From the NCBI GenBank assembly GCA_963920705.1, contig OY987228.1, forward strand, positions 1,795,613-1,859,612: a stretch of 64,000 bases of DNA, given 5' to 3'. Origin of the DNA: Odiellus spinosus. Lineage: Eukaryota > Arthropoda > Arachnida > Opiliones > Phalangiidae. Under the pieces are notes generated by a model. The model was not told where the DNA came from and searched no databases. It saw only the letters and a program-made list of their open reading frames with translations. Both the position numbers and the translations under genes were made by a program. Shown in pieces: positions 1 through 64,000 of this stretch (its first letter is position 1; the number at the start of each line of letters is the position of its first letter).

Positions 1-145
1 ATACGTTTATTAATGAACGTTAAGGGGTCATCCGCACATAATTCATTTCGTAACTTTTATATGGAGCCCCGTACGACAAAACGTCATAGAACATTTTCGT
101 CTTAAAATGACCCATAGAACTGTGAAAACCGCAAAAAAATCCGTC
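1..145 (-). repeat. A-repeat, half of a pair cut by the window edge
   Basis: This is one half of an inverted-repeat module that recurs as head-to-head pairs at 29821-30178, 31647-32145, 44771-45268 and 46740-47245. Its landmarks are cgttaaggggtcatccgcac and ccgtacgacaaaacgtcata. The partner half would lie left of the window. No coding content is seen. Every copy sits beside the 5' end of a C3orf38-like gene or next to the 1.47-kb spacer, so it marks rearrangement junctions in this locus. Confidence 0.75.
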
Positions 146-604
146 CGGAGAGAAAAATGATAGGTTCGCTAGTTTCAACAATTATTGACAGAAAATTTGT
201 AATTCTCAAAGGCTCGGAATTAATTTGTAAATTATCCGTACATACTTAGATGTGGTTAAAAAATCAGGAAGCTGGAGCGTAAATTTAAAACTTTAGACAA
301 GAATTTGTATCTCGCCACGACTTTTCTCCCCTACATTTTAGTGCTTTTTAGCTTTTTTTTTTGGGAGTTTCAATTTCCCATTTATTCTCTCAAACCGGGG
401 CTTCTATAGTCACGCCGAAGCGCGTGATCGAGGAGGCTATGGCCTTGACATAAAGCGCGCGAAACCTCGACAATTTCATTTCTCGACGGGGTTCACATCA
501 CGTGATTTCCCATAATTTGTAAAAACGTTTTTGAATATTGAGTTTAGCCTAATTATTTTGAAAACCACAATCGTTTAAACATTAACAAATTTTTGAGTGT
601 GACG
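146..604 (+). other. 5' flank of the C3orf38-like gene
   Basis: No ORF is supported here. The homologous flank is present upstream of every C3orf38-like copy (29276-29693, 32146-32642, 44274-44700, 47246-47734) and has a CpG-bearing stretch around 410-500. The left-arm copy lacks about 12 bp (near 413) that the other copies keep. Similarity to the right arm begins at 201, which is the outer limit of the palindrome. The region probably includes the promoter, but no clear TATA box was identified. Confidence 0.5.
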
Positions 605-2439
605 ATGGATGCTGAAATTATAACGTTTTTACGTAAACTTTCTTTTGAGGATTTAAACTCACTCACCTTTACAACTACCAAGGGATTGGTCAAACCACGG
701 AACAAAGAAGGTACATTACTATTACTAGTTTACTACTTTAATTAATTTAATTAATAATTTTCGACAATGAGAAAATTAAATCACAATCACGGAATTCCAT
801 TACGTTTTGTTACGTTCACCAGCATTGACAATGCCAAATCATTGAGGGATTCTTATACAGATGCCATACAAGCCATAGTTATGTTTTCCGAGGATCCTTC
901 AATTCTTTTAAGAAGCAGGAAAATCAAAAGGGAGCTGCTCTTTCAATATCTTCTGGATTCTGGAGTACAGGTTTCGGTGAATGGTACTAAAACAGACTAC
1001 ATTGATGCCTGCCTTAGGTTTTGGGGAAATGCTGTAAGTTTCTCATGGCCTAAGTTTCTTTTAAAATAATTAATGAAATTAATCTTTCAAGGACGCGATG
1101 CGGGAACAATTGCGAGAAAATGTAGCCCAATTTCAAGTTCAAGCTTACAATATACAAGCTAATCGCAATCCAGTTCCTCAAGAATGTCAGCCGAGTTACG
1201 AAATGAACTTTTTAAATCCCATCATTACCTATCCAAACCAAAAATCTCTTCCACCTCCTTTTGTACAACAAATAGTACAAATGCCAAATACTGAACTACA
1301 TAATCAGGTCCCAATTTTTTATCGACAACATCAAGGGGCCCCTGTACCGATCACAGAAATCATAGAAGAGCCAAATCATCCTCAAGAACTTGGAACCTAT
1401 TTTGTCAACTGGCTTTACAAAACATTGAACGGAGATTCCCCCAATTTCCCAAATCCTTCTTTAGTACCAGAAAGTTTTTGGCCTGATTGCACCATCGAAG
1501 TTTACATGGAAGGAAACGATCACGACTCTAAATACGCTTGCATCCAAGGAGCCAACAATATTTTGTTGTTTTTCAAGTGTGTTTTGAACAGTAATCGACT
1601 CTATGTGGTTCCCGAAATGGAATCTATTGAAACAAACCACAATAGTCACGGTGTAGTCAAAATTACGGTCAAAGGAATTATGCATCAAATACCAAATGTA
1701 GCTGGTAGGTTACTCCTCAATCTTTGATATTAGTATACCAGGGTTTGTACAAACATATAAAACATAGAAAACCTGGAAATATGTTACAAAAACTGATGAC
1801 ACTCAAAACTGAGAAAAGGGAAGATTTTGTAGCTTCTAAAAACAGAACTCTCAATTTTGTTTATTTGAAGCCCAATTTTCTATATTCTTAACATTTTTTA
1901 TTTTAAAAATATACACAGGAAAATTTAAGAAAAGTAAAATGTCTGGAAATGCATTGTCGAAATTCATGTACAAACCCTGAATCTTACCTAAACCAATTGA
2001 GTTTTTAAAGGGATAATGAAGATGACAAACATGTTATTCTCATCGCTTAAGAGCGTTAAAAATTAAAATAGGCATAAAAGATAAAATTCACCAGAGGCTT
2101 CTACTACATTATAGTTAATTTAAAATTACTTTAAACAAAGTTGTGAAACGTAAAGAAATCATTTATACATATTTTAACGCTTCTATTGGATTAAAAATAA
2201 CTTTGTACTCGTCTTCATTATCCCTTTAATCCTATCCCTTTTTTTTGTAAATAGATAATAATGTTTGTTTATTGATTTATTTAGGACTATTCGAACAAGT
2301 TTTCCTTCTTATCAGAGACCCAGCAGTAGCGACTGAAGTTAGGAAAATCAGAAACACAATGTTGAGAATGAAGCTTAATTGTCCTCTTCAAGATTTTCTT
2401 CAGTGTCAAGAAGCTTTCATAAATATGATATTCAACTAG
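605..2439 (+). CDS. C3orf38: C3orf38-like protein (DUF4518 family), spliced, copy 1
   Basis: Four exons fit GT-AG rules and phases: 605-710, 861-1033, 1092-1704, 2285-2439, giving a protein of about 348 residues. The exon 1-2 join removes the first part of the open frame that begins at 767, and gives a continuous match to the N-terminal part of animal C3orf38. The match continues through LLRSRKIKRELLFQYL in exon 2, an NTF2-like middle (LGTYFVNWLY) in exon 3, and SHGVV...GLFEQVFLLIR across the exon 3-4 join. The human protein is poorly characterised, so no function is asserted. This copy has no defect. Because its introns are intact it was duplicated as DNA rather than retrocopied. It lies at the outer end of the left palindrome arm. 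Confidence 0.85.
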
Positions 2440-3575
2440 TCTGCGCGTTTGTTTTTAAATTTCAAATTTTAATTGAAAAATGTGGCGTCCCCAAAAAAAA
2501 TAATCAATTTTATGGAAATGAACAAGAAAATTGAAAAAGGTTTATTCTTAATAAAAAAATATAAAAAACATGTACATTCCAAAAAAAACAGTGAGTTTAA
2601 AATATCATTTTCTAATTCTCGTTGATCTTCGAGTTACAATCACTTTGGTTTCTGAAGGTTCTTCGGTCAGAGCCACTCTGCTCCTGAACGGTCCCTGTGC
2701 TTCCCTGCATTTTTCCCCTCTCCCCCTTCAAAAAACGCTCTTATAATGTGGCGGTATCTTTTATCGGCACAATTGAAGGAACTAAAAAAAATCACTACCA
2801 TAAATTTCTCTTAGGGGAGAGTCTGTTTTTTCTTTCCCATCTATTTCAAAAAATCTCCCAAGAATGAAATGGTCAATTCATTACAGCGTATGAATGCCAT
2901 ATATTGGTATAGTTAGTAATCATACAATTTGTATTTTAATTTTTTTAGCAACGCGCGTGTATTTTATTAAAAAGAGCAACATTATTTATCTTTATTAAAA
3001 TAAATAAGGACAATTTTAATAAAAAGATAATATTTTTTGGTTACCGCTAGGGGCTAGTTTATTTACGTCACACATTTGAAAATTTGACGTGTGAAAACTA
3101 GAGTTACTCACGGACTTTCAATTTAGATTGAAAGTCCGTGAGTAACTATTGCGCTAAGTTCCATAGTTACATTGTTTATATATGCTATATAACAGTTTGA
3201 ATAGGTGGGATGCTGTTTATGATTCATAAATTTAAAAATAAAATTCTTCTTACCAGGCGTTTACACGGTCTCATCGGTCAAAACTTTTAAAACTTAGTAA
3301 AAATGATCATGAATATTTGTATCACAGCGGAGGGAGGGGGGCGAGGGCAACCATATAAAATAATAAACTCGTTAATCTGCCCCCTTTTAAGTAAGCAAAA
3401 AGAATCCAAAAGTAAATTTATTTATATTTTATTAATTTCTTCCTGACTACAAAAAAAGTATAGTTACGAAGTTGTAATTTTTTAAACCTAGTCAAATCAT
3501 GGAAGAACCGGATTTCGTTACTCCATGGTCAAATTGTTAGGTTTTGTAGCTATCTCACGGAATAGTTTAAAGACA
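2440..3575. other. Non-coding spacer, left arm
   Basis: No gene is supported. The stretch holds the 3' flank of the C3orf38-like gene, pyrimidine-rich DNA near 2690-2730, AT-rich repeats near 2950-3030 and the hairpin at 3102-3147. The same sequence recurs at 26307-27440 and 49570-50689 with only small indels, so it belongs to the amplified unit. Confidence 0.6.
3102..3147. repeat. 46-bp perfect hairpin, left arm
   Basis: The arms are agttactcacggactttcaa and its reverse complement, separated by a few A/T-rich bases around TTTAGA. Copies at 26732-26777 and 50216-50261 keep the arms unchanged. A weaker dyad (tcacac...gtgtga) lies just upstream at about 3068-3094. The hairpin could be a foldback transposon footprint or a cruciform-forming site; the sequence does not say which. 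Confidence 0.8.
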
Positions 3576-4820
3576 TCACAATCGTGTGGAGCGAAAACAA
3601 TTATAAATATAATTCGTTTGATGTATTATTAATCTTCGGGGTTTTGAAAAATCAAATTCTATTCCTAAGAAGTACTTAATTTCTCCTAAATCCGTAACGT
3701 CAAATGATTTTATTAATAATTCGAATATCTTCTTCATTGTTATTATATATCGCGAAAGTATCAATATATCATCAACGTAAACAATGACTATTGCTGACCA
3801 TCCTAATCTGTACACGCAGTTACATCCTTTAAGTCTTGATAAACCGAGTTGTCCGAATGTTTTTTCTAGTTCATTGAACCATTCACGACCACTTTGCTTA
3901 AGTCCATATAACGCCCTTTTCAATTTCCAAATATAGTTTTCTTTGCCAGGTATGACGAATCCTTCTGGTTGCGCTAAATATATATTTTCTGACAACTTTC
4001 CATACAAATAGGCGCATTTTATATCGAGATGTTTGTGAGTCCATCCGAAACAGACTACGAAAATGTATAATAATATACTGATTTTTGTGAAATTAACTAC
4101 CGGGGCATAGGTTTGATAATAATCAATTCCATATTTTTGAGCGAATCCCTGAGCTACTAAACGAGCTTTGTATTTACTAATTTCACCATTTGCTTTCTTC
4201 TTTATAGTGTATACCCATTTACATCCTATAATTTTCTTCGCTTCTGATTTGGGTTTATTATCATAAACGTCTCTTTCTTTTATAGTTTTCAATTCTTCCT
4301 TCATAGTAGTTTCCCATTTTTCACAATCTTTGCAACTCATAGCTTCTTGATACGTAAGTGGTATTTCCACACAATTTGCTTCGATATTATTTCTTGTTTT
4401 CGCCGTTGGTTTAAAAGAAAATTGTTTACTCTCAAATGGTTCACCTTTACTTTTGAATAATTTCTGAATATCGTTAAGTGATCTTAAAGGTTTCTTTCCA
4501 TAATAATAATATACATCGGTTCTTGATCCGGTTTTTCTAGGAACTTCTTTTCTCGTTAAATTTAGGGGTAAGATAATACTATTGTCCGTCGCTTTTGCAG
4601 GTTTTTCGAAGGTAACATATTCATCATCGTCACCTTCCATTTCGGTTACTTCTTCTATTGCTTCTAGTGGAGTTTTAACTTTTATACCTTCCGATTCTAC
4701 TAATCTGTCTACTTTCTTCGGAACAACCTCTCTTGACGTTACTTCTTTACTTCCATTAGAATAATCGCTTTGCCATTCTTCATTATAGAAATATACAAAT
4801 TCTTCGTCCTTTGTCGTGTC
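3576..4820 (-). pseudogene. Copia reverse transcriptase fragment, left arm
   Basis: This is Ty1/copia-type reverse transcriptase: W-E-x-A-M-like start (EKWETTMKEEL), GCKWVYTIKKK, KARLVAQGF, the LDIKCAYLYG block and the catalytic IVYVDDILIL box are all visible. The frame is the same as the integrase part but separated from it by an in-frame TAA at 4821-4823. The fragment stops shortly after FLGIEF; RNase H, the gag region and both LTRs are missing. Relative to the two other copies it lacks 21 bp near 4638. It is a dead fragment carried along with the arm. Confidence 0.9.
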
Positions 4821-5610
4821 TTATTCATGAATACCCAGTTTATTTTCATTAAATTTTACATGTTTCGTTTCTATAACTTTTCTTTCATTTGTGAGCCAAA
4901 TTCTATATCCTCTTGTATTCATTGCGTAACCAACTAATATACCGAGTTTAGACCTCCTTTGTAGTTTGTTACGATATATCTTCGGTATCAATAAGAACGC
5001 TAAACATCCGTAAACTTTTAAATGTTGTACCGATGGTTTTCTATTTAGCCATAATTCTTCTGGTACTTTTCGTTTGGTTTTTGAGTGAGGTAATCGGTTA
5101 GTTAAATGTGTGAAGGCCATTAATGCTTCACCCCAGAGTTCCTGGGGTAACTTGGCTTCAATCAGCATAGCGCGTACTCCGTCCATCAGTGTACGATTTG
5201 AACGTTCAGCGATTCTGTTCATCTCAGGTGTATATACATTTGTTCGTTCCATTTTTATACCTTCTTTCACATAGTTTCTTAAATTCATTTGAACAGTATT
5301 CCATTCCGTTGTCTGTTCTTAATCGCTTCAGTTTACTTCCAGATTGTCTCTCTGCCCACGCTTTATATATTTGAAATTTCATCATCGCTTCACTTTTCTT
5401 TTCCATCGTATAAACCATCGTTTTTCTGGTATGATCATCAATAAAACGTATAAAGTAGCTGGCACCACCTTGAGATTGTTTGGGTGCGGGTCCCCATACG
5501 TCGCTATGTACCAAGTCTAAAATATTGTTACTCGTTATTTTTTCAATTTCTCTCGATGGTTCTTTAGTTGCTTTTGCTAGTTTACAAGATACGCAAATAT
5601 CCATTAGTAG
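4821..5610 (-). pseudogene. Copia integrase fragment, left arm
   Basis: The core has the three acidic positions of a retroviral-type integrase: D in LDLVHSDVWGP, D in LRTDNGMEY and E in RIAERSNRTL. The zinc-finger histidines are gone; only CVSCK remains at the truncated start. A frameshift near 5224-5288 splits the domain into two overlapping frames, and the same shift is present in the right arm and third copies. The 5' end abuts the CRE/GC-box array at 5640-5960. Confidence 0.88.
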
Positions 5611-5639
5611 TTTATTCCTGTACAACAAAAAGGGGGAAA

Positions 5640-5960
5640 ACACTTTTATCTTTCCACCCCCCCTCCAAAACAACCAATGACGTCATCAAATCAACAAATT
5701 AGCATCATCCCCGCCCTTAAAAACAACAAATGACGTCATCCGTCAACAATACTCGCGTCATCCCCGCCCCCAAAGGCTACAGATTTACCTAATTAGCCCC
5801 GCCCCCAAAATCAACAAACAACGCATCCGTCAACAGCGCATCCGTCAATAAACAGCTCATCCATCAACAAATGACCTCATCCGTCAACAAATTGGCCTAA
5901 TTAACCCCGATAGTCTGACCCGGCCTAACCCTCGGTCGAAAAACCCATTTTCAAGGAGGA
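5640..5960. promoter_or_regulatory. CRE, GC-box and iteron array, left arm
   Basis: Within about 300 bp there are two perfect TGACGTCA palindromes (5678-5685, 5731-5738), three GC boxes (ccccgccc or ccccgccccc near 5709, 5764 and 5795) and several repeats of catccgtcaa. This combination is typical of strong promoters or viral origins and stands out against AT-rich surroundings. It lies upstream of the membrane-protein gene at 6163. Copies are at about 23935-24225 and 52775-53070. Whether it acts as promoter, enhancer or origin is inference. Confidence 0.6.
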
Positions 5961-6162
5961 CTGACACAAATTTTAATTTTTCCGTCCCTGCTCCTTTATT
6001 TTTCCAAAAATGACAAAAGTTTTAACATTATATCGGTAGAATTATAGGCTCATATCAACGTCATTCCGACGTCATTTTTAATACATCACGTGACTTTAAA
6101 GATATCAAACAAAACACCCTTCAGTTAAACGTCATTTAAACTCGGAAATCCAAACTTTGAAG

Positions 6163-6417
6163 ATGTTGGATCTTGAATCGTTTTTAACTTTTACTCTCGA
6201 TATCTGGATCGACTATTGGTTATTGTTAACTGGGATTTTCATTGTACTGCTTCTTCAAATTCCACCAAATTGGCTGGTCGCTCTAGTCCTTATATTTTTG
6301 TTACCCATAACATTGTTTTTAGTTCCTGTAAAAATCTCAGAGTATTTTTATAGAGAAAGTCAGTTTTATTATTTTTCATGCCTCAGGAAATATGGAAAAT
6401 TAAATGAAAAGCAATAA
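6163..6417 (+). CDS. Small multi-pass membrane protein, internally deleted
   Basis: The ATG at 6163 opens MLDLESFLTFTLDIW, then hydrophobic segments (LLLTGIFIVLLLQI, WLVALVLIFLLPI). Compared with the right-arm and third copies (121 aa) this copy has an in-frame 111-bp deletion at about 6309, removing 37 residues including a third hydrophobic stretch; the tail KISEYFYRES and KLNEKQ is kept. The stop overlaps an AATAAA signal and the gene converges with the one at 6445. I do not recognise the family. A membrane role is inferred from hydrophobicity alone. Confidence 0.55.
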   Translation: MLDLESFLTFTLDIWIDYWLLLTGIFIVLLLQIPPNWLVALVLIFLLPITLFLVPVKISEYFYRESQFYYFSCLRKYGKLNEKQ

Positions 6418-6444
6418 ATTGTTTTGTTTAACATATTTGTATTT

Positions 6445-6908
6445 TTATTCACAATTTAAAACACACCACATTTCATTGTTAATAGTATCTTCAGCTTTAA
6501 ACTTAACAAAATAACGCTCATCTAGGCTTTTAAAGGCCGCATCTTGAAACTCTTGACATTCTTCGTTGGAGTTATATTTGTGAATTCTCACTTTTTTACT
6601 TTTTCTTGATATATTGCGATTTCCATTGTCTCGCGAACAAAACCGATGGAACGCGGTAAAAGTTAGATTAATTGTCAAAGATATTTCAATGATAATATTT
6701 GGCAGACGCGAATTCTTCAGCATTTTAAGACACACAAGTTTTTCAATTATATTTTGAAAAGGTTCACCATATTGCTCGCGTTTATGATCAATCTCCAGGA
6801 GATAAAGCGTCCCTAAACGCGACACTTTAATTTTTAGATTGCCTTTTACATATTCTAAACCCCACAGTTATACGTAGAGCACACGGATGTAAATTTATCC
6901 CTTGACAT
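6445..6908 (-). CDS. Unknown cysteine-containing protein with a frame switch, left arm
   Basis: The downstream frame is open from about 6867 to 6445 and ends NNEMWCVLNCE; it has no ATG at its start. An ATG at 6908 opens a short upstream frame (MSRDKFTSVCS) that would join it only through a one-base shift at the GGGG run 6860-6863 (as read on -). All three copies (also 22840-23303 and 53690-54153) carry the same arrangement, so either the shift is ancestral, it is translated by frameshifting, or an unseen 5' exon splices to the AG near 6855. No family is recognised. It converges on the membrane-protein gene. Confidence 0.5.
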
Positions 6909-7101
6909 TTGTGAAAGAGAGATATAAGGTTAGATATGTGATTCGGAAAGGATTAAAAGGATGCTCAAGTTAAAATAAGCGTTGAAAAGGAAAGATTAAT
7001 TAATGTTAGTAAGGAAATTGAAGGATAAAATAAGAGAGGAATGAAATGGGAAGGATGGGCAAAATAAAATAATAGAAAGAAGGAAAGGGATTATCCAAAG
7101 A

Positions 7102-7447
7102 CTAATCTTTGGGATAGCGGCAGCAGTGATAATTCACTTTATTCTCCCTTTCAAAAACGCTACACGCTTTCATATATCGATTTTCAGGGGGGCAAAACTG
7201 TTTACAGTTGACACAAATATCATTTAACGGTAAATATTCTAAGGGTGGAAAGGATATTTGTGTCAATAGAACATTTTCCCGCTGAAGATATACGGCTTCT
7301 TTAAAGACAGCACGTGGGGTTAAGGCAGAAATGAGTAATTTGATCTACTGTAAGACACACAGCATAAGTTATGTCGCACGAAGGACACTGGGGAATTTCA
7401 TTCCTTTTTATGATTTTTTCCGCGGTAATTGCGTCTCAGATGGAAAT
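7102..7447 (-). pseudogene. Cysteine-rich zinc-ribbon-like exon, broken, left arm
   Basis: The exon follows a tatatag acceptor and carries CPSC...FCLNPTC and CVNCKQFC metal-binding-like pairs. It is related to the last exon of the gene at 8189-9410, which also begins after an AG with the same phase and has CSFC...YCMNPEC. In this copy the poly-A tract near 7424-7429 (T on +) is 6 long and shifts the frame, and two bases are missing near 7302. The third copy (7 A) is the only open one. The first exon was not found. Confidence 0.6.
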
Positions 7448-7499
7448 CTATATAAAAAATCAAAATATACTCAATTTTATTAAAATGGCAAGGTTTTTC

Positions 7500-7997
7500 T
7501 TTCTATTTAACATGTAATCTAACTATACTTAAAATATTTAAAGAGCGTTTCAAAACTCGGGTTTATATAAAAAGTATATATTGTTCTAAAAAGTTAATTA
7601 CTTTTTTACAAGGGCGTGTATCATATTGAAAATATTAGATCCTCTAGGGCATAAATATATTCAACTTATTTTACTATAAAAGTATTCAAGGCTTTAAGTA
7701 AAGAGTTTCTTATATGATAATTAAACCAAGTTGGGAAATGTTTAATATAGTTATTTAACATGTAATCTAACTATACTTAAAATATTTAAAGAGCGTTTCA
7801 AAACTCGGGTTTATATAAAAAATATATATTGCCCTAAAAAGTTAATTACTTTTTTACAAGGGCGTGTATCATATTGAAAATATTAGATCCTCTAGGGCAT
7901 AAATATATTCAACTTATTTTACTATAAAAGTATTCAAGGCATTAAGTAAAGAGTTTCTTATATGATAATTAAACTAAGTTGGGAAATGTTTAATATA
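7500..7997. repeat. Tandem duplication, 2 x about 246 bp, left arm
   Basis: Two direct copies begin at about 7505 and 7751, each containing acatgtaatctaactatact, gagcgtttcaaaactcgggt and tcctctagggcataaatata. They differ at a few positions. The pair fills the space between two divergent genes (7447 leftward, 8189 rightward) and recurs at 21745-22245 and 54750-55247, so it may carry duplicated promoter or enhancer DNA. Confidence 0.85.
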
Positions 7998-8100
7998 GTT
8001 AATATGCACGTGTTCATACATTAAAAAATGTATTTCTTAAGAAAAAACTCGAATATAACTATATAACTAGATAATATAAAATAACCTTGAGTTAATCTAG

Positions 8101-8107
8101 TATATAA
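8101..8107 (+). promoter_or_regulatory. TATA box of the 8189 gene
   Basis: A canonical tatataa lies 82 bases before the ATG at 8189, spaced as for a start site near 8130. The mirror copy lies at about 21634-21640 on the other strand. Confidence 0.6.
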
Positions 8108-8188
8108 AGCCGGCTAATTTCTACAAAATAATCATTCTATTCAACGAAAAGATTATATACGAATCAGTTATTTTAAAAATAATTGAAA

Positions 8189-9410
8189 ATGGGCCGTCAG
8201 GAGAATGTCGAACAAATGTAAGAATTTTACAATTTTATTTTCAAGTGTTATCCGAATTAAATTAACTATATAACGTAGTTGGGGGTACGAACAAGACTGG
8301 CCGGAGGGAGTACTAGCGGCTCACCAACAGGTTCTTATAGACATAGAGATGGAAGAAGAGATAGAGGCCGAACTTCAAAATGAAAATGCGGCATAAATAG
8401 CATAAACCGGATTTTAAAGGGAAACTGTTACATTTTTTTTTCTATTTGTTTTTAGGTTGGCAGCCGCTGTGGAAGAGGAGGATTTAGAGGAAAGGGAAAG
8501 GTATTTTGAAGATGAGGATCAAAACCCTCTTGATAATATCAGGTATTTATTGTTATTTTATGGTTTTTAAAGGTTTGGGGTCTTATAGGCTGTTATGGTG
8601 GGATTTTGTAGGATATACTCGGCGTAATATCTGCAAGCTTCCCTGGTACACTTTGCTTTACTAATTTTATGAATAGAACAGGGATTTGAAGCCCAATTTA
8701 ATTTGGGACAATCCCAACGGTTCAAATCGAAACATTCTATTTGAAACAGGTCTCCTATAATATGACTTTTTTCGTATCCTTTTACAAAAATTCGATCAAA
8801 GTTTTTAAACTTTGGGTCGGAACAATGCACGGCTAAACGTCCATAATCTAGCATACCATACTCCCACGCCACACCTATCAGCTGATTCTGTACATAGTGG
8901 TTTACACGACGTATTTTTGGGGATAAAGCTGTTTTCGGGTATGGGGCTCTATAACTAGCAAAATGTATGCTTTTAGTGCCCCATTTCTCGTCCCCAAGTT
9001 GTTCAAATTTATGTATTGACAGCTCTTTAACAATGTACGTTTGATCCAACTTACTGCGTCTGTTATTAAATACTTCCTTCCCTTGCATGAAAAGGGCGTC
9101 CACTACCAGGGATTTTTCCAATGAATCTAAAATTAGAAAAATTAACATTAAAATTTTGTTTCTTTGCAGATTTCCTGAAAATCCCACCTGCTCTTTCTGT
9201 CAATCGGTCGAATTAAACTACGAGATTCTTATCCGGATCTTTCCCTATTTAGTTTATTATTGTATGAATCCCGAATGCCGCTTTCACGAACTTCTTGTCG
9301 CAATGGTTATCCAGTCTCCCGGCGAGCCAATTTTTATCAATTTAAATGTTCTGTATAACGATAACGATTATAATCTCGCGATTACTATCCATTTTCCTTG
9401 GTACCTCTAA
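8189..9410 (+). CDS. Spliced acidic zinc-ribbon-like protein, left arm
   Basis: Phase-consistent exons are 8189-8217 (MGRQENVEQ), 8456-8542 (acidic, AAAVEEEDLEERERYFEDED) and 9170-9410, giving about 118 residues. The last exon has CSFC and, 22 residues on, YCMNPEC, a likely four-cysteine zinc site shared with the exon at 7102-7447. An alternative exon beginning at 8279 after gtag is also in phase but reaches a stop at 8394-8396, giving a short acidic product. The 626-bp last intron contains the opposite-strand gene's coding exon. Function is unknown; the acidic part plus zinc site would suit a protein-binding regulator, which is a guess. Confidence 0.65.
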
Positions 9411-10358
9411 ATTTATATACCCTATAACTATCCATCATCCTTTATAGCTTTTAGCTTTACCATTTAACTAAACATTTTATAGCTTTTAACTTTATTTTAA
9501 AATCACTAACTTTTTAATTAACTAACCATTAATGTTAGCTTTCACGTTTCTAAAATAACTTATTACCCATCTATCCCTTTATATCTATTTAACTAGGGTT
9601 TAATTCTATTTAATATGCATGCTGCTTTTTTTCCGTGACTCGTAGTTTAAATAAATCGACACCTCCCAGACTCTATCCTCATCTCCGGCCGCCATAAAAC
9701 ACGCTTGTCAGGAATTGGAACAAAACTAGCAAAGACAAGCCTTGCACCTCATAACACCTTCATCATTTAACGTCGCAGCTGTTGGGCACATTGACTCTAT
9801 CCCAAGCAAATATTCATGCGTGGTTAAACTTCAGAGAAATCACAATCTTAGTAAATTGATACTATAGTCTAATAAAATATACTTCTGTATACACTAGAAA
9901 TGGATTTCTGTCTATCCTAGTATAGTAAAATGGTCTTTTCTCTCACATGTATTGTATCTATACTAAAATAAACTAATGGCCTTTGTCTATGGTCTCTCTC
10001 TATCCTAGACTAGTAAAATGAACTTTCTCTAGCCTAGAATAGCAAATAAGCTTATGTTGATCCATTTGAGATCTCATGTACATTATATACTCTTGATAAT
10101 ACTACAATAAAAATATTTTTCTTACTCATTATGACTTTTATTTCATGTAATTTAAATTTCTATCATTTATTGATCTGCTTTTAAGTAACTATAACACTCT
10201 TGGTTGACGTACTAATACAACATTGGTCCGGATAAGGTTAGATCTAGAGTTATATTTATATTATTAATGCTATAGATAGCTTTAAAGGGCTCATAAAACT
10301 ATAACCGTAGAATATTTTCATAATGCAAAAACTGAAACTTACCAGCAGAAAAAGACAT
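8567..10358 (-). CDS. Spliced C/H/C-motif protein, left arm
   Basis: Exon 1 is only 16 nt (10358-10343, MSFS) followed by a GTAAGT donor; exon 2 is 9126-8567 after the acceptor ttctaattttag, and the phases agree, giving about 191 residues. Recognisable blocks are TYIVKELSIHKF, YRAPYPKTALS, IFVKGYEKS and CSIHKISKAKC. The same blocks occur in the single-exon ORF at 56513-56992 of the second element, so this is a conserved Maverick-associated family. The pattern suggests an RNase H-like fold to me, but the catalytic acids are not clear. A TATA box lies at 10458-10464. Confidence 0.7.
9411..10342. other. Intron DNA of the C/H/C-motif gene, left arm
   Basis: This is the large intron of the minus-strand gene beyond the neighbour's last exon. 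It contains near-repeats of tagctttaactttacc near 9450-9500 and several degenerate repeats of tctatcctagactagtaaaa between about 9890 and 10050. No RNA gene or ORF is supported. The mirror copy is 19423-20335. Confidence 0.6.
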
Positions 10359-10439
10359 GGTACTTCTTGTTGTTGTTTTGAGTGACGGTGAAAAAAGAAA
10401 ACTTTGAGTTGTAAGTTTAATCAAACTTTGGATATCTTT

Positions 10440-10720
10440 CCAATGATTACGAAAGCCTTTTATACTCATTTTCAGGGTTAAAACTGAAGTAGTTTACCTC
10501 GTGGACCAAAAGTGTCTAACATTGAAATAGCCAATCAGAAGTTAGATTACACGTGCACTTTACCTGTATCAAAGCTAAATCCTATCTTTTATGAATTAAC
10601 CAATCAAAAACTAATTTTACACGTGCCAACTAGTTTTTCAAGACTTATAAAATTTGATGGACCAATCAAAAAATTAGAAAAGTTAATTACCTAACTAGTT
10701 ACTTATATTCTAACTTCGCC
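10440..10720. promoter_or_regulatory. CCAAT / CACGTG promoter module, left arm
   Basis: CCAAT boxes at 10531, 10600 and 10662 and CACGTG E-boxes at 10550 and 10620 form a roughly 70-bp repeating unit upstream of the TATA box (10458-10464, minus strand) of the C/H/C-motif gene. In the right arm (19080-19310) the same module lies between that gene and the divergent gene at 18878, so there it may serve both. Confidence 0.6.
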
Positions 10721-10762
10721 CAAATTACCATATTTTAATCGGAATATCGTGAACTTCGCCCA

Positions 10763-11046
10763 AATCGTGTAGCTACAAAACAGCCGACGGTAAAAGCGTC
10801 ACGAAAATGAAAGGCATTTCCCTAAATCGAAAAAATGAAGAAATCATCAATTTTGATTCGATAAAAGCGGCCTTGGACAAACCAGAAACCACGTACTCGG
10901 TGGAGGTCCCCTTTAACGTGGTGCGCAACAAGAGTCAGGCGAAGCTTTTTCTGGGTAATTTAAAGAAGACTTTTGGTGTCACCTTTAATAAAAGAATTAT
11001 CAAAGATGATTACTCGACAGTGCCCTTTGGATATTCGAACGAATAA
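10763..11046 (+). pseudogene. PolB C-terminal fragment, left half
   Basis: The last 94 or so codons of the polymerase at 14382-18203 are repeated here in inverted orientation, ending in the same VPFGYSNE. The fragment begins inside the gene, directly after the arm sequence, at a CCCA shared by both parents (10759-10762). It has no start and no catalytic motif. Confidence 0.92.
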
Positions 11047-11047
11047 G

Positions 11048-11434
11048 ATGTATCGTGAAAGTAAAAGATTGGAGACCTTTAACAATATCAATTAGTTGAC
11101 GGCCTCGAAACATTTGCCACGTCACTCGTATCTAGCTACGGAACTAGCTGAAGCGGGTTTTTTCTACTTGAACGAAGGCTGTTAGACTAGATGTTTCTGT
11201 TGTCACAATGAATTTGACTGGAGCGAAAGCAGTAGCGATGAATATCCACTGAGCGTACATCAAAGAGAAGCCCCGTTTTGCGCCTTTTTACTCGATCAGG
11301 ATAAAACTAATTTGAAAGCGTACGAAGAAGCCCATCAAGAAAAATTGGCCAAGGAAGCTGTGGAAAAACTGACCATTTTGATGAAAAACAAACATATATT
11401 GAGGTTTGTGGAAGCATTACGCGAGGTGGTATTA
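11048..11434 (+). pseudogene. BIR protein pseudogene, left half
   Basis: This is the inverted copy of the gene at 13994-14380. A Trp codon has become TAG near 11093, a Lys codon has become TAG near 11183, and the normal TGA end has become TTA near 11431. The broken copy keeps the spacing to its neighbours. It is a decayed duplicate rather than a separate gene. Confidence 0.88.
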
Positions 11435-11435
11435 G

Positions 11436-11630
11436 ATGGATTTGGAAAAGAGTATAAAAAAGGTGACATTTGACGAGATAACGGTTATTTGGTATATCCC
11501 TGTCGAGGATCGGATCAATTGGAATTTTGTCAATCATTTCCGTTTTAAAAAGAGAATTAAAGATTTTGAGCTTAAATTTCAAAAATGTCGTGTCGAATCA
11601 AATTTCAAACCCCAATGCAGCTGTTGGTGA
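11436..11630 (+). CDS. PP1-docking (PPP1R15/GADD34-like) small protein, left copy
   Basis: This 64-residue frame is almost identical to the right-half copy at 13798-13992, including KKVTF at residues 8-12 and the EDR...W...RF..RI stretch at residues 24-41. It is open, ending in a slightly different last residue, but the flanking BIR and ATPase copies are broken, so expression is doubtful. See the right-half entry for the functional reasoning. Confidence 0.55.
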   Translation: MDLEKSIKKVTFDEITVIWYIPVEDRINWNFVNHFRFKKRIKDFELKFQKCRVESNFKPQCSCW

Positions 11631-12237
11631 GTGGTCCAACCATGTGTGGTAAAACCACCTGGATATTTAACTTTTAAAAAACGCCGAGACTTTAATTGAA
11701 CCACCACCCAATAGGATCGTGTACTGTTATAAAGAGTACCAACCAAAATTTAAAGACATGCAGAAAGAAATAAAAAATTTAGAGTTTATTGAGGGATTGC
11801 CCCCAGAAGATCCCAATTTTTGGGATGAAAATTTGCATAATTTTTTAATTATTGATGACTTGGCCTTTACCTGCTATAATAACGCGCACATTGCTAATAT
11901 CTATTGTGTTTCCTCGCACCATAAAAATGTGTCAGTGGCTTTGTTAACTCAAAATCTATTTGGACAAGGAAAAGAAAGCCGAACAATTAGCCTTAATTCC
12001 TCGTATATCATATGTTTCAAAAATCCTCGTGATTGAAGTCAAATAAACTACTTGAGTAGACAAATATTTCCCCATAACAAAAATCTCGTGGCCAAAGCTT
12101 TTCATCTAGTGACGGCTGCTAATCCATTTTCTTACTTATGTATAGATTTAAAACAAAATATGCCTGACGAGTTACGTTTAAGAAGAAACCTATTCCCTCA
12201 CGAAGGTAATATGATCATTGTTTGCAATGACAAATAA
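11585..12237 (+). pseudogene. Packaging ATPase pseudogene, left half
   Basis: The Walker A region is present, but a one-base deletion near 11670 breaks the frame just after it and a Gly codon has become TGA near 12034. Beyond 12205 it continues into DNA not duplicated on the right, so this copy preserves the original C-terminal end (to 12237) that the right copy has lost at the palindrome junction. Confidence 0.85.
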
Positions 12238-13221
12238 ATAAACTTGTTTCTTCAATAAAAGTGTTATTACGGATCTTGACTTTAAAAGAACATGTTGAGA
12301 AAACGTACCTCAAGACGTTTGCGGAGCAGGCGAAAACCAATATCATTACTGAAAAAAGTTTTATTACGGAACGCTCGGAGGGCTTTACGGACCCAAACCA
12401 GATTTACCAGACAACGGCATCCCCTGAAGAAACACTTGCCTTTCTTACGGAGGTTGGTCAACGTTAGTCAAAAAGGAGGTGGAAAACTAGAGCAGTTTTT
12501 GAAAAGAGCCAAGGCCCCTCAAATTAAATCAATCAACAAAACGTTTTTTAACTTGTTACGCGGTAACATTGAGATACCTGAGGAAGCCCGGTTGTACCTA
12601 AAACAGCACCGAGGTCTTGTCCGTCAATTAGGCAGTAAACGGGGGACCACCCAAACGAATCGGAAATTGTATATAAATCAAGCTGGAGGTATGTTGCCCG
12701 GTTTAATCGGTGCTCTGGTACCGACCCTGATTTCAACAATTTCTTCTCTGGTACGATGAAGCGAATGGTTTTGTTACCAGAAACGGCTCTTTCCTCGGAA
12801 GCGTATAAAGAAGCCTCAGCTCTTGATCGTGAAATAAAGAGGATTTTGAAAATGAACATGTCACCCGAAAACAAACTTCGACACTATTTGACGACACTAC
12901 AACAATTTTTGACCATGAAAAGTTTAATAGAACCTCCCTCCGTCAACGTGCAGAACTTTCCAGCCAGTCTGACGGCACCAATATCAACACCAGCGCCACC
13001 ATTGACCGGACCGACGCAAATTACACCTACACCGAGCTGGTTTCCGAGTTTTACAACTTCTCCCGCCTTAGCGTTGTCGTCAACTGGTACGTCTACACCG
13101 CTCGCTTCTATATCACGGACTCCTACCCCTCCACCTCAGATATCAGCCGGAGCATCAAGCAGTCAGACCCAGCGTTTGTCACAAGCGATATCGAATCTGT
13201 TGACTTCGCAAGCGGCGTCCT
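12206..13221. other. Unique loop of the giant palindrome
   Basis: This 1016-bp segment is the only part of the core that is not duplicated. On its left the sequence reads ccctcacgaag then ggtaat; on its right the inverted copy reads ccctcacgaag then aggacg (minus strand). An inverted duplication with a short unique spacer is the signature of foldback priming or template switching. Confidence 0.85.
12292..12759 (+). CDS. pX-like basic and hydrophobic virion protein
   Basis: A 155-residue frame with an Arg/Lys-rich N-terminus (residues 1-60), a middle helix-like part (LLRGNIEIPEEARLYLKQH) and a C-terminal Gly/hydrophobic segment ending in GALVPTLISTISSLV. The same layout is seen at 56959-57297, where GNVSL...QKGGFLP and a hydrophobic tail match. 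Maverick and adintovirus genomes encode such proteins, compared by some with adenovirus pX core protein; a DNA-binding, capsid-membrane role is inferred. It lies in the single-copy loop of the palindrome and overlaps the next gene by ATGA. Confidence 0.7.
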   Translation: MLRKRTSRRLRSRRKPISLLKKVLLRNARRALRTQTRFTRQRHPLKKHLPFLRRLVNVSQKGGGKLEQFLKRAKAPQIKSINKTFFNLLRGNIEIPEEARLYLKQHRGLVRQLGSKRGTTQTNRKLYINQAGGMLPGLIGALVPTLISTISSLVR

Positions 13222-13229
13222 CTTCGTGA
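12756..13229 (+). CDS. Conserved Maverick ORF, Pro/Ser/Thr-rich, truncated at the junction
   Basis: The ATG overlaps the previous stop as ATGA. The N-terminus (KRMVLLPETAL, then EIKRILKMNMSPENKLRHYL) is equivalent to the N-terminus of the ORF at 57300-57917 (KKMLLISEETF ... IKDILDD). From about residue 65 the protein becomes rich in Pro, Thr and Ser. The last codons and the TGA at 13227-13229 lie across the palindrome junction (13222), so the natural C-terminus is missing. Function unknown; a late or structural role is inferred from gene order. Confidence 0.6.
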   Translation: MKRMVLLPETALSSEAYKEASALDREIKRILKMNMSPENKLRHYLTTLQQFLTMKSLIEPPSVNVQNFPASLTAPISTPAPPLTGPTQITPTPSWFPSFTTSPALALSSTGTSTPLASISRTPTPPPQISAGASSSQTQRLSQAISNLLTSQAASSS

Positions 13230-13843
13230 GGGAATAGGTTACTTCTTAAACGTAACTCGTCAGGCATATTTTGTTTTAAATCTATACATAAGTAAGAAAA
13301 TGGATTAGCAGCCGTCACTAGATGAAAAGCTTTGGCCACGAGATTTTTGTTATGGGGAAATATTTGTCTACTCAAGTAGTTTATTTGACTTCCATCACGA
13401 GGATTTTTGAAACATATGATATAAGAGGAATTAAGGCTAATTGTTCGGCTTTCTTTTCCTTGTCCAAATAGATTTTGAGTTAACAAAGCCACTGACACAT
13501 TTTTATGGTGCGAGGAAACACAATAGATATTAGCAATGTGCGCTTTATTATAGCAGGTAAAGGCCAAGTCATCAATAATTAAAAAATTATGCAAATTTTC
13601 ATCCCAAAAATTGGGATCTTCTGGGGGCAATCCCTCAATAAACTCTAAATTTTTTATTTCTTTCTGCATGTCTTTAAATTTTGGTTGGTAATCTTTATAA
13701 CAGTACACGATCCTATTGGGTGGTGGTTCAATTAAAGTCTCGGCGTTTTTTAAAAGGTTAAATATCCAGGTGGTTTTACCACACATGGTTGGACCACTCA
13801 ACAACAGCTGCATTGGGGTTTGAAATTTGATTCGACACGACAT
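13230..13843 (-). CDS. FtsK/HerA-type genome-packaging ATPase, C-terminus cut
   Basis: The start MSCRIKFQTPMQ is followed by Walker A (GPTMCGKT, residues 17-24) and Walker B (LIIDDLAF, about residues 86-93), with SSHHKNVSVALLTQNLF after it, the layout of the A32-like ATPases that pump DNA into Maverick and adintovirus capsids. It is homologous to the ATPase at 55881-56516. After LFPHE the frame runs into inverted loop DNA and continues to 13163 with unrelated residues, so about 10 native C-terminal residues are replaced. The ATG overlaps the end of the upstream PP1-docking ORF by 46 nt. Confidence 0.85.
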
Positions 13844-13992
13844 TTTTGAAATTTAAGCTCAAAATCTTTAATTCTCTTTTTAAAACGGAAATGATTGACA
13901 AAATTCCAATTGATCCGATCCTCGACAGGGATATACCAAATAACCGTTATCTCGTCAAATGTCACCTTTTTTATACTCTTTTCCAAATCCAT
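13798..13992 (-). CDS. PP1-docking protein, PPP1R15/GADD34-like
   Basis: A 64-residue protein with K-K-V-T-F at residues 8-12, which fits the RVxF docking motif for protein phosphatase 1, followed by an EDR-x2-W-x6-RF-x2-RI arrangement (residues 24-41). That order and spacing is the core of the PPP1R15 (GADD34/CReP) family, which brings PP1 to phosphorylated eIF2-alpha and so reverses translational shut-off; several animal DNA viruses carry such a core. Its ATG lies one base after the BIR stop (TGA G ATG). The match is by eye over a short region, so the role is a strong hypothesis rather than fact. Confidence 0.65.
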   Translation of the reverse strand: MDLEKSIKKVTFDEITVIWYIPVEDRINWNFVNHFRFKKRIKDFELKFQKCRVESNFKPQCSCC

Positions 13993-13993
13993 C

Positions 13994-14380
13994 TCATACC
14001 ACCTCGCGTAATGCTTCCACAAACCTCAAAATATGTTTGTTTTTCATCAAAATGGTCAGTTTTTCCACAGCTTCCTTGGCCAATTTTTCTTGATGGGCTT
14101 CTTCGTACGCTTTCAAATTAGTTTTATCCTGATCGAGTAAAAAGGCGCAAAACGGGGCTTCTCTTTGATGTACGCTCAGTGGATATTCATCGCTACTGCT
14201 TTCGCTCCAGTCAAATTCATTGTGACAACAGAAACATCTAGTCTTACAGCCTTCGTTCAAGTAGAAAAAACCCGCTTCAGCTAGTTCCGTAGCTAGATAC
14301 GAGTGACGTGGCAAATGTTTCGAGGCCGTCAACCAATTGATATTGTTAAAGGTCTCCAATCTTTTACTTTCACGATACAT
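13994..14380 (-). CDS. BIR-domain (IAP-like) protein
   Basis: A 128-residue protein with one BIR domain at about residues 8-82: R-L-x-TF near the start, LAEAGFFYL, then the zinc ligands C49, C52, H71 and C78. BIR proteins bind caspases or their regulators and in insect viruses block apoptosis. No RING domain follows; the C-terminal 45 residues are charged and helical. The ATG lies one base after the polymerase stop (TAA G ATG), so I chose it over the in-frame upstream start at 14455, which lies inside the polymerase gene. An anti-apoptotic role is inferred; isolated BIRs can have other functions. Confidence 0.85.
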   Translation of the reverse strand: MYRESKRLETFNNINWLTASKHLPRHSYLATELAEAGFFYLNEGCKTRCFCCHNEFDWSESSSDEYPLSVHQREAPFCAFLLDQDKTNLKAYEEAHQEKLAKEAVEKLTILMKNKHILRFVEALREVV

Positions 14381-14381
14381 C

Positions 14382-17300
14382 TTATTCGTTCGAATATCCA
14401 AAGGGCACTGTCGAGTAATCATCTTTGATAATTCTTTTATTAAAGGTGACACCAAAAGTCTTCTTTAAATTACCCAGAAAAAGCTTCGCCTGACTCTTGT
14501 TACGCACCACGTTAAAGGGGACCTCCACCGAGTACGTGGTTTCTGGTTTGTCCAAGGCCGCTTTTATCGAATCAAAATTGATGATTTCTTCATTTTTTCG
14601 ATTTAGGGAAATGCCTTTCATTTTCGTGACGCTTTTACCGTCGGCTGTTTTGTAGCTACACGATTTGGGTCCTGAACTAACAAATTCAGTGATATAAGTA
14701 CCCGGAACTTCATCGGTCCAGTCTCCCATAAACTGACCGATGGGTGGAAAATTTGTTTCGTCATTGTTCTTTCGGACAAAAAAAACCGAGTCAGTGTCAT
14801 AATATAAAATCCTGGTCCCCAACTGTTGCAAAGTTTGAAACAAGACAATGCGACCATAGGAGCTAACGAAGCAACCAACCACAGGCGAACCTTTGTAGTA
14901 CGTCGGACAAAAATCTTTCTTGAACTTGTAAGACAACATACAAACTTCGTCATTGAAAGGTCGCATATCGGTCAGTTCGATAGTCGGGTCTGTGACAATG
15001 GATATGTAGGCTTCGTAGGTTTTGACAAAGACCGTCTTGGGCTTGTCGTGGGACATGCAGTGACGTCCCCAATTGCAGTTGAGCGCTAGCTTGGCAAGAG
15101 TTCTGAGAGGGGTGTTGCACGTCACATACTCAGCTTTAATATCAGTCTCTTCCCTCTCCTTGATCGCCTTCAAATATTCCGATTTTTCGGCTTCCGTTTT
15201 CACTTCTCTCGGCCATCCCGAATTTTGAATTTTCAGCTTCAAAAAGGTATTGATGTACCCTCCAAAGAAACCTGGATCCTCCCCTTTAACGTAGCGGTAT
15301 CTTTCAGCGTAGTGATGAACTTCGAAAATTTCCATTATGACGTATCCAAATTCCACGGCATTGTATATTTCAACACTCGTCCAGCAGCCGTCGAAAGCCC
15401 TTGTGGGTGCAAGACTCAAGATCGTTTTCCACGCATGTCTTACATAAGGCAAAGAAAAGTTTACACCTTGTTCGAAAAGGTAAGGCTGGTATATATGCGT
15501 TTTTGGTGCCAAAATCTTGCAAGACATTAATCCAAAATAAAAATTTGTTTCGTAATTAAAAATTTTTTTAATTACTTCCGGGTGTAACTTTGGATAGTCA
15601 CGGTACTTACAGACAAAGGGGTAAAGACTCATTATATCGTAGAATAAGATCTTCTCATCCGGTTGAGCCTTTCGATACAAAACGAGACCTTCTGTCCGAC
15701 CGCCGTTTAAAGCGGATTTCGGACCAATTGGTTCGCGAAAAGATAAAGATTTGCAGAATGTTTTTAACTCATGGTTAGTCTTCAACATTTCTTCCCATTC
15801 GCAGCTCCAGATTCGGACGTATTCGGCATTGGGGGCGTCGGTTTTGATGGCGTCATCCCGATCTAAAGTTCTTTCGTACAGGTTTTTGAAAGAATCTTGT
15901 AACAAAGGATTCCACTGGCTACCCTTTGTATGAAGCGAGCATCCGTGAAAAAAGTCCCCGTCGTATTGAAAAATGATTTCTGGATTAGCGCAATATCCAT
16001 CAACCGGAAAACGACCAATTTTCTTTTCACCTCCCAACGATAGGGTGGTTTGTATATCGATGTTACGTTTCTCCGCTTCCCAAGCCAACCACTTTAATGC
16101 GGCTTGACTTTGATTGATATTGTTTCCATATCTGTTTGCCGGAACAACGCCTAAACTAAATTCTTCCAGGTACTTGTGCAGAAATATGTTAGTACAAGCC
16201 CCGGCAATGGTCAAAGCATTCATGTTCATAACGTCGTAAGCGGTTTCTTGCTGGAATAATCTTCGAAAGGTATCCATTCCTTTTTGTAACACATTGACAT
16301 CCATGATTGTGTAATACTCCAATTCTTCGCGTAAATTATAGACTGGTTGCTTTTTCTTCTCTTCGTACCACTGGCTAAACTCGGCGTAATCTTTTTCTTT
16401 CATGTATTCAGGTTGAAAATAGTCTTTGCTAGGGAGAGGCCCGACGTAATCTAACGTGTCTTCAGTATGAAAAGTATAGGGGAAAAATTCTTTTTTGCTT
16501 TCCCCCAATGAAAACGTGGCGGGAAACGATCTTAAAGGTTGAGCCACAAAATTAAAGGAATCCAAGAATTTCATTTTTTGTTGGTTCAGAAAGATGGCCA
16601 GCAGCTTGCTACCTTTAAAGACAACATCAGGGGTAATGGACATTTTTAATAAGGCGTTTAAAATGAAGAAACTATCAAAGCCCATAAAATTGTAAGCGAT
16701 TAATGTTAGGTTTTCAAAGACTGGAACCGTTTTCTTCATACGTTTCGTGGCGTGTTGAATATAGGTATCTTTCGTTTGGAAGAGGTACGCCATAAACTGG
16801 TCAATGCAGTCAAACCCTCGAAATATACTGTAGGTGTATTCTCCGTCTTCTTCATTTTCCATGGCGCTAACCAACAGAACTGGGACATGTTCGTTATTTT
16901 TGGTCACAGTCTCAGTGTCAAAATAACAATAACGTCTCTTTTCGTACTTGGTATCCAAAGGCATGACGTAACAACGGTTTTTTTCGTGTTTTCTCCGACA
17001 ATTTTTACAGGGTCTCGAACATTCGTGATTGTCTTTCAATTCTAATCCGCATTTTACGCAGCGTTTAAAATTTTTACACGTGCCGTTAGCTAAATGTAAA
17101 TTGAAGCAATCTGGACCTCTAAAGTAACGCCCACAGTCGCGACATCTCTGTAACGGAATGTTAATTTCCTCGTGAAAAACGTTTAACATACGACATCTAC
17201 TACAATTCACACGCGTCTCGCAATCGTGTTCTTTAATTTGACTATTTCGAGTAAAAATCTTTAAACATTTTGAACAATAGGACTGGCCACCCTTCAAACA

Positions 17301-18203
17301 ATGATAATCCTTTAATATATGCACGTGATCGTTCAAAATAACCATAAAAATTTGTTTTTCACGCCAGGGACCGCGAAAATAAAATTCATTAATATTTTCT
17401 AATCGAATAATGATAATTTGGTAGTCGACCAGAAATTGTTGGAATTTTTCGATACTTTTCAAGTTAACGGCCCCTGGTTCGATTTTGGCATTATGGTATA
17501 AGAGTAGAGCTTCTTGTTTCTGTACATCCTTCGTACTGTCTCGCATTTCTTTATAAAAATATGTCTGCTCTTTGTTCAGTTTGAAGGCTTTGTTCTTTCT
17601 TTTCTCGACCCGGAGATCGGCTAAAAAGATGCCAATAGCCAAAGCTCGGCCGAAACATAAATGATCATCATTTTCCAGATAAATGTAATTGGGATTGATT
17701 TTAATAAACGTGTCAAAAGGGACAATATTTCGACGATTCAAACCTTTTTGGAGACCGCCAACTGGGACGTCACATTGTAATTGAACCACGTCAAAAGTTA
17801 GTGAACTCTCAAGATGAAAATTTTGGTTCGATTGCGCTACTTGACTAATAGCTCGAATAACTCTCTCGGCTGTTAGGTCATTTATGTTCATAAAGGCCAG
17901 GTTAATCGGGCTATCCAATTCATCCGAGCGAATACAGAAGCGTACTCGATTGTACCCTTGGTAGTCCCGTAACAATTCGTACAGTAAAGAGTTTATAATA
18001 CTGACAAAAGTTTCGTGAATTTCAGTCAGTTTAATTTGATCCAAATTTTTGAAGCGCACTTTACCTTCTACCTGCTGACATTTGTATTTCCGCGAGTGTT
18101 TAGCTAGAATTTTATCAATAGAATAAAATTGTTTTGGGTTACTTTTTAAACTTAAATCTAATGGCTGTTCATCCTGATCGCTGTCCGATTCTTGGCTACT
18201 CAT
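14382..18203 (-). CDS. polB: Family B DNA polymerase, Maverick/adintovirus type
   Basis: A complete 1273-residue protein. In order: an N-terminal region with NDDHLCFGRAL near residue 185; a cysteine/histidine-rich zone at about 300-400 (CSKC, CRDC, CVKC, CKNC); 3'-5' exonuclease motifs YFDTET (about 426), YNFMGFDSFF (about 504) and YTIMDVNVL (about 633); an endonuclease-like VDGYC...DGDFFHGC block (about 740); and polymerase motifs A (DIMSLYP, about 856), B (KLALNCNWG, about 1042) and C (YDTDS, about 1136). This is the replicative enzyme of large self-synthesising transposons and related viruses, usually protein-primed. No break is visible. It starts the chain polB-BIR-PP1 docking-ATPase. Confidence 0.95.
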   Translation of the reverse strand: MSSQESDSDQDEQPLDLSLKSNPKQFYSIDKILAKHSRKYKCQQVEGKVRFKNLDQIKLTEIHETFVSIINSLLYELLRDYQGYNRVRFCIRSDELDSPINLAFMNINDLTAERVIRAISQVAQSNQNFHLESSLTFDVVQLQCDVPVGGLQKGLNRRNIVPFDTFIKINPNYIYLENDDHLCFGRALAIGIFLADLRVEKRKNKAFKLNKEQTYFYKEMRDSTKDVQKQEALLLYHNAKIEPGAVNLKSIEKFQQFLVDYQIIIIRLENINEFYFRGPWREKQIFMVILNDHVHILKDYHCLKGGQSYCSKCLKIFTRNSQIKEHDCETRVNCSRCRMLNVFHEEINIPLQRCRDCGRYFRGPDCFNLHLANGTCKNFKRCVKCGLELKDNHECSRPCKNCRRKHEKNRCYVMPLDTKYEKRRYCYFDTETVTKNNEHVPVLLVSAMENEEDGEYTYSIFRGFDCIDQFMAYLFQTKDTYIQHATKRMKKTVPVFENLTLIAYNFMGFDSFFILNALLKMSITPDVVFKGSKLLAIFLNQQKMKFLDSFNFVAQPLRSFPATFSLGESKKEFFPYTFHTEDTLDYVGPLPSKDYFQPEYMKEKDYAEFSQWYEEKKKQPVYNLREELEYYTIMDVNVLQKGMDTFRRLFQQETAYDVMNMNALTIAGACTNIFLHKYLEEFSLGVVPANRYGNNINQSQAALKWLAWEAEKRNIDIQTTLSLGGEKKIGRFPVDGYCANPEIIFQYDGDFFHGCSLHTKGSQWNPLLQDSFKNLYERTLDRDDAIKTDAPNAEYVRIWSCEWEEMLKTNHELKTFCKSLSFREPIGPKSALNGGRTEGLVLYRKAQPDEKILFYDIMSLYPFVCKYRDYPKLHPEVIKKIFNYETNFYFGLMSCKILAPKTHIYQPYLFEQGVNFSLPYVRHAWKTILSLAPTRAFDGCWTSVEIYNAVEFGYVIMEIFEVHHYAERYRYVKGEDPGFFGGYINTFLKLKIQNSGWPREVKTEAEKSEYLKAIKEREETDIKAEYVTCNTPLRTLAKLALNCNWGRHCMSHDKPKTVFVKTYEAYISIVTDPTIELTDMRPFNDEVCMLSYKFKKDFCPTYYKGSPVVGCFVSSYGRIVLFQTLQQLGTRILYYDTDSVFFVRKNNDETNFPPIGQFMGDWTDEVPGTYITEFVSSGPKSCSYKTADGKSVTKMKGISLNRKNEEIINFDSIKAALDKPETTYSVEVPFNVVRNKSQAKLFLGNLKKTFGVTFNKRIIKDDYSTVPFGYSNE

Positions 18204-18440
18204 GACTCGAAATGTTTTGAAAGTTAAAACGCGGCTCGCTTTTAACGGCGATTGGCCAATAAAATGTCAACCTACAAAGTTGACAAACCCCGAAATATAC
18301 GTAAGGGGGCTTTTGTTAATGATATTTTCTTTCTTTGTTCCAAGACTTCATATATAAAGGGTTCATACTTTACTTTTAAGAGCAAGGCCGTAATTTGTTT
18401 CGAAGTCGTAAACCGGGTTAGAAATTGAAAAGTCATTGAC
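18204..18440. promoter_or_regulatory. Polymerase upstream region
   Basis: This 237-bp gap holds a CCAAT palindrome (ttggccaata at about 18252) and TATA-like atatata near 18350. It is the likely promoter of the polymerase gene and also the 3' end of the small gene at 18441. Assignment of a start site is not possible. Confidence 0.45.
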
Positions 18441-18878
18441 TTACTTTTTGACCCTTTTGTTCGCTGGACTGATTTGCTTATTCGGATTTTGCCTCATATC
18501 TTTAGCAATTTGGGTGACAATAGAGTTTACCAGTTTACACTCCTTGCTGTTCTCTTGGGCAAAGAAACGTAGTCTTCGACCATCCGCCATCCAAATTTCA
18601 TTGGCTGGTAAATTCTTAATCTTGTTGTACTCGTAAATTTGTATATCAATGTAGTAATCTCCGACTTGAGCTGGTAAACTTATAGAGTAAGAAGCCGAGT
18701 CTTCTTTCACGTCGTATTTTGGAACTAAGCCACCTTGATTTTGAATAGTACTTCCTTCTTTAACTGTATTAATATGCGATATTAATTCATCTTTCCAATC
18801 CAAATTATCTGAGAGATCAGGTAAAGAATCAAAGAAGTCGGTTACCTTGCGTTTATTCGATGATGAATTAGCAGCCAT
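18441..18878 (-). CDS. Small nuclear-type protein next to polymerase
   Basis: A 145-residue frame starting MAANSSSNKRKV and ending ISPANKRVKK, with basic clusters at both ends that resemble nuclear localisation signals. The middle has an acidic DSLPDLSDNLDWKDEL stretch and a beta-rich IDIQIYEYNKIKNLP part. No family is recognised. A TATA box (18964-18970 on -) lies about 90 bases upstream and the gene is divergent from the spliced gene at 19407. Position before polB suggests an early gene, perhaps a replication accessory or DNA-binding protein. It has no copy in the left half, because it lies in the deleted part. Confidence 0.7.
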   Translation of the reverse strand: MAANSSSNKRKVTDFFDSLPDLSDNLDWKDELISHINTVKEGSTIQNQGGLVPKYDVKEDSASYSISLPAQVGDYYIDIQIYEYNKIKNLPANEIWMADGRRLRFFAQENSKECKLVNSIVTQIAKDMRQNPNKQISPANKRVKK

Positions 18879-19406
18879 GAGTTACAGGAACACTTTAAGG
18901 TTGTGAAGACTTGAAGAGATGAGAGCTGGAAACGTTTGTGAGGTTTGCCTGAATTTCTCGTCTTTATATACTCATCTGGGTGTGGTTTTGAAAATCCCAG
19001 AGATGGGCGAAGTCACGATATTCCGATTAAAATATGGTAATTTGGGCGAAGTTAGAATATAAGTAACTAGTTAGGTAATTAACTTTTCTAATTTTTTGAT
19101 TGGTCCATCAAATTTTATAAGTCTTGAAAAACTAGTTGGCACGTGTAAAATTAGTTTTTGATTGGTTAATTCATAAAAGATAGGATTTAGCTTTGATACA
19201 GGTAAAGTGCACGTGTAATATAACTTCTGATTGGCTATTTCAATGTTAGACACTTTTGGTCCACGAGGTAAACTACTTCAGTTTTAACCCTGAAAATGAG
19301 TATAAAAGGCTTTCGTAATCATTGGAAAGATATCCAAAGTTTGATTAAACTTACAACTCAAAGTTTTCATTTTTCACCGTCACTCAAAACAACAACAAGA
19401 AGTACC
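18879..19406. promoter_or_regulatory. Divergent promoter between two viral genes
   Basis: The interval has a TATA box facing left (18964-18970) and one facing right (19301-19307), with CCAAT boxes and CACGTG E-boxes between them (about 19090-19245). This layout suggests a shared bidirectional promoter. The left-half equivalent keeps only the right-facing part because the deletion at 10762 removed the other side. Confidence 0.6.
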
Positions 19407-21173
19407 ATGTCTTTTTCTGATGGTAAGTTTCAGTTTTTGCATTATGAAAACATTCTACGGTTATAGTTTTATGAGCCCTTTAAAGCTATCTATAGCATTA
19501 ATAATATAAATATAACTCTAGATCTAACCTTATCCGGACCAATGTTGTATTAGTACGTCAACCAAGAGTGTTATAGTTACTTAAAAGCAGGTCTATAAAT
19601 GATAGAAATTTAAATTACATGAAATAAAAGTCATAATGAGTAAGAAAAATATTTTTATTGTAGTATTATCTCAAATGGATCAACATAAGCTTATTTGCTA
19701 TTCTAGGCTAGAGAAAGTTCATTTTACTAGTCTAGGATAGAGAGAGACCATAGACAAAGGCCATTAGTTTATTTTAGTATAGATACAATACATGTGAGAG
19801 AAAAGACCATTTTACTATACTAGGATAGACAGAAATCCATTTCTAGTGTATACAGAAGTATATTTTATTAGACTATAGTATCAATTTACTAAGATTGTGA
19901 TTTCTCTGAAGTTTAACCACGCATGAATATTTGCTTGGGATAGAGTCAATGTGCCCAACAGCTGCGACGTTAAATGATGAAGGTGTTATGAGGTACAAGG
20001 CTTGTCTTTGCTAGTTTTGTTCCAATTCCTGACAAGCGTGTTTTATGGCGGCCGGAGATGAGGATAGAGTCTGGGAGGTGTCGATTTATTTAAACTACGA
20101 GTCACGGAAAAAAGCAGCATGCATATTAAATAGAATTAAACCCTAGTTAAATAGATATAAAGGGATAGATGGGTAATAAGTTATTTTAGAAACGTGAAAG
20201 CTAACATTAATGGTTAGTTAATTAAAAAGTTAGTGATTTTAAAATAAAGTTAAAAGCTATAAACGGTTTAGTTAAATGGTAAAGCTAAAAGCTAGAAAGG
20301 GTTAGTTATAATGGATAGTTATAGGGGATATAAATTTAGAGGTACCAAGGAAAATGGATAGTAATCGCGAGATTATAATCGTTATCCAGAACATTTAAAT
20401 TGATAAAAATTGGCTCGCCCTGAGACTGGATAACCATTGCGACAAGAAGTTCGTGAAAGCGGCATTCGGGATTCATGCAATAATAAACTAAATAGGGAAA
20501 GATCCGGATAAGAATCTCGCAGTTTAATTCGACCGATTGACAGAAAGAGCAGGTGGGATTTTCAGGAAATCTGCAAAGAAACAAAATTTTAATGTTAATT
20601 TTTCTAATTTTAGATTCATTGGAAAAATCCCTGGTAGTGGACGCCCTTTTCATGCAAGGGAAGGAAGTATTTAATAACAGACGCAGTAAGTTGGATCAAA
20701 CGTACATTGTTAAAGAGCTGTCAATACATAAATTTGAACAACTTGGGGACGAGAAATGGGGCACTAAAAGCATACATTTTGCTAGTTATAGAGCCCCATA
20801 CCCGAAAACAGCTTTATCCCCAAAAATACGTCGTGTAAACCACTATGTACAGAATCAGCTGATAGGTGTGGCGTGGGAGTATGGTATGCTAGATTATGGA
20901 CGTTTAGCCGTGCATTGTTCCGACCCAAAGTTTAAAAACTTTGATCGAATTTTTGTAAAAGGATACGAAAAAAGTCGTATTATAGGAGACCTGTTTCAAA
21001 TAGAATGTTTGGGTTTGAACTGTTGGGATTGTCCCAAACTAGATTGGGCTTCAAATCCCTGTTCTATTCATAAAATTAGTAAAGCAAAGTGTACCAGGGA
21101 AGCTTGCAGATATTACGCCGAGTATATCCTACAAAATCCCACCATAACAGCCTATAAGACCCCAAACCTTTAA
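19407..21173 (+). CDS. Spliced C/H/C-motif protein, right arm
   Basis: Exon 1 is 19407-19422 in an ACCATG context with a GTAAGT donor; exon 2 is 20614-21173. It differs from the left-arm copy at only a few residues (for example GLNCWDC where the left has DLNRWDC). The 1.19-kb intron contains, on the other strand, the last exon of the zinc-ribbon-like gene. Shared blocks with 56513-56992 are IVKE, KG-x-EKS and C-x2-H near the end. Function unknown. Confidence 0.7.
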
Positions 21174-21552
21174 AAACCATAAAATAACAATAAATACCTG
21201 ATATTATCAAGAGGGTTTTGATCCTCATCTTCAAAATACCTTTCCCTTTCCTCTAAATCCTCCTCTTCCACAGCGGCTGCCAACCTAAAAACAAATAGAA
21301 AAAAAAATGTAACAGTTTCCCTTTAAAATCCGGCTTATGCTATTTATGCCGCATTTTCATTTTGAAGTTCGGCCTCTATCTCTTCTTCCATCTCTATGTC
21401 TATAAGAACCTGTTGGTGAGCCGCTAGTACTCCCTCCGGCCAGTCTTGTTCGTACCCCCAACTACGTTATATAGTTAATTTAATTCGGATAACACTTGAA
21501 AATAAAATTGTAAAAATACTTACATTTGTTCGAGATTCTCCTGACGGCCCAT
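20336..21552 (-). CDS. Spliced acidic zinc-ribbon-like protein, right arm
   Basis: Exons on -: 21552-21524, 21284-21198 and 20570-20336, mirroring the left-arm gene. The third exon lacks two codons near 20395 relative to the left copy (VLDNDY rather than VLYNDNDY). The cysteine pairs CSFC and CMNPEC are conserved. A stop-containing alternative exon corresponding to 8279-8396 is also present near 21346-21462. Confidence 0.62.
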
Positions 21553-21744
21553 TTTCAATTATTTTTAAAATAACTGATTCGTATATAATCTTTTCGTTGA
21601 ATAGAATGATTATTTTGTAGAAATTAGCCGGCTTTATATACTAGATTAACTCAAGGTTATTTTATATTATCTACTTATATAGTTATATTCGAGTTTTTTC
21701 TTAAGAAATACATTTTTTAATGTATGAACACGTGCATATTAACT

Positions 21745-22245
21745 ATATTAAACATTTCCCAACTTAGTTTAATTATCATATAAGAAACTCTTTACTTAAT
21801 GCCTTGAATACTTTTATAGTAAAATAAGTTGAATATATTTATGCCCTAGAGGATCTAATATTTTCAATATGATACACGCCCTTGTAAAAAAGTAATTAAC
21901 TTTTTAGGGCAATATATATTTTTTATATAAACCCGAGTTTTGAAACGCTCTTTAAATATTTTAAGTATAGTTAGATTACATGTTAAATAACTATATTAAA
22001 CATTTCCCAACTTGGTTTAATTATCATATAAGAAACTCTTTACTTAAAGCCTTGAATACTTTTATAGTAAAATAAGTTGAATATATTTATGCCCTAGAGG
22101 ATCTAATATTTTCAATATGATACACGCCCTTGTAAAAAAGTAATTAACTTTTTAGAACAATATATACTTTTTATATAAACCCGAGTTTTGAAACGCTCTT
22201 TAAATATTTTAAGTATAGTTAGATTACATGTTAAATAGAAAGAAA
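21745..22245. repeat. Tandem duplication, right arm
   Basis: Mirror image of the two 246-bp repeats at 7500-7997. It occupies most of the space between the divergent genes at 21552 and 22294 and shows the same internal differences, so the duplication predates the palindrome. Confidence 0.83.
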
Positions 22246-22293
22246 AACCTTGCCATTTTAATAAAATTGAGTATATTTTGATTTTTTATATAG

Positions 22294-22646
22294 ATTTCCA
22301 TCTGAGACGCAATTACCGCGGAAAAAAAATCATAAAAAGGAATGAAATTCCCCAGTGTCCTTCGTGCGACATAACAACTTATGCTGTGTGTCATACTGTA
22401 GATCAAATTATTCATTTCTGCCTTAACCCCACGTGCTATGTCTTTAAAGAAGCCGTATATCTTCATCGGAAAAATGTTCTATTGACACAAATATCCTTTC
22501 CACCCTTAGAATATTTACCGTTAAATGATATTTGTGTCAACTGTAAACAGTTTTGCCCCCCTGAAAATCGATATATGAAAGCGTGTAGCGTTTTTGAAAG
22601 GGAGAATAAAGTGAATTATCACTGCTGCCGCTATCCCAAAGATTAG
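22294..22646 (+). pseudogene. Cysteine-rich zinc-ribbon-like exon, right arm
   Basis: The exon starts after tttttatatag and would read FPSETQLPRKK before the CPSC motif, but here the A run at 22322-22329 is 8 long and the frame from the acceptor closes; the downstream cysteine motifs remain open from a later point. The third copy with 7 A is open throughout. It is a paralogue of the 20336-20570 exon. Confidence 0.55.
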
Positions 22647-22839
22647 TCTTTGGATAATCCCTTTCCTTCTTTCTATTATTTTATTTTGCCCATCCTTCCG
22701 ATTTCATTCCTCTCTTATTTTATCCTTCAATTTCCTTACTAACATTAATTAATCTTTCCTTTTCAACGCTTATTTTAACTTGAGCATCCTTTTAATCCTT
22801 TCCGAATCACATATCTAACCTTATATCTCTCTTTCACAA

Positions 22840-23303
22840 ATGTCAAGGGATAAATTTACATCCGTGTGCTCTACGTATAACTGTGGGGTTTAGAATATGT
22901 AAAAGGCAATCTAAAAATTAAAGTGTCGCGTTTAGGGACGCTTTATCTCCTGGAGATTGATCATAAACGCGAGCAATATGGTGAACCTTTTCAAAATATA
23001 ATTGAAAAACTTGTGTGTCTTAAAATGCTGAAGAATTCGCGTCTGCCAAATATTATCATTGAAATATCTTTGACAATTAATCTAACTTTTACCGCGTTCC
23101 ATCGGTTTTGTTCGCGAGACAATGGAAATCGCGTTATATCAAGAAAAAGTAAAAAAGGGAGAATTCACAAATGTAATTCCAACGAAGAATGTCAAGACTT
23201 TCAAGATGCGGCCTTTAAAAGCCTAGATGAGCGTTATTTTGTGAAGTTTAAAGCTGAAGATACTATTAACAATGAAATGTGGTGTGTTTTAAATTGTGAA
23301 TAA
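22840..23303 (+). CDS. Unknown cysteine-containing protein with a frame switch, right arm
   Basis: The ATG at 22840 opens a short frame; the long frame (to 23303) is entered only by a one-base shift at the GGGG at 22885-22888. Differences from the left copy are few (for example a Val for Asn change in the CSRDNGNR region and KG for KV). It converges with the membrane-protein gene at 23331 with about 27 bases between stops. Confidence 0.5.
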
Positions 23304-23330
23304 AAATACAAATATGTTAAACAAAACAAT

Positions 23331-23696
23331 TTATTGCTTTTCATTTAATTTTCCATATTTCCTGAGGCATGAAAAATAATAAAACCGACTTTCTCTATAA
23401 AAATACTCTGAGATTTTTACAGGAACTAAAAACAATGTTTTTAAAGCTTCGTATCCGTAAAACAAAATCCAAAATAAAGGTGAACATGTTACCAAGAGAC
23501 AATGTGGATCGTTTGTTAATAACGAAACACAAAAAGCAATTGGTATTGATATGGGTAACAAAAATATAAGGACTAGAGCGACCAGCCAATTTGGTGGAAT
23601 TTGAAGAAGCAGTACAATGAAAATCCCAGTTAACAATAACCAATAGTCGATCCAGATATCGAGAGTAAAAGTTAAAAACGATTCAAGATCCAACAT
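23331..23696 (-). CDS. Small multi-pass membrane protein, right arm
   Basis: The full-length 121-residue form, starting at the ATG at 23696. Hydrophobic stretches are at about residues 18-35, 40-65 and 75-90, the last including LLVTCSPLFWILFYGY, which the left-arm copy has lost. The C-terminus is polar and aromatic (EYFYRES...FYYFSCLRKYG). No family is recognised. The upstream region is the CRE/GC-box array. Confidence 0.6.
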   Translation of the reverse strand: MLDLESFLTFTLDIWIDYWLLLTGIFIVLLLQIPPNWLVALVLIFLLPISIPIAFCVSLLTNDPHCLLVTCSPLFWILFYGYEALKTLFLVPVKISEYFYRESRFYYFSCLRKYGKLNEKQ

Positions 23697-23934
23697 CTTC
23701 AAAGTTTGGATTTCCGAGTTTAAATGACGTTTAACTGAAGGGTGTTTTGTTTGATATCTTTAAAGTCACGTGATGTTTTAAAAATGACGACGGAATGACG
23801 TTGATATGAGCCTAGAATTCTACCGATATAGTGTTAAAACTTTTGTCATTTTTGGAAAAATAAAGGAGCAGGGACGGAAAAATTAAAATTTGTGTCAGTC
23901 CTCCTTGAAAATGGGTTTTTCGACCGAGGGTTAG

Positions 23935-24225
23935 GCCGGGTCAGACTGGCGGGGTTAATTAGGCCAATTTGTTGACGGATGAGGTCATTTGTTGATGGAT
24001 GAGCTGTTTATTGACGGATGCGCTGTTGACGGATGCGTTGTTTGTTGATTTTGGGGGCGGGGCTAATTAGGTAAATCTGTAGCCTTTGGGGGCGGGGATG
24101 ACGCGAGTATTGTTGACGGATGACGTCATTTGTTGTTTTTAAGGGCGGGGATGATGCTAATTTGTTGATTTGATGACGTCATTGGTTGTTTTGGAGGGGG
24201 GGTGGAAAGATAAAAGTGTTTTCCC
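23935..24225. promoter_or_regulatory. CRE, GC-box and iteron array, right arm
   Basis: Mirror copy of 5640-5960, with tgacgtca near 24121 and 24174, gggggcgggg boxes near 24051 and 24088 and ttgttgacggatga repeats. Conserved in all three arm copies. Confidence 0.6.
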
Positions 24226-25038
24226 CCTTTTTGTTGTACAGGAATAAACTACTAATGGATATTTGCGTATCTTGTAAACTAGCAAAAGCAACTAAAGAAC
24301 CATCGAGAGAAATTGAAAAAATAACGAGTAACAATATTTTAGACTTGGTACATAGCGACGTATGGGGACCCGCACCCAAACAATCTCAAGGTGGTGCCAG
24401 CTACTTTATAAGTTTTATTGATGATCATACCAGAAAAACCATGGTTTATACGATGGAAAAGAAAAGTGAAGCGATGATGAAATTTCAAATATATAAAGCG
24501 TGGGCAGAGAGACAATCTGGAAGTAAACTGAAGCGATTAAGAACAGACAACGGAATGGAATACTGTTCAAATGAATTTAAGAAACTATGTGAAAGAAGGT
24601 ATAAAAATGGAACGAACAAATGTATATACACCTGAGATGAACAGAATCGCTGAACGTTCAAATCGTACACTGATGGACGGAGTACGCGCTATGCTGATTG
24701 AAGCCAAGTTACCCCAGGAACTCTGGGGTGAAGCATTAATGGCCTTCACACATTTAACTAACCGATTACCTCACTCAAAAACCAAACGAAAAGTACCAGA
24801 AGAATTATGGCTAAATAGAAAACCATCGGTACAACATTTAAAAGTTTACGGATGTTTAGCGTTCACATTGATACCGAAGATATATCGTAACAAACTACAA
24901 AGGAGGTCTAAACTCGGTATATTAGTTGGTTACGCAATGAACACAAGAGGATATAGAATTTGGCTCCCAAATGAAAGAAAAGTTATAGAAACGAAACATG
25001 TAAAATTTAATGAAAATAAACTGGGTATTCATGAATAA
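24226..25038 (+). pseudogene. Copia integrase fragment, right arm
   Basis: Same truncated start (CVSCK), same internal frameshift (about 24571-24635) and same terminal TAA at 25036-25038 as the left arm. The three acidic catalytic positions are visible. Minor differences are ISFIDDH for IRFIDDH and AFTLIPK for AFLLIPK. Confidence 0.88.
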
Positions 25039-26306
25039 GACACGACAAAGGACGAAGAATTTGTATATTTCTATAATGAAGAATGGCAAAGCGATTATTC
25101 TAATGGAAGTAAAGAAGTAACGTCAAGAGAGGTTGTTCCGAAGAAAGTAGACAGATTAGTAGAATCGGAAGGTATAAAAGTTAAAACTCCACTAGAAGCA
25201 ATAGAAGAAGTAACCGAAATGGAAGGTGAAAGTGATATAGCTGAAAGTGACGATGATGAATATGTTACCTTCGAAAAACCTGCAAAAGCGACGGACAATA
25301 GTATTATCTTACCCCTAAATTTAACGAGAAAAGAAGTTCCTAGAAAAACCGGATCAAGAACCGATGTATATTATTATTATGGAAAGAAACCTTTAAGATC
25401 ACTTAACGATATTCAGAAATTATTCAAAAGTAAAGGTGAACCATTTGAGAGTAAACAATTTTCTTTTAAACCAACGGCGAAAACAAGAAATAATATCGAA
25501 GCAAATTGTGTGGAAATACCACTTACGTATCAAGAAGCTATGAGTTGCAAAGATTCTGAAAAATGGGAAACTACTATGAAGGAAGAATTGAAAACTATAA
25601 AAGGAAGAGACGTTTATGATAATAAACCCAAATCAGAAGCGAAGAAAATTATAGGATGTAAATGGGTATACACTATAAAGAAGAAAACAAATGGTGAAAT
25701 TAGTAAATACAAAGCTCGTTTAGTAGCTCAGGGATTCGCTCAAAAATATGGAATTGATTATTATCAAACCTATGCCCCGGTAGTTAATTTCACAATAATC
25801 AGTATATTATTATACATTTTCGTAGTCTGTTTGGGATGGACTCACAAGCATCTCGATATAAAATGCGCCTATTTGTATGGAAAGTTGTCAGAAAATATAT
25901 ATTTAGCGCAACCAGAAGGATTCGTCATACCTGGCAAAGAAAACTATATTTGGAAATTGAAAAGGGCGTTATATGGACTTAAGCAAAGTGGTCGTGAATG
26001 GTTCAATGAACTAGATAAAACATTCGGACAACTCGGTTTATCAAGACTTAAAGGATGTAACTGCGTGTACAGATTAGGATGGTCAGCAATAGTCATTGTT
26101 TACGTTGATGATATATTGATACTTTCGCGATATATAATAACAATGAAGAAGATATTCGAATTATTAATAAAATCATTTGACGTTACGGATTTAGGAGAAA
26201 TTAAGTACTTTTTAGGAATAGAATTTGATTTTTCATAACCCCGAAGATTAATAATACATCAAACGAATTATATTTATAATTGTTTTCGCTCCACACGATT
26301 GTGATG
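25039..26306 (+). pseudogene. Copia reverse transcriptase fragment, right arm
   Basis: RT blocks KARLVAQGF, LDIKCAYLYG and IVYVDDILIL are intact, but an extra TAA at 26236-26238 closes the frame 22 codons before the point where the left copy ends. It keeps the 21 bp near 25230 that the left copy has lost. No LTR is present. Confidence 0.88.
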
Positions 26307-27440
26307 TCTTTAAACTATTCCGTGAGATAGCTACAAAACCTAACAATTTGACCATGGAGTAACGAAATCCGGTTCTTCCATGATTTGACTAGGTTTAAAA
26401 AATTACAACTTCGTAACTATACTTTTTTTGTAGTCAGGAAGAAATTAATAAAATATAAATAAATTTACTTTTGGATTCTTTTTGCTTACTTAAAAGGGGG
26501 CAGATTAACGAGTTTATTATTTTATATGGTTGCCCTCGCCCCCTCCCTCCGCTGTGATACACATATTCATGATCATTTTTACTAAGTTTTAAAAGTTTTG
26601 ACCGATGAGACCGTGTAAACGCCTGGTAAGAAGAATTTGATTTTTAAATTTATGAATCATAAACAGCATCCCACCTATTCAAACTGTTATATAGCATATA
26701 TAAACAATGTAACTATGGAACTTAGCGCAATAGTTACTCACGGACTTTCAATCTAAATTGAAAGTCCGTGAGTAACTCTAGTGTTCACACGTCAAATTTT
26801 CAAATGTGTGACGTAAATAAACTAGCCCCTAGCGGTAACCAAAAAATATTATCTTTTTATTAAAATTGTCCTTATTTATTTTAATAAAGATAAATAATGT
26901 TGCTCTTTTTAATAAAATACACGCGCGTTGCTAAAAAAATTAAAATACAAATTGTATGATTACTAACTATACCAATATATGGCATTCATACGCTGTAATG
27001 AATTGACCATTTCATTCTTGGGAGATTTTTTGAAATAGATGGGAAAGAAAAAACAGACTCTCCCCTAAGAGAAATTTATGGTAGTGATTTTTTTTTAGTT
27101 CCTTCAATTGTGCCGATAAAAGATACCGCCACATTATAAGAGCGTTTTTTGAAGGGGGAGAGGGGAAAAATGCAGGGAAGCACAGGGACCGTTCAGGAGC
27201 AGAGTGGCTCTGACCGAAGAACCTTCAGAAACCAAAGTGATTGTAACTCGAAGATCAACGAGAATTAGAAAATGATATTTTAAACTCACTGTTTTTTTTG
27301 GAATGTACATGTTTTTTATATTTTTTTATTAAGAATAAACCTTTTTCAATTTTCTTGTTCATTTCCATAAAATTGATTATTTTTTTTGGGGACGCCACAT
27401 TTTTCAATTAAAATTTGAAATTTAAAAACAAACGCGCAGA
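26307..27440. other. Non-coding spacer, right arm
   Basis: Mirror of 2440-3575, including the perfect hairpin at 26732-26777. No ORF or RNA gene is supported. Confidence 0.6.
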
Positions 27441-29275
27441 CTAGTTGAATATCATATTTATGAAAGCTTCTTGACACTGAAGAAAATCTTGAAGAGGACA
27501 ATTAAGCTTCATTCTCAACATTGTGATTCTGATTTTCATAACTTCAGTCGCTACTGCTGGGTCTCTGATAAGAAGGAAAACTTGTTCGAATAGTCCTAAA
27601 TAAATCAATAAACAAACATTATTAGCTATTTACAAAAAAAAGGGATAGGATTAAAGGGATAATGAAGACGAGTACAAAGTTATTTTTAATCCAATAGAAG
27701 CGTTAAAATATGTATAAATGATTTCTTTACGTTTCACAACTTTGTTTAAAGTAATTTTAAATTAACTATAATATAGTAGAAGCCTCTGGTGAATTTTATC
27801 TTTTATGCCTATTTTAATTTTTAACGCTCTTAAGCGATGAGAATAACATGTTTGTCATCTTCATTATCCCTTTAAAAACTCAATTGGTTTAGGTAAGATT
27901 CAGGGTTTGTACATGAATTTCGACAATGCATTTCCAGACATTTTACTTTTCTTAAATTTTCCTGTGTATATTTTTAAAATAAAAAATGTTAAGAATATAG
28001 AAAATTGGGCTTCAAATAAACAAAATTGAGAGTTCTGTTTTTAGAAGCTACAAAATCTTCCCTTTTCTCAGTTTTGAGTGTCATCAGTTTTTGTAACATA
28101 TTTCCAGGTTTTCTATGTTTTATATGTTTGTACAAACCCTGGTATACTAATATCAAAGATTGAGGAGTAACCTACCAGCTACATTTGGTATTTGATGCAT
28201 AATTCCTTTGACCGAAATTTTGACTACACCGTGACTATTGTGGTTTGTTTCAATAGATTCCATTTCGGGAACCACATAGAGTCGATTACTGTTCAAAACA
28301 CACTTGAAAAACAACAAAATATTGTTGGCTCCTTGGATGCAAGCGTATTTAGAGTCGTGATCGTTTCCTTCCATGTAAACTTCGATGGTGCAATCAGGCC
28401 AAAAACTTTCTGGTACTAAAGAAGGATTTGGGAAATTGGGGGAATCTCCGTTCAATGTTTTGTAAAGCCAGTTGACAAAATAGGTTCCAAGTTCTTGAGG
28501 ATGATTTGGCTCTTCTATGATTTCTGTGATCGGTACAGGGGCCCCTTGATGTTGTCGATAAAAAATTGGGACCTGATTATGTAGTTCAGTATTTGGCATT
28601 TGTACTATTTGTTGTACAAAAGGAGGTGGAACAGATTTTTGGTTTGGATAGGTAATGATGGGATTTAAAAAGTTCATTTCGTAACTCGGCTGACATTCTT
28701 GAGGAACTGGATTGCGATTAGCTTGTATATTGTAAGCTTGAACTTGAAATTGGGCTACATTTTCTCGCAATTGTTCCCGCATCGCGTCCTTGAAAGATTA
28801 ATTTCATTAATTATTTTAAAAGAAACTTAGGCCATGAGAAACTTACAGCATTTCCCCAAAACCTAAGGCAGGCATCAATGTAGTCTGTTTTAGTACCATT
28901 CACCGAAACCTGTACTCCAGAATCCAGAAGATATTGAAAGAGCAGCTCCCTTTTGATTTTCCTGCTTCTTAAAAGAATTGAAGGATCCTCGGAAAACATA
29001 ACTATGGCTTGTATGGCATCTGTATAAGAATCCCTCAATGATTTGGCATTGTCAATGCTGGTGAACGTAACAAAACGTAATGGAATTCCGTGATTGTGAT
29101 TTAATTTTCTCATTGTCGAAAATTATTAATTAAATTAATTAAAGTAGTAAACTAGTAATAGTAATGTACCTTTTTTGTTCTGTGGTTTGACCAATCCCTT
29201 GGTAGTTGTAAAGGTGAGTGAGTTTAAATCCTCAAAAGAAAGTTTACGTAAAAGCGTTATAATTTCAGCATCCAT
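27441..29275 (-). CDS. C3orf38: C3orf38-like protein, spliced, copy 2 (right arm)
   Basis: Exon structure mirrors copy 1, with ATG at 29275 and TAG at 27441-27443. All splice sites and frames are kept. Substitutions include KPQNKK for KPRNKE at the end of exon 1 and two changes in exon 4 (VMKIRIT for VRKIRNT). With copy 1 it is one of two apparently intact copies in the window, at opposite ends of the giant palindrome. Confidence 0.82.
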
Positions 29276-29693
29276 CGTCACACTCAAAAATTTGTTAATG
29301 TTTAAACGATTGTGGTTTTCAAAATAATTAGGCTAAACTCAATATTCAAAAACGTTTTTACAAATTATGGGAAATCACGTGATGTGAACCCCCGTCGAGA
29401 AATGAAATTGTCGAGGTTTCGCGCGCTTTATGTCAAGGCCATAGCCTCCTCGATCACGCGCTTCGGCTGTGCTCGCACTATAGACTATAGAAGCCCCGGT
29501 TTGAGAGAATAAATGGGAAATTGAAACTCCCAAAAAAAAAAGCTAAAAAGCACTAAAATGTAGGGGAGAAAAGTCGTGGCGAGATACAAATTCTTGTCTA
29601 AAGTTTTAAATTTACGCTCCAGCTTCCTGATTTTTTAACCACATCTAAGTATGTACGGATAATTTACAAATTAATTCCGAGCCTTTGAGAATT

Positions 29694-29820
29694 CTTCTCC
29701 AGAGGTCCCCATTCATCCTCCTAGGTTGTAACACATATATTTTTTAAGTAAAAGAAACGTTACATCATTATAACATATTTGTAAGCCACTTATGATACGT
29801 ATATGTATCATCACAACTTA
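29694..29820. other. Unique 127-bp junction segment
   Basis: Similarity between the right arm and the other C3orf38 flanks stops at 29693. This AT-rich piece is unique in the window and ends where the A-repeat begins, so it marks the outer right boundary of the palindrome. Confidence 0.5.
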
Positions 29821-30178
29821 GGGTGTTTCGAAAATAGTAATAGGATTGAGCTCCAGTGGGTTCTATGGGCCATTTTAAGACGAAAATGTTCTATGACGTT
29901 TTGTCGTACGGGGTGCCGTTCGAGAGTTACGAAATTATTTATGTGCGGATGACCCCTTAACGTACATTAATAAACGTATACTCAATGATAAAATAAGTTT
30001 AAAAGCACCCGCGTGATAAAATTGATCTTAGCATTGAGTATACGGGTCATCCGCACATGAATCATTTCGTAACTCTTAAACGGCGCCCCGTACGACAAAA
30101 CGTCATAGAACATTTTCGTCTTAAAATAGCCCATAGAACCCAATGGAGCTCGATCCTATCACTATTTTCGAAACACCC
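29821..30178. repeat. A-repeat inverted pair 1
   Basis: gggtgtttcgaaaatagtaa at the left edge and its reverse complement at the right edge enclose two inverted copies of the A-repeat, separated by about 70 bp. The whole 358 bp is a near-palindrome, like a small MITE. Confidence 0.75.
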
Positions 30179-31646
30179 GGTACATATTTTAAATATAAAA
30201 ATCCCAAAAATTTGAAACTTTGGTTTTTGATTACCAATTAGATACGAAACAAATACCAAGAACCAAACATATACTAGGTGAAAGATGTGACCTCGGGGTC
30301 TTAAAAAAAGTGAAAATAAAATTTTTAAAAGTTTGGCCTCATGACGTCACACGTCACAGTGTAGGACCCCCCCCCCGCGAAACTTAAAAAAATTAAAAAC
30401 AAAAAAGCTAAAAGAGGTAGACCATTTTCGAGATGACCATTGGATTCCTCGCCTTTTACTCTATAAACATGAGTAAATTCCAAAGAATCAATCGAGGCGC
30501 GGCAGTAAGATATTGCTATTTTCGCAAGAGCATAATCTTTTTTCGCTGACGTTCTAAAAATCGTGGGGGTTTACTCTAAATTTCGCCAAAAATTCAATTA
30601 TTTTTATTTTCGTCTTAAAATCTTGGAATCCTAGTTTTTTAAGCATAGAAACAAGAGTACCAAATTTCATTAAGATCTGCCGACCCATGGTTGCATGCCT
30701 AGGTGAAACCATATGGAATGACCCAGCTTTTATTCCCCGCGTTCTTTTAAGAGTCTTTTTCTCTCCTCGCGGGTTGAGTTGGTCTATATCTCTATACAGG
30801 GTGGATATAAAAAGAGCGTTTGAGTTTTGGTCCTAGAAATCTAGTAGTGCTTTCGCTTAAAAGACCGCGCGAAAGCGACCCCGCGACTACCTCGCTCTAA
30901 GGAATCTAGTTTTCAAGATTCGAATGGTAGTTTTAGACAGTATTTCGACACTATACGAATTAACAAGTTGTAAGCCCATTTCGAAAATTTATTCGTTCTC
31001 AAACTAGGTAGTACCATTAGTGTCTTAGTTCCGATTCTACTCCGAGATCGTCCGTGGTCTCCTCCCTCTTCTAGAAATTTCTCCAAACGATTTTGTACCC
31101 AGAAAGTTACTCTCTCTCCGCTAAAAAGAGAGAAGGTTGAATAAACGCGCCTTACGATAAGACCCCTAGATTCGAAGATTAGATCTATCTACCTTTTATT
31201 ACGTCTCTGCCCATCCTGTTTGGATCTTCTCTTTGTACAATTCGCTTCGGACGGATTTCGCGGATAAAGAACCACTGCGTAACCTCTTTCCTATAGATAG
31301 CAACCCACCCACCATTCCAGTCTCTTCTCCCGATCCCGGGCCACTTTTAGCCAAATTGCGTTCGAGAGGAGAGGCGGAGGAGAATTGATCAAAGACCAAA
31401 CAGCGGTTTTTCGTTCGCCTCTCCCGATAGAAGAGGCCCTATCGGGCCCTATACATGACGGGGATTCAAATTCATAAATTCTTAAGACGTTTTCTTTAAT
31501 ACCGAATGTAGTTGGTTTTTGGGCTAAATCTTTTCCCGCTCTTTCCCACTAAAGATCGGAAATATCCTCGGGGCAGAAATGAAACAGTTTCGTTGGTATT
31601 TATTTTTACCCGGGACTGTCTGTATTTGCTCCTTATTCTATATACA
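30179..31646 (+). repeat. Invertible-looking spacer, orientation 1
   Basis: This 1.47-kb segment lies between inverted A-repeat pairs. It recurs at 45269-46739 in the opposite orientation while the surrounding pairs keep theirs. It contains a C tract near 30370, tatacagggtg signatures near 30793 and 31641, and purine-rich stretches. Short open frames (31199-31399 and others) are not conserved proteins that I recognise. Confidence 0.75.
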
Positions 31647-32145
31647 GGGTGTTTCGAAAATGGTGGTAAGACCGAGCAACAGTGGGTTCTATGGGTCATT
31701 TTAAGACGAAAATGCTCTATGACGTTTTGTCGTACGGGGTGCCGTTTAAGAATTACGAAATGAATCATGTACGAATGACCCCTTAACGTACATTAATAAA
31801 CGTATGCTCAATGCTAAAATCACTTTTTATCAAGCGCGTGCTTATATTAGCGTAATTTTTTCGCTCTTAATTCACCGGCGCTTGAAGCCCTGAAGTGCGC
31901 GTGAAATATCTGTTTCGTTTAGATACGCGCGTTTAGCTTGTAAAACTCTAGCTTAGAAGCGGCCATGAAAATGAGGCTTGTAAAAACCCAGCTAAATAAT
32001 TAAGCGTATTTTATCATTATGTATATACGTTTATTAATGAACGTTAAGGGGTCATCCGCACATAATTCATTTCGTAACTTTTATATGGAGCCCCGTACGA
32101 CAAAACGTCATAGAACATTTTCGTCTTAAAATGACCCATAGAACC
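31647..32145. repeat. A-repeat inverted pair 2
   Basis: Inverted A-repeat copies flank a GC-richer core containing ttcaccggcgcttgaagccc. The right copy runs into the 5' flank of C3orf38-like copy 3. Confidence 0.72.
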
Positions 32146-32642
32146 GTGAAAACCGCAAAAAAATCCGTCCGGAGAGAAAAATGATAGGTTCGCTAGTTTC
32201 AACAATTATTGACAGAAAATTTGTAATTCTCAAAGGCTCGGAATTAATTTGTAAATTATCCGTACATACTTAGATGTGGTTAAAAAATCAGGAAGCTGGA
32301 GCGTAAATTTAAAACTTTAGACAAGAATTTGTATCTCGCCACGACTTTTCTCCCCTACATTTTAGTGCTTTTTAGCTTTTTTTTTTGGGAGTTTCAATTT
32401 CCCATTTATTCTCTCAAACCGGGGCTTCTATAGTCTATAGTGCGAGCACAGCCGAAGCGCGTGATCGAGGAGGCTATGGCCTTGACATAAAGCGCGCGAA
32501 ACCTCGACAATTTCATTTCTCGACGGGGGTTCACATCACGTGATTTCCCATAATTTGTAAAAACGTTTTTGAATATTGAGTTTAGCCTAATTATTTTGAA
32601 AACCACAATCGTTTAAACATTAACAAATTTTTGAGTGTGACG

Positions 32643-34412
32643 ATGGATGCTGAAATTATAACGCTTTTACGTAAACTTTCTTTTGAGGATTTAAACTCAC
32701 TCACCTTTACAACTACCAAGGGATTGGTCAAACCACGGAACAAAGAAGGTACATTACTATTACTAGTTTACTACTTTAATTAATTTAATTAATAATTTTC
32801 GACAATGAGAAAATTAAATCACAATCACGGAATTCCATTACGTTTTGTTACGTTCACCAGCATTGACAATGCCAAATCATTGAGGGATTCTTATACAGAT
32901 GCCATACAAGCCATAGTTATGTTTTCCGAGGATCCTTCAATTCTTTTAAGAAGCAGGAAAATCAAAAGGGAGCTGCTCTTTCAATATCTTCTGGATTCTG
33001 GAGTACAGGTTTCGGTGAATGGTACTAAAACAGACTACATTGATGCCTGCCTTAGGTTTTGGGGAAATGCTGTTTCTCATGGCCTAAGTTTCTTTTAAAA
33101 TAATTAATGAAATTAATCTTTCAAGGACGCGATGCGGGAACAATTGCGAGAAAATGTAGCCCAATTTCAAGTTCAAGCTTAAAATATACAAGCTAATCGC
33201 AATCCAGTTCCTCAAGAATGTCAGCCAAGTTACGAAATGAACTTTTTAAATCCCATCATTACCTATCCAAACCAAAAATCTGTTCCACCTCCTTTTGTAC
33301 AACAAATAGTACAAATGCCAAATACTGAACTACATAATCAGGTCCCAATTTTTTATCGACAACATCAAGGGGCCCCTGTACCGATCACAGAAATCATAGA
33401 AGAGCCAAATCATCCTCAAGAACTTGGAACCTATTTTGTCAACTGGCTTTACAAAACATTGAACGGAGATTCCCCCAATTTCCCAAATCCTTCTTTAGTA
33501 CCAGAAAGTTTTTGGCCTGATTGCACCATCGAAGTTTACATGGAAGGAAACGATCACGACTCTAAATACGCTTGCATCCAAGGAGCCAACAATATTTTGT
33601 TGTTTTTCAAGTGTGTTTTGAACAGTAATCGACTCTATGTGGTTCCCGAAATGGAATCTATTGAAACAAACCACAATAGTCACGGTGTAGTCAAAATTAC
33701 GGTCAAAGGAATTATGCATCAAATACCAAATGTAGCTGGTAGGTTACTCCTCAATCTTTGATATTAGTATACCAGGGTTTGTACAAACATATAAAACATA
33801 GAAAACCTGGAAATATGTTACAAAAACTGATGACACTCAAAACTGAGAAAAGGGAAGATTTTGTAGCTTCTAAAAACAGAACTCTCAATTTTGTTTATTT
33901 GAAGCCCAATTTTCTATATTATTAACATTTTTTATTTTAAAAATATACACAGGAAAATTTAAGAAAAGTAAAATGTCTGGAAATGCATTGTCGAAATTCC
34001 TGTACAAACCCTGAATCTTACCTAAACCAATTGAGTTTTTAAAGGGATAATGAAGATGACAAACATGTTATTCTCATCGCTTAAGAGCGTTAAAAATTAA
34101 AATAGGCATAAAAGATAAAATTCACCAGAGGCTTCTACTACATTATAGTTAATTTAAAATTACTTTAAACAAAGTTGTGAAACGTAAAGAAATCATTTAT
34201 ACATATTTTAACGCTTCTATTGGATTAAAAATAACTTTGTACTCGTCTTCATTATCCCTTTAATCCTATCCCTTTTTTTTGTAAATAGCTAATAATGTTT
34301 GTTTATTGATTTATTTAGGACTATTCGAACAAGTTTTCCTTCTTATCAGAGACCCAGCAGTAGCGACTGAAGTTAGGAAAATCAGAAACACAATGTTGAG
34401 AATGAAGCTTAA
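32643..34412 (+). pseudogene. C3orf38: C3orf38-like copy 3, broken
   Basis: Three lesions are visible. The exon 2 donor has lost four bases (gctgtttctc in place of gctgtaagtttctc, about 33070). A Tyr codon in exon 3 is TAA at 33180-33182. The copy ends inside exon 4 at about 34412, where it meets copy 4 tail to tail. The remaining sequence is nearly identical to copy 1, so the breakage is recent. Confidence 0.9.
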
Positions 34413-34777
34413 GATTGAGGAGTAACCTACCAGCTACATTTGGTATTTGATGCATAATTCCTTTGACCGTAATTTTGACTACACCGTGACTATTGTGGTT
34501 TGTTTCAATAGATTCCATTTCGGGAACCACATAGAGTCGATTACTGTTCAAAACACACTTGAAAAACAACAAAATATTGTTGGCTCCTTGGATGCAAGCG
34601 TATTTAGAGTCGTGATCGTTTCCTTCCATGTAAACTTCGATGGTGCAATCAGGCCGAAAACTTTCTGGTACTAAAGAAGGATTTGGGAAATTGGGGGAAT
34701 CTCCGTTCAATGTTTTGTAAAGCCAGTTGACAAAATAGGTTCCAAGTTCTTGAGGATGATTTGGCTCTTCTATGATT
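34413..34777 (-). pseudogene. C3orf38: C3orf38-like copy 4, 3' half of exon 3
   Basis: The fragment runs on - from IIEEPNHPQELG to the exon 3 donor. Its broken 5' edge at 34777 corresponds exactly to the broken 3' edge of the fragment at 43514, so the two are halves of one gene copy split by the intervening 8.7 kb. ATT may be present on both sides as a target-site duplication. Confidence 0.88.
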
Positions 34778-36409
34778 ATATCAAAAATGTCTTTGCGAAC
34801 AAAGACCCAGAAGGACATGTTATGGCCTTGAATGTCTGAAGTGACAGATATTATATCAAAAATGTCTTTGCGAACAAAGACCCAGAAGGACATGTTATGG
34901 CCTTGAATGTCTGAAGTGACAGATATTTAATTTTCTTTTAAAACATTAAATTTAAATACAATTAAATTTTCTTTTAAAACATGAAATTTAAATACAATTA
35001 GATTTTCTTTTAAAACGAAATTTAAATATAATCACAATCTGGCACGATTTAGAGTTTCAAATTTCAATACAACTGATTTTATTCACTCGGAAATATTTAA
35101 GAAAAACATAACAGACGATTTTCTCCCATTGACGCTTAACATTAAATTTCGCTTAATTATTTTTCAGGGAAAACGTGTATTGAACTGTTATTTTTCAGTA
35201 TAACGCGAGTCCACTTTTTGTTTTCTTAATTTAACCCGAATTTCCACGACTCGCAATTGAACGGATCGTTAGAAATACTCGCCGGTTTATTAGAATGGGT
35301 ATATGATAAAGGGAAATGTGTTTTTGAAAGCCCGTTTAAAGTCACCTTCTTTTCTAACTTAGCAGACGACGCAAACCATAACAATTTGTACTTTCAAAGC
35401 TATTTTGCGCGCGCGAGGGAAGAGAATTTCAAAGCGACGAATTTTAGAGCGGATAAGGTTTTTAAAAAAATTATAATACTTTAATTTTTATTTTCATTAA
35501 AACCGTACAATTTAAATGATGATTTCCATAAGGGACCACTAATTAGTTATTAGGAGTTATAAAAAAAACATTATCCATGGATTAGGTTTGTTCGTTTGCA
35601 ACCCAAATTAAAAATTAAAATATGGGGAATTTTTATTCCCTTTAAATTCCTTGTATAAGCATCCGTAAGCTAACATGAACGAATTGCCTCGACTAAAGTC
35701 GAGGAGTTGTAATAAAACATTATCCATGGATTAGGTTTGTTCGTTTGCAACCTAGATTAAAAATTAAAATATGGGGAATTTTTTTCCCTTTAAATTCCTT
35801 GATAAGCATTCATAAGCTAACATGAACGAATTGCCTCGACTAAAGTCGAAGAGTTATAATAAAGCATTATCCATAGAAAACATTATACAATTAAGGTATG
35901 AGATCAGATCATAGAACTTTGAGTCTATGCCTAAAGCCAAAGCTAAATTAAGTATATTTTTCTATCGAACGAAAAGTTTCGTTTTGTTTGACACGTAATC
36001 CCTGAAAAATAATCAAGCGAAATTTAATGTTAAGCGTCAATGGGAGAAAATCGTCTGTTATGTTTTTCTTAAATATTTCCGAGTGAATAAAATCAGTTGT
36101 ATTGAAATTTGAAACTCTAAATCGTGCCAGATTGTGATTATATTTAAATTTCGTTTTAAAAGAAAATCTAATTGTATTTAAATTTCATGTTTTAAAAGAA
36201 AATTTAATTGTATTTAAATTTAATGTTTTAAAAGAAAATTAAATATCTGTCACTTCAGACATTCAAGGCCATAACATGTCCTTCTGGGTCTTTGTTCGCA
36301 AAGACATTTTTGATATAATATCTGTCACTTCAGACATTCAAGGCCATAACATGTCCTTCTGGGTCTTTGTTCGCAAAGACATTTTTGATATAATATCTGT
36401 CACTTCAGT
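34778..36409. mobile_element. Foldback transposon with 0.4-kb inverted repeats
   Basis: Inverted repeats at 34778-35170 and about 35999-36409 are nearly perfect. Each is built from tandem units: two 75-bp units (atatcaaaaatgtctttgcg...) at the outside and three 36-bp AT-rich units (aaatttaaatacaattaaat) inside. The 0.83-kb centre has two 150-bp direct repeats with the dyad cctcgactaaagtcgagg. No transposase is encoded, so it is non-autonomous. Tandem-repeat-built inverted termini are typical of foldback (FB/Galileo-like) elements. Confidence 0.8.
35257..35484 (+). other. Short open frame inside the foldback element
   Basis: A 75-codon open frame between the inverted repeats (GSLEILAGLLEWVYDKGKC). 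There is no promoter, second copy or recognised family to support it. It could be a relic of a captured exon. I list it because it is the only frame of any length inside the element. Confidence 0.15.
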
Positions 36410-36462
36410 CTAACACGAAAGTGTTAACTTCTATATTAAAAGACTAGCCCTTTAAAAAGTGA

Positions 36463-39400
36463 TTCAGTCAAATCTCACCATTGCCCTTTAAACCCAATTA
36501 AAATTAATTTTTTCATAATTTTAAATGTTAATAGCTGCGGCAGCCGCACTTGATTCAGTCAAATCTCTACATTTTTACCATTGCCCTTTAATCCCAATTA
36601 AAATTAATTTTTTCATTATTTTTGATGTTAATAGCTGCGGCAGCCGCACTTGATTCAGTCAAATCTTTACATTTTTACCATTGCCCTTTAATCCCAATTA
36701 AAATTAATTTTTACATTATTTTTGAAGATAATAGCTGGGGCAACCGAACTTGATTCAGTCAAATCTCTACATTTTTACCATTGCCCTTTAATTCCAATTA
36801 AAAAAAATTTTTACATTATTTTTGATGTTAATAGCTGGGGGAGCCGCACTTGATTCAGTCAAATCTCTACATTTTAACATTGCCCTTTAATCCCAATTAA
36901 AATTAATTTTTACATTATTTTTGATGTTAATAGCTGGGGCAGCCGCACTTGATTCAGTCAAATCTCTACATTTTTACTAGTGCCCTTCAATCCCAATTAA
37001 AATTAATTTTTTCATAATTTTTGATGTTAATAGCTGGGGCAGCCGCACTTGATTCAGTCAAATCTCTACATTTTTACCAGTGCCTCTTAATCCCAATTAA
37101 AATTAATTTTTACATTATTTTTGATGTTAATAGCTGGGGCAGCCGCACTTGATTCAGTCAAATCTCTACATTTTTACCAGTGCCCTTTAATCCCAATTAA
37201 AATTAATTTTTTCATAATTTTTGATGTTAATAGCTGCGGCAGCCGCACTTGATTCAGTCAAATCTCTACATTTTTACCAGTGCCCTTTAAACCCAATTAA
37301 GATTAATTTTTTCATAATTTTTGATGGTAATACCTCCGGCAGCCGCACTTGATTCAGTCAAACCTCTACATTTTTACCAGTGCCCTTTAATCCCAATTAA
37401 AATTAATTTTTACATTATTTTTGATGTTAATAGCTGGGGGAGCCGCACTTGATTCAGTCAAATCTCTACATTTTAACATTGCCCTTTAATCCCAATTAAA
37501 ATTAATTTTTACATTATTTTTGATGTTAATAGCTGGGGCAGCCGCACTTGATTCAGTCAAACCTCTACATTTTTACCAGTGCCCTTTAATCCCAATTAAA
37601 ATTAATTTTTACATTATTTTTGATGTTAATAGCTGGGGGAGCCGCACTTGATTCAGTCAAATCTCTACATTTTAACATTGCCCTTTAATCCCAATTAAAA
37701 TTAATTTTTACATTATTTTTGATGTTAATAGCTGGGGCAGCCGCACTTGATTCAGTCAAATCTCTACATTTTTACTAGTGCCCTTCAATCCCAATTAAAA
37801 TTAATTTTTTCATAATTTTTGATGTTAATAGCTGGGGCAGCCGCACTTGATTCAGTCAAATCTCTACATTTTTACCAGTGCCTCTTAATCCCAATTAAAA
37901 TTAATTTTTACATTATTTTTGATGTTAATAGCTGGGGCAGCCGCACTTGATTCAGTCAAATCTCTACATTTTTACCAGTGCCCTTTAATCCCAATTAAAA
38001 TTAATTTTTTCATAATTTTTTATGTTAATAGCTGGGGCAGCCGCATTTGATTCCAGTCAAATCTCTACATTTTTACCAGTGCCCTTTAAACCCAATTAAG
38101 ATTAATTTTTTCATAATTTTTGATGGTAATACCTCCGGCAGCCGCACTTGATTCAGTCAAACCTCTACATTTTTACCAGTGCCCTTTAATCCCAATTAAA
38201 ATTAATTTTTACATTATTTTTGATGATAATAGCTGGGGCAGCCGCACTTGATTCAGTCAAATCTCTACATTTTTACCAGTGCCCTTTAATCCCAATTAAA
38301 ATAAATTTTTACATTATTTTTGATGTTAATAGCTGCGGCAGCCGCACTTGATTCCAGTCAAATCTCTACATTTTACCAAGTTGCCCTTTAATCCCAATTA
38401 AAATTAATTTTTTCATTATTTTTGATGTTCCAGCCGCACTTGATTCAGTCAATTTTCTACATTTTTACCAGTGCCCTTTAATCCCAATTAAAATTTATTT
38501 TTTCATTATTTTTGATGTTAATAGCTGGGGCAGCCTCACTTGATTCAGTCAAACCTCTACATTTTTACCAGTGCCCTTTAATCCCAATTAAAATTAATTT
38601 TTACATTATTTTTGATGTTAATAGCTGGGGCAGCCGCACTTGATTCAGTCAGATCTCTACATTTGTACCATTGCCCTTTAAACCCAATTAAAATTAATTT
38701 TTTCATAATTTTTGATGTTAATAGCTGGGGCAGCCGCACTTGATTCAGTCAAATCTCTACATTTTTACCATTGCCCTTTAATCCCAATTAAAATTAATTT
38801 TTACATTTTTTTGATGTTAATAGCTGGGGCAGCCGCACTTGATTCAGTCAAATCTCTACATTTTTACTAGTGCCCTTCAATCCCAATTAAAATTAATTTT
38901 TTCATAATTTTTGATGTTAATAGCTGCGGCAGCCGCACTTGATTCCAGTCAAATCTCTACATTTTTACCAGTGCCCTTTAATCCCAATTAAAATTAATTT
39001 TTTCATAATTTTTTATGTTAATAGCTGCGGCAGCCGCATTTGATTCCAGTCAAATCTCTACATTTTTACCAGTGCCCTTTAAACCCAATTAAGATTAATT
39101 TTTTCATAATTTTTGATGGTAATACCTCCGGCAGCCGCACTTGATTCAGTCAAATCTCTACATTTTTACCATTGCCCTTTAATCCCAATTAAAATTAATT
39201 TTTACATTATTTTTGATGTTAATAGCTGGGGCAGCCGCACTTGATTCAGTCAAATCTCTACATTTTTACCAGTGCCTCTTAATCCCAATTAAAATTAATT
39301 TTTACATTATTTTTGATGTTAATAGCTGGGGCAGCCGCACTTGATTCAGTCAAATCTCTACATTTTTACCAGTGCCCTTTAATCCCAATTAAAATTAATT

Positions 39401-42400
39401 TTTTCATAATTTTTGATGTTAATAGCTGCGGCAGCCGCACTTGATTCAGTCAAATCTCTACATTTTTACCAGTGCTCTTTAATCCCAATTAAAATTAATT
39501 TTTTCATAATTTTTTATGTTAATAGCTGCGGCAGCCGCATTTGATTCCAGTTAAATCTCTACATTTTTAACAGTGCCCTTTAAACCCAATTAAGATTAAT
39601 TTTTTCATAATTTTTGATGGTAATACATCCGGCAGCCGCACTTGATTCAGTCAAACCTCTACATTTTTACCAGTGCCCTTTAATCCCAATTAAAATTAAT
39701 TTTTACATTATTTTTGATGATAATAGCTGGGGCAGCCGCACTTGATTCAGACAAATCTCTACATTTTTACCATTGCCCTTTAATTCCAATTAAAATAAAT
39801 TTTTACATTATTTTTGATGTTAATAGCTGCGGCAGCCGCACTTGATTCCAGTCAAATCTCTACATTTTACCATTGCCCTTTAATCCCAATTAAAATTAAT
39901 TTTTTCATTATTTTTGATGTTAATAGCTGGGGCAGCCGCACTTGATTCAGTCAATTTTCTACATTTTTACCAGTGCCCTTTAATCCCAATTAAAATTTAT
40001 TTTTTCATTATTTTTGATGTTAATAGCTGGGGCAGCCTCACTTGATTCAGTCAAACCTCTATATTTTTACCAGTGCCCTTTAATCCCAATTAAAATTAAT
40101 TTTTACATTATTTTTGATGTTAATAGCTGGGGCAGCCGCACTTGATTCAGTCAGATCTCTACATTTGTACCATTGCCCTTTAAACCCAATTAAAATTAAT
40201 TTTTTCATAATTTTTGATGTTAATAGCTGGGGCAGCCGCACTTGATTCAGTCAAATCTCTACATTTTTACCATTGCCCTTTAATCCCAATTAAAATTAAT
40301 TTTTACATTTTTTTGATGTTAATAGCTGGGGCAGCCGCACTTGATTCAGTCAAATCTCTACATTTTTACTAGTGCCCTTCAATCCCAATTAAAATTAATT
40401 TTTTCATAATTTTTGATGTTCATAGCTGCGGCAGCCGCACTTGATTCCAGTCAAATCTCTACATTTTTACCAGTGCCCTTTAATCCCAATTAAAATTATT
40501 TTTTTCATAATTTTTTATGTTAATAGCTGCGGCAGCCGCATTTGATTCCAGTCAAATCTCTACATTTTTACCAGTGCCCTTTAAACCCAATTAAGATTAA
40601 TTTTTTCATAATTTTTGATGGTAATACCTCCGGCAGCCGCACTTGATTCAGTCAAATCTCTACATTTTTACCATTGCCCTTTAATCCCAATTAAAATTAA
40701 TTTTTACATTATTTTTGATGTTAATAGCTGGGGCAGCCGCACTTGATTCAGTCAAATCTCTACATTTTTACCAGTGCCTCTTAATCCCAATTAAAATTAA
40801 TTTTTACATTATTTTTGATGTTAATAGCTGGGGCAGCCGCACTTGATTCAGTCAAATCTCTACATTTTTACCAGTGCCCTTTAATCCCAATTAAAATTAA
40901 TTTTTTCATAATTTTTGATGTTAATAGCTGCGGCAGCCGCACTTGATTCAGTCAAATCTCTACATTTTTACCAGTGCCCTTTAATCCCAATTAAAATTAA
41001 TTTTTTCATAATTTTTTATGTTAATAGCTGCGGCAGCCGCTTTGATTCCAGTCAAATCTCTACATTTTTACCAGTGCCCTTTAAACCCAATTAAGATTAA
41101 TTTTTTCATAATTTTTGATGGTAATACCTCCGGCAGCCGCACTTGATTCAGTCAAACCTCTACATTTTTACCAGTGCCCTTTAATCCCAATTAAAATTAA
41201 TTTTTACATTATTTTTGATGATAATAGCTTTGGCAGCCGCACTTGATTCAGTCAAATCTCTACATTTTTACCATTGCCCTTTAATTCCAATTAAAGTAAA
41301 TTTTTACATTATTTTTGATGTTAATAGCTGCGGCAGCCGCACTTGATTCCAGTCAAATCTCTACATTTTACCATTGCCCTTTAATCCCAATTAAAATTAA
41401 TTTTTTCATTAATTTTGATGTTAATAGCTGGGGCAGCCGCACTTGATTCAGTCAATTTTCTACATTTTTACCAGTGCCCTTTAATCCCAATTAAAATTTA
41501 TTTTTTCATTATTTTTGATGTTAATAGCTGGGGCAGCCTCACTTGATTCAGTCAAACCTCTACATTTTTACCAGTGCCCTTTAATCCCAATTAAAATTAA
41601 TTTTTACATTATTTTTGATGTTAATAGCTGGGGCAGCCGCACTTGATTCAGTCAGATCTCTACATTTGTACCATTGCCCTTTAAACCCAATTAAAATTAA
41701 TTTTTTCATAATTTTTGATGTTAATAGCTGGGGCAGCCGCACTTGATTCAGTCAAATCTCTACATTTTTACCATTGCCCTTTAATCCCAATTAAGATTAA
41801 TTTTTACATTTTTTTCATGTTAATAGCTGGGGCAGCCGCACTTGATTCAGTCAAATCTCTACATTTTTACCATTGCCCTTTAATCCCAATTAAAATTAAT
41901 TTTTACATTTTTTTGATGTTAATAGCTGGGGCAGCCGCACTTGATTTAGTCAAATTTCTACATTTTTACTATTGCCCTTTAAACCTAATTAAACTAAATT
42001 TTTTCATAATTTTTGATGTTAATAGCTGCGGCAGCCGCACTTGATTTAGTCAAATTTCTACATTTTTACCATTGCCCTTTAAACCCAATTAAAATAAATT
42101 TTTTAATAATTTTTGATGTTAATAGCTGGGGCAGCCTCACTTGATTCAGTCAGATCTCTACATTTTCCCCATTGCCCTTTAAACCCAATTAAAATTAATT
42201 TTTTCATCAATTTTGATGTTAATACCTCCGACAGCCGCAGCGAAATCATTATATTTTCCCCATTGCCCTTTAAACCAAATTTAAATTAAATTTTTCATCA
42301 ATTTTGATGTTAATACCTCCGACAGCCGCAGTGAAATCTTTATATTTTCCCCATTGCCCTTTAAACCAAATTTAAATAAATTTTTTCATCAATTTTGATG

Positions 42401-42590
42401 TTAATACCTCCGACAGCCGCAATGAAATCTTTATATTTTCCCCATTGCCCTTTAAACCAAATTTAAATTAATTATTTCAGCAATTTTGATGTTAATACCT
42501 CCGACAGCCGCAGCGAAATCTTTATATTTTCCCCATTGCCCTTTAAACCAAATTCCAATTAATTTTTTCATTATTTTTGATGTTAATACC
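36463..42590. repeat. 100-bp satellite array with 1.5-kb higher-order period
   Basis: About 61 head-to-tail monomers of about 100 bp, each with cttgattcagtcaaatctct, a tgccctttaatcccaatt block and a GC dyad (tgcggcagccgca or tggggcagccgca). Marker variants recur at fixed distance: atttgattccagt near 38045, 39538 and 41040, and cagtcaattttctac near 38446, 39949 and 41449, giving a higher-order unit of about 15 monomers. At the right edge (42220-42590) monomers shrink to about 91 bp and diverge, as expected at an array border. Open frames in it are periodic artefacts. Confidence 0.95.
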
Positions 42591-42669
42591 TTCCTTATTG
42601 CCGTTCGGAATGGCAAGTCGTTCGGAATTTCACTCATTTTTAAAAAGGAGAGTACTTTTAAGGCGGAGA

Positions 42670-43190
42670 AATTGAAAATTAATGTTATTCTATGGGATTT
42701 AGATTTTTTGCAAGAGACTTACCTTTCAGATTTATTTTCTAATGCTTCCAAATATTTTACAGGCTTTATTTTAAGACTAATTTCATAATTTTATACCGAT
42801 TAGTTTGGTCACAGTCTATAAACGGCAAAATATGAAGAAGGAGAAATTAAGTCATTAGAGTTCAATACCCATAGCCTCCAAATCAAGCGCGCGCGCTCGT
42901 GCTCGTGATTTTAAAAAGCCATATAAAACCTAAGCCTAATTTGTCAAATTAGGCTTAGGTTTTTGGCGAATCTATTTCTCCGCCTTGTTGTTCCCTCCGT
43001 TTTCATGAATAGATTTTGGGCCAACTAATCGGTGTAAAATTATGAAATTAGTCTTAAAATAAAGCTTGAAACTTAATTCATACCACACGGAAAATCCAAG
43101 TCTGAAAAATATCCGGAAGTATTAGAAAATAAATCTGAAAGGTAAGCCATTTTCAAAAAACTAAATCCCATAGAATAACATTACGAATTT
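42670..43190. repeat. Foldback element with 18-bp perfect core hairpin
   Basis: Arms at 42676-42805 and 43024-43185 are inverted copies with some gaps. At the centre (42925-42963) aaacctaagcctaattt and its exact complement face each other across gtc. A third copy of the outer motif aatgttattctatggga lies at about 43396. No ORF is present. Confidence 0.75.
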
Positions 43191-43513
43191 GGCCATGCGC
43201 GAAACCAGCAAAGTACCAAAAAAAGGGTCAACTTCAGAATTAATTTTAAAATACTTAGACTTAATATTTTTAAATGAAACTTGAAAAGTTCAACATTCGA
43301 ACCTTGCTCTACCATTTAAAAGTGATTATAACTGTAACAAATAATTCCTCTTTTAGTTCTGTCAATCACTGGACTTGTCCTCGAAAGAGTCGATTTTAAT
43401 GTTATTCTATGGGAGAATGGAGCGTTTTGATTGGCTAGAGACTGAATTTTTTAGGAAATCAAAATAGCATTACAAATGATGATCAGCCCAATACATAGAA
43501 CCCTACCGGGTTC
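43191..43513. other. Right end of the 8.7-kb insertion
   Basis: No gene. The stretch ends in a short dyad, agaaccc-tacc-gggttct (about 43497-43514), just before C3orf38 sequence resumes. That hairpin may be part of the insertion's terminus. Confidence 0.5.
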
Positions 43514-44273
43514 TAAGAATTTCTGTGATCGGTACAGGGGCCCCTTGATGTTGTCGATTAAAAATTGGGACCTGATTATGTAGTTCAGTATTTGGCATTT
43601 GTACTATTTGTTGTACAAAAGGAGGTGGAAGAGATTTTCGGTTTGGATAGGTAATGATGGGATTTAAAAAGTTCATTTCGTAACTCGGCTGACATTCTTG
43701 AGGAACTGGATTGCGATTAGCTTGTATATTGTAAGCTTGAACTTGAAATTGGGCTACATTTTCTCGCAATTGTCCCCGCATCGCGTCCTTGAAAGATTAA
43801 TTTCATTAATTATTTTAAAAGAAACTTAGGCCATGAGAAACTTACAGCATTTCCCCAAAACCTAAGGCAGGCATCAATGAAGTCTGTTTTAGTACCATTC
43901 ACCGAAACCTGTGCTCCAGAATCCAGAAGATATTGAAAGAGCAGCTCCCTTTTGATTTTCCTGCTTCTTAAAAGAATTGAAGGATCCTCGGAAAACATAA
44001 CTATGGCTTGTATGGCATCTGTATAAGAATCCCTCAATGATTTGGCATTGTCAATACTGGTGAACGTAACAAAACGTAATGGAATTCCGTGATTGTGATT
44101 TAATTTTCTCATTGTCGAAAATTATTAATTAAATTAATTAAAGTAGTAAACTAGTAATAGTAATGTACCTTCTTTGTTCCGTGGTATGACCAATCCCTTG
44201 GTAGTTGTAAAGGTGAGTGAGTTTAAATCCTCAAAAAAAGTTTACGTAAAAGCGTTATAATTTCAGCATCCAT
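43514..44273 (-). pseudogene. C3orf38: C3orf38-like copy 5, 5' half
   Basis: Exon 1, exon 2 and the 5' part of exon 3 are present from the ATG at 44273 to the insertion at 43514. Exon 1 has lost one base in a T run (aaactttttttgagg, near 44240), so the copy was or became non-functional independently of the insertion. It continues at 34777-34413. Confidence 0.88.
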
Positions 44274-44770
44274 CGTCACACTCAAAAATTTGTTAATGTT
44301 TAAACGATTGTGGTTTTCAAAATAATTAGGCTAAACTCAATATTCAAAAACGTTTTTACAAATTATGGGAAATCACGTGATGTGAACCCCCGTCGAGAAA
44401 TGAAATTGTCGAGGTTTCGCGCGCTTTATGTCAAGGCCATAGCCTCCTCGATCACGCGCTTCGGCTGTGCTCGCACTATAGACTATAGAAGCCCCGGTTT
44501 GAGAGAATAAATGGGAAATTGAAACTCCCAAAAAAAAAGCTAAAAAGCACTAAAATGTAGGGGAGAAAAGTCGTGGCGAGATACAAATTCTTGTCTAAAG
44601 TTTTAAATTTACGCTCCAGCTTCCTGATTTTTTAACCACATCTAAGTATGTACGGATAATTTACAAATTAATACCGAGCCTTTGAGAATTACAAATTTTC
44701 TGTCAATAATTGTTGAAACTAGCGAACCTATCATTTTTCTCTCCGGGCGGATTTTTTTGCGGTTTTCACG

Positions 44771-45268
44771 GTTCTATGGGTCATTTTAAGACGAAAATGT
44801 TCTATGACGTTTTGTCGTACGGGGCTCCATATAAAAGTTACGAAATGAATTATGTGCGGATGACCCCTTAACGTTCATTAATAAACGTATATACATAATG
44901 ATAAAATACGCTTAATTATTTAGCTGGGTTTTTACAAGCCTCATTTTCATGGCCGCTTCTAAGCTAGAGTTTTACAAGCTAAACGCGCGTATCTAAACGA
45001 AACAGATATTTCACGCGCACTTCAGGGCTTCAAGCGCCGGTGAATTAAGAGCGAAAAAATTACGCTTATATAAGCACGCGCTTGATAAAAAGTGATTTTA
45101 GCATTGAGCATACGTTTATTAATGTACGTTAAGGGGTCATTCGTACATGATTCATTTCGTAACTCTTAAACGGCACCCCGTACGACAAAACGTCATAGAG
45201 CATTTTCGTCTTAAAATGACCCATAGAACCCACTGTTGCTCGGTCTTACCACCATTTTCGAAACATCC
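44771..45268. repeat. A-repeat inverted pair 3
   Basis: Reverse-complement arrangement of pair 2, with the same GC-richer core (gggcttcaagcgccggtgaa). It separates C3orf38-like copy 5 from the inverted spacer. Confidence 0.72.
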
Positions 45269-46739
45269 TGTATATAGAATAAGGAGCAAATACAGACAGT
45301 CCCGGGTAAAAATAAATACCAACGAAACTGTTTCATTTCTACCCCGAGGATATTTCCGATCTTTAGTGGGAAAGAGCGGGAAAAGATTTAGCCCAAAAAC
45401 CAACTACATTCGGTATTAAAGAAAACGTCTTAAAAATTTATGAATTTGAATCCCCGTCATGTATAGGGCCCGATAGGGCCTCTTCTATCGGGAGAGGCGA
45501 ACGAAAAACCGCTGTTTGGTCTTTGATCAATTCTCCTCCGCCTCTCCTCTCGAACGCAATTTGGCTAAAAGTGGCCCGGGATCGGGAGAGGAGACTGGAA
45601 TGGTGGGTGGGTTGCTATCTATAGGAAAGAGGTTACGCAGTGGTTCTTTATCCGCGAAATCCGTCCGAAGCGAATTGTACAAAGAGAAGATCCAAACAGG
45701 ATGGACAGAGACGTAATAAAAGGTAGATAGATCTAAGCTTCGAATCTAGGGGGTCTTATCGTAAGGCGCGTTTATTCAACCTTCTCTCTTTTTAGCGGAG
45801 AGAGAGTAACTTTCTGGCTACAAAATCGTTTGGAGAAATTCCTAGAAGAGGGAGGAGACCACGGACGATCTCGGAGTAGAATCGGAACTAAGACACTAAT
45901 GGTACTACCTAGTTTGAGAACGAATAAATTTTCGAAATGGGCTTACAACTTGTTAATTCGTATAGTGTCGAAATACTGTCTAAAACTACCATTCGAATCT
46001 TGAAAACTAGATTCCTTAGAGCGAGGTAGTCGCGGGGTCGCTTTCGCGCGGTCTTTTAAGCGAAAGCACTACTAGATTTCTAGGACCAAAACTCAAACGC
46101 TCTTTTTATATCCACCCTGTATAGAGATATAGACGAACTCAACCCGCGAGGAGAGAAAAAGACTCTTAAAAGAACGCGGGGAATAAAAGATGGGTCATTC
46201 CATATGGTTTCACCTAGGCATGCAACCATGGGTCGGCAGATCTTAATGAAATTTGGTACTCTTGTTTCTATGCTTAAAAAACTAGGATTCCAAGATTTTA
46301 AGACGAAAATAAAAATAATTTTTTTTTTGGCGAAATTTAGAGTAAACCCCCACGATTTTTAGAACGTCAGCGAAAAAAGATTATGCTCTTGCGAAAATAG
46401 CAATATCTTACTGCCGCGCCTCGATTGATTCTTTGGAATTTACTCTTGTTTATAGAGTAAAAGGCGAGGAATCCAATGGTCATCTCGAAAATGGTCTACC
46501 TCTTTTAGCTTTTTTGTTTTTAATTTTTTTAAATTTCGCGGGGGGGGGGGGGGTCCTACACTGTGACGTGTGACGTCATGAGGCCAAACTTTTAAAAATT
46601 TTATTTTCACTTTTTTTAAGACCCCGAGGTCACATCTTTCACCTAGTATATGCTTGGTTCTTGGTATTTGTTTCGTATCTAATTGGTAATCAAAAACCAG
46701 TTTCAAATTTTTGGGATTTTTATATTTAAAATATGTACC
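45269..46739 (-). repeat. Invertible-looking spacer, orientation 2
   Basis: Reverse complement of 30179-31646 at high identity; length 1471 versus 1468 bp, with a longer G tract near 46540. Flanking A-repeats are inverted, so recombination between them would flip it. Confidence 0.75.
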
Positions 46740-47245
46740 GGGTGTTTCGAAAATGGTGGTAAGACCGAGCAACAGTGGGTTCTATGGGTCATTTTAAGAC
46801 GAAAATGCTCTATGACGTTTTGTCGTACGGGGTGCCGTTGAAGAGTTACGAAATGAATCATGTACGAATGACCCCTTAACGTACATTAATAAACGTATGC
46901 TCAATGCTAAAATCACTTTTTATCAAGCGCGTGCTTATATTAGCGTAATTTTTTCGCTCTTAATTCACCGGCGCTTGAAGCCCTGAAGTGCGCGTGAAAT
47001 ATCTGTTTCGTTTAGATACGCGCGTTTAGCTTGTAAAACTCTAGCTTAGAAGCGGCCATGAAAATGAGGCTTGTAAAAACCCAGCTAAATAAATAAGCGT
47101 ATTTTATCATTATGTATATACGTTTATTAATGAACGTTAAGGGGTCATCCGCACATAATTCATTTCGTAACTTTTATATGGAGCCCCGTACGACAAAACG
47201 TCATAGAACATTTTCGTCTTAAAATGACCCATAGAACCGTGAAAA
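46740..47245. repeat. A-repeat inverted pair 4
   Basis: Direct copy of pair 2 (31647-32145). Its right half leads into C3orf38-like copy 6 exactly as at 32146. Confidence 0.72.
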
Positions 47246-47734
47246 CCGCAAAAAAATCCGTCCGGAGAGAAAAATGATAGGTTCGCTAGTTTCAACAATT
47301 ATTGACAGAAAATTTGTAATTCTCAAAGGCTCGGAATTAATTTGTAAATTATCCGTACATACTTAGATGTGGTTAAAAAATCAGGAAGCTGGAGCGTAAA
47401 TTTAAAACTTTAGACAAGAATTTTATCTCGCCACGACTTTTCTCCCCTACATTTAAGTGCTTTTTAGCTTTTTTTTTTGGGAGTTTCAATTTCCCATTTA
47501 TTCTCTCAAACCGGGGCTTCTATAGTCTATAGTGCGAGCACAGCCAAAGCGCGTGATCGAGGAGGCTATGGCCTTGACATAAAGCGCGCGAAACCTCGAC
47601 AATTTCATTTCTCGACGGGGGTTCACATCACGTGATTTCCCATAATTTGTAAAAACGTTTTTGAATATTGAGTTTAGCCTAATTATTTTGAAAACCACAA
47701 TCGTTTAAACATTAACAAATTTTTGAGTGTGACG

Positions 47735-49569
47735 ATGGATGCTGAAATTATCACGCTTTTACGTAAACTTTCTTTTGAGGATTTAAACTCACTCACCTTT
47801 ACAACTACCAAGGGATTGGTCAAACCACGGAACAAAGAAGGTACATTACTATTACTAGTTTACTACTTTAATTAATTTAATTAATAATTTTCGACAATGA
47901 GAAAATTAAATCACAATCACGGAATTCCATTACGTTTTGTTACGTTCACCAGCATTGACAATGCCAAATCATTGAGGGATTCTTATACAGATGCCATACA
48001 AGCCATAGTTATGTTTTCCGAGGATCCTTCAATTCTTTTAAGAAGCAGGAAAATCAAAAGGGAGCTGCTCTTTCAATATCTTCTGGATTTGGAGTACAGG
48101 TTTCGGTGAATGGTACTAAAACAGACTACATTGATGCCTGCCTTAGGTTTTGGGGAAATGATGTAAGTTTCTCATGGCCTAAGTTTCTTTTAAAATAATT
48201 AATGAAATTAATCTTTCAAGGACGCGATGCGGGAACAATTGCGAGAAAATGTAGCCCAATTTCAAGTTCAAGCTTACAATATACAAGCTAATCGCAATCC
48301 AGTTCCTCAAGAATGTCAGCCAAGTTACGAAATGAACTTTTTAAATCCCATCATTACCTATCCAAACCAAAAATCTGTTCCACCTCCTTTTGTACAACAA
48401 ATAGTACAAATGCCAAATACTGAACTACATAATCAGGTCCCAATTTTTTATCGACAACATCAAGGGGCCCCTGTACCGATCACAGAAATCATAGAAGAGC
48501 CAAATCATCCTCAAGAACTTGGAACCTATTTTGTCAACTGGCTTTACAAAACATTGAACGGAGATTCCCCCAATTTCCCAAATCCTTCTTTAGTACCAGA
48601 AAGTTTTTGGCCTGATTGCACCATCGAAGTTTACATGGAAGGAAACGATCACGACTCTAAATACGCTTGCATCCAAGGAGCCAACAATATTTTGTTGTTT
48701 TTCAAGTGTGTTTTGAACAGTAATCGACTCTATGTGGTTCCCGAAATGGAATCTATTGAAACAAACCACAATAGTCACGGTGTAGTCAAAATTACGGTCA
48801 AAGGAATTATGCATCAAATACCAAATGTAGCTGGTAGGTTACTCCTCAATCTTTGATATTAGTATACCAGGGTTTGTACAAACATATAAAACATAGAAAA
48901 CCTGGAAATATGTTACAAAAACTGATGACACTCAAAACTGAGAAAAGGGAAGATTTTGTAGCTTCTAAAAACAGAACTCTCAATTTTGTTTATTTGAAGC
49001 CCAATTTTCTATATTATTAACATTTTTTATTTTAAAAATATACACAGGAAAATTTAAGAAAAGTAAAATGTCTGGAAATGCATTGTCGAAATTCATGTAC
49101 AAACCCTGAATCTTACCTAAACCAATTGAGTTTTTAAAGGGATAATGAAGATGACAAACATGTTATTCTCATCGCTTAAGAGCGTTAAAAATTAAAATAG
49201 GCATAAAAGATAAAATTCACCAGAGGCTTCTACTACATTATAGTTAATTTAAAATTACTTTAAACAAAGTTGTGAAACGTAAAGAAATCATTTATACATA
49301 TTTTAACGCTTCTATTGGATTAAAAATAACTTTGTACTCGTCTTCATTATCCCTTTAATCCTATCCCTTTTTTTTTGTAAATAGCTAATAATGTTTGTTT
49401 ATTGATTTATTTAGGACTATTCGAACAAGTTTTCCTTCTTATCAGAGACCCAGCAGTAGCGACTGAAGTTAGGAAAATCAGAAACACAATGTTGAGAATG
49501 AAGCTTAATTGTCCTCTTCAAGATTTTCTTCAGTGTCAAGAAGCTTTCATAAATATGATATTCAACTAG
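47735..49569 (+). pseudogene. C3orf38: C3orf38-like copy 6, frameshifted
   Basis: All four exons are present, but exon 2 has lost one base (gatttggagtac for gattctggagtac, near 48088), which closes the frame after YLLDLEYRF. Exons 3 (to 48834) and 4 (to 49569) are otherwise intact. It heads the third copy of the arm. Confidence 0.88.
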
Positions 49570-50689
49570 TCTGCGCGTTTGTTTTTAAATTTCAAATTTT
49601 AATTGAAAAATGTGGCGTCCCCAAAAAAATAATCAATTTTATGGAAATGAACAAGAAAATTGAAAAAGGTTTATTCTTAATAAAAAACATGTACATTCCA
49701 AAAAAAAACAGTGAGTTTAAAATATCATTTTCTAATTCTCGTTGATCTTCGAGTTACAATCACTTTGGTTTCTGAAGGTTCTTCGGTCAGAGCCACTCTG
49801 CTCCTGAACGGTCCCTGTGCTTCCCTGCATTTTTCCCCTCTCCCCCTTCAAAAAACGCTCTTATAATGTGGCGGTATCTTTTATCGGCACAATTGAAGGA
49901 ACTAAAAAAAAATCACTACCATAAATTTCTCTTAGGGGAGAGTCTGTTTTTTCTTTCCCATCTATTTCAAAAAATCTCCCAAGAATGAAATGGTCAATTC
50001 ATTACAGCGTATGAATGCCATATATTGGTATAGTTAGTAATCAAACAATTTGTATTTTAATTTTTTTAGCAACGCGCGTGTATTTTATTAAAAAGAGCAA
50101 CATCTTTATTAAAATAAATAAGGACGATTTTAATAAAAAGATAATATTTTTTGGTTACCGCTAGGGGCTAGTTTATTTACGTCACACATTTGAAAATTTG
50201 ACGTGTGAACACTAGAGTTACTCACGGACTTTCAATTTAGATTGAAAGTCCGTGAGTAACTATTGCGCTAAGTTCCATAGTTACATTGTTTATATATGCT
50301 ATATAACAGTTTGAATAGGTGGGATGCTGTTTATGATTCATAAATTTAAAAATCAAATTCTTCTTACCAGGCGTTTACACGGTCTCATCGGTCAAAACTT
50401 TTAAAACTTAGTAAAAATGATCATGAATATGTGTATCACAGCGGAGGGAGGGGGGCGAGGGCAACCATATAAAATAATAAACTCGTTAATCTGCCCCCTT
50501 TTAAGTAAGCAAAAAGAATCCAAAAGTAAATTTATTTATATTTTATTAATTTCTTCCAGACTACAAAAAAAGTATAGTTACGAAGTTGTAATTTTTTAAA
50601 CCTAGTCAAATCATGGAAGAACCGGATTTCGTTACTCCATGGTCAAATTGTTAGGTTTTGTAGCTATCTCACGGAATAGTTTAAAGACA
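49570..50689. other. Non-coding spacer, third arm copy
   Basis: Direct copy of 2440-3575, with the hairpin at 50216-50261 and a small deletion near 49685 and 50103. No gene is supported. Confidence 0.6.
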
Positions 50690-51955
50690 TCACAATCGTG
50701 TGGAGCGAAAACAATTATAAATATAATTCGTTTGATGTATTATTAATCTTCGGGGTTTTGAAAAATCAAATTCTATTCCTAAGAAGTACTTAATTTCTCC
50801 TAAATCCGTAACGTCAAATGATTTTATTAATAATTCGAATATCTTCTTCATTGTTATTATATATCGCGAAAGTATCAATATATCATCAACGTAAACAATG
50901 ACTATTGCTGACCATCCTAATCTGTACACGCAGTTACATCCTTTAAGTCTTGATAAACCGAGTTGTCCGAATGTTTTATCTAGTTCATTGAACCATTCAC
51001 GACCACTTTGCTTAAGTCCATATAACGCCCTTTTCAATTTCCAAATATAGTTTTCTTTGCCAGGTATGACGAATCCTTCTGGTTGCGCTAAATATATATT
51101 TTCTGACAACTTTCCATACAAATAGGCGCATTTTATATCGAGATGATTGTGAGTCCATCCCAAACAGACTACGAAAATGTATAATAATATACTGATTATT
51201 GTGAAATTAACTACCGGGGCATAGGTTTGATAATAATCAATTCCATATTTTTGAGCGAATCCCTGAGCTACTAAACGAGCTTTGTATTTACTAATTTCAC
51301 CATTTGCTTTCTTCTTTATAGTGTATACCCATTTACATCCTATAATTTTCTTCGCTTCTGATTTGGGTTTATTATCATAAACGTCTCTTTCTTTTATAGT
51401 TTTCAATTCTTCCTTCATAGTAGTTTCCCATTTTTCAGAATCTTTGCAACTCATAGCTTCTTGATACGTAAGTGGTATTTCCACACAATTTGCTTCTATA
51501 TTATTTCTTGTTTTCGCCGTTGGTTTAAAAGAAAATTGTTTACTCTCAAATGGTTCACCTTTACTTTTGAATAATTTCTGAATATCGTTAAGTGATCTTA
51601 AAGGTTTCTTTCCATAATAATAATATACATCGGTTCTTGATCCGGTTTTTCTAGGAACTTCTTTTCTCGTTAAATTTAGGGGTAAGATAATACTATTGTC
51701 CGTCGCTTTTGCAGGTTTTTCGAAGGTAACATATTCATCATCGTCACTTTCAGCTATATCACTTTCATCTTCCATTTCGGTTACTTCTTCTATTGCTTCT
51801 AGTGGAGTTTTAACTTTTATACCTTCCGATTCTACTAATCTGTCTACTTTCTTCGGAACAACCTCTCTTGACGTTACTTCTTTACTTCCATTAGAATAAT
51901 CGCTTTGACATTCTTCATTATAGAAATATACAAATTCTTCGTCCTTTGTCGTGTC
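50690..51955 (-). pseudogene. Copia reverse transcriptase fragment, third copy
   Basis: The longest open copy (to 51775 in one frame), retaining the 21 bp lost in the left arm and lacking the extra stop of the right arm. IVYVDDILIL and LDIKCAYLYG are intact. It is still separated from integrase by the shared TAA and ends at the same truncated point. Confidence 0.88.
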
Positions 51956-52740
51956 TTATTCATGAATACCCAGTTTATTTTCATTAAATTTTACATGTTT
52001 CGTTTCTATAACTTTTCTTTCATTTGGGAGCCAAATTCTATATCCTCTTGTGTTCATTGCGTAACCAACTAATATACCGAGTTTAGACCTCCTTTGTAGT
52101 TTGTTACGATATATCTTCGGTATCAATGTGAACGCTAAACATCCGTAAACTTTTAAATGTTGTACCGATGGTTTTCTATTTAGCCATAATTCTTCTGGTA
52201 CTTTTCGTTTGGTATTTGAGTGAGGTAATCGGTTAGTTAAATGTGTGAAGGCCATTAATGCTTCACCCCAGAGTTCCTGGGGTAACTTGGCTTCAATCAG
52301 CATAGCGCGTACTCCGTCCATCAGTGTACGATTTGAACGTTCAGCGATTCTGTTCATCTCAGGTGTATATACATTTGTTCGTTCCATTTTTATACCTTCT
52401 TTCACATAGTTTCTTAAATTCATTTGAACATTATTCCATTCCGTTGTCTGTTCTTAATCGCTTCAGTTTACTTCCAGATTGTCTCTCTGCCCACGCTTTA
52501 TATATTTGAAATTTCATCATCGCTTCACTTTTCTTTTCCATCGTATAAACCATCGTTTTTCTGGTATGATCATCAATAAAACTTATAAAGTAGCTGGCAC
52601 CACCTTGAGATTGTTTGGGTGCGGGTCCCCATACGTCGCTATGTACCAAGTCTAAAATATTGTTACTCGTTATTTTTTCAATTTCTCTCGATGGTTCTTT
52701 AGTTGCTTTTGCTAGTTTACAAGATACGCAAATATCCATT
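51956..52740 (-). pseudogene. Copia integrase fragment, third copy
   Basis: It carries the shared frameshift and, in addition, a TAA in place of a Tyr codon right after TDNGME (about 52431). Catalytic acids remain recognisable in the two frames. Confidence 0.88.
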
Positions 52741-52774
52741 AGTAGTTTATTCCTGTACAACAAAAAGGGGGAAA

Positions 52775-53070
52775 ACACTTTTATCTTTCCACCCCCCTCC
52801 AAAACAACCAATGACGTCATCAAATCAACAAATTAGCATCATCCCCGCCCTTAAAAACAACAAATGACGTCATCCGTCAACAATACTCGCGTCATCCCCG
52901 CCCCCAAAGGCTACAGATTTACCTAATTAGCCCCGCCCCCAAAATCAACAAACAACGCATCCGTCAACAGCGCATCCGTCAATAAACAGCTCATCCATCA
53001 ACAAATGACCTCATCCGTCAACAAATTGGCCTAATTAACCCCGCCAGTCTGACCCGGCCTAACCCTCGGT
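52775..53070. promoter_or_regulatory. CRE, GC-box and iteron array, third copy
   Basis: Same motifs as 5640-5960: tgacgtca near 52813 and 52865, ccccgccccc near 52897 and 52930, and catccgtcaa repeats. It precedes the full-length membrane-protein gene. Confidence 0.58.
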
Positions 53071-53296
53071 CGAAAAACCCATTTTCAAGGAGGACTGACA
53101 CAAATTTTAATTTTTCCGTCCCTGCTCCTTTATTTTTCCAAAAATGACAAAAGTTTTAACACTATATCGGTAGAATTCTAGGCTCATATCAACGTCATTC
53201 CGACGTCATTTTTAATACATCACGTGACTTTAAAGATATCAAACAAAAAACCCTTCAGTTAAACGTCATTTAAACTCGGAAATCCAAACTTTGAAG

Positions 53297-53662
53297 ATGT
53301 TGGATCTTGAATCGTTTTTAACTTTTACTCTCGATATCTGGATCGACTATTGGTTATTGTTAACTGGGATTTTCATTGTACTGCTTCTTCAAATTCCACC
53401 AAATTGGCTGGTCGCTCTAGTCCTTATATTTTTGTTACCCATATCAATACCAATTGCTTTTTGTGTTTCGTTATTAACAAACGATCCACATTGTCTCTTG
53501 GTAACATGTTCACCTTTATTTTGGATTTTGTTTTACGGATACGAAGCTTTAAAGACATTGTTTTTAGTTCCTGTAAAAATCTCAGAGTATTTTTATAGAG
53601 AAAGTCAGTTTTATTATTTTTCATGCCTCAGGAAATATGGAAAATTAAATGAAAAGCAATAA
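53297..53662 (+). CDS. Small multi-pass membrane protein, third copy
   Basis: Full-length 121-residue form, nearly identical to the right-arm copy, so the left-arm 37-codon deletion is the derived state. The ATG at 53297 is preferred over the TTG six bases upstream. Confidence 0.6.
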   Translation: MLDLESFLTFTLDIWIDYWLLLTGIFIVLLLQIPPNWLVALVLIFLLPISIPIAFCVSLLTNDPHCLLVTCSPLFWILFYGYEALKTLFLVPVKISEYFYRESQFYYFSCLRKYGKLNEKQ

Positions 53663-53689
53663 ATTGTTTTGTTTAACATATTTGTATTT

Positions 53690-54153
53690 TTATTCACAAT
53701 TTAAAACACACCACATTTCATTGTTAATAGTATCTTCAGCTTTAAACTTAACAAAATAACGCTCCTCTAGGCTCTTAAAGGCCGCATCTTGAAAGTCTTG
53801 ACATTCTTCGTTGGAGTTATATTTGTGAATTCTCCCTTTTTTACTTTTTCTTGATATAACGCGATTTCCATTGTCTCGCGAACAAAACCGATGGAACGCG
53901 GTAAAAGTTAGATTAATTGTCAAAGATATTTCAATGATAATATTTGGCAGACGCGAATTCTTCAGCATTTTAAGACACACAAGTTTTTCAATTATATTTT
54001 GAAAAGGTTCACCATATTGCTCGCGTTTATGATCAATCTCCAGGAGATAAAGCGTCCCTAAACGCGACACTTTAATTTTTAGATTGCCTTTTACATATTC
54101 TAAACCCCACAGTTATACGTAGAGCACACGGATGTAAATTTATCCCTTGACAT
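53690..54153 (-). CDS. Unknown cysteine-containing protein with a frame switch, third copy
   Basis: As in both arms, the ATG frame (54153) and the long frame are offset by one base at a GGGG run (as read on -). Small substitutions only (EERYF for DERYF). Persistence in three copies is why I keep it as a gene rather than a pseudogene. Confidence 0.48.
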
Positions 54154-54346
54154 TTGTGAAAGAGAGATATAAGGTTAGACATGTGATTCGGAAAGGATTA
54201 AAAGGATGCTCAAGTTAAAATAAGCGTTGAAAAGGAAAGATTAATTAATGTTAGTAAGGAAATTGAAGGATAAAATAAGAGAGGAATGAAATGGGAAGGA
54301 TGGGCAAAATAAAATAATAGAAAGAAGGAAAGGGATTATCCAAAGA

Positions 54347-54695
54347 CTAATCTTTGGGATAGCGGCAGCAGTGATAATTCACTTTATTCTCCCTTTCAAA
54401 AACGCTACACGCTTTCATATATCGATTTTCAGGGGGGCAAAACTGTTTACAGTTGACACAAATATCATTTAACGGTAAATATTCTAAGGGTGGAAAGGAT
54501 ATTTGTGTCAATAGAACATTTTCCCGCTGAAGATATACGGCTTCTTTAAAGACATAGCACGTGGGGTTAAGGCAGAAATGAATAATTTGATCTACTGTAT
54601 GACACACAGCATAAGTTATGTCGCACGAAGGACACTGGGGAATTTCATTCCTTTTTATGATTTTTTTCCGCGGTAATTGCGTCTCAGATGGAAAT
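54347..54695 (-). CDS. Cysteine-rich zinc-ribbon-like exon, third copy (open)
   Basis: With 7 A in the homopolymer the frame is open from the tatatag acceptor (54695) to the TAG at 54347, about 115 codons with CPSC, CLNPTC and CVNCKQFC. It is the only open version in the window. A first exon should lie upstream (rightward), in or before the 54750-55247 repeats, but I cannot place it. Confidence 0.55.
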
Positions 54696-54749
54696 CTATA
54701 TAAAAAATCAAAATATACTCAATTTTATTAAAATGGCAAGGTTTTTCTT

Positions 54750-55247
54750 TCTATTTAACATGTAATCTAACTATACTTAAAATATTTAAAGAGCGTTTCA
54801 AAACTCGGGTTTATATAAAAAGTATATATTGTTCTAAAAAGTTAATTACTTTTTTACAAGGGCGTGTATCATATTGAAAATATTAGATCCTCTAGGGCAT
54901 AAATATATTCAAATTATTTTACTATAAAAGTATTCAAGGCTTTAAGTAAAGAGTTTCTTATATGATAATTAAACCAAGTTGGGAAATGTTTAATATAGTT
55001 ATTTAACATGTAATCTAACTATACTTAAAATATTTAAAGAGCGTTTCAAAACTCGGGTTTATATAAAAAATATATATTGCCCTAAAAAGTTAATTACTTT
55101 TTTACAAGGGCGTGTATCATATTGAAAATATTAGATCCTCTAGGGCATAAATATATTCAACTTATTTTACTATAAAAGTATTCAAGGCATTAAGTAAAGA
55201 GTTTCTTATATGATAATTAAACTAAGTTGGGAAATGTTTAATATAGT
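54750..55247. repeat. Tandem duplication, third copy
   Basis: Direct copy of 7500-7997. The arm similarity ends soon after, at 55266. Confidence 0.83.
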
Positions 55248-55341
55248 TAATATGCACGTGTTCATATATAGTATGAAAATGAGCGTTTAAGCACAGGAGG
55301 TGCCAAGAGGTGCCCAATTTTTTTTTTTTTTCAAAATTTTT

Positions 55342-55412
55342 TCATCCGGGTTTCGAACCCGGTACCTCATGTATGTGGGGATGACGTTTCACACCACTAC
55401 ACTACGTCTTCT
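55342..55412 (-). tRNA. tRNA-like or tRNA-SINE fragment, probably not functional
   Basis: Read on -, there is an A box (gtagtgtagtggt, 55393-55406) and a perfect T arm, ccggg-ttcgaaa-cccgg (55362-55346), with the spacing of a tRNA. The anticodon region reads around CAC (Val-like), but the anticodon and acceptor stems do not pair well, and the 3' side runs into A-rich sequence (poly-T at 55317-55331 on +). A tRNA-derived SINE head or decayed tRNA is more likely than a working tRNA. Confidence 0.5.
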
Positions 55413-55880
55413 TATCAACTTTTAAACTATTTTCCATCCTTATCTATATTCTCGGTTCTTATCTCTATGTTCAGATATCACGTGATTGAAAGTTTAAATT
55501 TTAAGGCGCGAAGATATGGGAAAATCAGTTAGCTTTGGTATCTCTACCATTTACAAAATACCATATGAAGATAGGGTTAACCACGAATTTCGTCAATTAT
55601 GTATGTTTAGAATGCGTATTAAATGCGTGTACGAACCAATATTAAAACCAATACTGCAACTGAAACAAATGAAATATGAGTGATATGGGAAAACCCAACA
55701 CGTCATTATATCAAAGGTCGCGTATTTTCATGGTAAAACATCTAGCTCCATCGTATAGATAAAGTCATTTTACGAAACTCCTGATACTCATCTAGACCTG
55801 CACTCTTCTGGTAAGTATTTTTTTAAGATCTTAAAGTCATATATATTCGATGATACTCCAATATTCTCTCATTTATCGAT
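55413..55880. other. Left flank of the second virus-like element
   Basis: No ORF is supported. It contains tcacgtgatt near 55488 and several short AT-rich stretches. It probably holds the terminus and promoter of the second element, but no terminal inverted repeat can be confirmed because the other end is outside the window. Confidence 0.4.
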
Positions 55881-56516
55881 TTGGATTTAAGTCTGCAACA
55901 CCCTTTTAACGGACTGGTGGCTGGAGTAGCAGGATGTGGAAAAAGCGTCTTTGTTGCGAAATTAATTGAACACAAGGAAATTAGAATTTCGCCCCCACCC
56001 GAACGGATAATATGGTGTTATACTGAATACCAAGACAAACTATTTAATTCCATATCGAGCCATACCCCAAGCGTGGAATTTCACGAAGGTCTATTGGATG
56101 TAGGCACTTTAAACGCCAACGTTAGAAACTTTGTTATATTAGACGACCTTTTATGCGAAATCGCTAATAACAAGGAAGTTACCAACTTATTTATTCGAGG
56201 ATCCCATCATCGGAATACCTCAGTATTAATTTTAATGCAAAACCTCTACTACCCAGGAAAGGAAATTCGAACATTGAATCTCAACGCTCATTATCTGATA
56301 ATCTTTAAAACACCGAGAGACCAATCTGCGATCCTACATTTGGCGAAACAGATATCTCCAGTCAACAGTAAATACGTTGTGGACGCGTTTAGACAAGCCA
56401 CAGCTATCAGTTACGGATATCTATTCGTAGACCTCAAAGCTACGACCCCGGAAGATAGAAGACTAAAGACCGGGATTTTACCAGGAGAACAAGCCGCCAT
56501 TTTTCTACCAAAATGA
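55881..56516 (+). CDS. Packaging ATPase of the second element
   Basis: A 211-residue ATPase with Walker A GVAGCGKS (residues 15-22) and Walker B VILDDLL (residues 85-91), then SHHRNTSVLILMQNLYYPGKE as in the first element's ATPase. The role is DNA packaging into the virion. The first codon of the conserved frame is TTG (ttggatttaag), with no upstream in-frame ATG close by; either the start codon has mutated or a short 5' exon exists, as in genes of the first element. The stop overlaps the next ATG (ATGA at 56513). Confidence 0.85.
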   Translation: MDLSLQHPFNGLVAGVAGCGKSVFVAKLIEHKEIRISPPPERIIWCYTEYQDKLFNSISSHTPSVEFHEGLLDVGTLNANVRNFVILDDLLCEIANNKEVTNLFIRGSHHRNTSVLILMQNLYYPGKEIRTLNLNAHYLIIFKTPRDQSAILHLAKQISPVNSKYVVDAFRQATAISYGYLFVDLKATTPEDRRLKTGILPGEQAAIFLPK

Positions 56517-56992
56517 CCGGAATAATCGAAGCAAACTTCTTCAGAGTTCAAGACCAATGGATCGTGAAAGAAATATCACTATTCGTGAAGGAGACGGGCG
56601 AACACGAGGTATGGATCTTTAAAGCGCCATTCCCATTCACGGACTTATCGTCTAAGGATAAAAGGCAATGTCAATGGCTGACGAGGAACAGTTGCGACTT
56701 ACGCTGGGACGAAGGAGATCATCCATTCGAAGCTCAGGCTGAAATTGCCAAAATCATACGAGAGAAAGCCATTACTTTTATAACCAAAGGCTTAGAAAAA
56801 TCTATCGTGTTATCAAGGTTTTTGAAGACTGAAGTCGCTAACGCCGAAGATTTGGGCTGCCCAAGACTAGTAACTATAATTTGTGGAACGCCCAGAAGTT
56901 GTACGTTTCACCGAGACGAAAACAATTGTACGCTCGTGAAAGCTGCCCGATTAGCTACATGGCTCCGCCGAAGAGAGTACACGAGCACTTAG
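56513..56992 (+). CDS. C/H/C-motif protein of the second element
   Basis: A 159-residue single-exon protein related to the spliced genes at 8567-10358 and 19407-21173: QWIVKEISLF, FKAPFPFTDLSSKDKR, FITKGLEKS, LGCPRL, then CTFHRDENNC near the C-terminus. The conserved C-x2-H...C end suggests a metal site. I believe such ORFs are common near Maverick genes, and the pattern hints at an RNase H-like fold, but the function is not established. It overlaps the ATPase stop and the next gene's start. Confidence 0.7.
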   Translation: MTGIIEANFFRVQDQWIVKEISLFVKETGEHEVWIFKAPFPFTDLSSKDKRQCQWLTRNSCDLRWDEGDHPFEAQAEIAKIIREKAITFITKGLEKSIVLSRFLKTEVANAEDLGCPRLVTIICGTPRSCTFHRDENNCTLVKAARLATWLRRREYTST

Positions 56993-57297
56993 ACTTTCTA
57001 AAATATCTGAGTTCGTGTAACGCGTGTCAACGAAACGCAGCCATTAAATACGCGAGTAAAGAAGAATTAAAAACCATCGCCGAATGTTGTATAAATATAC
57101 TGCAGGGTAACGTTTCTCTCACAGATGACGAGAAGAAACGACTGAAGAAGCATTGCAATTCCATACGTCGCGTGGCCAAGAAAAATACTCCTGCTAAACG
57201 AAGACAAATTTTAATTCAAAAAGGTGGATTTCTCCCAATATTACTTCCGATAATCAGTTCCATAGCAGGAGCTATCCTATCTAAAGTTATCAATTAA
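56959..57297 (+). CDS. pX-like basic and hydrophobic protein, second element
   Basis: I take the ATG at 56959 (MAPPKRVHEH), which gives 112 residues and overlaps the previous gene by 34 nt. A Cys-x2-Cys (SCNACQ), a helix with GNVSLTDDEKKRLKKH, a basic stretch and a C-terminal hydrophobic tail (ILLPIISSIAGAILSKV) follow. It corresponds to 12292-12759. A core or membrane-active virion role is inferred from comparison with adenovirus pX. Confidence 0.7.
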   Translation: MAPPKRVHEHLDFLKYLSSCNACQRNAAIKYASKEELKTIAECCINILQGNVSLTDDEKKRLKKHCNSIRRVAKKNTPAKRRQILIQKGGFLPILLPIISSIAGAILSKVIN

Positions 57298-57299
57298 AG

Positions 57300-57917
57300 A
57301 TGACGAAAAAAATGCTATTAATTTCCGAGGAGACGTTCCAAAGACTTAATTCGGAGAAAGACCTCAAAGTGGATAAAACTTTGGAATTGGAAAAGGTCGA
57401 TAAAATTAAAGACATTCTCGATGATCCCAATTTGAACAACACGGACAAAATTAATCGCTATAATCACGTGATCTCGAGGGTTATTAATAAAAGATCGAAG
57501 AAAAAAGTTAAAAAACCGAAAATACAAAATTGGAGTGCGGAGATTGCTTCCGGCGTGCCGTCATATATGACCTCGGAGTGTTTAGATTTATACAAGTGGT
57601 TAGAGTTATCATTGAAAATTAAATGGACTGACGCCGGGGAGTTGATTTACAAGCGTAGAGTCGTAGGATCGAACATCGTCGATCTCCTAGCTTATTCAGT
57701 ATCAAAATCCAAGAAAAAAATCGCCGTCACTGGCTCGAAAGAGTTCTACGAATTGTTGTATAAAGTGAACGCGCCAAGATCTCTAATAAAAATCCGCAAA
57801 CGTGACGTCATCCCACCCGAGAAGAGGGAATATAAAGATGAAACGGAAGATGAGTATTATTCTGACGATAGCGGACCAATGAAGGGTCGCGGTTTCTGTA
57901 ATTGGATTTCATTGTAA
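57300..57917 (+). CDS. Conserved Maverick ORF, second element
   Basis: A 205-residue protein beginning MTKKMLLISEETFQRL and containing a charged helical part to about residue 75, then a globular part with VVGSNIVDLLAYSV and GSKEFYELLYKVNAP. The N-terminus matches 12756-13229; the second half is the part that gene has lost or replaced. The C-terminus is acidic (DETEDEYYSDDSG). It begins two bases after the previous stop. Found repeatedly beside the ATPase and pX-like genes, but of unknown function. Confidence 0.72.
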   Translation: MTKKMLLISEETFQRLNSEKDLKVDKTLELEKVDKIKDILDDPNLNNTDKINRYNHVISRVINKRSKKKVKKPKIQNWSAEIASGVPSYMTSECLDLYKWLELSLKIKWTDAGELIYKRRVVGSNIVDLLAYSVSKSKKKIAVTGSKEFYELLYKVNAPRSLIKIRKRDVIPPEKREYKDETEDEYYSDDSGPMKGRGFCNWISL

Positions 57918-57981
57918 TATTTATACCAATAAAATACACTCGAATATATCTTCTCGATTCATTTATTAATTAGGCTTTGAC

Positions 57982-58170
57982 ATGGAGAGTGGTAATGTCG
58001 AGGTTGTCTCTGTAGGACTTTTAGCGTCTCTATTCGAGTCATTTATAAATTCTCCCAAGTTATTAACTGCAGTTTTAATTGTATTTATAATAATAATTAT
58101 AGAAGTTAGCGATTTTGTATTCTGGCATTATAGTACTTCGAACAACTGTTCATTCAATGGAAGAACTTAA
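57982..58170 (+). CDS. Small single-pass membrane protein
   Basis: A 62-residue frame with one strong hydrophobic segment (LTAVLIVFIIIIIEV, residues 29-43). An AATAAA lies just before it at about 57929, so it may start a new transcription unit. It overlaps the integrase start by 14 nt. No family is recognised. Confidence 0.45.
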   Translation: MESGNVEVVSVGLLASLFESFINSPKLLTAVLIVFIIIIIEVSDFVFWHYSTSNNCSFNGRT

Positions 58171-59189
58171 AAAAATATATAATAAGGTTTCGGATCCGGG
58201 CTCTTACGGTAGTGTTGACGGCTTATACCGAGCGGCTAAAGACCGAGGATTAAAGGTTACTGTCAGAGAAATAAGCGATTTCTTGAAAACCCAAGATACT
58301 TATACGCTTCACAGGAGTGCGAGGAAACACTTCACTAGAAATAAAACTATAGTCTACGGAATCGACGAACAGTGGCAAATCGACTTGGCTGATTTGAAAA
58401 GCATTACCAGATATAATAATGGTTTCCGTTATCTATTATGCTGTATCGACGTCTTCAGTAAGTTTGCCTTCGTGGTTGCGATCAAGGACAAGAAAGGAAA
58501 GACTATTCTCTGAGCGTTAAACGGCATTTTAGATTCCGGTCGTTCGCCGAAACGAATCCAATCGGATCACGGTAATGAGTTTGTATGCAAGGAAGTACAA
58601 AACGAGTTGAAACGTAGAGGGATAAAGTTTTTCGCCCCTGAATCGGAACTGAAAGCGACGATAGTGGAGAGATTTAATCGGACTTTGAAGACTCGAATGT
58701 ACCGTTATTTTACGGAAAATAATACCTTCAAATATATCACTGTTCTAAAAGAGATGGTGAAAGCTTATAATCATAGTTATCATCGATCTATAAAGTGTAA
58801 ACCCGTCGATGTCACGCCAGCTACATCTAAACGTGTTTGGGAAAATCTATATGGTGACGTCGATTTCTCGACTCCGCTTTCTTTCCCCTTTGATGTTGGT
58901 GACGTAGTTCGTATAAGTAAACACAAGAATCTCTTCGATAAGGGATACATACCCACATAGTCGGAAGAACTTTTCAAAATTTCCGAGAGATTAGCTCGTA
59001 GTCCTCCTGTATATAAGATACGCGACTTGAAAGAAGAGCTCATTACCGGGATTTTTTACCGAGAGCAACTACAGAAAATTGGCAAGGACCTGAGTAACAG
59101 CGCTTTTAAAATCGAAAAAGTGTTGAAAAAACGATGCAAGGCTGACGGAAGTATCGAGAGATTCGTCCGCTGGAAAGGATACCCGCCAT
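58157..59189 (+). pseudogene. Chromodomain integrase of the second element, broken copy
   Basis: The ATG at 58157 (MEELKKIYN) opens a retroviral-type (rve) integrase: first catalytic Asp in WQIDLADL, second in SDHGNEF, Glu in a KATIVERFNRT block, then a C-terminal chromodomain. A Gly codon is TGA at 58511-58513 and a Trp codon is TAG near 58959; both are intact in the inverted copy at 63183-64000. The last 14 codons are replaced by polymerase sequence at about 59190. These enzymes insert Maverick DNA into the host chromosome. Confidence 0.92.
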
Positions 59190-59605
59190 CATATAGCGAC
59201 GCCTACGACTTCTCAGGGTATCCGAAAGATCACCCACTTTACAGTGAAACCAACAAGAAAGTTCTCAGCAAATTTAAAGACGAATTAGATGGGACTCCAG
59301 TTCAGGAATTTTGCAGACTTCGTCCCAAAATGTATTCTATGATATCGGCCAAGGGTGAGAAGAAGACCGCAAAGGGCATTTGCCGCCGCGTCGTTAAAAA
59401 AAACGTTCGCCATGCTCAGTATCGCGAATGTCTTCTTAAACGAAAGCTTACGGTCGAGTCTATGAAGCGCATCGTTAGCAAGAAGCACGAACTTTTCACG
59501 GTAAAACAAACCAAACTTTGTCTCAATCCATGTGACGACAAGCGATACATTCTAGACGGTGTTTCAACTCTCGCACATGGACATTTTAAAATTCCAAAGG
59601 AATAG
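59190..59605 (+). pseudogene. PolB C-terminal fragment fused to integrase
   Basis: From about 59190 the frame changes identity to the C-terminus of a Maverick PolB: SGYPKDHPLY, KFKDELDG, RLRPKMYS, CDDKRYILDGVSTLAHGH. It lacks all catalytic motifs. The sequence differs clearly from the C-terminus of the polymerase at 14382-18203, so it comes from another lineage. It is in frame with the integrase chromodomain from 59027 onward. In the parent element it would have been convergent with the protease gene, as it still is here. Confidence 0.8.
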
Positions 59606-59986
59606 TTTTTATAAAAATAACTTGTATTTTTTTTATTTATTTATTTATTTATATATTTATTTATTTTTTTTTTTTTCATTCAACTGTTATTTTTTTTCTT
59701 TAACTGAATATATATTCAATAATAAATATATAGTGCAAAATCAAACTTGGAAATTATTTATACTTAAGCTTATTATTCATAAGCCTAAACCAGAGGTCAG
59801 GGTGGAGGGGCTGCCCCGCGCCTACCGCGCCGCGACGCGTTTCAAAATTAACCGCGCGCGTTTGAAATTTGAATCGCGCGCGCGCCCGCGACTTCCGCGC
59901 ACTGCCGCCCTCCCGTCAATTATATGTGTGAAACTTAAATTATGTTAGGTTAGGTTAGGTTAGATAAAAAAACACAAGTATTTTTC
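59606..59986. other. Low-complexity, GC-rich and TTAGG segment
   Basis: T-rich DNA (59630-59700) gives way to a CpG-rich island with cgcgcgcgcg runs (about 59806-59915) and then ttaggttaggttaggttag (59945-59963), nearly four units of the arthropod telomere repeat. No ORF is supported. It may be a small inserted repeat between convergent genes. Confidence 0.6.
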
Positions 59987-60451
59987 TTAAAAAAAGTTTA
60001 TTGAAAATCTCTTATACATAAATTCAGAAATCATTTTATCATTAACATTTTTATCTTTTTTAAATCTTGCACATATATTAAACAATTTAACACCTCTGCA
60101 TCTATACAATGCAAAATAAACACAATATCCGCCACAAGTCATACTAAAGTTCCCTTGTAATTGTTTGGAATTAAATGTAACAGTTATACTGTTTCTTTCC
60201 ACAAAATCGTTAAATTTAAACATGTCGGGAGGGTTACCGAAACTGTCAAAGAACTCTGTATTCTTATTACTAGAAAAATAGATAGCCGTCCAATGTTCGC
60301 CATCGGTATGTGATAATCCCGTATTTACAATATAGAGTGAAGGAAAGGTTTTAACAGTTTTGGGTAAATTATCGGCTGCGAAAATACCTCGAAACAGACC
60401 TTTAGTGAACGAATCTTTTTCCATTATTTTAGCTAACTGCTGAGAGTCCAT
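59987..60451 (-). CDS. Adenain-like cysteine protease
   Basis: A 154-residue protein with the adenovirus protease arrangement: His53 in GEHWTAIYF, Asp69 in FFDSFG, Gln99 in QLQG and Cys106 in MTCGGYC, with the Gln-Cys spacing of seven expected for the family. This enzyme matures capsid and core proteins in adenoviruses, and is part of the Maverick/adintovirus core set. The stop overlaps an AATAAA. It begins three bases after the capsid gene stop. Confidence 0.92.
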   Translation of the reverse strand: MDSQQLAKIMEKDSFTKGLFRGIFAADNLPKTVKTFPSLYIVNTGLSHTDGEHWTAIYFSSNKNTEFFDSFGNPPDMFKFNDFVERNSITVTFNSKQLQGNFSMTCGGYCVYFALYRCRGVKLFNICARFKKDKNVNDKMISEFMYKRFSINFF

Positions 60452-60454
60452 TTT

Positions 60455-61801
60455 CTAATTGGTATAATCGTAAATAACGTTCCTGTTTTTGTCAATTTCA
60501 ATTAAATTTTGAAATTCGGCGTAGTATAATACGCTAACAGTCTTCGGCAAATCCCTGGCGAACTTTAATTCTAATCGCAAATTACCATTCTTTATCAACT
60601 GAAATTGCGAAGCTGAACAACTGAGGTCAGCACTCAAATCAAATACGAAAATACAGTTCCCACCAGGAAACTCTTCGCGTGAGATAAAGTTCCCTTCGTC
60701 TATGAGCCATTGGGATGTTTGAGTGAAAAGATTAGTGTACGATCTCATGTACTGATGTCCCTCGAAATTAGGGGTTAAAGGCTTGTGAGGAACGCTAGTT
60801 CCGTCGAGGTAGAGAGCGATATGATTTAGATCAAAGTGTTGGAAATTAAAGGGTGACTGGGCATAATCACCTAGATACGCGTTCTGTTCTACCAGAGCGA
60901 AAAGGACACGTTTGGGTAACTGTCCCATAAAGAGATTATCTCTAACGCAAATTTTAGTTCCGCTATTTATGGAAAAAGAGTTACACTCCGTTCGAGTTAT
61001 TGGATATTTCATGGTAGCTAGTTCGAGACATTTGGCGTGGGCAATTGTAATCTCGGGAGTTAATTTTACTTTTCTGATATACAGGGAAGCGAGTTCGTAT
61101 TGTACCTTCCATCTAACGCCACCCGCTAAGGTTTGAATACAAAATTCGTTGGAGCTTTTAATAAATTTAAATTTCAAGTCAATCATGTTCGGAATAAAAC
61201 GAGACTGTTGACACAAATCCGTGTGAACCGCGCCAATCATATCAATGGTCCCTTGTTTAGCGAAACTTGCTCTTTTCTTGAAACCTTCATTGTCCGACGG
61301 GGTGTTGAATTTTCCGGCAGTATCCTTGTAGTACATGGCAGCCGTTAGAAAACTCGTTTTCGCAGGTCCACCAAAAGTCACGGTAGTTTGAAACATGGCC
61401 TTGTAGGCATAGTTCTGCGGCGATGGTGTTACCGATCTATCGCCCAAGGAAACGTGTACCTCGCTAAAAAGGCTCGAATGAAACAGATTCACGGGCGCTA
61501 CCACATCCGCCGGTGTGGTGATTACCCCAGCCGCATCGATTACTGCCGCCGCTGGAATTGTTCTCCCGTCCGCTGGGTCGACGAGTCTAACTTGAAGATG
61601 TAACAAAGTTTTGGACAAATCAATGTACGTATCGGAGTTTCCGGCCACGGCGAAGGTTAGAAATGAATTTTCGTTAATGTTCGAGATGGGACTATACTCA
61701 ACCCATTCTCCACTCACAATACTAGCGTTTGTGAGCGGAACGTTGAAAAGTTCGACTTCGGAACTAACCGAACCTTGGGAATCGGGATGGATATGAGCCA
61801 T
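60455..61801 (-). CDS. Major capsid protein (double jelly-roll type)
   Basis: A 448-residue protein beginning MAHIHPDSQGSVSSEVELF, with YIDLSKTLLHLQVRL, LFHSSLFSEVHVSLGDR, CVRDNLFMGQLPKRV and FDLNHIALYLDG. It belongs to the family annotated in nematodes as F54H12.2-like and identified as the Polinton major capsid protein with two jelly-roll domains. No break is seen. The ATG shares its A with the stop of the upstream gene (TAATG), so the two are translationally close-coupled. Confidence 0.9.
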   Translation of the reverse strand: MAHIHPDSQGSVSSEVELFNVPLTNASIVSGEWVEYSPISNINENSFLTFAVAGNSDTYIDLSKTLLHLQVRLVDPADGRTIPAAAVIDAAGVITTPADVVAPVNLFHSSLFSEVHVSLGDRSVTPSPQNYAYKAMFQTTVTFGGPAKTSFLTAAMYYKDTAGKFNTPSDNEGFKKRASFAKQGTIDMIGAVHTDLCQQSRFIPNMIDLKFKFIKSSNEFCIQTLAGGVRWKVQYELASLYIRKVKLTPEITIAHAKCLELATMKYPITRTECNSFSINSGTKICVRDNLFMGQLPKRVLFALVEQNAYLGDYAQSPFNFQHFDLNHIALYLDGTSVPHKPLTPNFEGHQYMRSYTNLFTQTSQWLIDEGNFISREEFPGGNCIFVFDLSADLSCSASQFQLIKNGNLRLELKFARDLPKTVSVLYYAEFQNLIEIDKNRNVIYDYTN

Positions 61802-62286
61802 TATATTGTAGAAAATATATCGGAGGGTTTTAAGAACGGTCTTCTCTTCTTCCTGTTCGTCGTTGAACTGACTAGCCTTCGACGCTTACACTTTCTTTTA
61901 TGCCCATTTCCAGTCATTCTAGCGATTTCGTCCGCGGCACTGATTACGACATCTCTCGCAGCGTCTTTACCTCGAGATTTAGCCGCGGATTTTACGGGAA
62001 TTCCACTAGCTACGTCAGTAACGATTTTAGATCCAGTATTTAACAGTTTTTTCCCAAGATACATGGCTCCCTTCTTCAAAAGTGGTACGGCTCGACGGAA
62101 GGACGAGGCGATAAAGTTTCCTAGACCGTATCCTTGTTGAACAGGAAGACCATGGTATAAGGGTATCGAACCCTTTCCTATTTGACTTTGGAAATATTTT
62201 GCGTAGTCAACCTTAATCCTGTGTCCAATTTGATTTAAAAAGTGACGATCGTAGTCCGACTGAGTGGAGGACAGTTTTTGCTTCAT
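61801..62286 (-). CDS. Basic core/minor virion protein
   Basis: A 161-residue protein with a GYGLGNFIASSFRRAVPLL block, a GKKLLNTGSKIVTDVASG block and a strongly basic tail (KRKCKRRR, NRKKRRP). This small basic protein is regularly found between the penton-like and capsid genes of Mavericks. A DNA-condensing or inner-capsid role is likely from composition; comparisons with adenovirus core proteins are by analogy. Confidence 0.75.
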   Translation of the reverse strand: MKQKLSSTQSDYDRHFLNQIGHRIKVDYAKYFQSQIGKGSIPLYHGLPVQQGYGLGNFIASSFRRAVPLLKKGAMYLGKKLLNTGSKIVTDVASGIPVKSAAKSRGKDAARDVVISAADEIARMTGNGHKRKCKRRRLVSSTTNRKKRRPFLKPSDIFSTI

Positions 62287-62346
62287 AATGCGTCTCGTTT
62301 AACTATCTCGATAAGAATGGCGAGCGCGTCCATACTGCCGGCTTAT

Positions 62347-63186
62347 TTATAAGGGCGACCACATTCTTCGAGGTCTAAAATGTAGAGTCGCGTGAACTTT
62401 ACCTCTTTCGAACTTGACGGGTACTCCCATTTCACTCATAACGTTAATTTCGATAGATTGAAAGGAATTGCAGGAAACTGGGAGGTAATGAGGACGAGAA
62501 AATTCTCTGTCTATCGTATCCCCGTCATTCCCTTGAACGCTCGTTATTCGTAGAAGCGGAACATGAACGTCACCTACAGCCCTACTTTCAACGATATCGG
62601 AATATATGAAGAGTGAATGAAGACCAGCGTTTAAATTAACCGGGTAACTGGCTATTCTCGCGTGGACGATCGTCGTAGTTTTTGTATGGTCTTTCGTAAA
62701 TCCCAACATGACCGCCAACTCTCCCGGTATAGTTAACGAGTGATCCGGTTTTACGGAAACTTCAACACGTCTTAATCGCGCGATATAACTAAACGTGTAT
62801 TTAACATTCGTCGTCGTCTCCGACTCAAACATATCACCTTCGACTGGCGTCTCCTTTTTCAGTATAGTCACGTTCGAGATATCATCTTCGTCGTAATTGA
62901 GTTGCTCCAATAGGTCTTCTATATTTCCGTAGTAGCCCGCGGGGAGTTCTACCGCTCTAGAATGACTCGTGCTATTTCTATTTTCTCCGTGGTTAGTTAA
63001 CGATATCCAGCACGACGATCTCATATTGCTCCATGTGTGGGGATAACTGAATTCCACCAAAGCAACTTCGTACGGACCTTGTAATTTAACCGATTCCGGT
63101 AAATGTGTTCGAAATTTACTGATTGTATTCCCTGGGAAGTAACTCATAGAACTGTCTGACGGTAGGGTTATGTAGAACGTCATCAT
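62347..63186 (-). CDS. Penton-like minor capsid protein
   Basis: A 279-residue protein starting MMTFYITLPSDSSMSYFPG, then ISKFRTHLPESVKL, YEVALVEFSYPHTW and a C-terminal IEINVMSEMGVPVKFERG. These blocks define the Polinton minor capsid (single jelly-roll, penton-like) family that fills the capsid vertices. Its ATG overlaps the integrase stop as ATGATG. No defect is visible. Confidence 0.9.
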   Translation of the reverse strand: MMTFYITLPSDSSMSYFPGNTISKFRTHLPESVKLQGPYEVALVEFSYPHTWSNMRSSCWISLTNHGENRNSTSHSRAVELPAGYYGNIEDLLEQLNYDEDDISNVTILKKETPVEGDMFESETTTNVKYTFSYIARLRRVEVSVKPDHSLTIPGELAVMLGFTKDHTKTTTIVHARIASYPVNLNAGLHSLFIYSDIVESRAVGDVHVPLLRITSVQGNDGDTIDREFSRPHYLPVSCNSFQSIEINVMSEMGVPVKFERGKVHATLHFRPRRMWSPL

Positions 63187-64000
63187 GCAAGGTCAATTTC
63201 CTGCACCCAACTGTCGAATGATGGCGGGTATCCTTTCCAGCGGACGAATCTCTCGATACTTCCGTCAGCCTTGCGTCGTTTTTTCAACACTTTTTCGATT
63301 TTAAAAGCGCTGTTACTCAGGTCCTTGCCAATTTTCTGTAGTTGCTCTCGGTAAAAAATCCCGGTAATGAGCTCTTCTTTCAAGTCGCGTATCTTATATA
63401 CAGGAGGACTACGAGCTAATCTCTCGGAAATTTTGAAAAGTTCTTCCGACCATGTGGGTATGTATCCCTTATCGAAGAGATTCTTGTGTTTACTTATACG
63501 AACTACGTCACCAACATCAAAGGGGAAAGAAAGCGGAATCGAGAAATCGACGTCACCATATAGATTTTCCCAAACACGTTTAGATGTAGCTGGCGTGACA
63601 TCGACGGGTTTACACTTTATAGATCGATGATAACTATGATTATAAGCTTTCACCATCTCTTTTAGAACATTCATATATTTGAAGGTATTATTTTCCGTAA
63701 AATAACGGTACATTCGAGTCTTCAAAGTCCGATTAAATCTCTCCACTATCGTCGCTTTCAGTTCCGATTCAGGGGCGAAAAACTTTATCCCTCTACGTTT
63801 CAACTCGTTTTGTACTTCCTTGCATACAAACTCATTGCCGTGATCCGATTGGATTCGTTTCGGCGAACGACCGGAATCTAAAATGCCGTTTAACGCTCCG
63901 AGAATAGTCTTTCCTTTCTTGTCCTTGATCGCAACCACGAAGGCAAACTTACTGAAGACGTCGATACAGCATAATAGATAACGGAAACCATTATTATATC
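63183..64000 (-). CDS. Chromodomain integrase of the second element, open copy, partial
   Basis: Open from the window edge to its TGA at 63183-63185, with SDHGNEF, KATIVERFNRT and a C-terminal chromodomain (VLKKRRKADGS, RWKGYPPSFDSW). The first catalytic Asp lies beyond the window. From 63220 to 64000 it is an inverted, nearly identical copy of 58409-59189 without its two stop codons. It is the first gene of the chain integrase, penton-like, basic protein, capsid, protease. Confidence 0.92.
   Translation of the reverse strand, partial: YNNGFRYLLCCIDVFSKFAFVVAIKDKKGKTILGALNGILDSGRSPKRIQSDHGNEFVCKEVQNELKRRGIKFFAPESELKATIVERFNRTLKTRMYRYFTENNTFKYMNVLKEMVKAYNHSYHRSIKCKPVDVTPATSKRVWENLYGDVDFSIPLSFPFDVGDVVRISKHKNLFDKGYIPTWSEELFKISERLARSPPVYKIRDLKEELITGIFYREQLQKIGKDLSNSAFKIEKVLKKRRKADGSIERFVRWKGYPPSFDSWVQEIDLA

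Follow-up and report, generated by a model that had tools for sequence, protein, structure and literature searches.

A BIR protein and a probable PPP1R15-like protein between the polB and ATPase genes of a Maverick: a candidate host-response cassette

Mavericks (Polintons) are often treated as transposons, and the virus-like behaviour of the animal elements is debated. A gene that counters the shut-off of translation would be of use chiefly to an element that encounters this defence inside living cells. The 64,000 nt of Odiellus spinosus DNA analysed here (termed the window) raise this issue in a specific form: why should a Maverick carry, between its polB gene and its packaging ATPase gene, a protein with one BIR domain and a 64-amino-acid protein (termed p64) with the motifs of PPP1R15/GADD34? 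An earlier note on this DNA read the pair as a host-response cassette. We consider it fairly likely that this reading is correct, with p64 recruiting PP1 to reverse eIF2-alpha phosphorylation and the BIR protein blunting cell death. We infer PP1 binding, the choice of substrate, the control of apoptosis and the joint action of the two genes from sequence.

Gene order in the first element

Open reading frames called across the window place polB, the one-BIR protein, p64 and a packaging-type ATPase in this order on the minus strand. The polB gene (14382..18203, minus strand) encodes a 1273-amino-acid polymerase of the Maverick/Polinton type that matches Pfam DNA_pol_B_2 with an E value of 1.3e-37. 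It has 38 relatives at E<=1e-10, with identities of 24-34%, and three of these carry the animal names Anomaloglossus, Frankliniella and Neocloeon, which we take to be a frog, a thrips and a mayfly respectively. The BIR protein (13994..14422, minus strand) is 142 amino acids long from its first ATG, and p64 occupies 13798..13992 on the minus strand. The ATPase (13163..13843, minus strand; 226 amino acids) has weak matches to Pfam AAA_14, Pox_A32 and Adeno_IVa2, all below cut-off. A gene for a pX-like basic protein (12292..12759, plus strand) adjoins the ATPase copies of this first element. Within the 64-kb window, no single element was seen to hold the full set of polB, ATPase, protease, capsid and integrase genes.

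The junctions between these genes are tight. One base separates polB from the BIR gene (TAA-G-ATG) and the BIR gene from p64 (TGA-G-ATG), and the 3′ part of p64 shares 46 nt with the start of the ATPase gene at 13843. Given the polB junction, the BIR protein probably starts at the ATG at 14380, which yields 128 amino acids. All four genes, including the 1273 codons of polB, are uninterrupted in what is the right-hand copy of a duplicated region, and their packing is virus-like. The description on which the earlier note was built is therefore present in the sequence: a one-BIR protein with four zinc ligands lies directly downstream of polB, and the 64-amino-acid protein reads KKVTF ... YIP followed by EDR-x2-W-x6-RF-x2-RI. 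Separately, a 145-amino-acid open reading frame upstream of polB (18441-18878), which matches no family above cut-off or at a convincing E value, is possibly another accessory gene.

The identity of the BIR domain is secure. The profile search that the earlier note proposed for this protein returned Pfam BIR (PF00653) at an E value of 1.4e-11 and 45.2 bits against a cut-off of 22.9, and this is the sole family above its cut-off; no RING domain is among the Pfam matches. The zinc ligands, numbered from the first ATG, are of the Cys3His type (C63-x2-C66...H85-x6-C92). The closest solved chains, among the best 60 of 72 distinct PDB sequences at E<=0.01, are those of NAIP and then XIAP. In BIR3 of XIAP, a Trp three residues past the zinc His holds peptide ligands; at the matching position of the window's protein stands Glu, which makes canonical peptide binding doubtful. 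A structure prediction run without an alignment did not fold the domain (pLDDT 44). Overall, we lean slightly towards a protein that blocks cell death.

The PPP1R15-like residues of p64 and its homologue p55

Functional sites in the cellular proteins provide a guide for reading p64. For PPP1R15B, the accessible text of one study names the RVxF motif, I652, R658, W662, F672 and I676 (PMC4394352). For PPP1R15A, that of another describes Arg591, Arg594, Arg587 and Asp588 as facing eIF2-alpha, and Phe592, Arg595 and Arg612 as facing actin; the strongest loss on the actin side comes with Phe592 together with Arg595, Arg612 is less important, and changes to Trp582 or Arg591 impair substrate binding (PMC8500838). 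Trp582 of PPP1R15A corresponds to W662 of PPP1R15B, and we therefore shifted numbers by 80 between the two schemes.

When p64 is aligned to this core, V10 and F12 fall on the RVxF motif, I21 on I652 (the phi-phi site) and R26 on R658 (the Arg site), which together are the PP1-docking positions. W29 corresponds to W662/W582 and R36 to the substrate-facing Arg591, whereas the actin-facing counterparts are F37 (Phe592/F672) and R40 (Arg595). K39 stands at the Arg594 position and I41 at I676. Relative to PPP1R15B, p64 is missing one residue before EDR, as is the Shearwaterpox virus protein SWPV1-205, and three more around the Trp, one ahead of it and two behind. The two-residue gap falls in the segment to which R587 and D588 of PPP1R15A belong. 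There is no alignable C-terminal part of p64 and no counterpart of R612. A structure model places a helix from residue 23 to 54 at low confidence (pLDDT 52).

These correspondences suggest how the proposed cassette might work. Having entered a Maverick/Polinton between its polB and packaging ATPase genes, it would supply p64 as a cut-down PPP1R15 core. On PP1, the RVxF site would be filled by KKVTF, the phi-phi site by the I of IP and the Arg site by the Arg of EDR. The remainder of p64, which begins at the Trp and includes RF..RI, would bind G-actin and the lobe of eIF2-alpha. PP1 would then strip the phosphate from eIF2-alpha, allowing protein synthesis to continue while the element replicates, and the single-BIR protein encoded next to p64 would hold off or prevent cell death. 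Docking to PP1 is likely and is the best supported of these steps. Action of p64 on eIF2-alpha is plausible, and on the present alignments we regard it as reasonably probable.

The window contains another, diverged Maverick that bears on this proposal. Its ATPase gene (55887..56516, plus strand, with a start codon of our choosing) encodes a protein 40-41% identical to the ATPase of the first element (tblastn E value of 7e-51 at 40% identity), and is followed by a 159-amino-acid protein related to the 193-amino-acid open reading frames in the duplicated arms of the window (E 6e-8). Further along lies a pX-like basic protein gene (56959..57297, plus strand; BLASTP E value of 2e-12 to 12292-12756). 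The element also has a Peptidase_C5 match just under cut-off (7e-4), a weak DJR-like match (0.12) and an integrase-like open reading frame that ends in a chromodomain (2.8e-6). We had compared 12756-13226 with 57300-57914 as possible homologues, and this pairing was unsupported (E 5.6).

Upstream of the second ATPase gene is p55 (55516..55683, plus strand), a diverged 55-amino-acid homologue of p64 with 46% identity over 35 amino acids (E 2e-7 as a single comparison). When p64 is used as a query against all 614 stop-to-stop frames of at least 40 amino acids in the window, p55 ranks third with an E value of 1.1e-4 and the next frame follows at 0.33. The p64-p55 score was reached by none of 20,000 shuffles. 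The survey of the same position in related elements that the earlier note had suggested thus leads to p55. Because this homologue exists, we rejected the idea that p64 is noise of the duplicated region. No BIR gene lies beside p55: none was seen between 55269 and p55, and the DNA up to 55269 is duplicated flank.

The two small proteins share KxVxF, IP, EDR and FxxRI. At the level of individual residues, p55 keeps those predicted to contact PP1 (V5/F7 of KxVxF, I15 and R20) and those predicted to face actin (F31 for Phe592 and R34 for Arg595), plus the I676 counterpart. In the 34 codons aligned between p64 and p55, 23 of 34 third positions differ compared with 27 of 68 first and second positions (Fisher p 0.011). 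This excess, drawn from a small sample, is as expected for a protein kept by selection.

What p55 has not kept gives weight to a different reading, in which p64 and p55 dock PP1 but direct it to another substrate, either in host signalling or among the element's own proteins. In the comparison with p64 alone, p55 has H23 at the place of the Trp and M30 at that of Arg591, and in the family alignment there is a gap at the Trp. The parts retained in both proteins are the PP1 part (KxVxF, IP and EDR) and F..RI, not the Trp or the substrate-facing Arg, and the stretch after the Trp is shorter than that of PPP1R15 in p64 and p55 alike. An RVxF motif, moreover, is described in the accessible text as common to many PP1 binders (PMC4394352). 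However, p64 itself retains counterparts of the Trp and of Arg591, the match extends beyond the PP1 part through RF..RI, and the best PDB match of a profile of p64 and p55 is PPP1R15B and no other PP1 binder. We judge this different reading unlikely and retain eIF2-alpha as the candidate target of p64. For p55, eIF2-alpha is a doubtful substrate, and the loss of Trp and Arg591 may show a docking part that has been aimed at a new one.

Sources of the match to PPP1R15

To what extent is p64 recognisable as a PPP1R15 relative without reading motifs by eye? The curated Pfam family PF10488 gives no match up to an E value of 10 with p64, a longer p64 frame or p55. As a control, the same Pfam library finds the 49-amino-acid human PPP1R15B core at 1e-33, and hence the miss reflects a real difference rather than a blind spot for short proteins. 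Other single-sequence approaches gave similar outcomes. A word-based search of 5.8 billion proteins returned no candidate homologue of p64, a single-sequence search of viral_contigs found no p64 locus, and p64 as a single PDB query retrieved only unrelated chains, with no PPP1R15 chain up to an E value of 10. Pfam and PADLOC assign no family to p64, and NCBIfam gives one match far below cut-off.

Profiles were more informative. A search with p64 aligned to the PPP1R15B core returned 11 proteins, all with PF10488. By eye, nine of these look like exon pieces of vertebrate PPP1R15B; another is SWPV1-205, and the eleventh, a PDB piece of PPP1R15B, was left out. A profile built from the PPP1R15B core and the remaining ten, with p64 excluded, ranks the two copies of p64 present in the window first and second among the 614 frames (E 9.9e-6 and 1.4e-5), and the third frame follows at 0.57. 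The score of p64 is 20.3 bits, whereas 20,000 shuffles of p64 reach no more than 11.8 bits and 19,034 decoy frames, made by shuffling or reversal, no more than 11.4 bits. Alone against this profile, p55 reaches only an E value of 1.3.

Most of the p64 signal in this profile stems from one avian poxvirus protein, SWPV1-205, which entered it through a search that also used the words of p64. As the only query profile, SWPV1-205 gives p64 an E value of 2.8e-6 (better copy, 614 frames) and p55 an E value of 0.038 at rank 3. A vertebrate-only profile gives 0.0047 and the PPP1R15B core alone 0.037 for the better p64 copy; the two copies lead the 614 frames in both cases, and across copies the vertebrate sequences alone are a weak guide (E 0.005 to 0.07). 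BLASTP as a single comparison places p64 at 1e-7 from SWPV1-205 and at 2e-4 from the PPP1R15B core.

The reverse comparison used a profile of p64 and p55 with no PPP1R15 row. Against 177,635 distinct PDB sequences, PPP1R15B chains are the top two matches (E 0.03 and 0.038; the next is 0.68). An E value of 0.03 is modest, and the profile recovers two of the eight PPP1R15-family sequences known in PDB; chains of PPP1R15A and of African swine fever virus (ASFV) DP71L, whose solved structure is 9nb9, are absent up to an E value of 10. In a local test, all 11 PPP1R15 rows outscore all 6,380 decoys (the weakest has 10.7 bits, compared with 9.7 bits), although every row except SWPV1-205, 10 of the 11, is a near-alike vertebrate sequence. 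Aligned profile to profile with hhalign, p64 plus p55 and PPP1R15 give a probability of 91%.

Could a short basic protein have come to look like PPP1R15 by accident or by convergence, its reading frame being real and serving another use? The lack of a Pfam match, the unrelated chains returned by PDB for p64 alone and the weak vertebrate-only signal are in keeping with this, as is the direct test in which 4 of 20,000 p64 shuffles reach the observed score against the PPP1R15B core. The profile tests in both directions, with their shuffles and decoys, speak against it, as does the retention of the same row of motifs in the diverged p55, and we consider coincidence improbable. Our preferred reading is that p64 is very probably a PPP1R15-like PP1-docking protein. 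The earlier note had tied its PPP1R15/GADD34 assignment to a profile match and to conservation of KKVTF. Profiles in both directions and a KxVxF-bearing homologue at the same place uphold that assignment in part, and the outcome that the note named as refuting it did not occur, whereas the silence of PF10488, the weakness of the vertebrate-only signal and the missing Trp and substrate-facing Arg of p55 count against its stronger form. The finding is nevertheless better supported than at first reading, because p55 occupies the same place in a second element.

Origin and setting of the gene pair

The first element lies within a large imperfect inverted duplication, in which 6309-10762 matches 23439-19004 at 98.0%. 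Closer to the gene pair, 10759-12205 matches 14669-13222 in inverted orientation at 99.2%, and the left side is without the polB body. This left side carries a second, open copy of p64 (11436..11630, plus strand), in which only the last codon, and with it the last residue, differs from the right-hand copy. It also carries a second copy of the BIR gene (11006..11434, plus strand) broken by two nonsense changes and with a changed stop codon. The divergence between left and right copies is too small to speak for selection. A BIR gene adjoining p64 is accordingly seen in one element only, in two copies made by local duplication. We think it quite improbable that this stretch is DNA in decay, or DNA of the host, that no longer has a function: a setting of duplications that are mostly 98-99% identical, and a broken left BIR gene, would suit that explanation, but polB, BIR, p64 and ATPase are open with tight junctions in the right-hand copy, and third positions differ in excess between p64 and p55.

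Genes related to polB also occur in seven contigs (L003-L009) that are filed under bacterial bins and, judging by gene content, are probably eukaryotic Maverick (or viral) DNA contaminating those bins. In two of them, L003 and L008, the order of polB, ATPase and pX-like gene (recognised by eye) is the same as in the first element, and the ATPases are 33-34% identical to that of the first element. The L003 pX lookalike has a weak Adeno_PX match below cut-off. Unlike the first element, which has the BIR gene and p64 at this point, both have the stop codon of polB and the start codon of the ATPase gene one base apart (TAA-A-ATG). This gap of one base makes the BIR gene and p64 look like an insertion at a single junction relative to L003 and L008; the two genes may instead have been lost from those contigs. 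L003 and L008 come from one bin and thus represent one sample rather than independent ones, and their ATPases are 55% identical, which marks them as different elements. Among the frames listed, the other five polB contigs show different gene orders or break off at polB or shortly past it. Two further contigs, L001 and L002, have open reading frames that are phage-like by eye and were not used for gene order.

No relatives of the gene pair were found among 769 frames of at least 35 amino acids from L001-L009, where the best E values were 0.088 for BIR, 0.11 for p64, 0.042 for p55 and 0.18 for the PPP1R15 profile. The p55 match, in L005, is one that we take to be due to chance: it covers 20 residues without EDR and runs antisense within the polB stretch. 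Scans of viral_contigs were made with polB, a PPP1R15 piece, the ATPases and p64 plus p55; one of them returned the loci L001 and L002, and the others gave no relative.

Both kinds of protein, and their combination in one virus, are already known. PPP1R15 copies in herpes simplex virus and in an insect virus are described in the accessible text as conserved only in the core (PMC4394352). ASFV encodes the IAP-like A224L plus a GADD34-like protein, although the accessible text does not state that the two genes are neighbours (PMC5618007). As described there, A224L resembles the BIR protein of the window in having one BIR and no canonical RING and in sharing a genome with a GADD34-like protein, and differs in being longer (224 amino acids) and in having a C-terminal zinc finger (PMC5618007). 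The literature searched, with the adintovirus paper outside its coverage, yielded no report of a BIR or PPP1R15-like protein in a Maverick, nor a paper treating both PPP1R15 and Polinton. The earlier note's suggestion that the pair is new to Mavericks is in agreement with this, and its novelty is narrowed by the presence of both protein types in ASFV, so far as the source describes it (PMC5618007). What is new here is the p55 homologue upstream of the ATPase gene in a second, diverged Maverick.

Like the viral mimics ASFV DP71L, HSV ICP34.5, the insect granulovirus protein coGV-gp036 and SWPV1-205, p64 has RVxF, an EDR/Trp region and RF..RI. Of these, SWPV1-205 alone was compared directly with p64, the others by description, and in it the F of RVxF and EDR are as far apart as in p64. 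In contrast to the mimics, p64 is shorter by one residue ahead of the Trp and by two behind it, lacks a PF10488 match and is encoded by a Maverick, whereas they belong to large DNA viruses. With cellular PPP1R15A/GADD34 and PPP1R15B/CReP it shares counterparts of the PP1-docking residues, the Trp, Arg591, Phe592 and Arg595, but it is without their long N-terminal region, the R587/D588 stretch and the actin contact R612.

We propose, tentatively, that an animal Maverick lineage gained a minimal eIF2-alpha phosphatase adaptor at the polB-ATPase junction, with at least one branch adding an anti-death BIR protein. If this is true, Mavericks would meet both eIF2-alpha kinase shut-off and cell death while replicating, and hence would infect as viruses do; the gene pair suggests that such elements fight host defences in a virus-like way. 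In addition, p64 and p55 would form a small natural series (64 and 55 amino acids) for finding the smallest part of PPP1R15 that can still redirect PP1, and the polB-ATPase junction would provide a precise insertion site at which to seek further accessory genes.

Several other features of the window were observed. Positions 1-29693 and 43511-55269 consist of long duplications in both inverted and direct orientation; most of them are 98-99% identical, and the resulting patchwork may be either a real palindrome or an effect of assembly. By eye, the patchwork includes open reading frames like those of copia-type retrotransposons, and it holds several copies of a protein of which the one copy tested matches DUF4518 (PF15008, 1e-15). 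In the second Maverick, the ATPase frame has no ATG between the last upstream stop and the Walker A region (55850-55900), so the gene may contain an intron or use an unusual start. The protease and capsid-like genes of that element lie between two inverted copies (783 nt, 99%) of a segment that resembles an integrase, at 58410-59192 and 63218-64000. Finally, 36348-42601 is a satellite-like array with a period of approximately 100 nt, or 91 nt at the array end.
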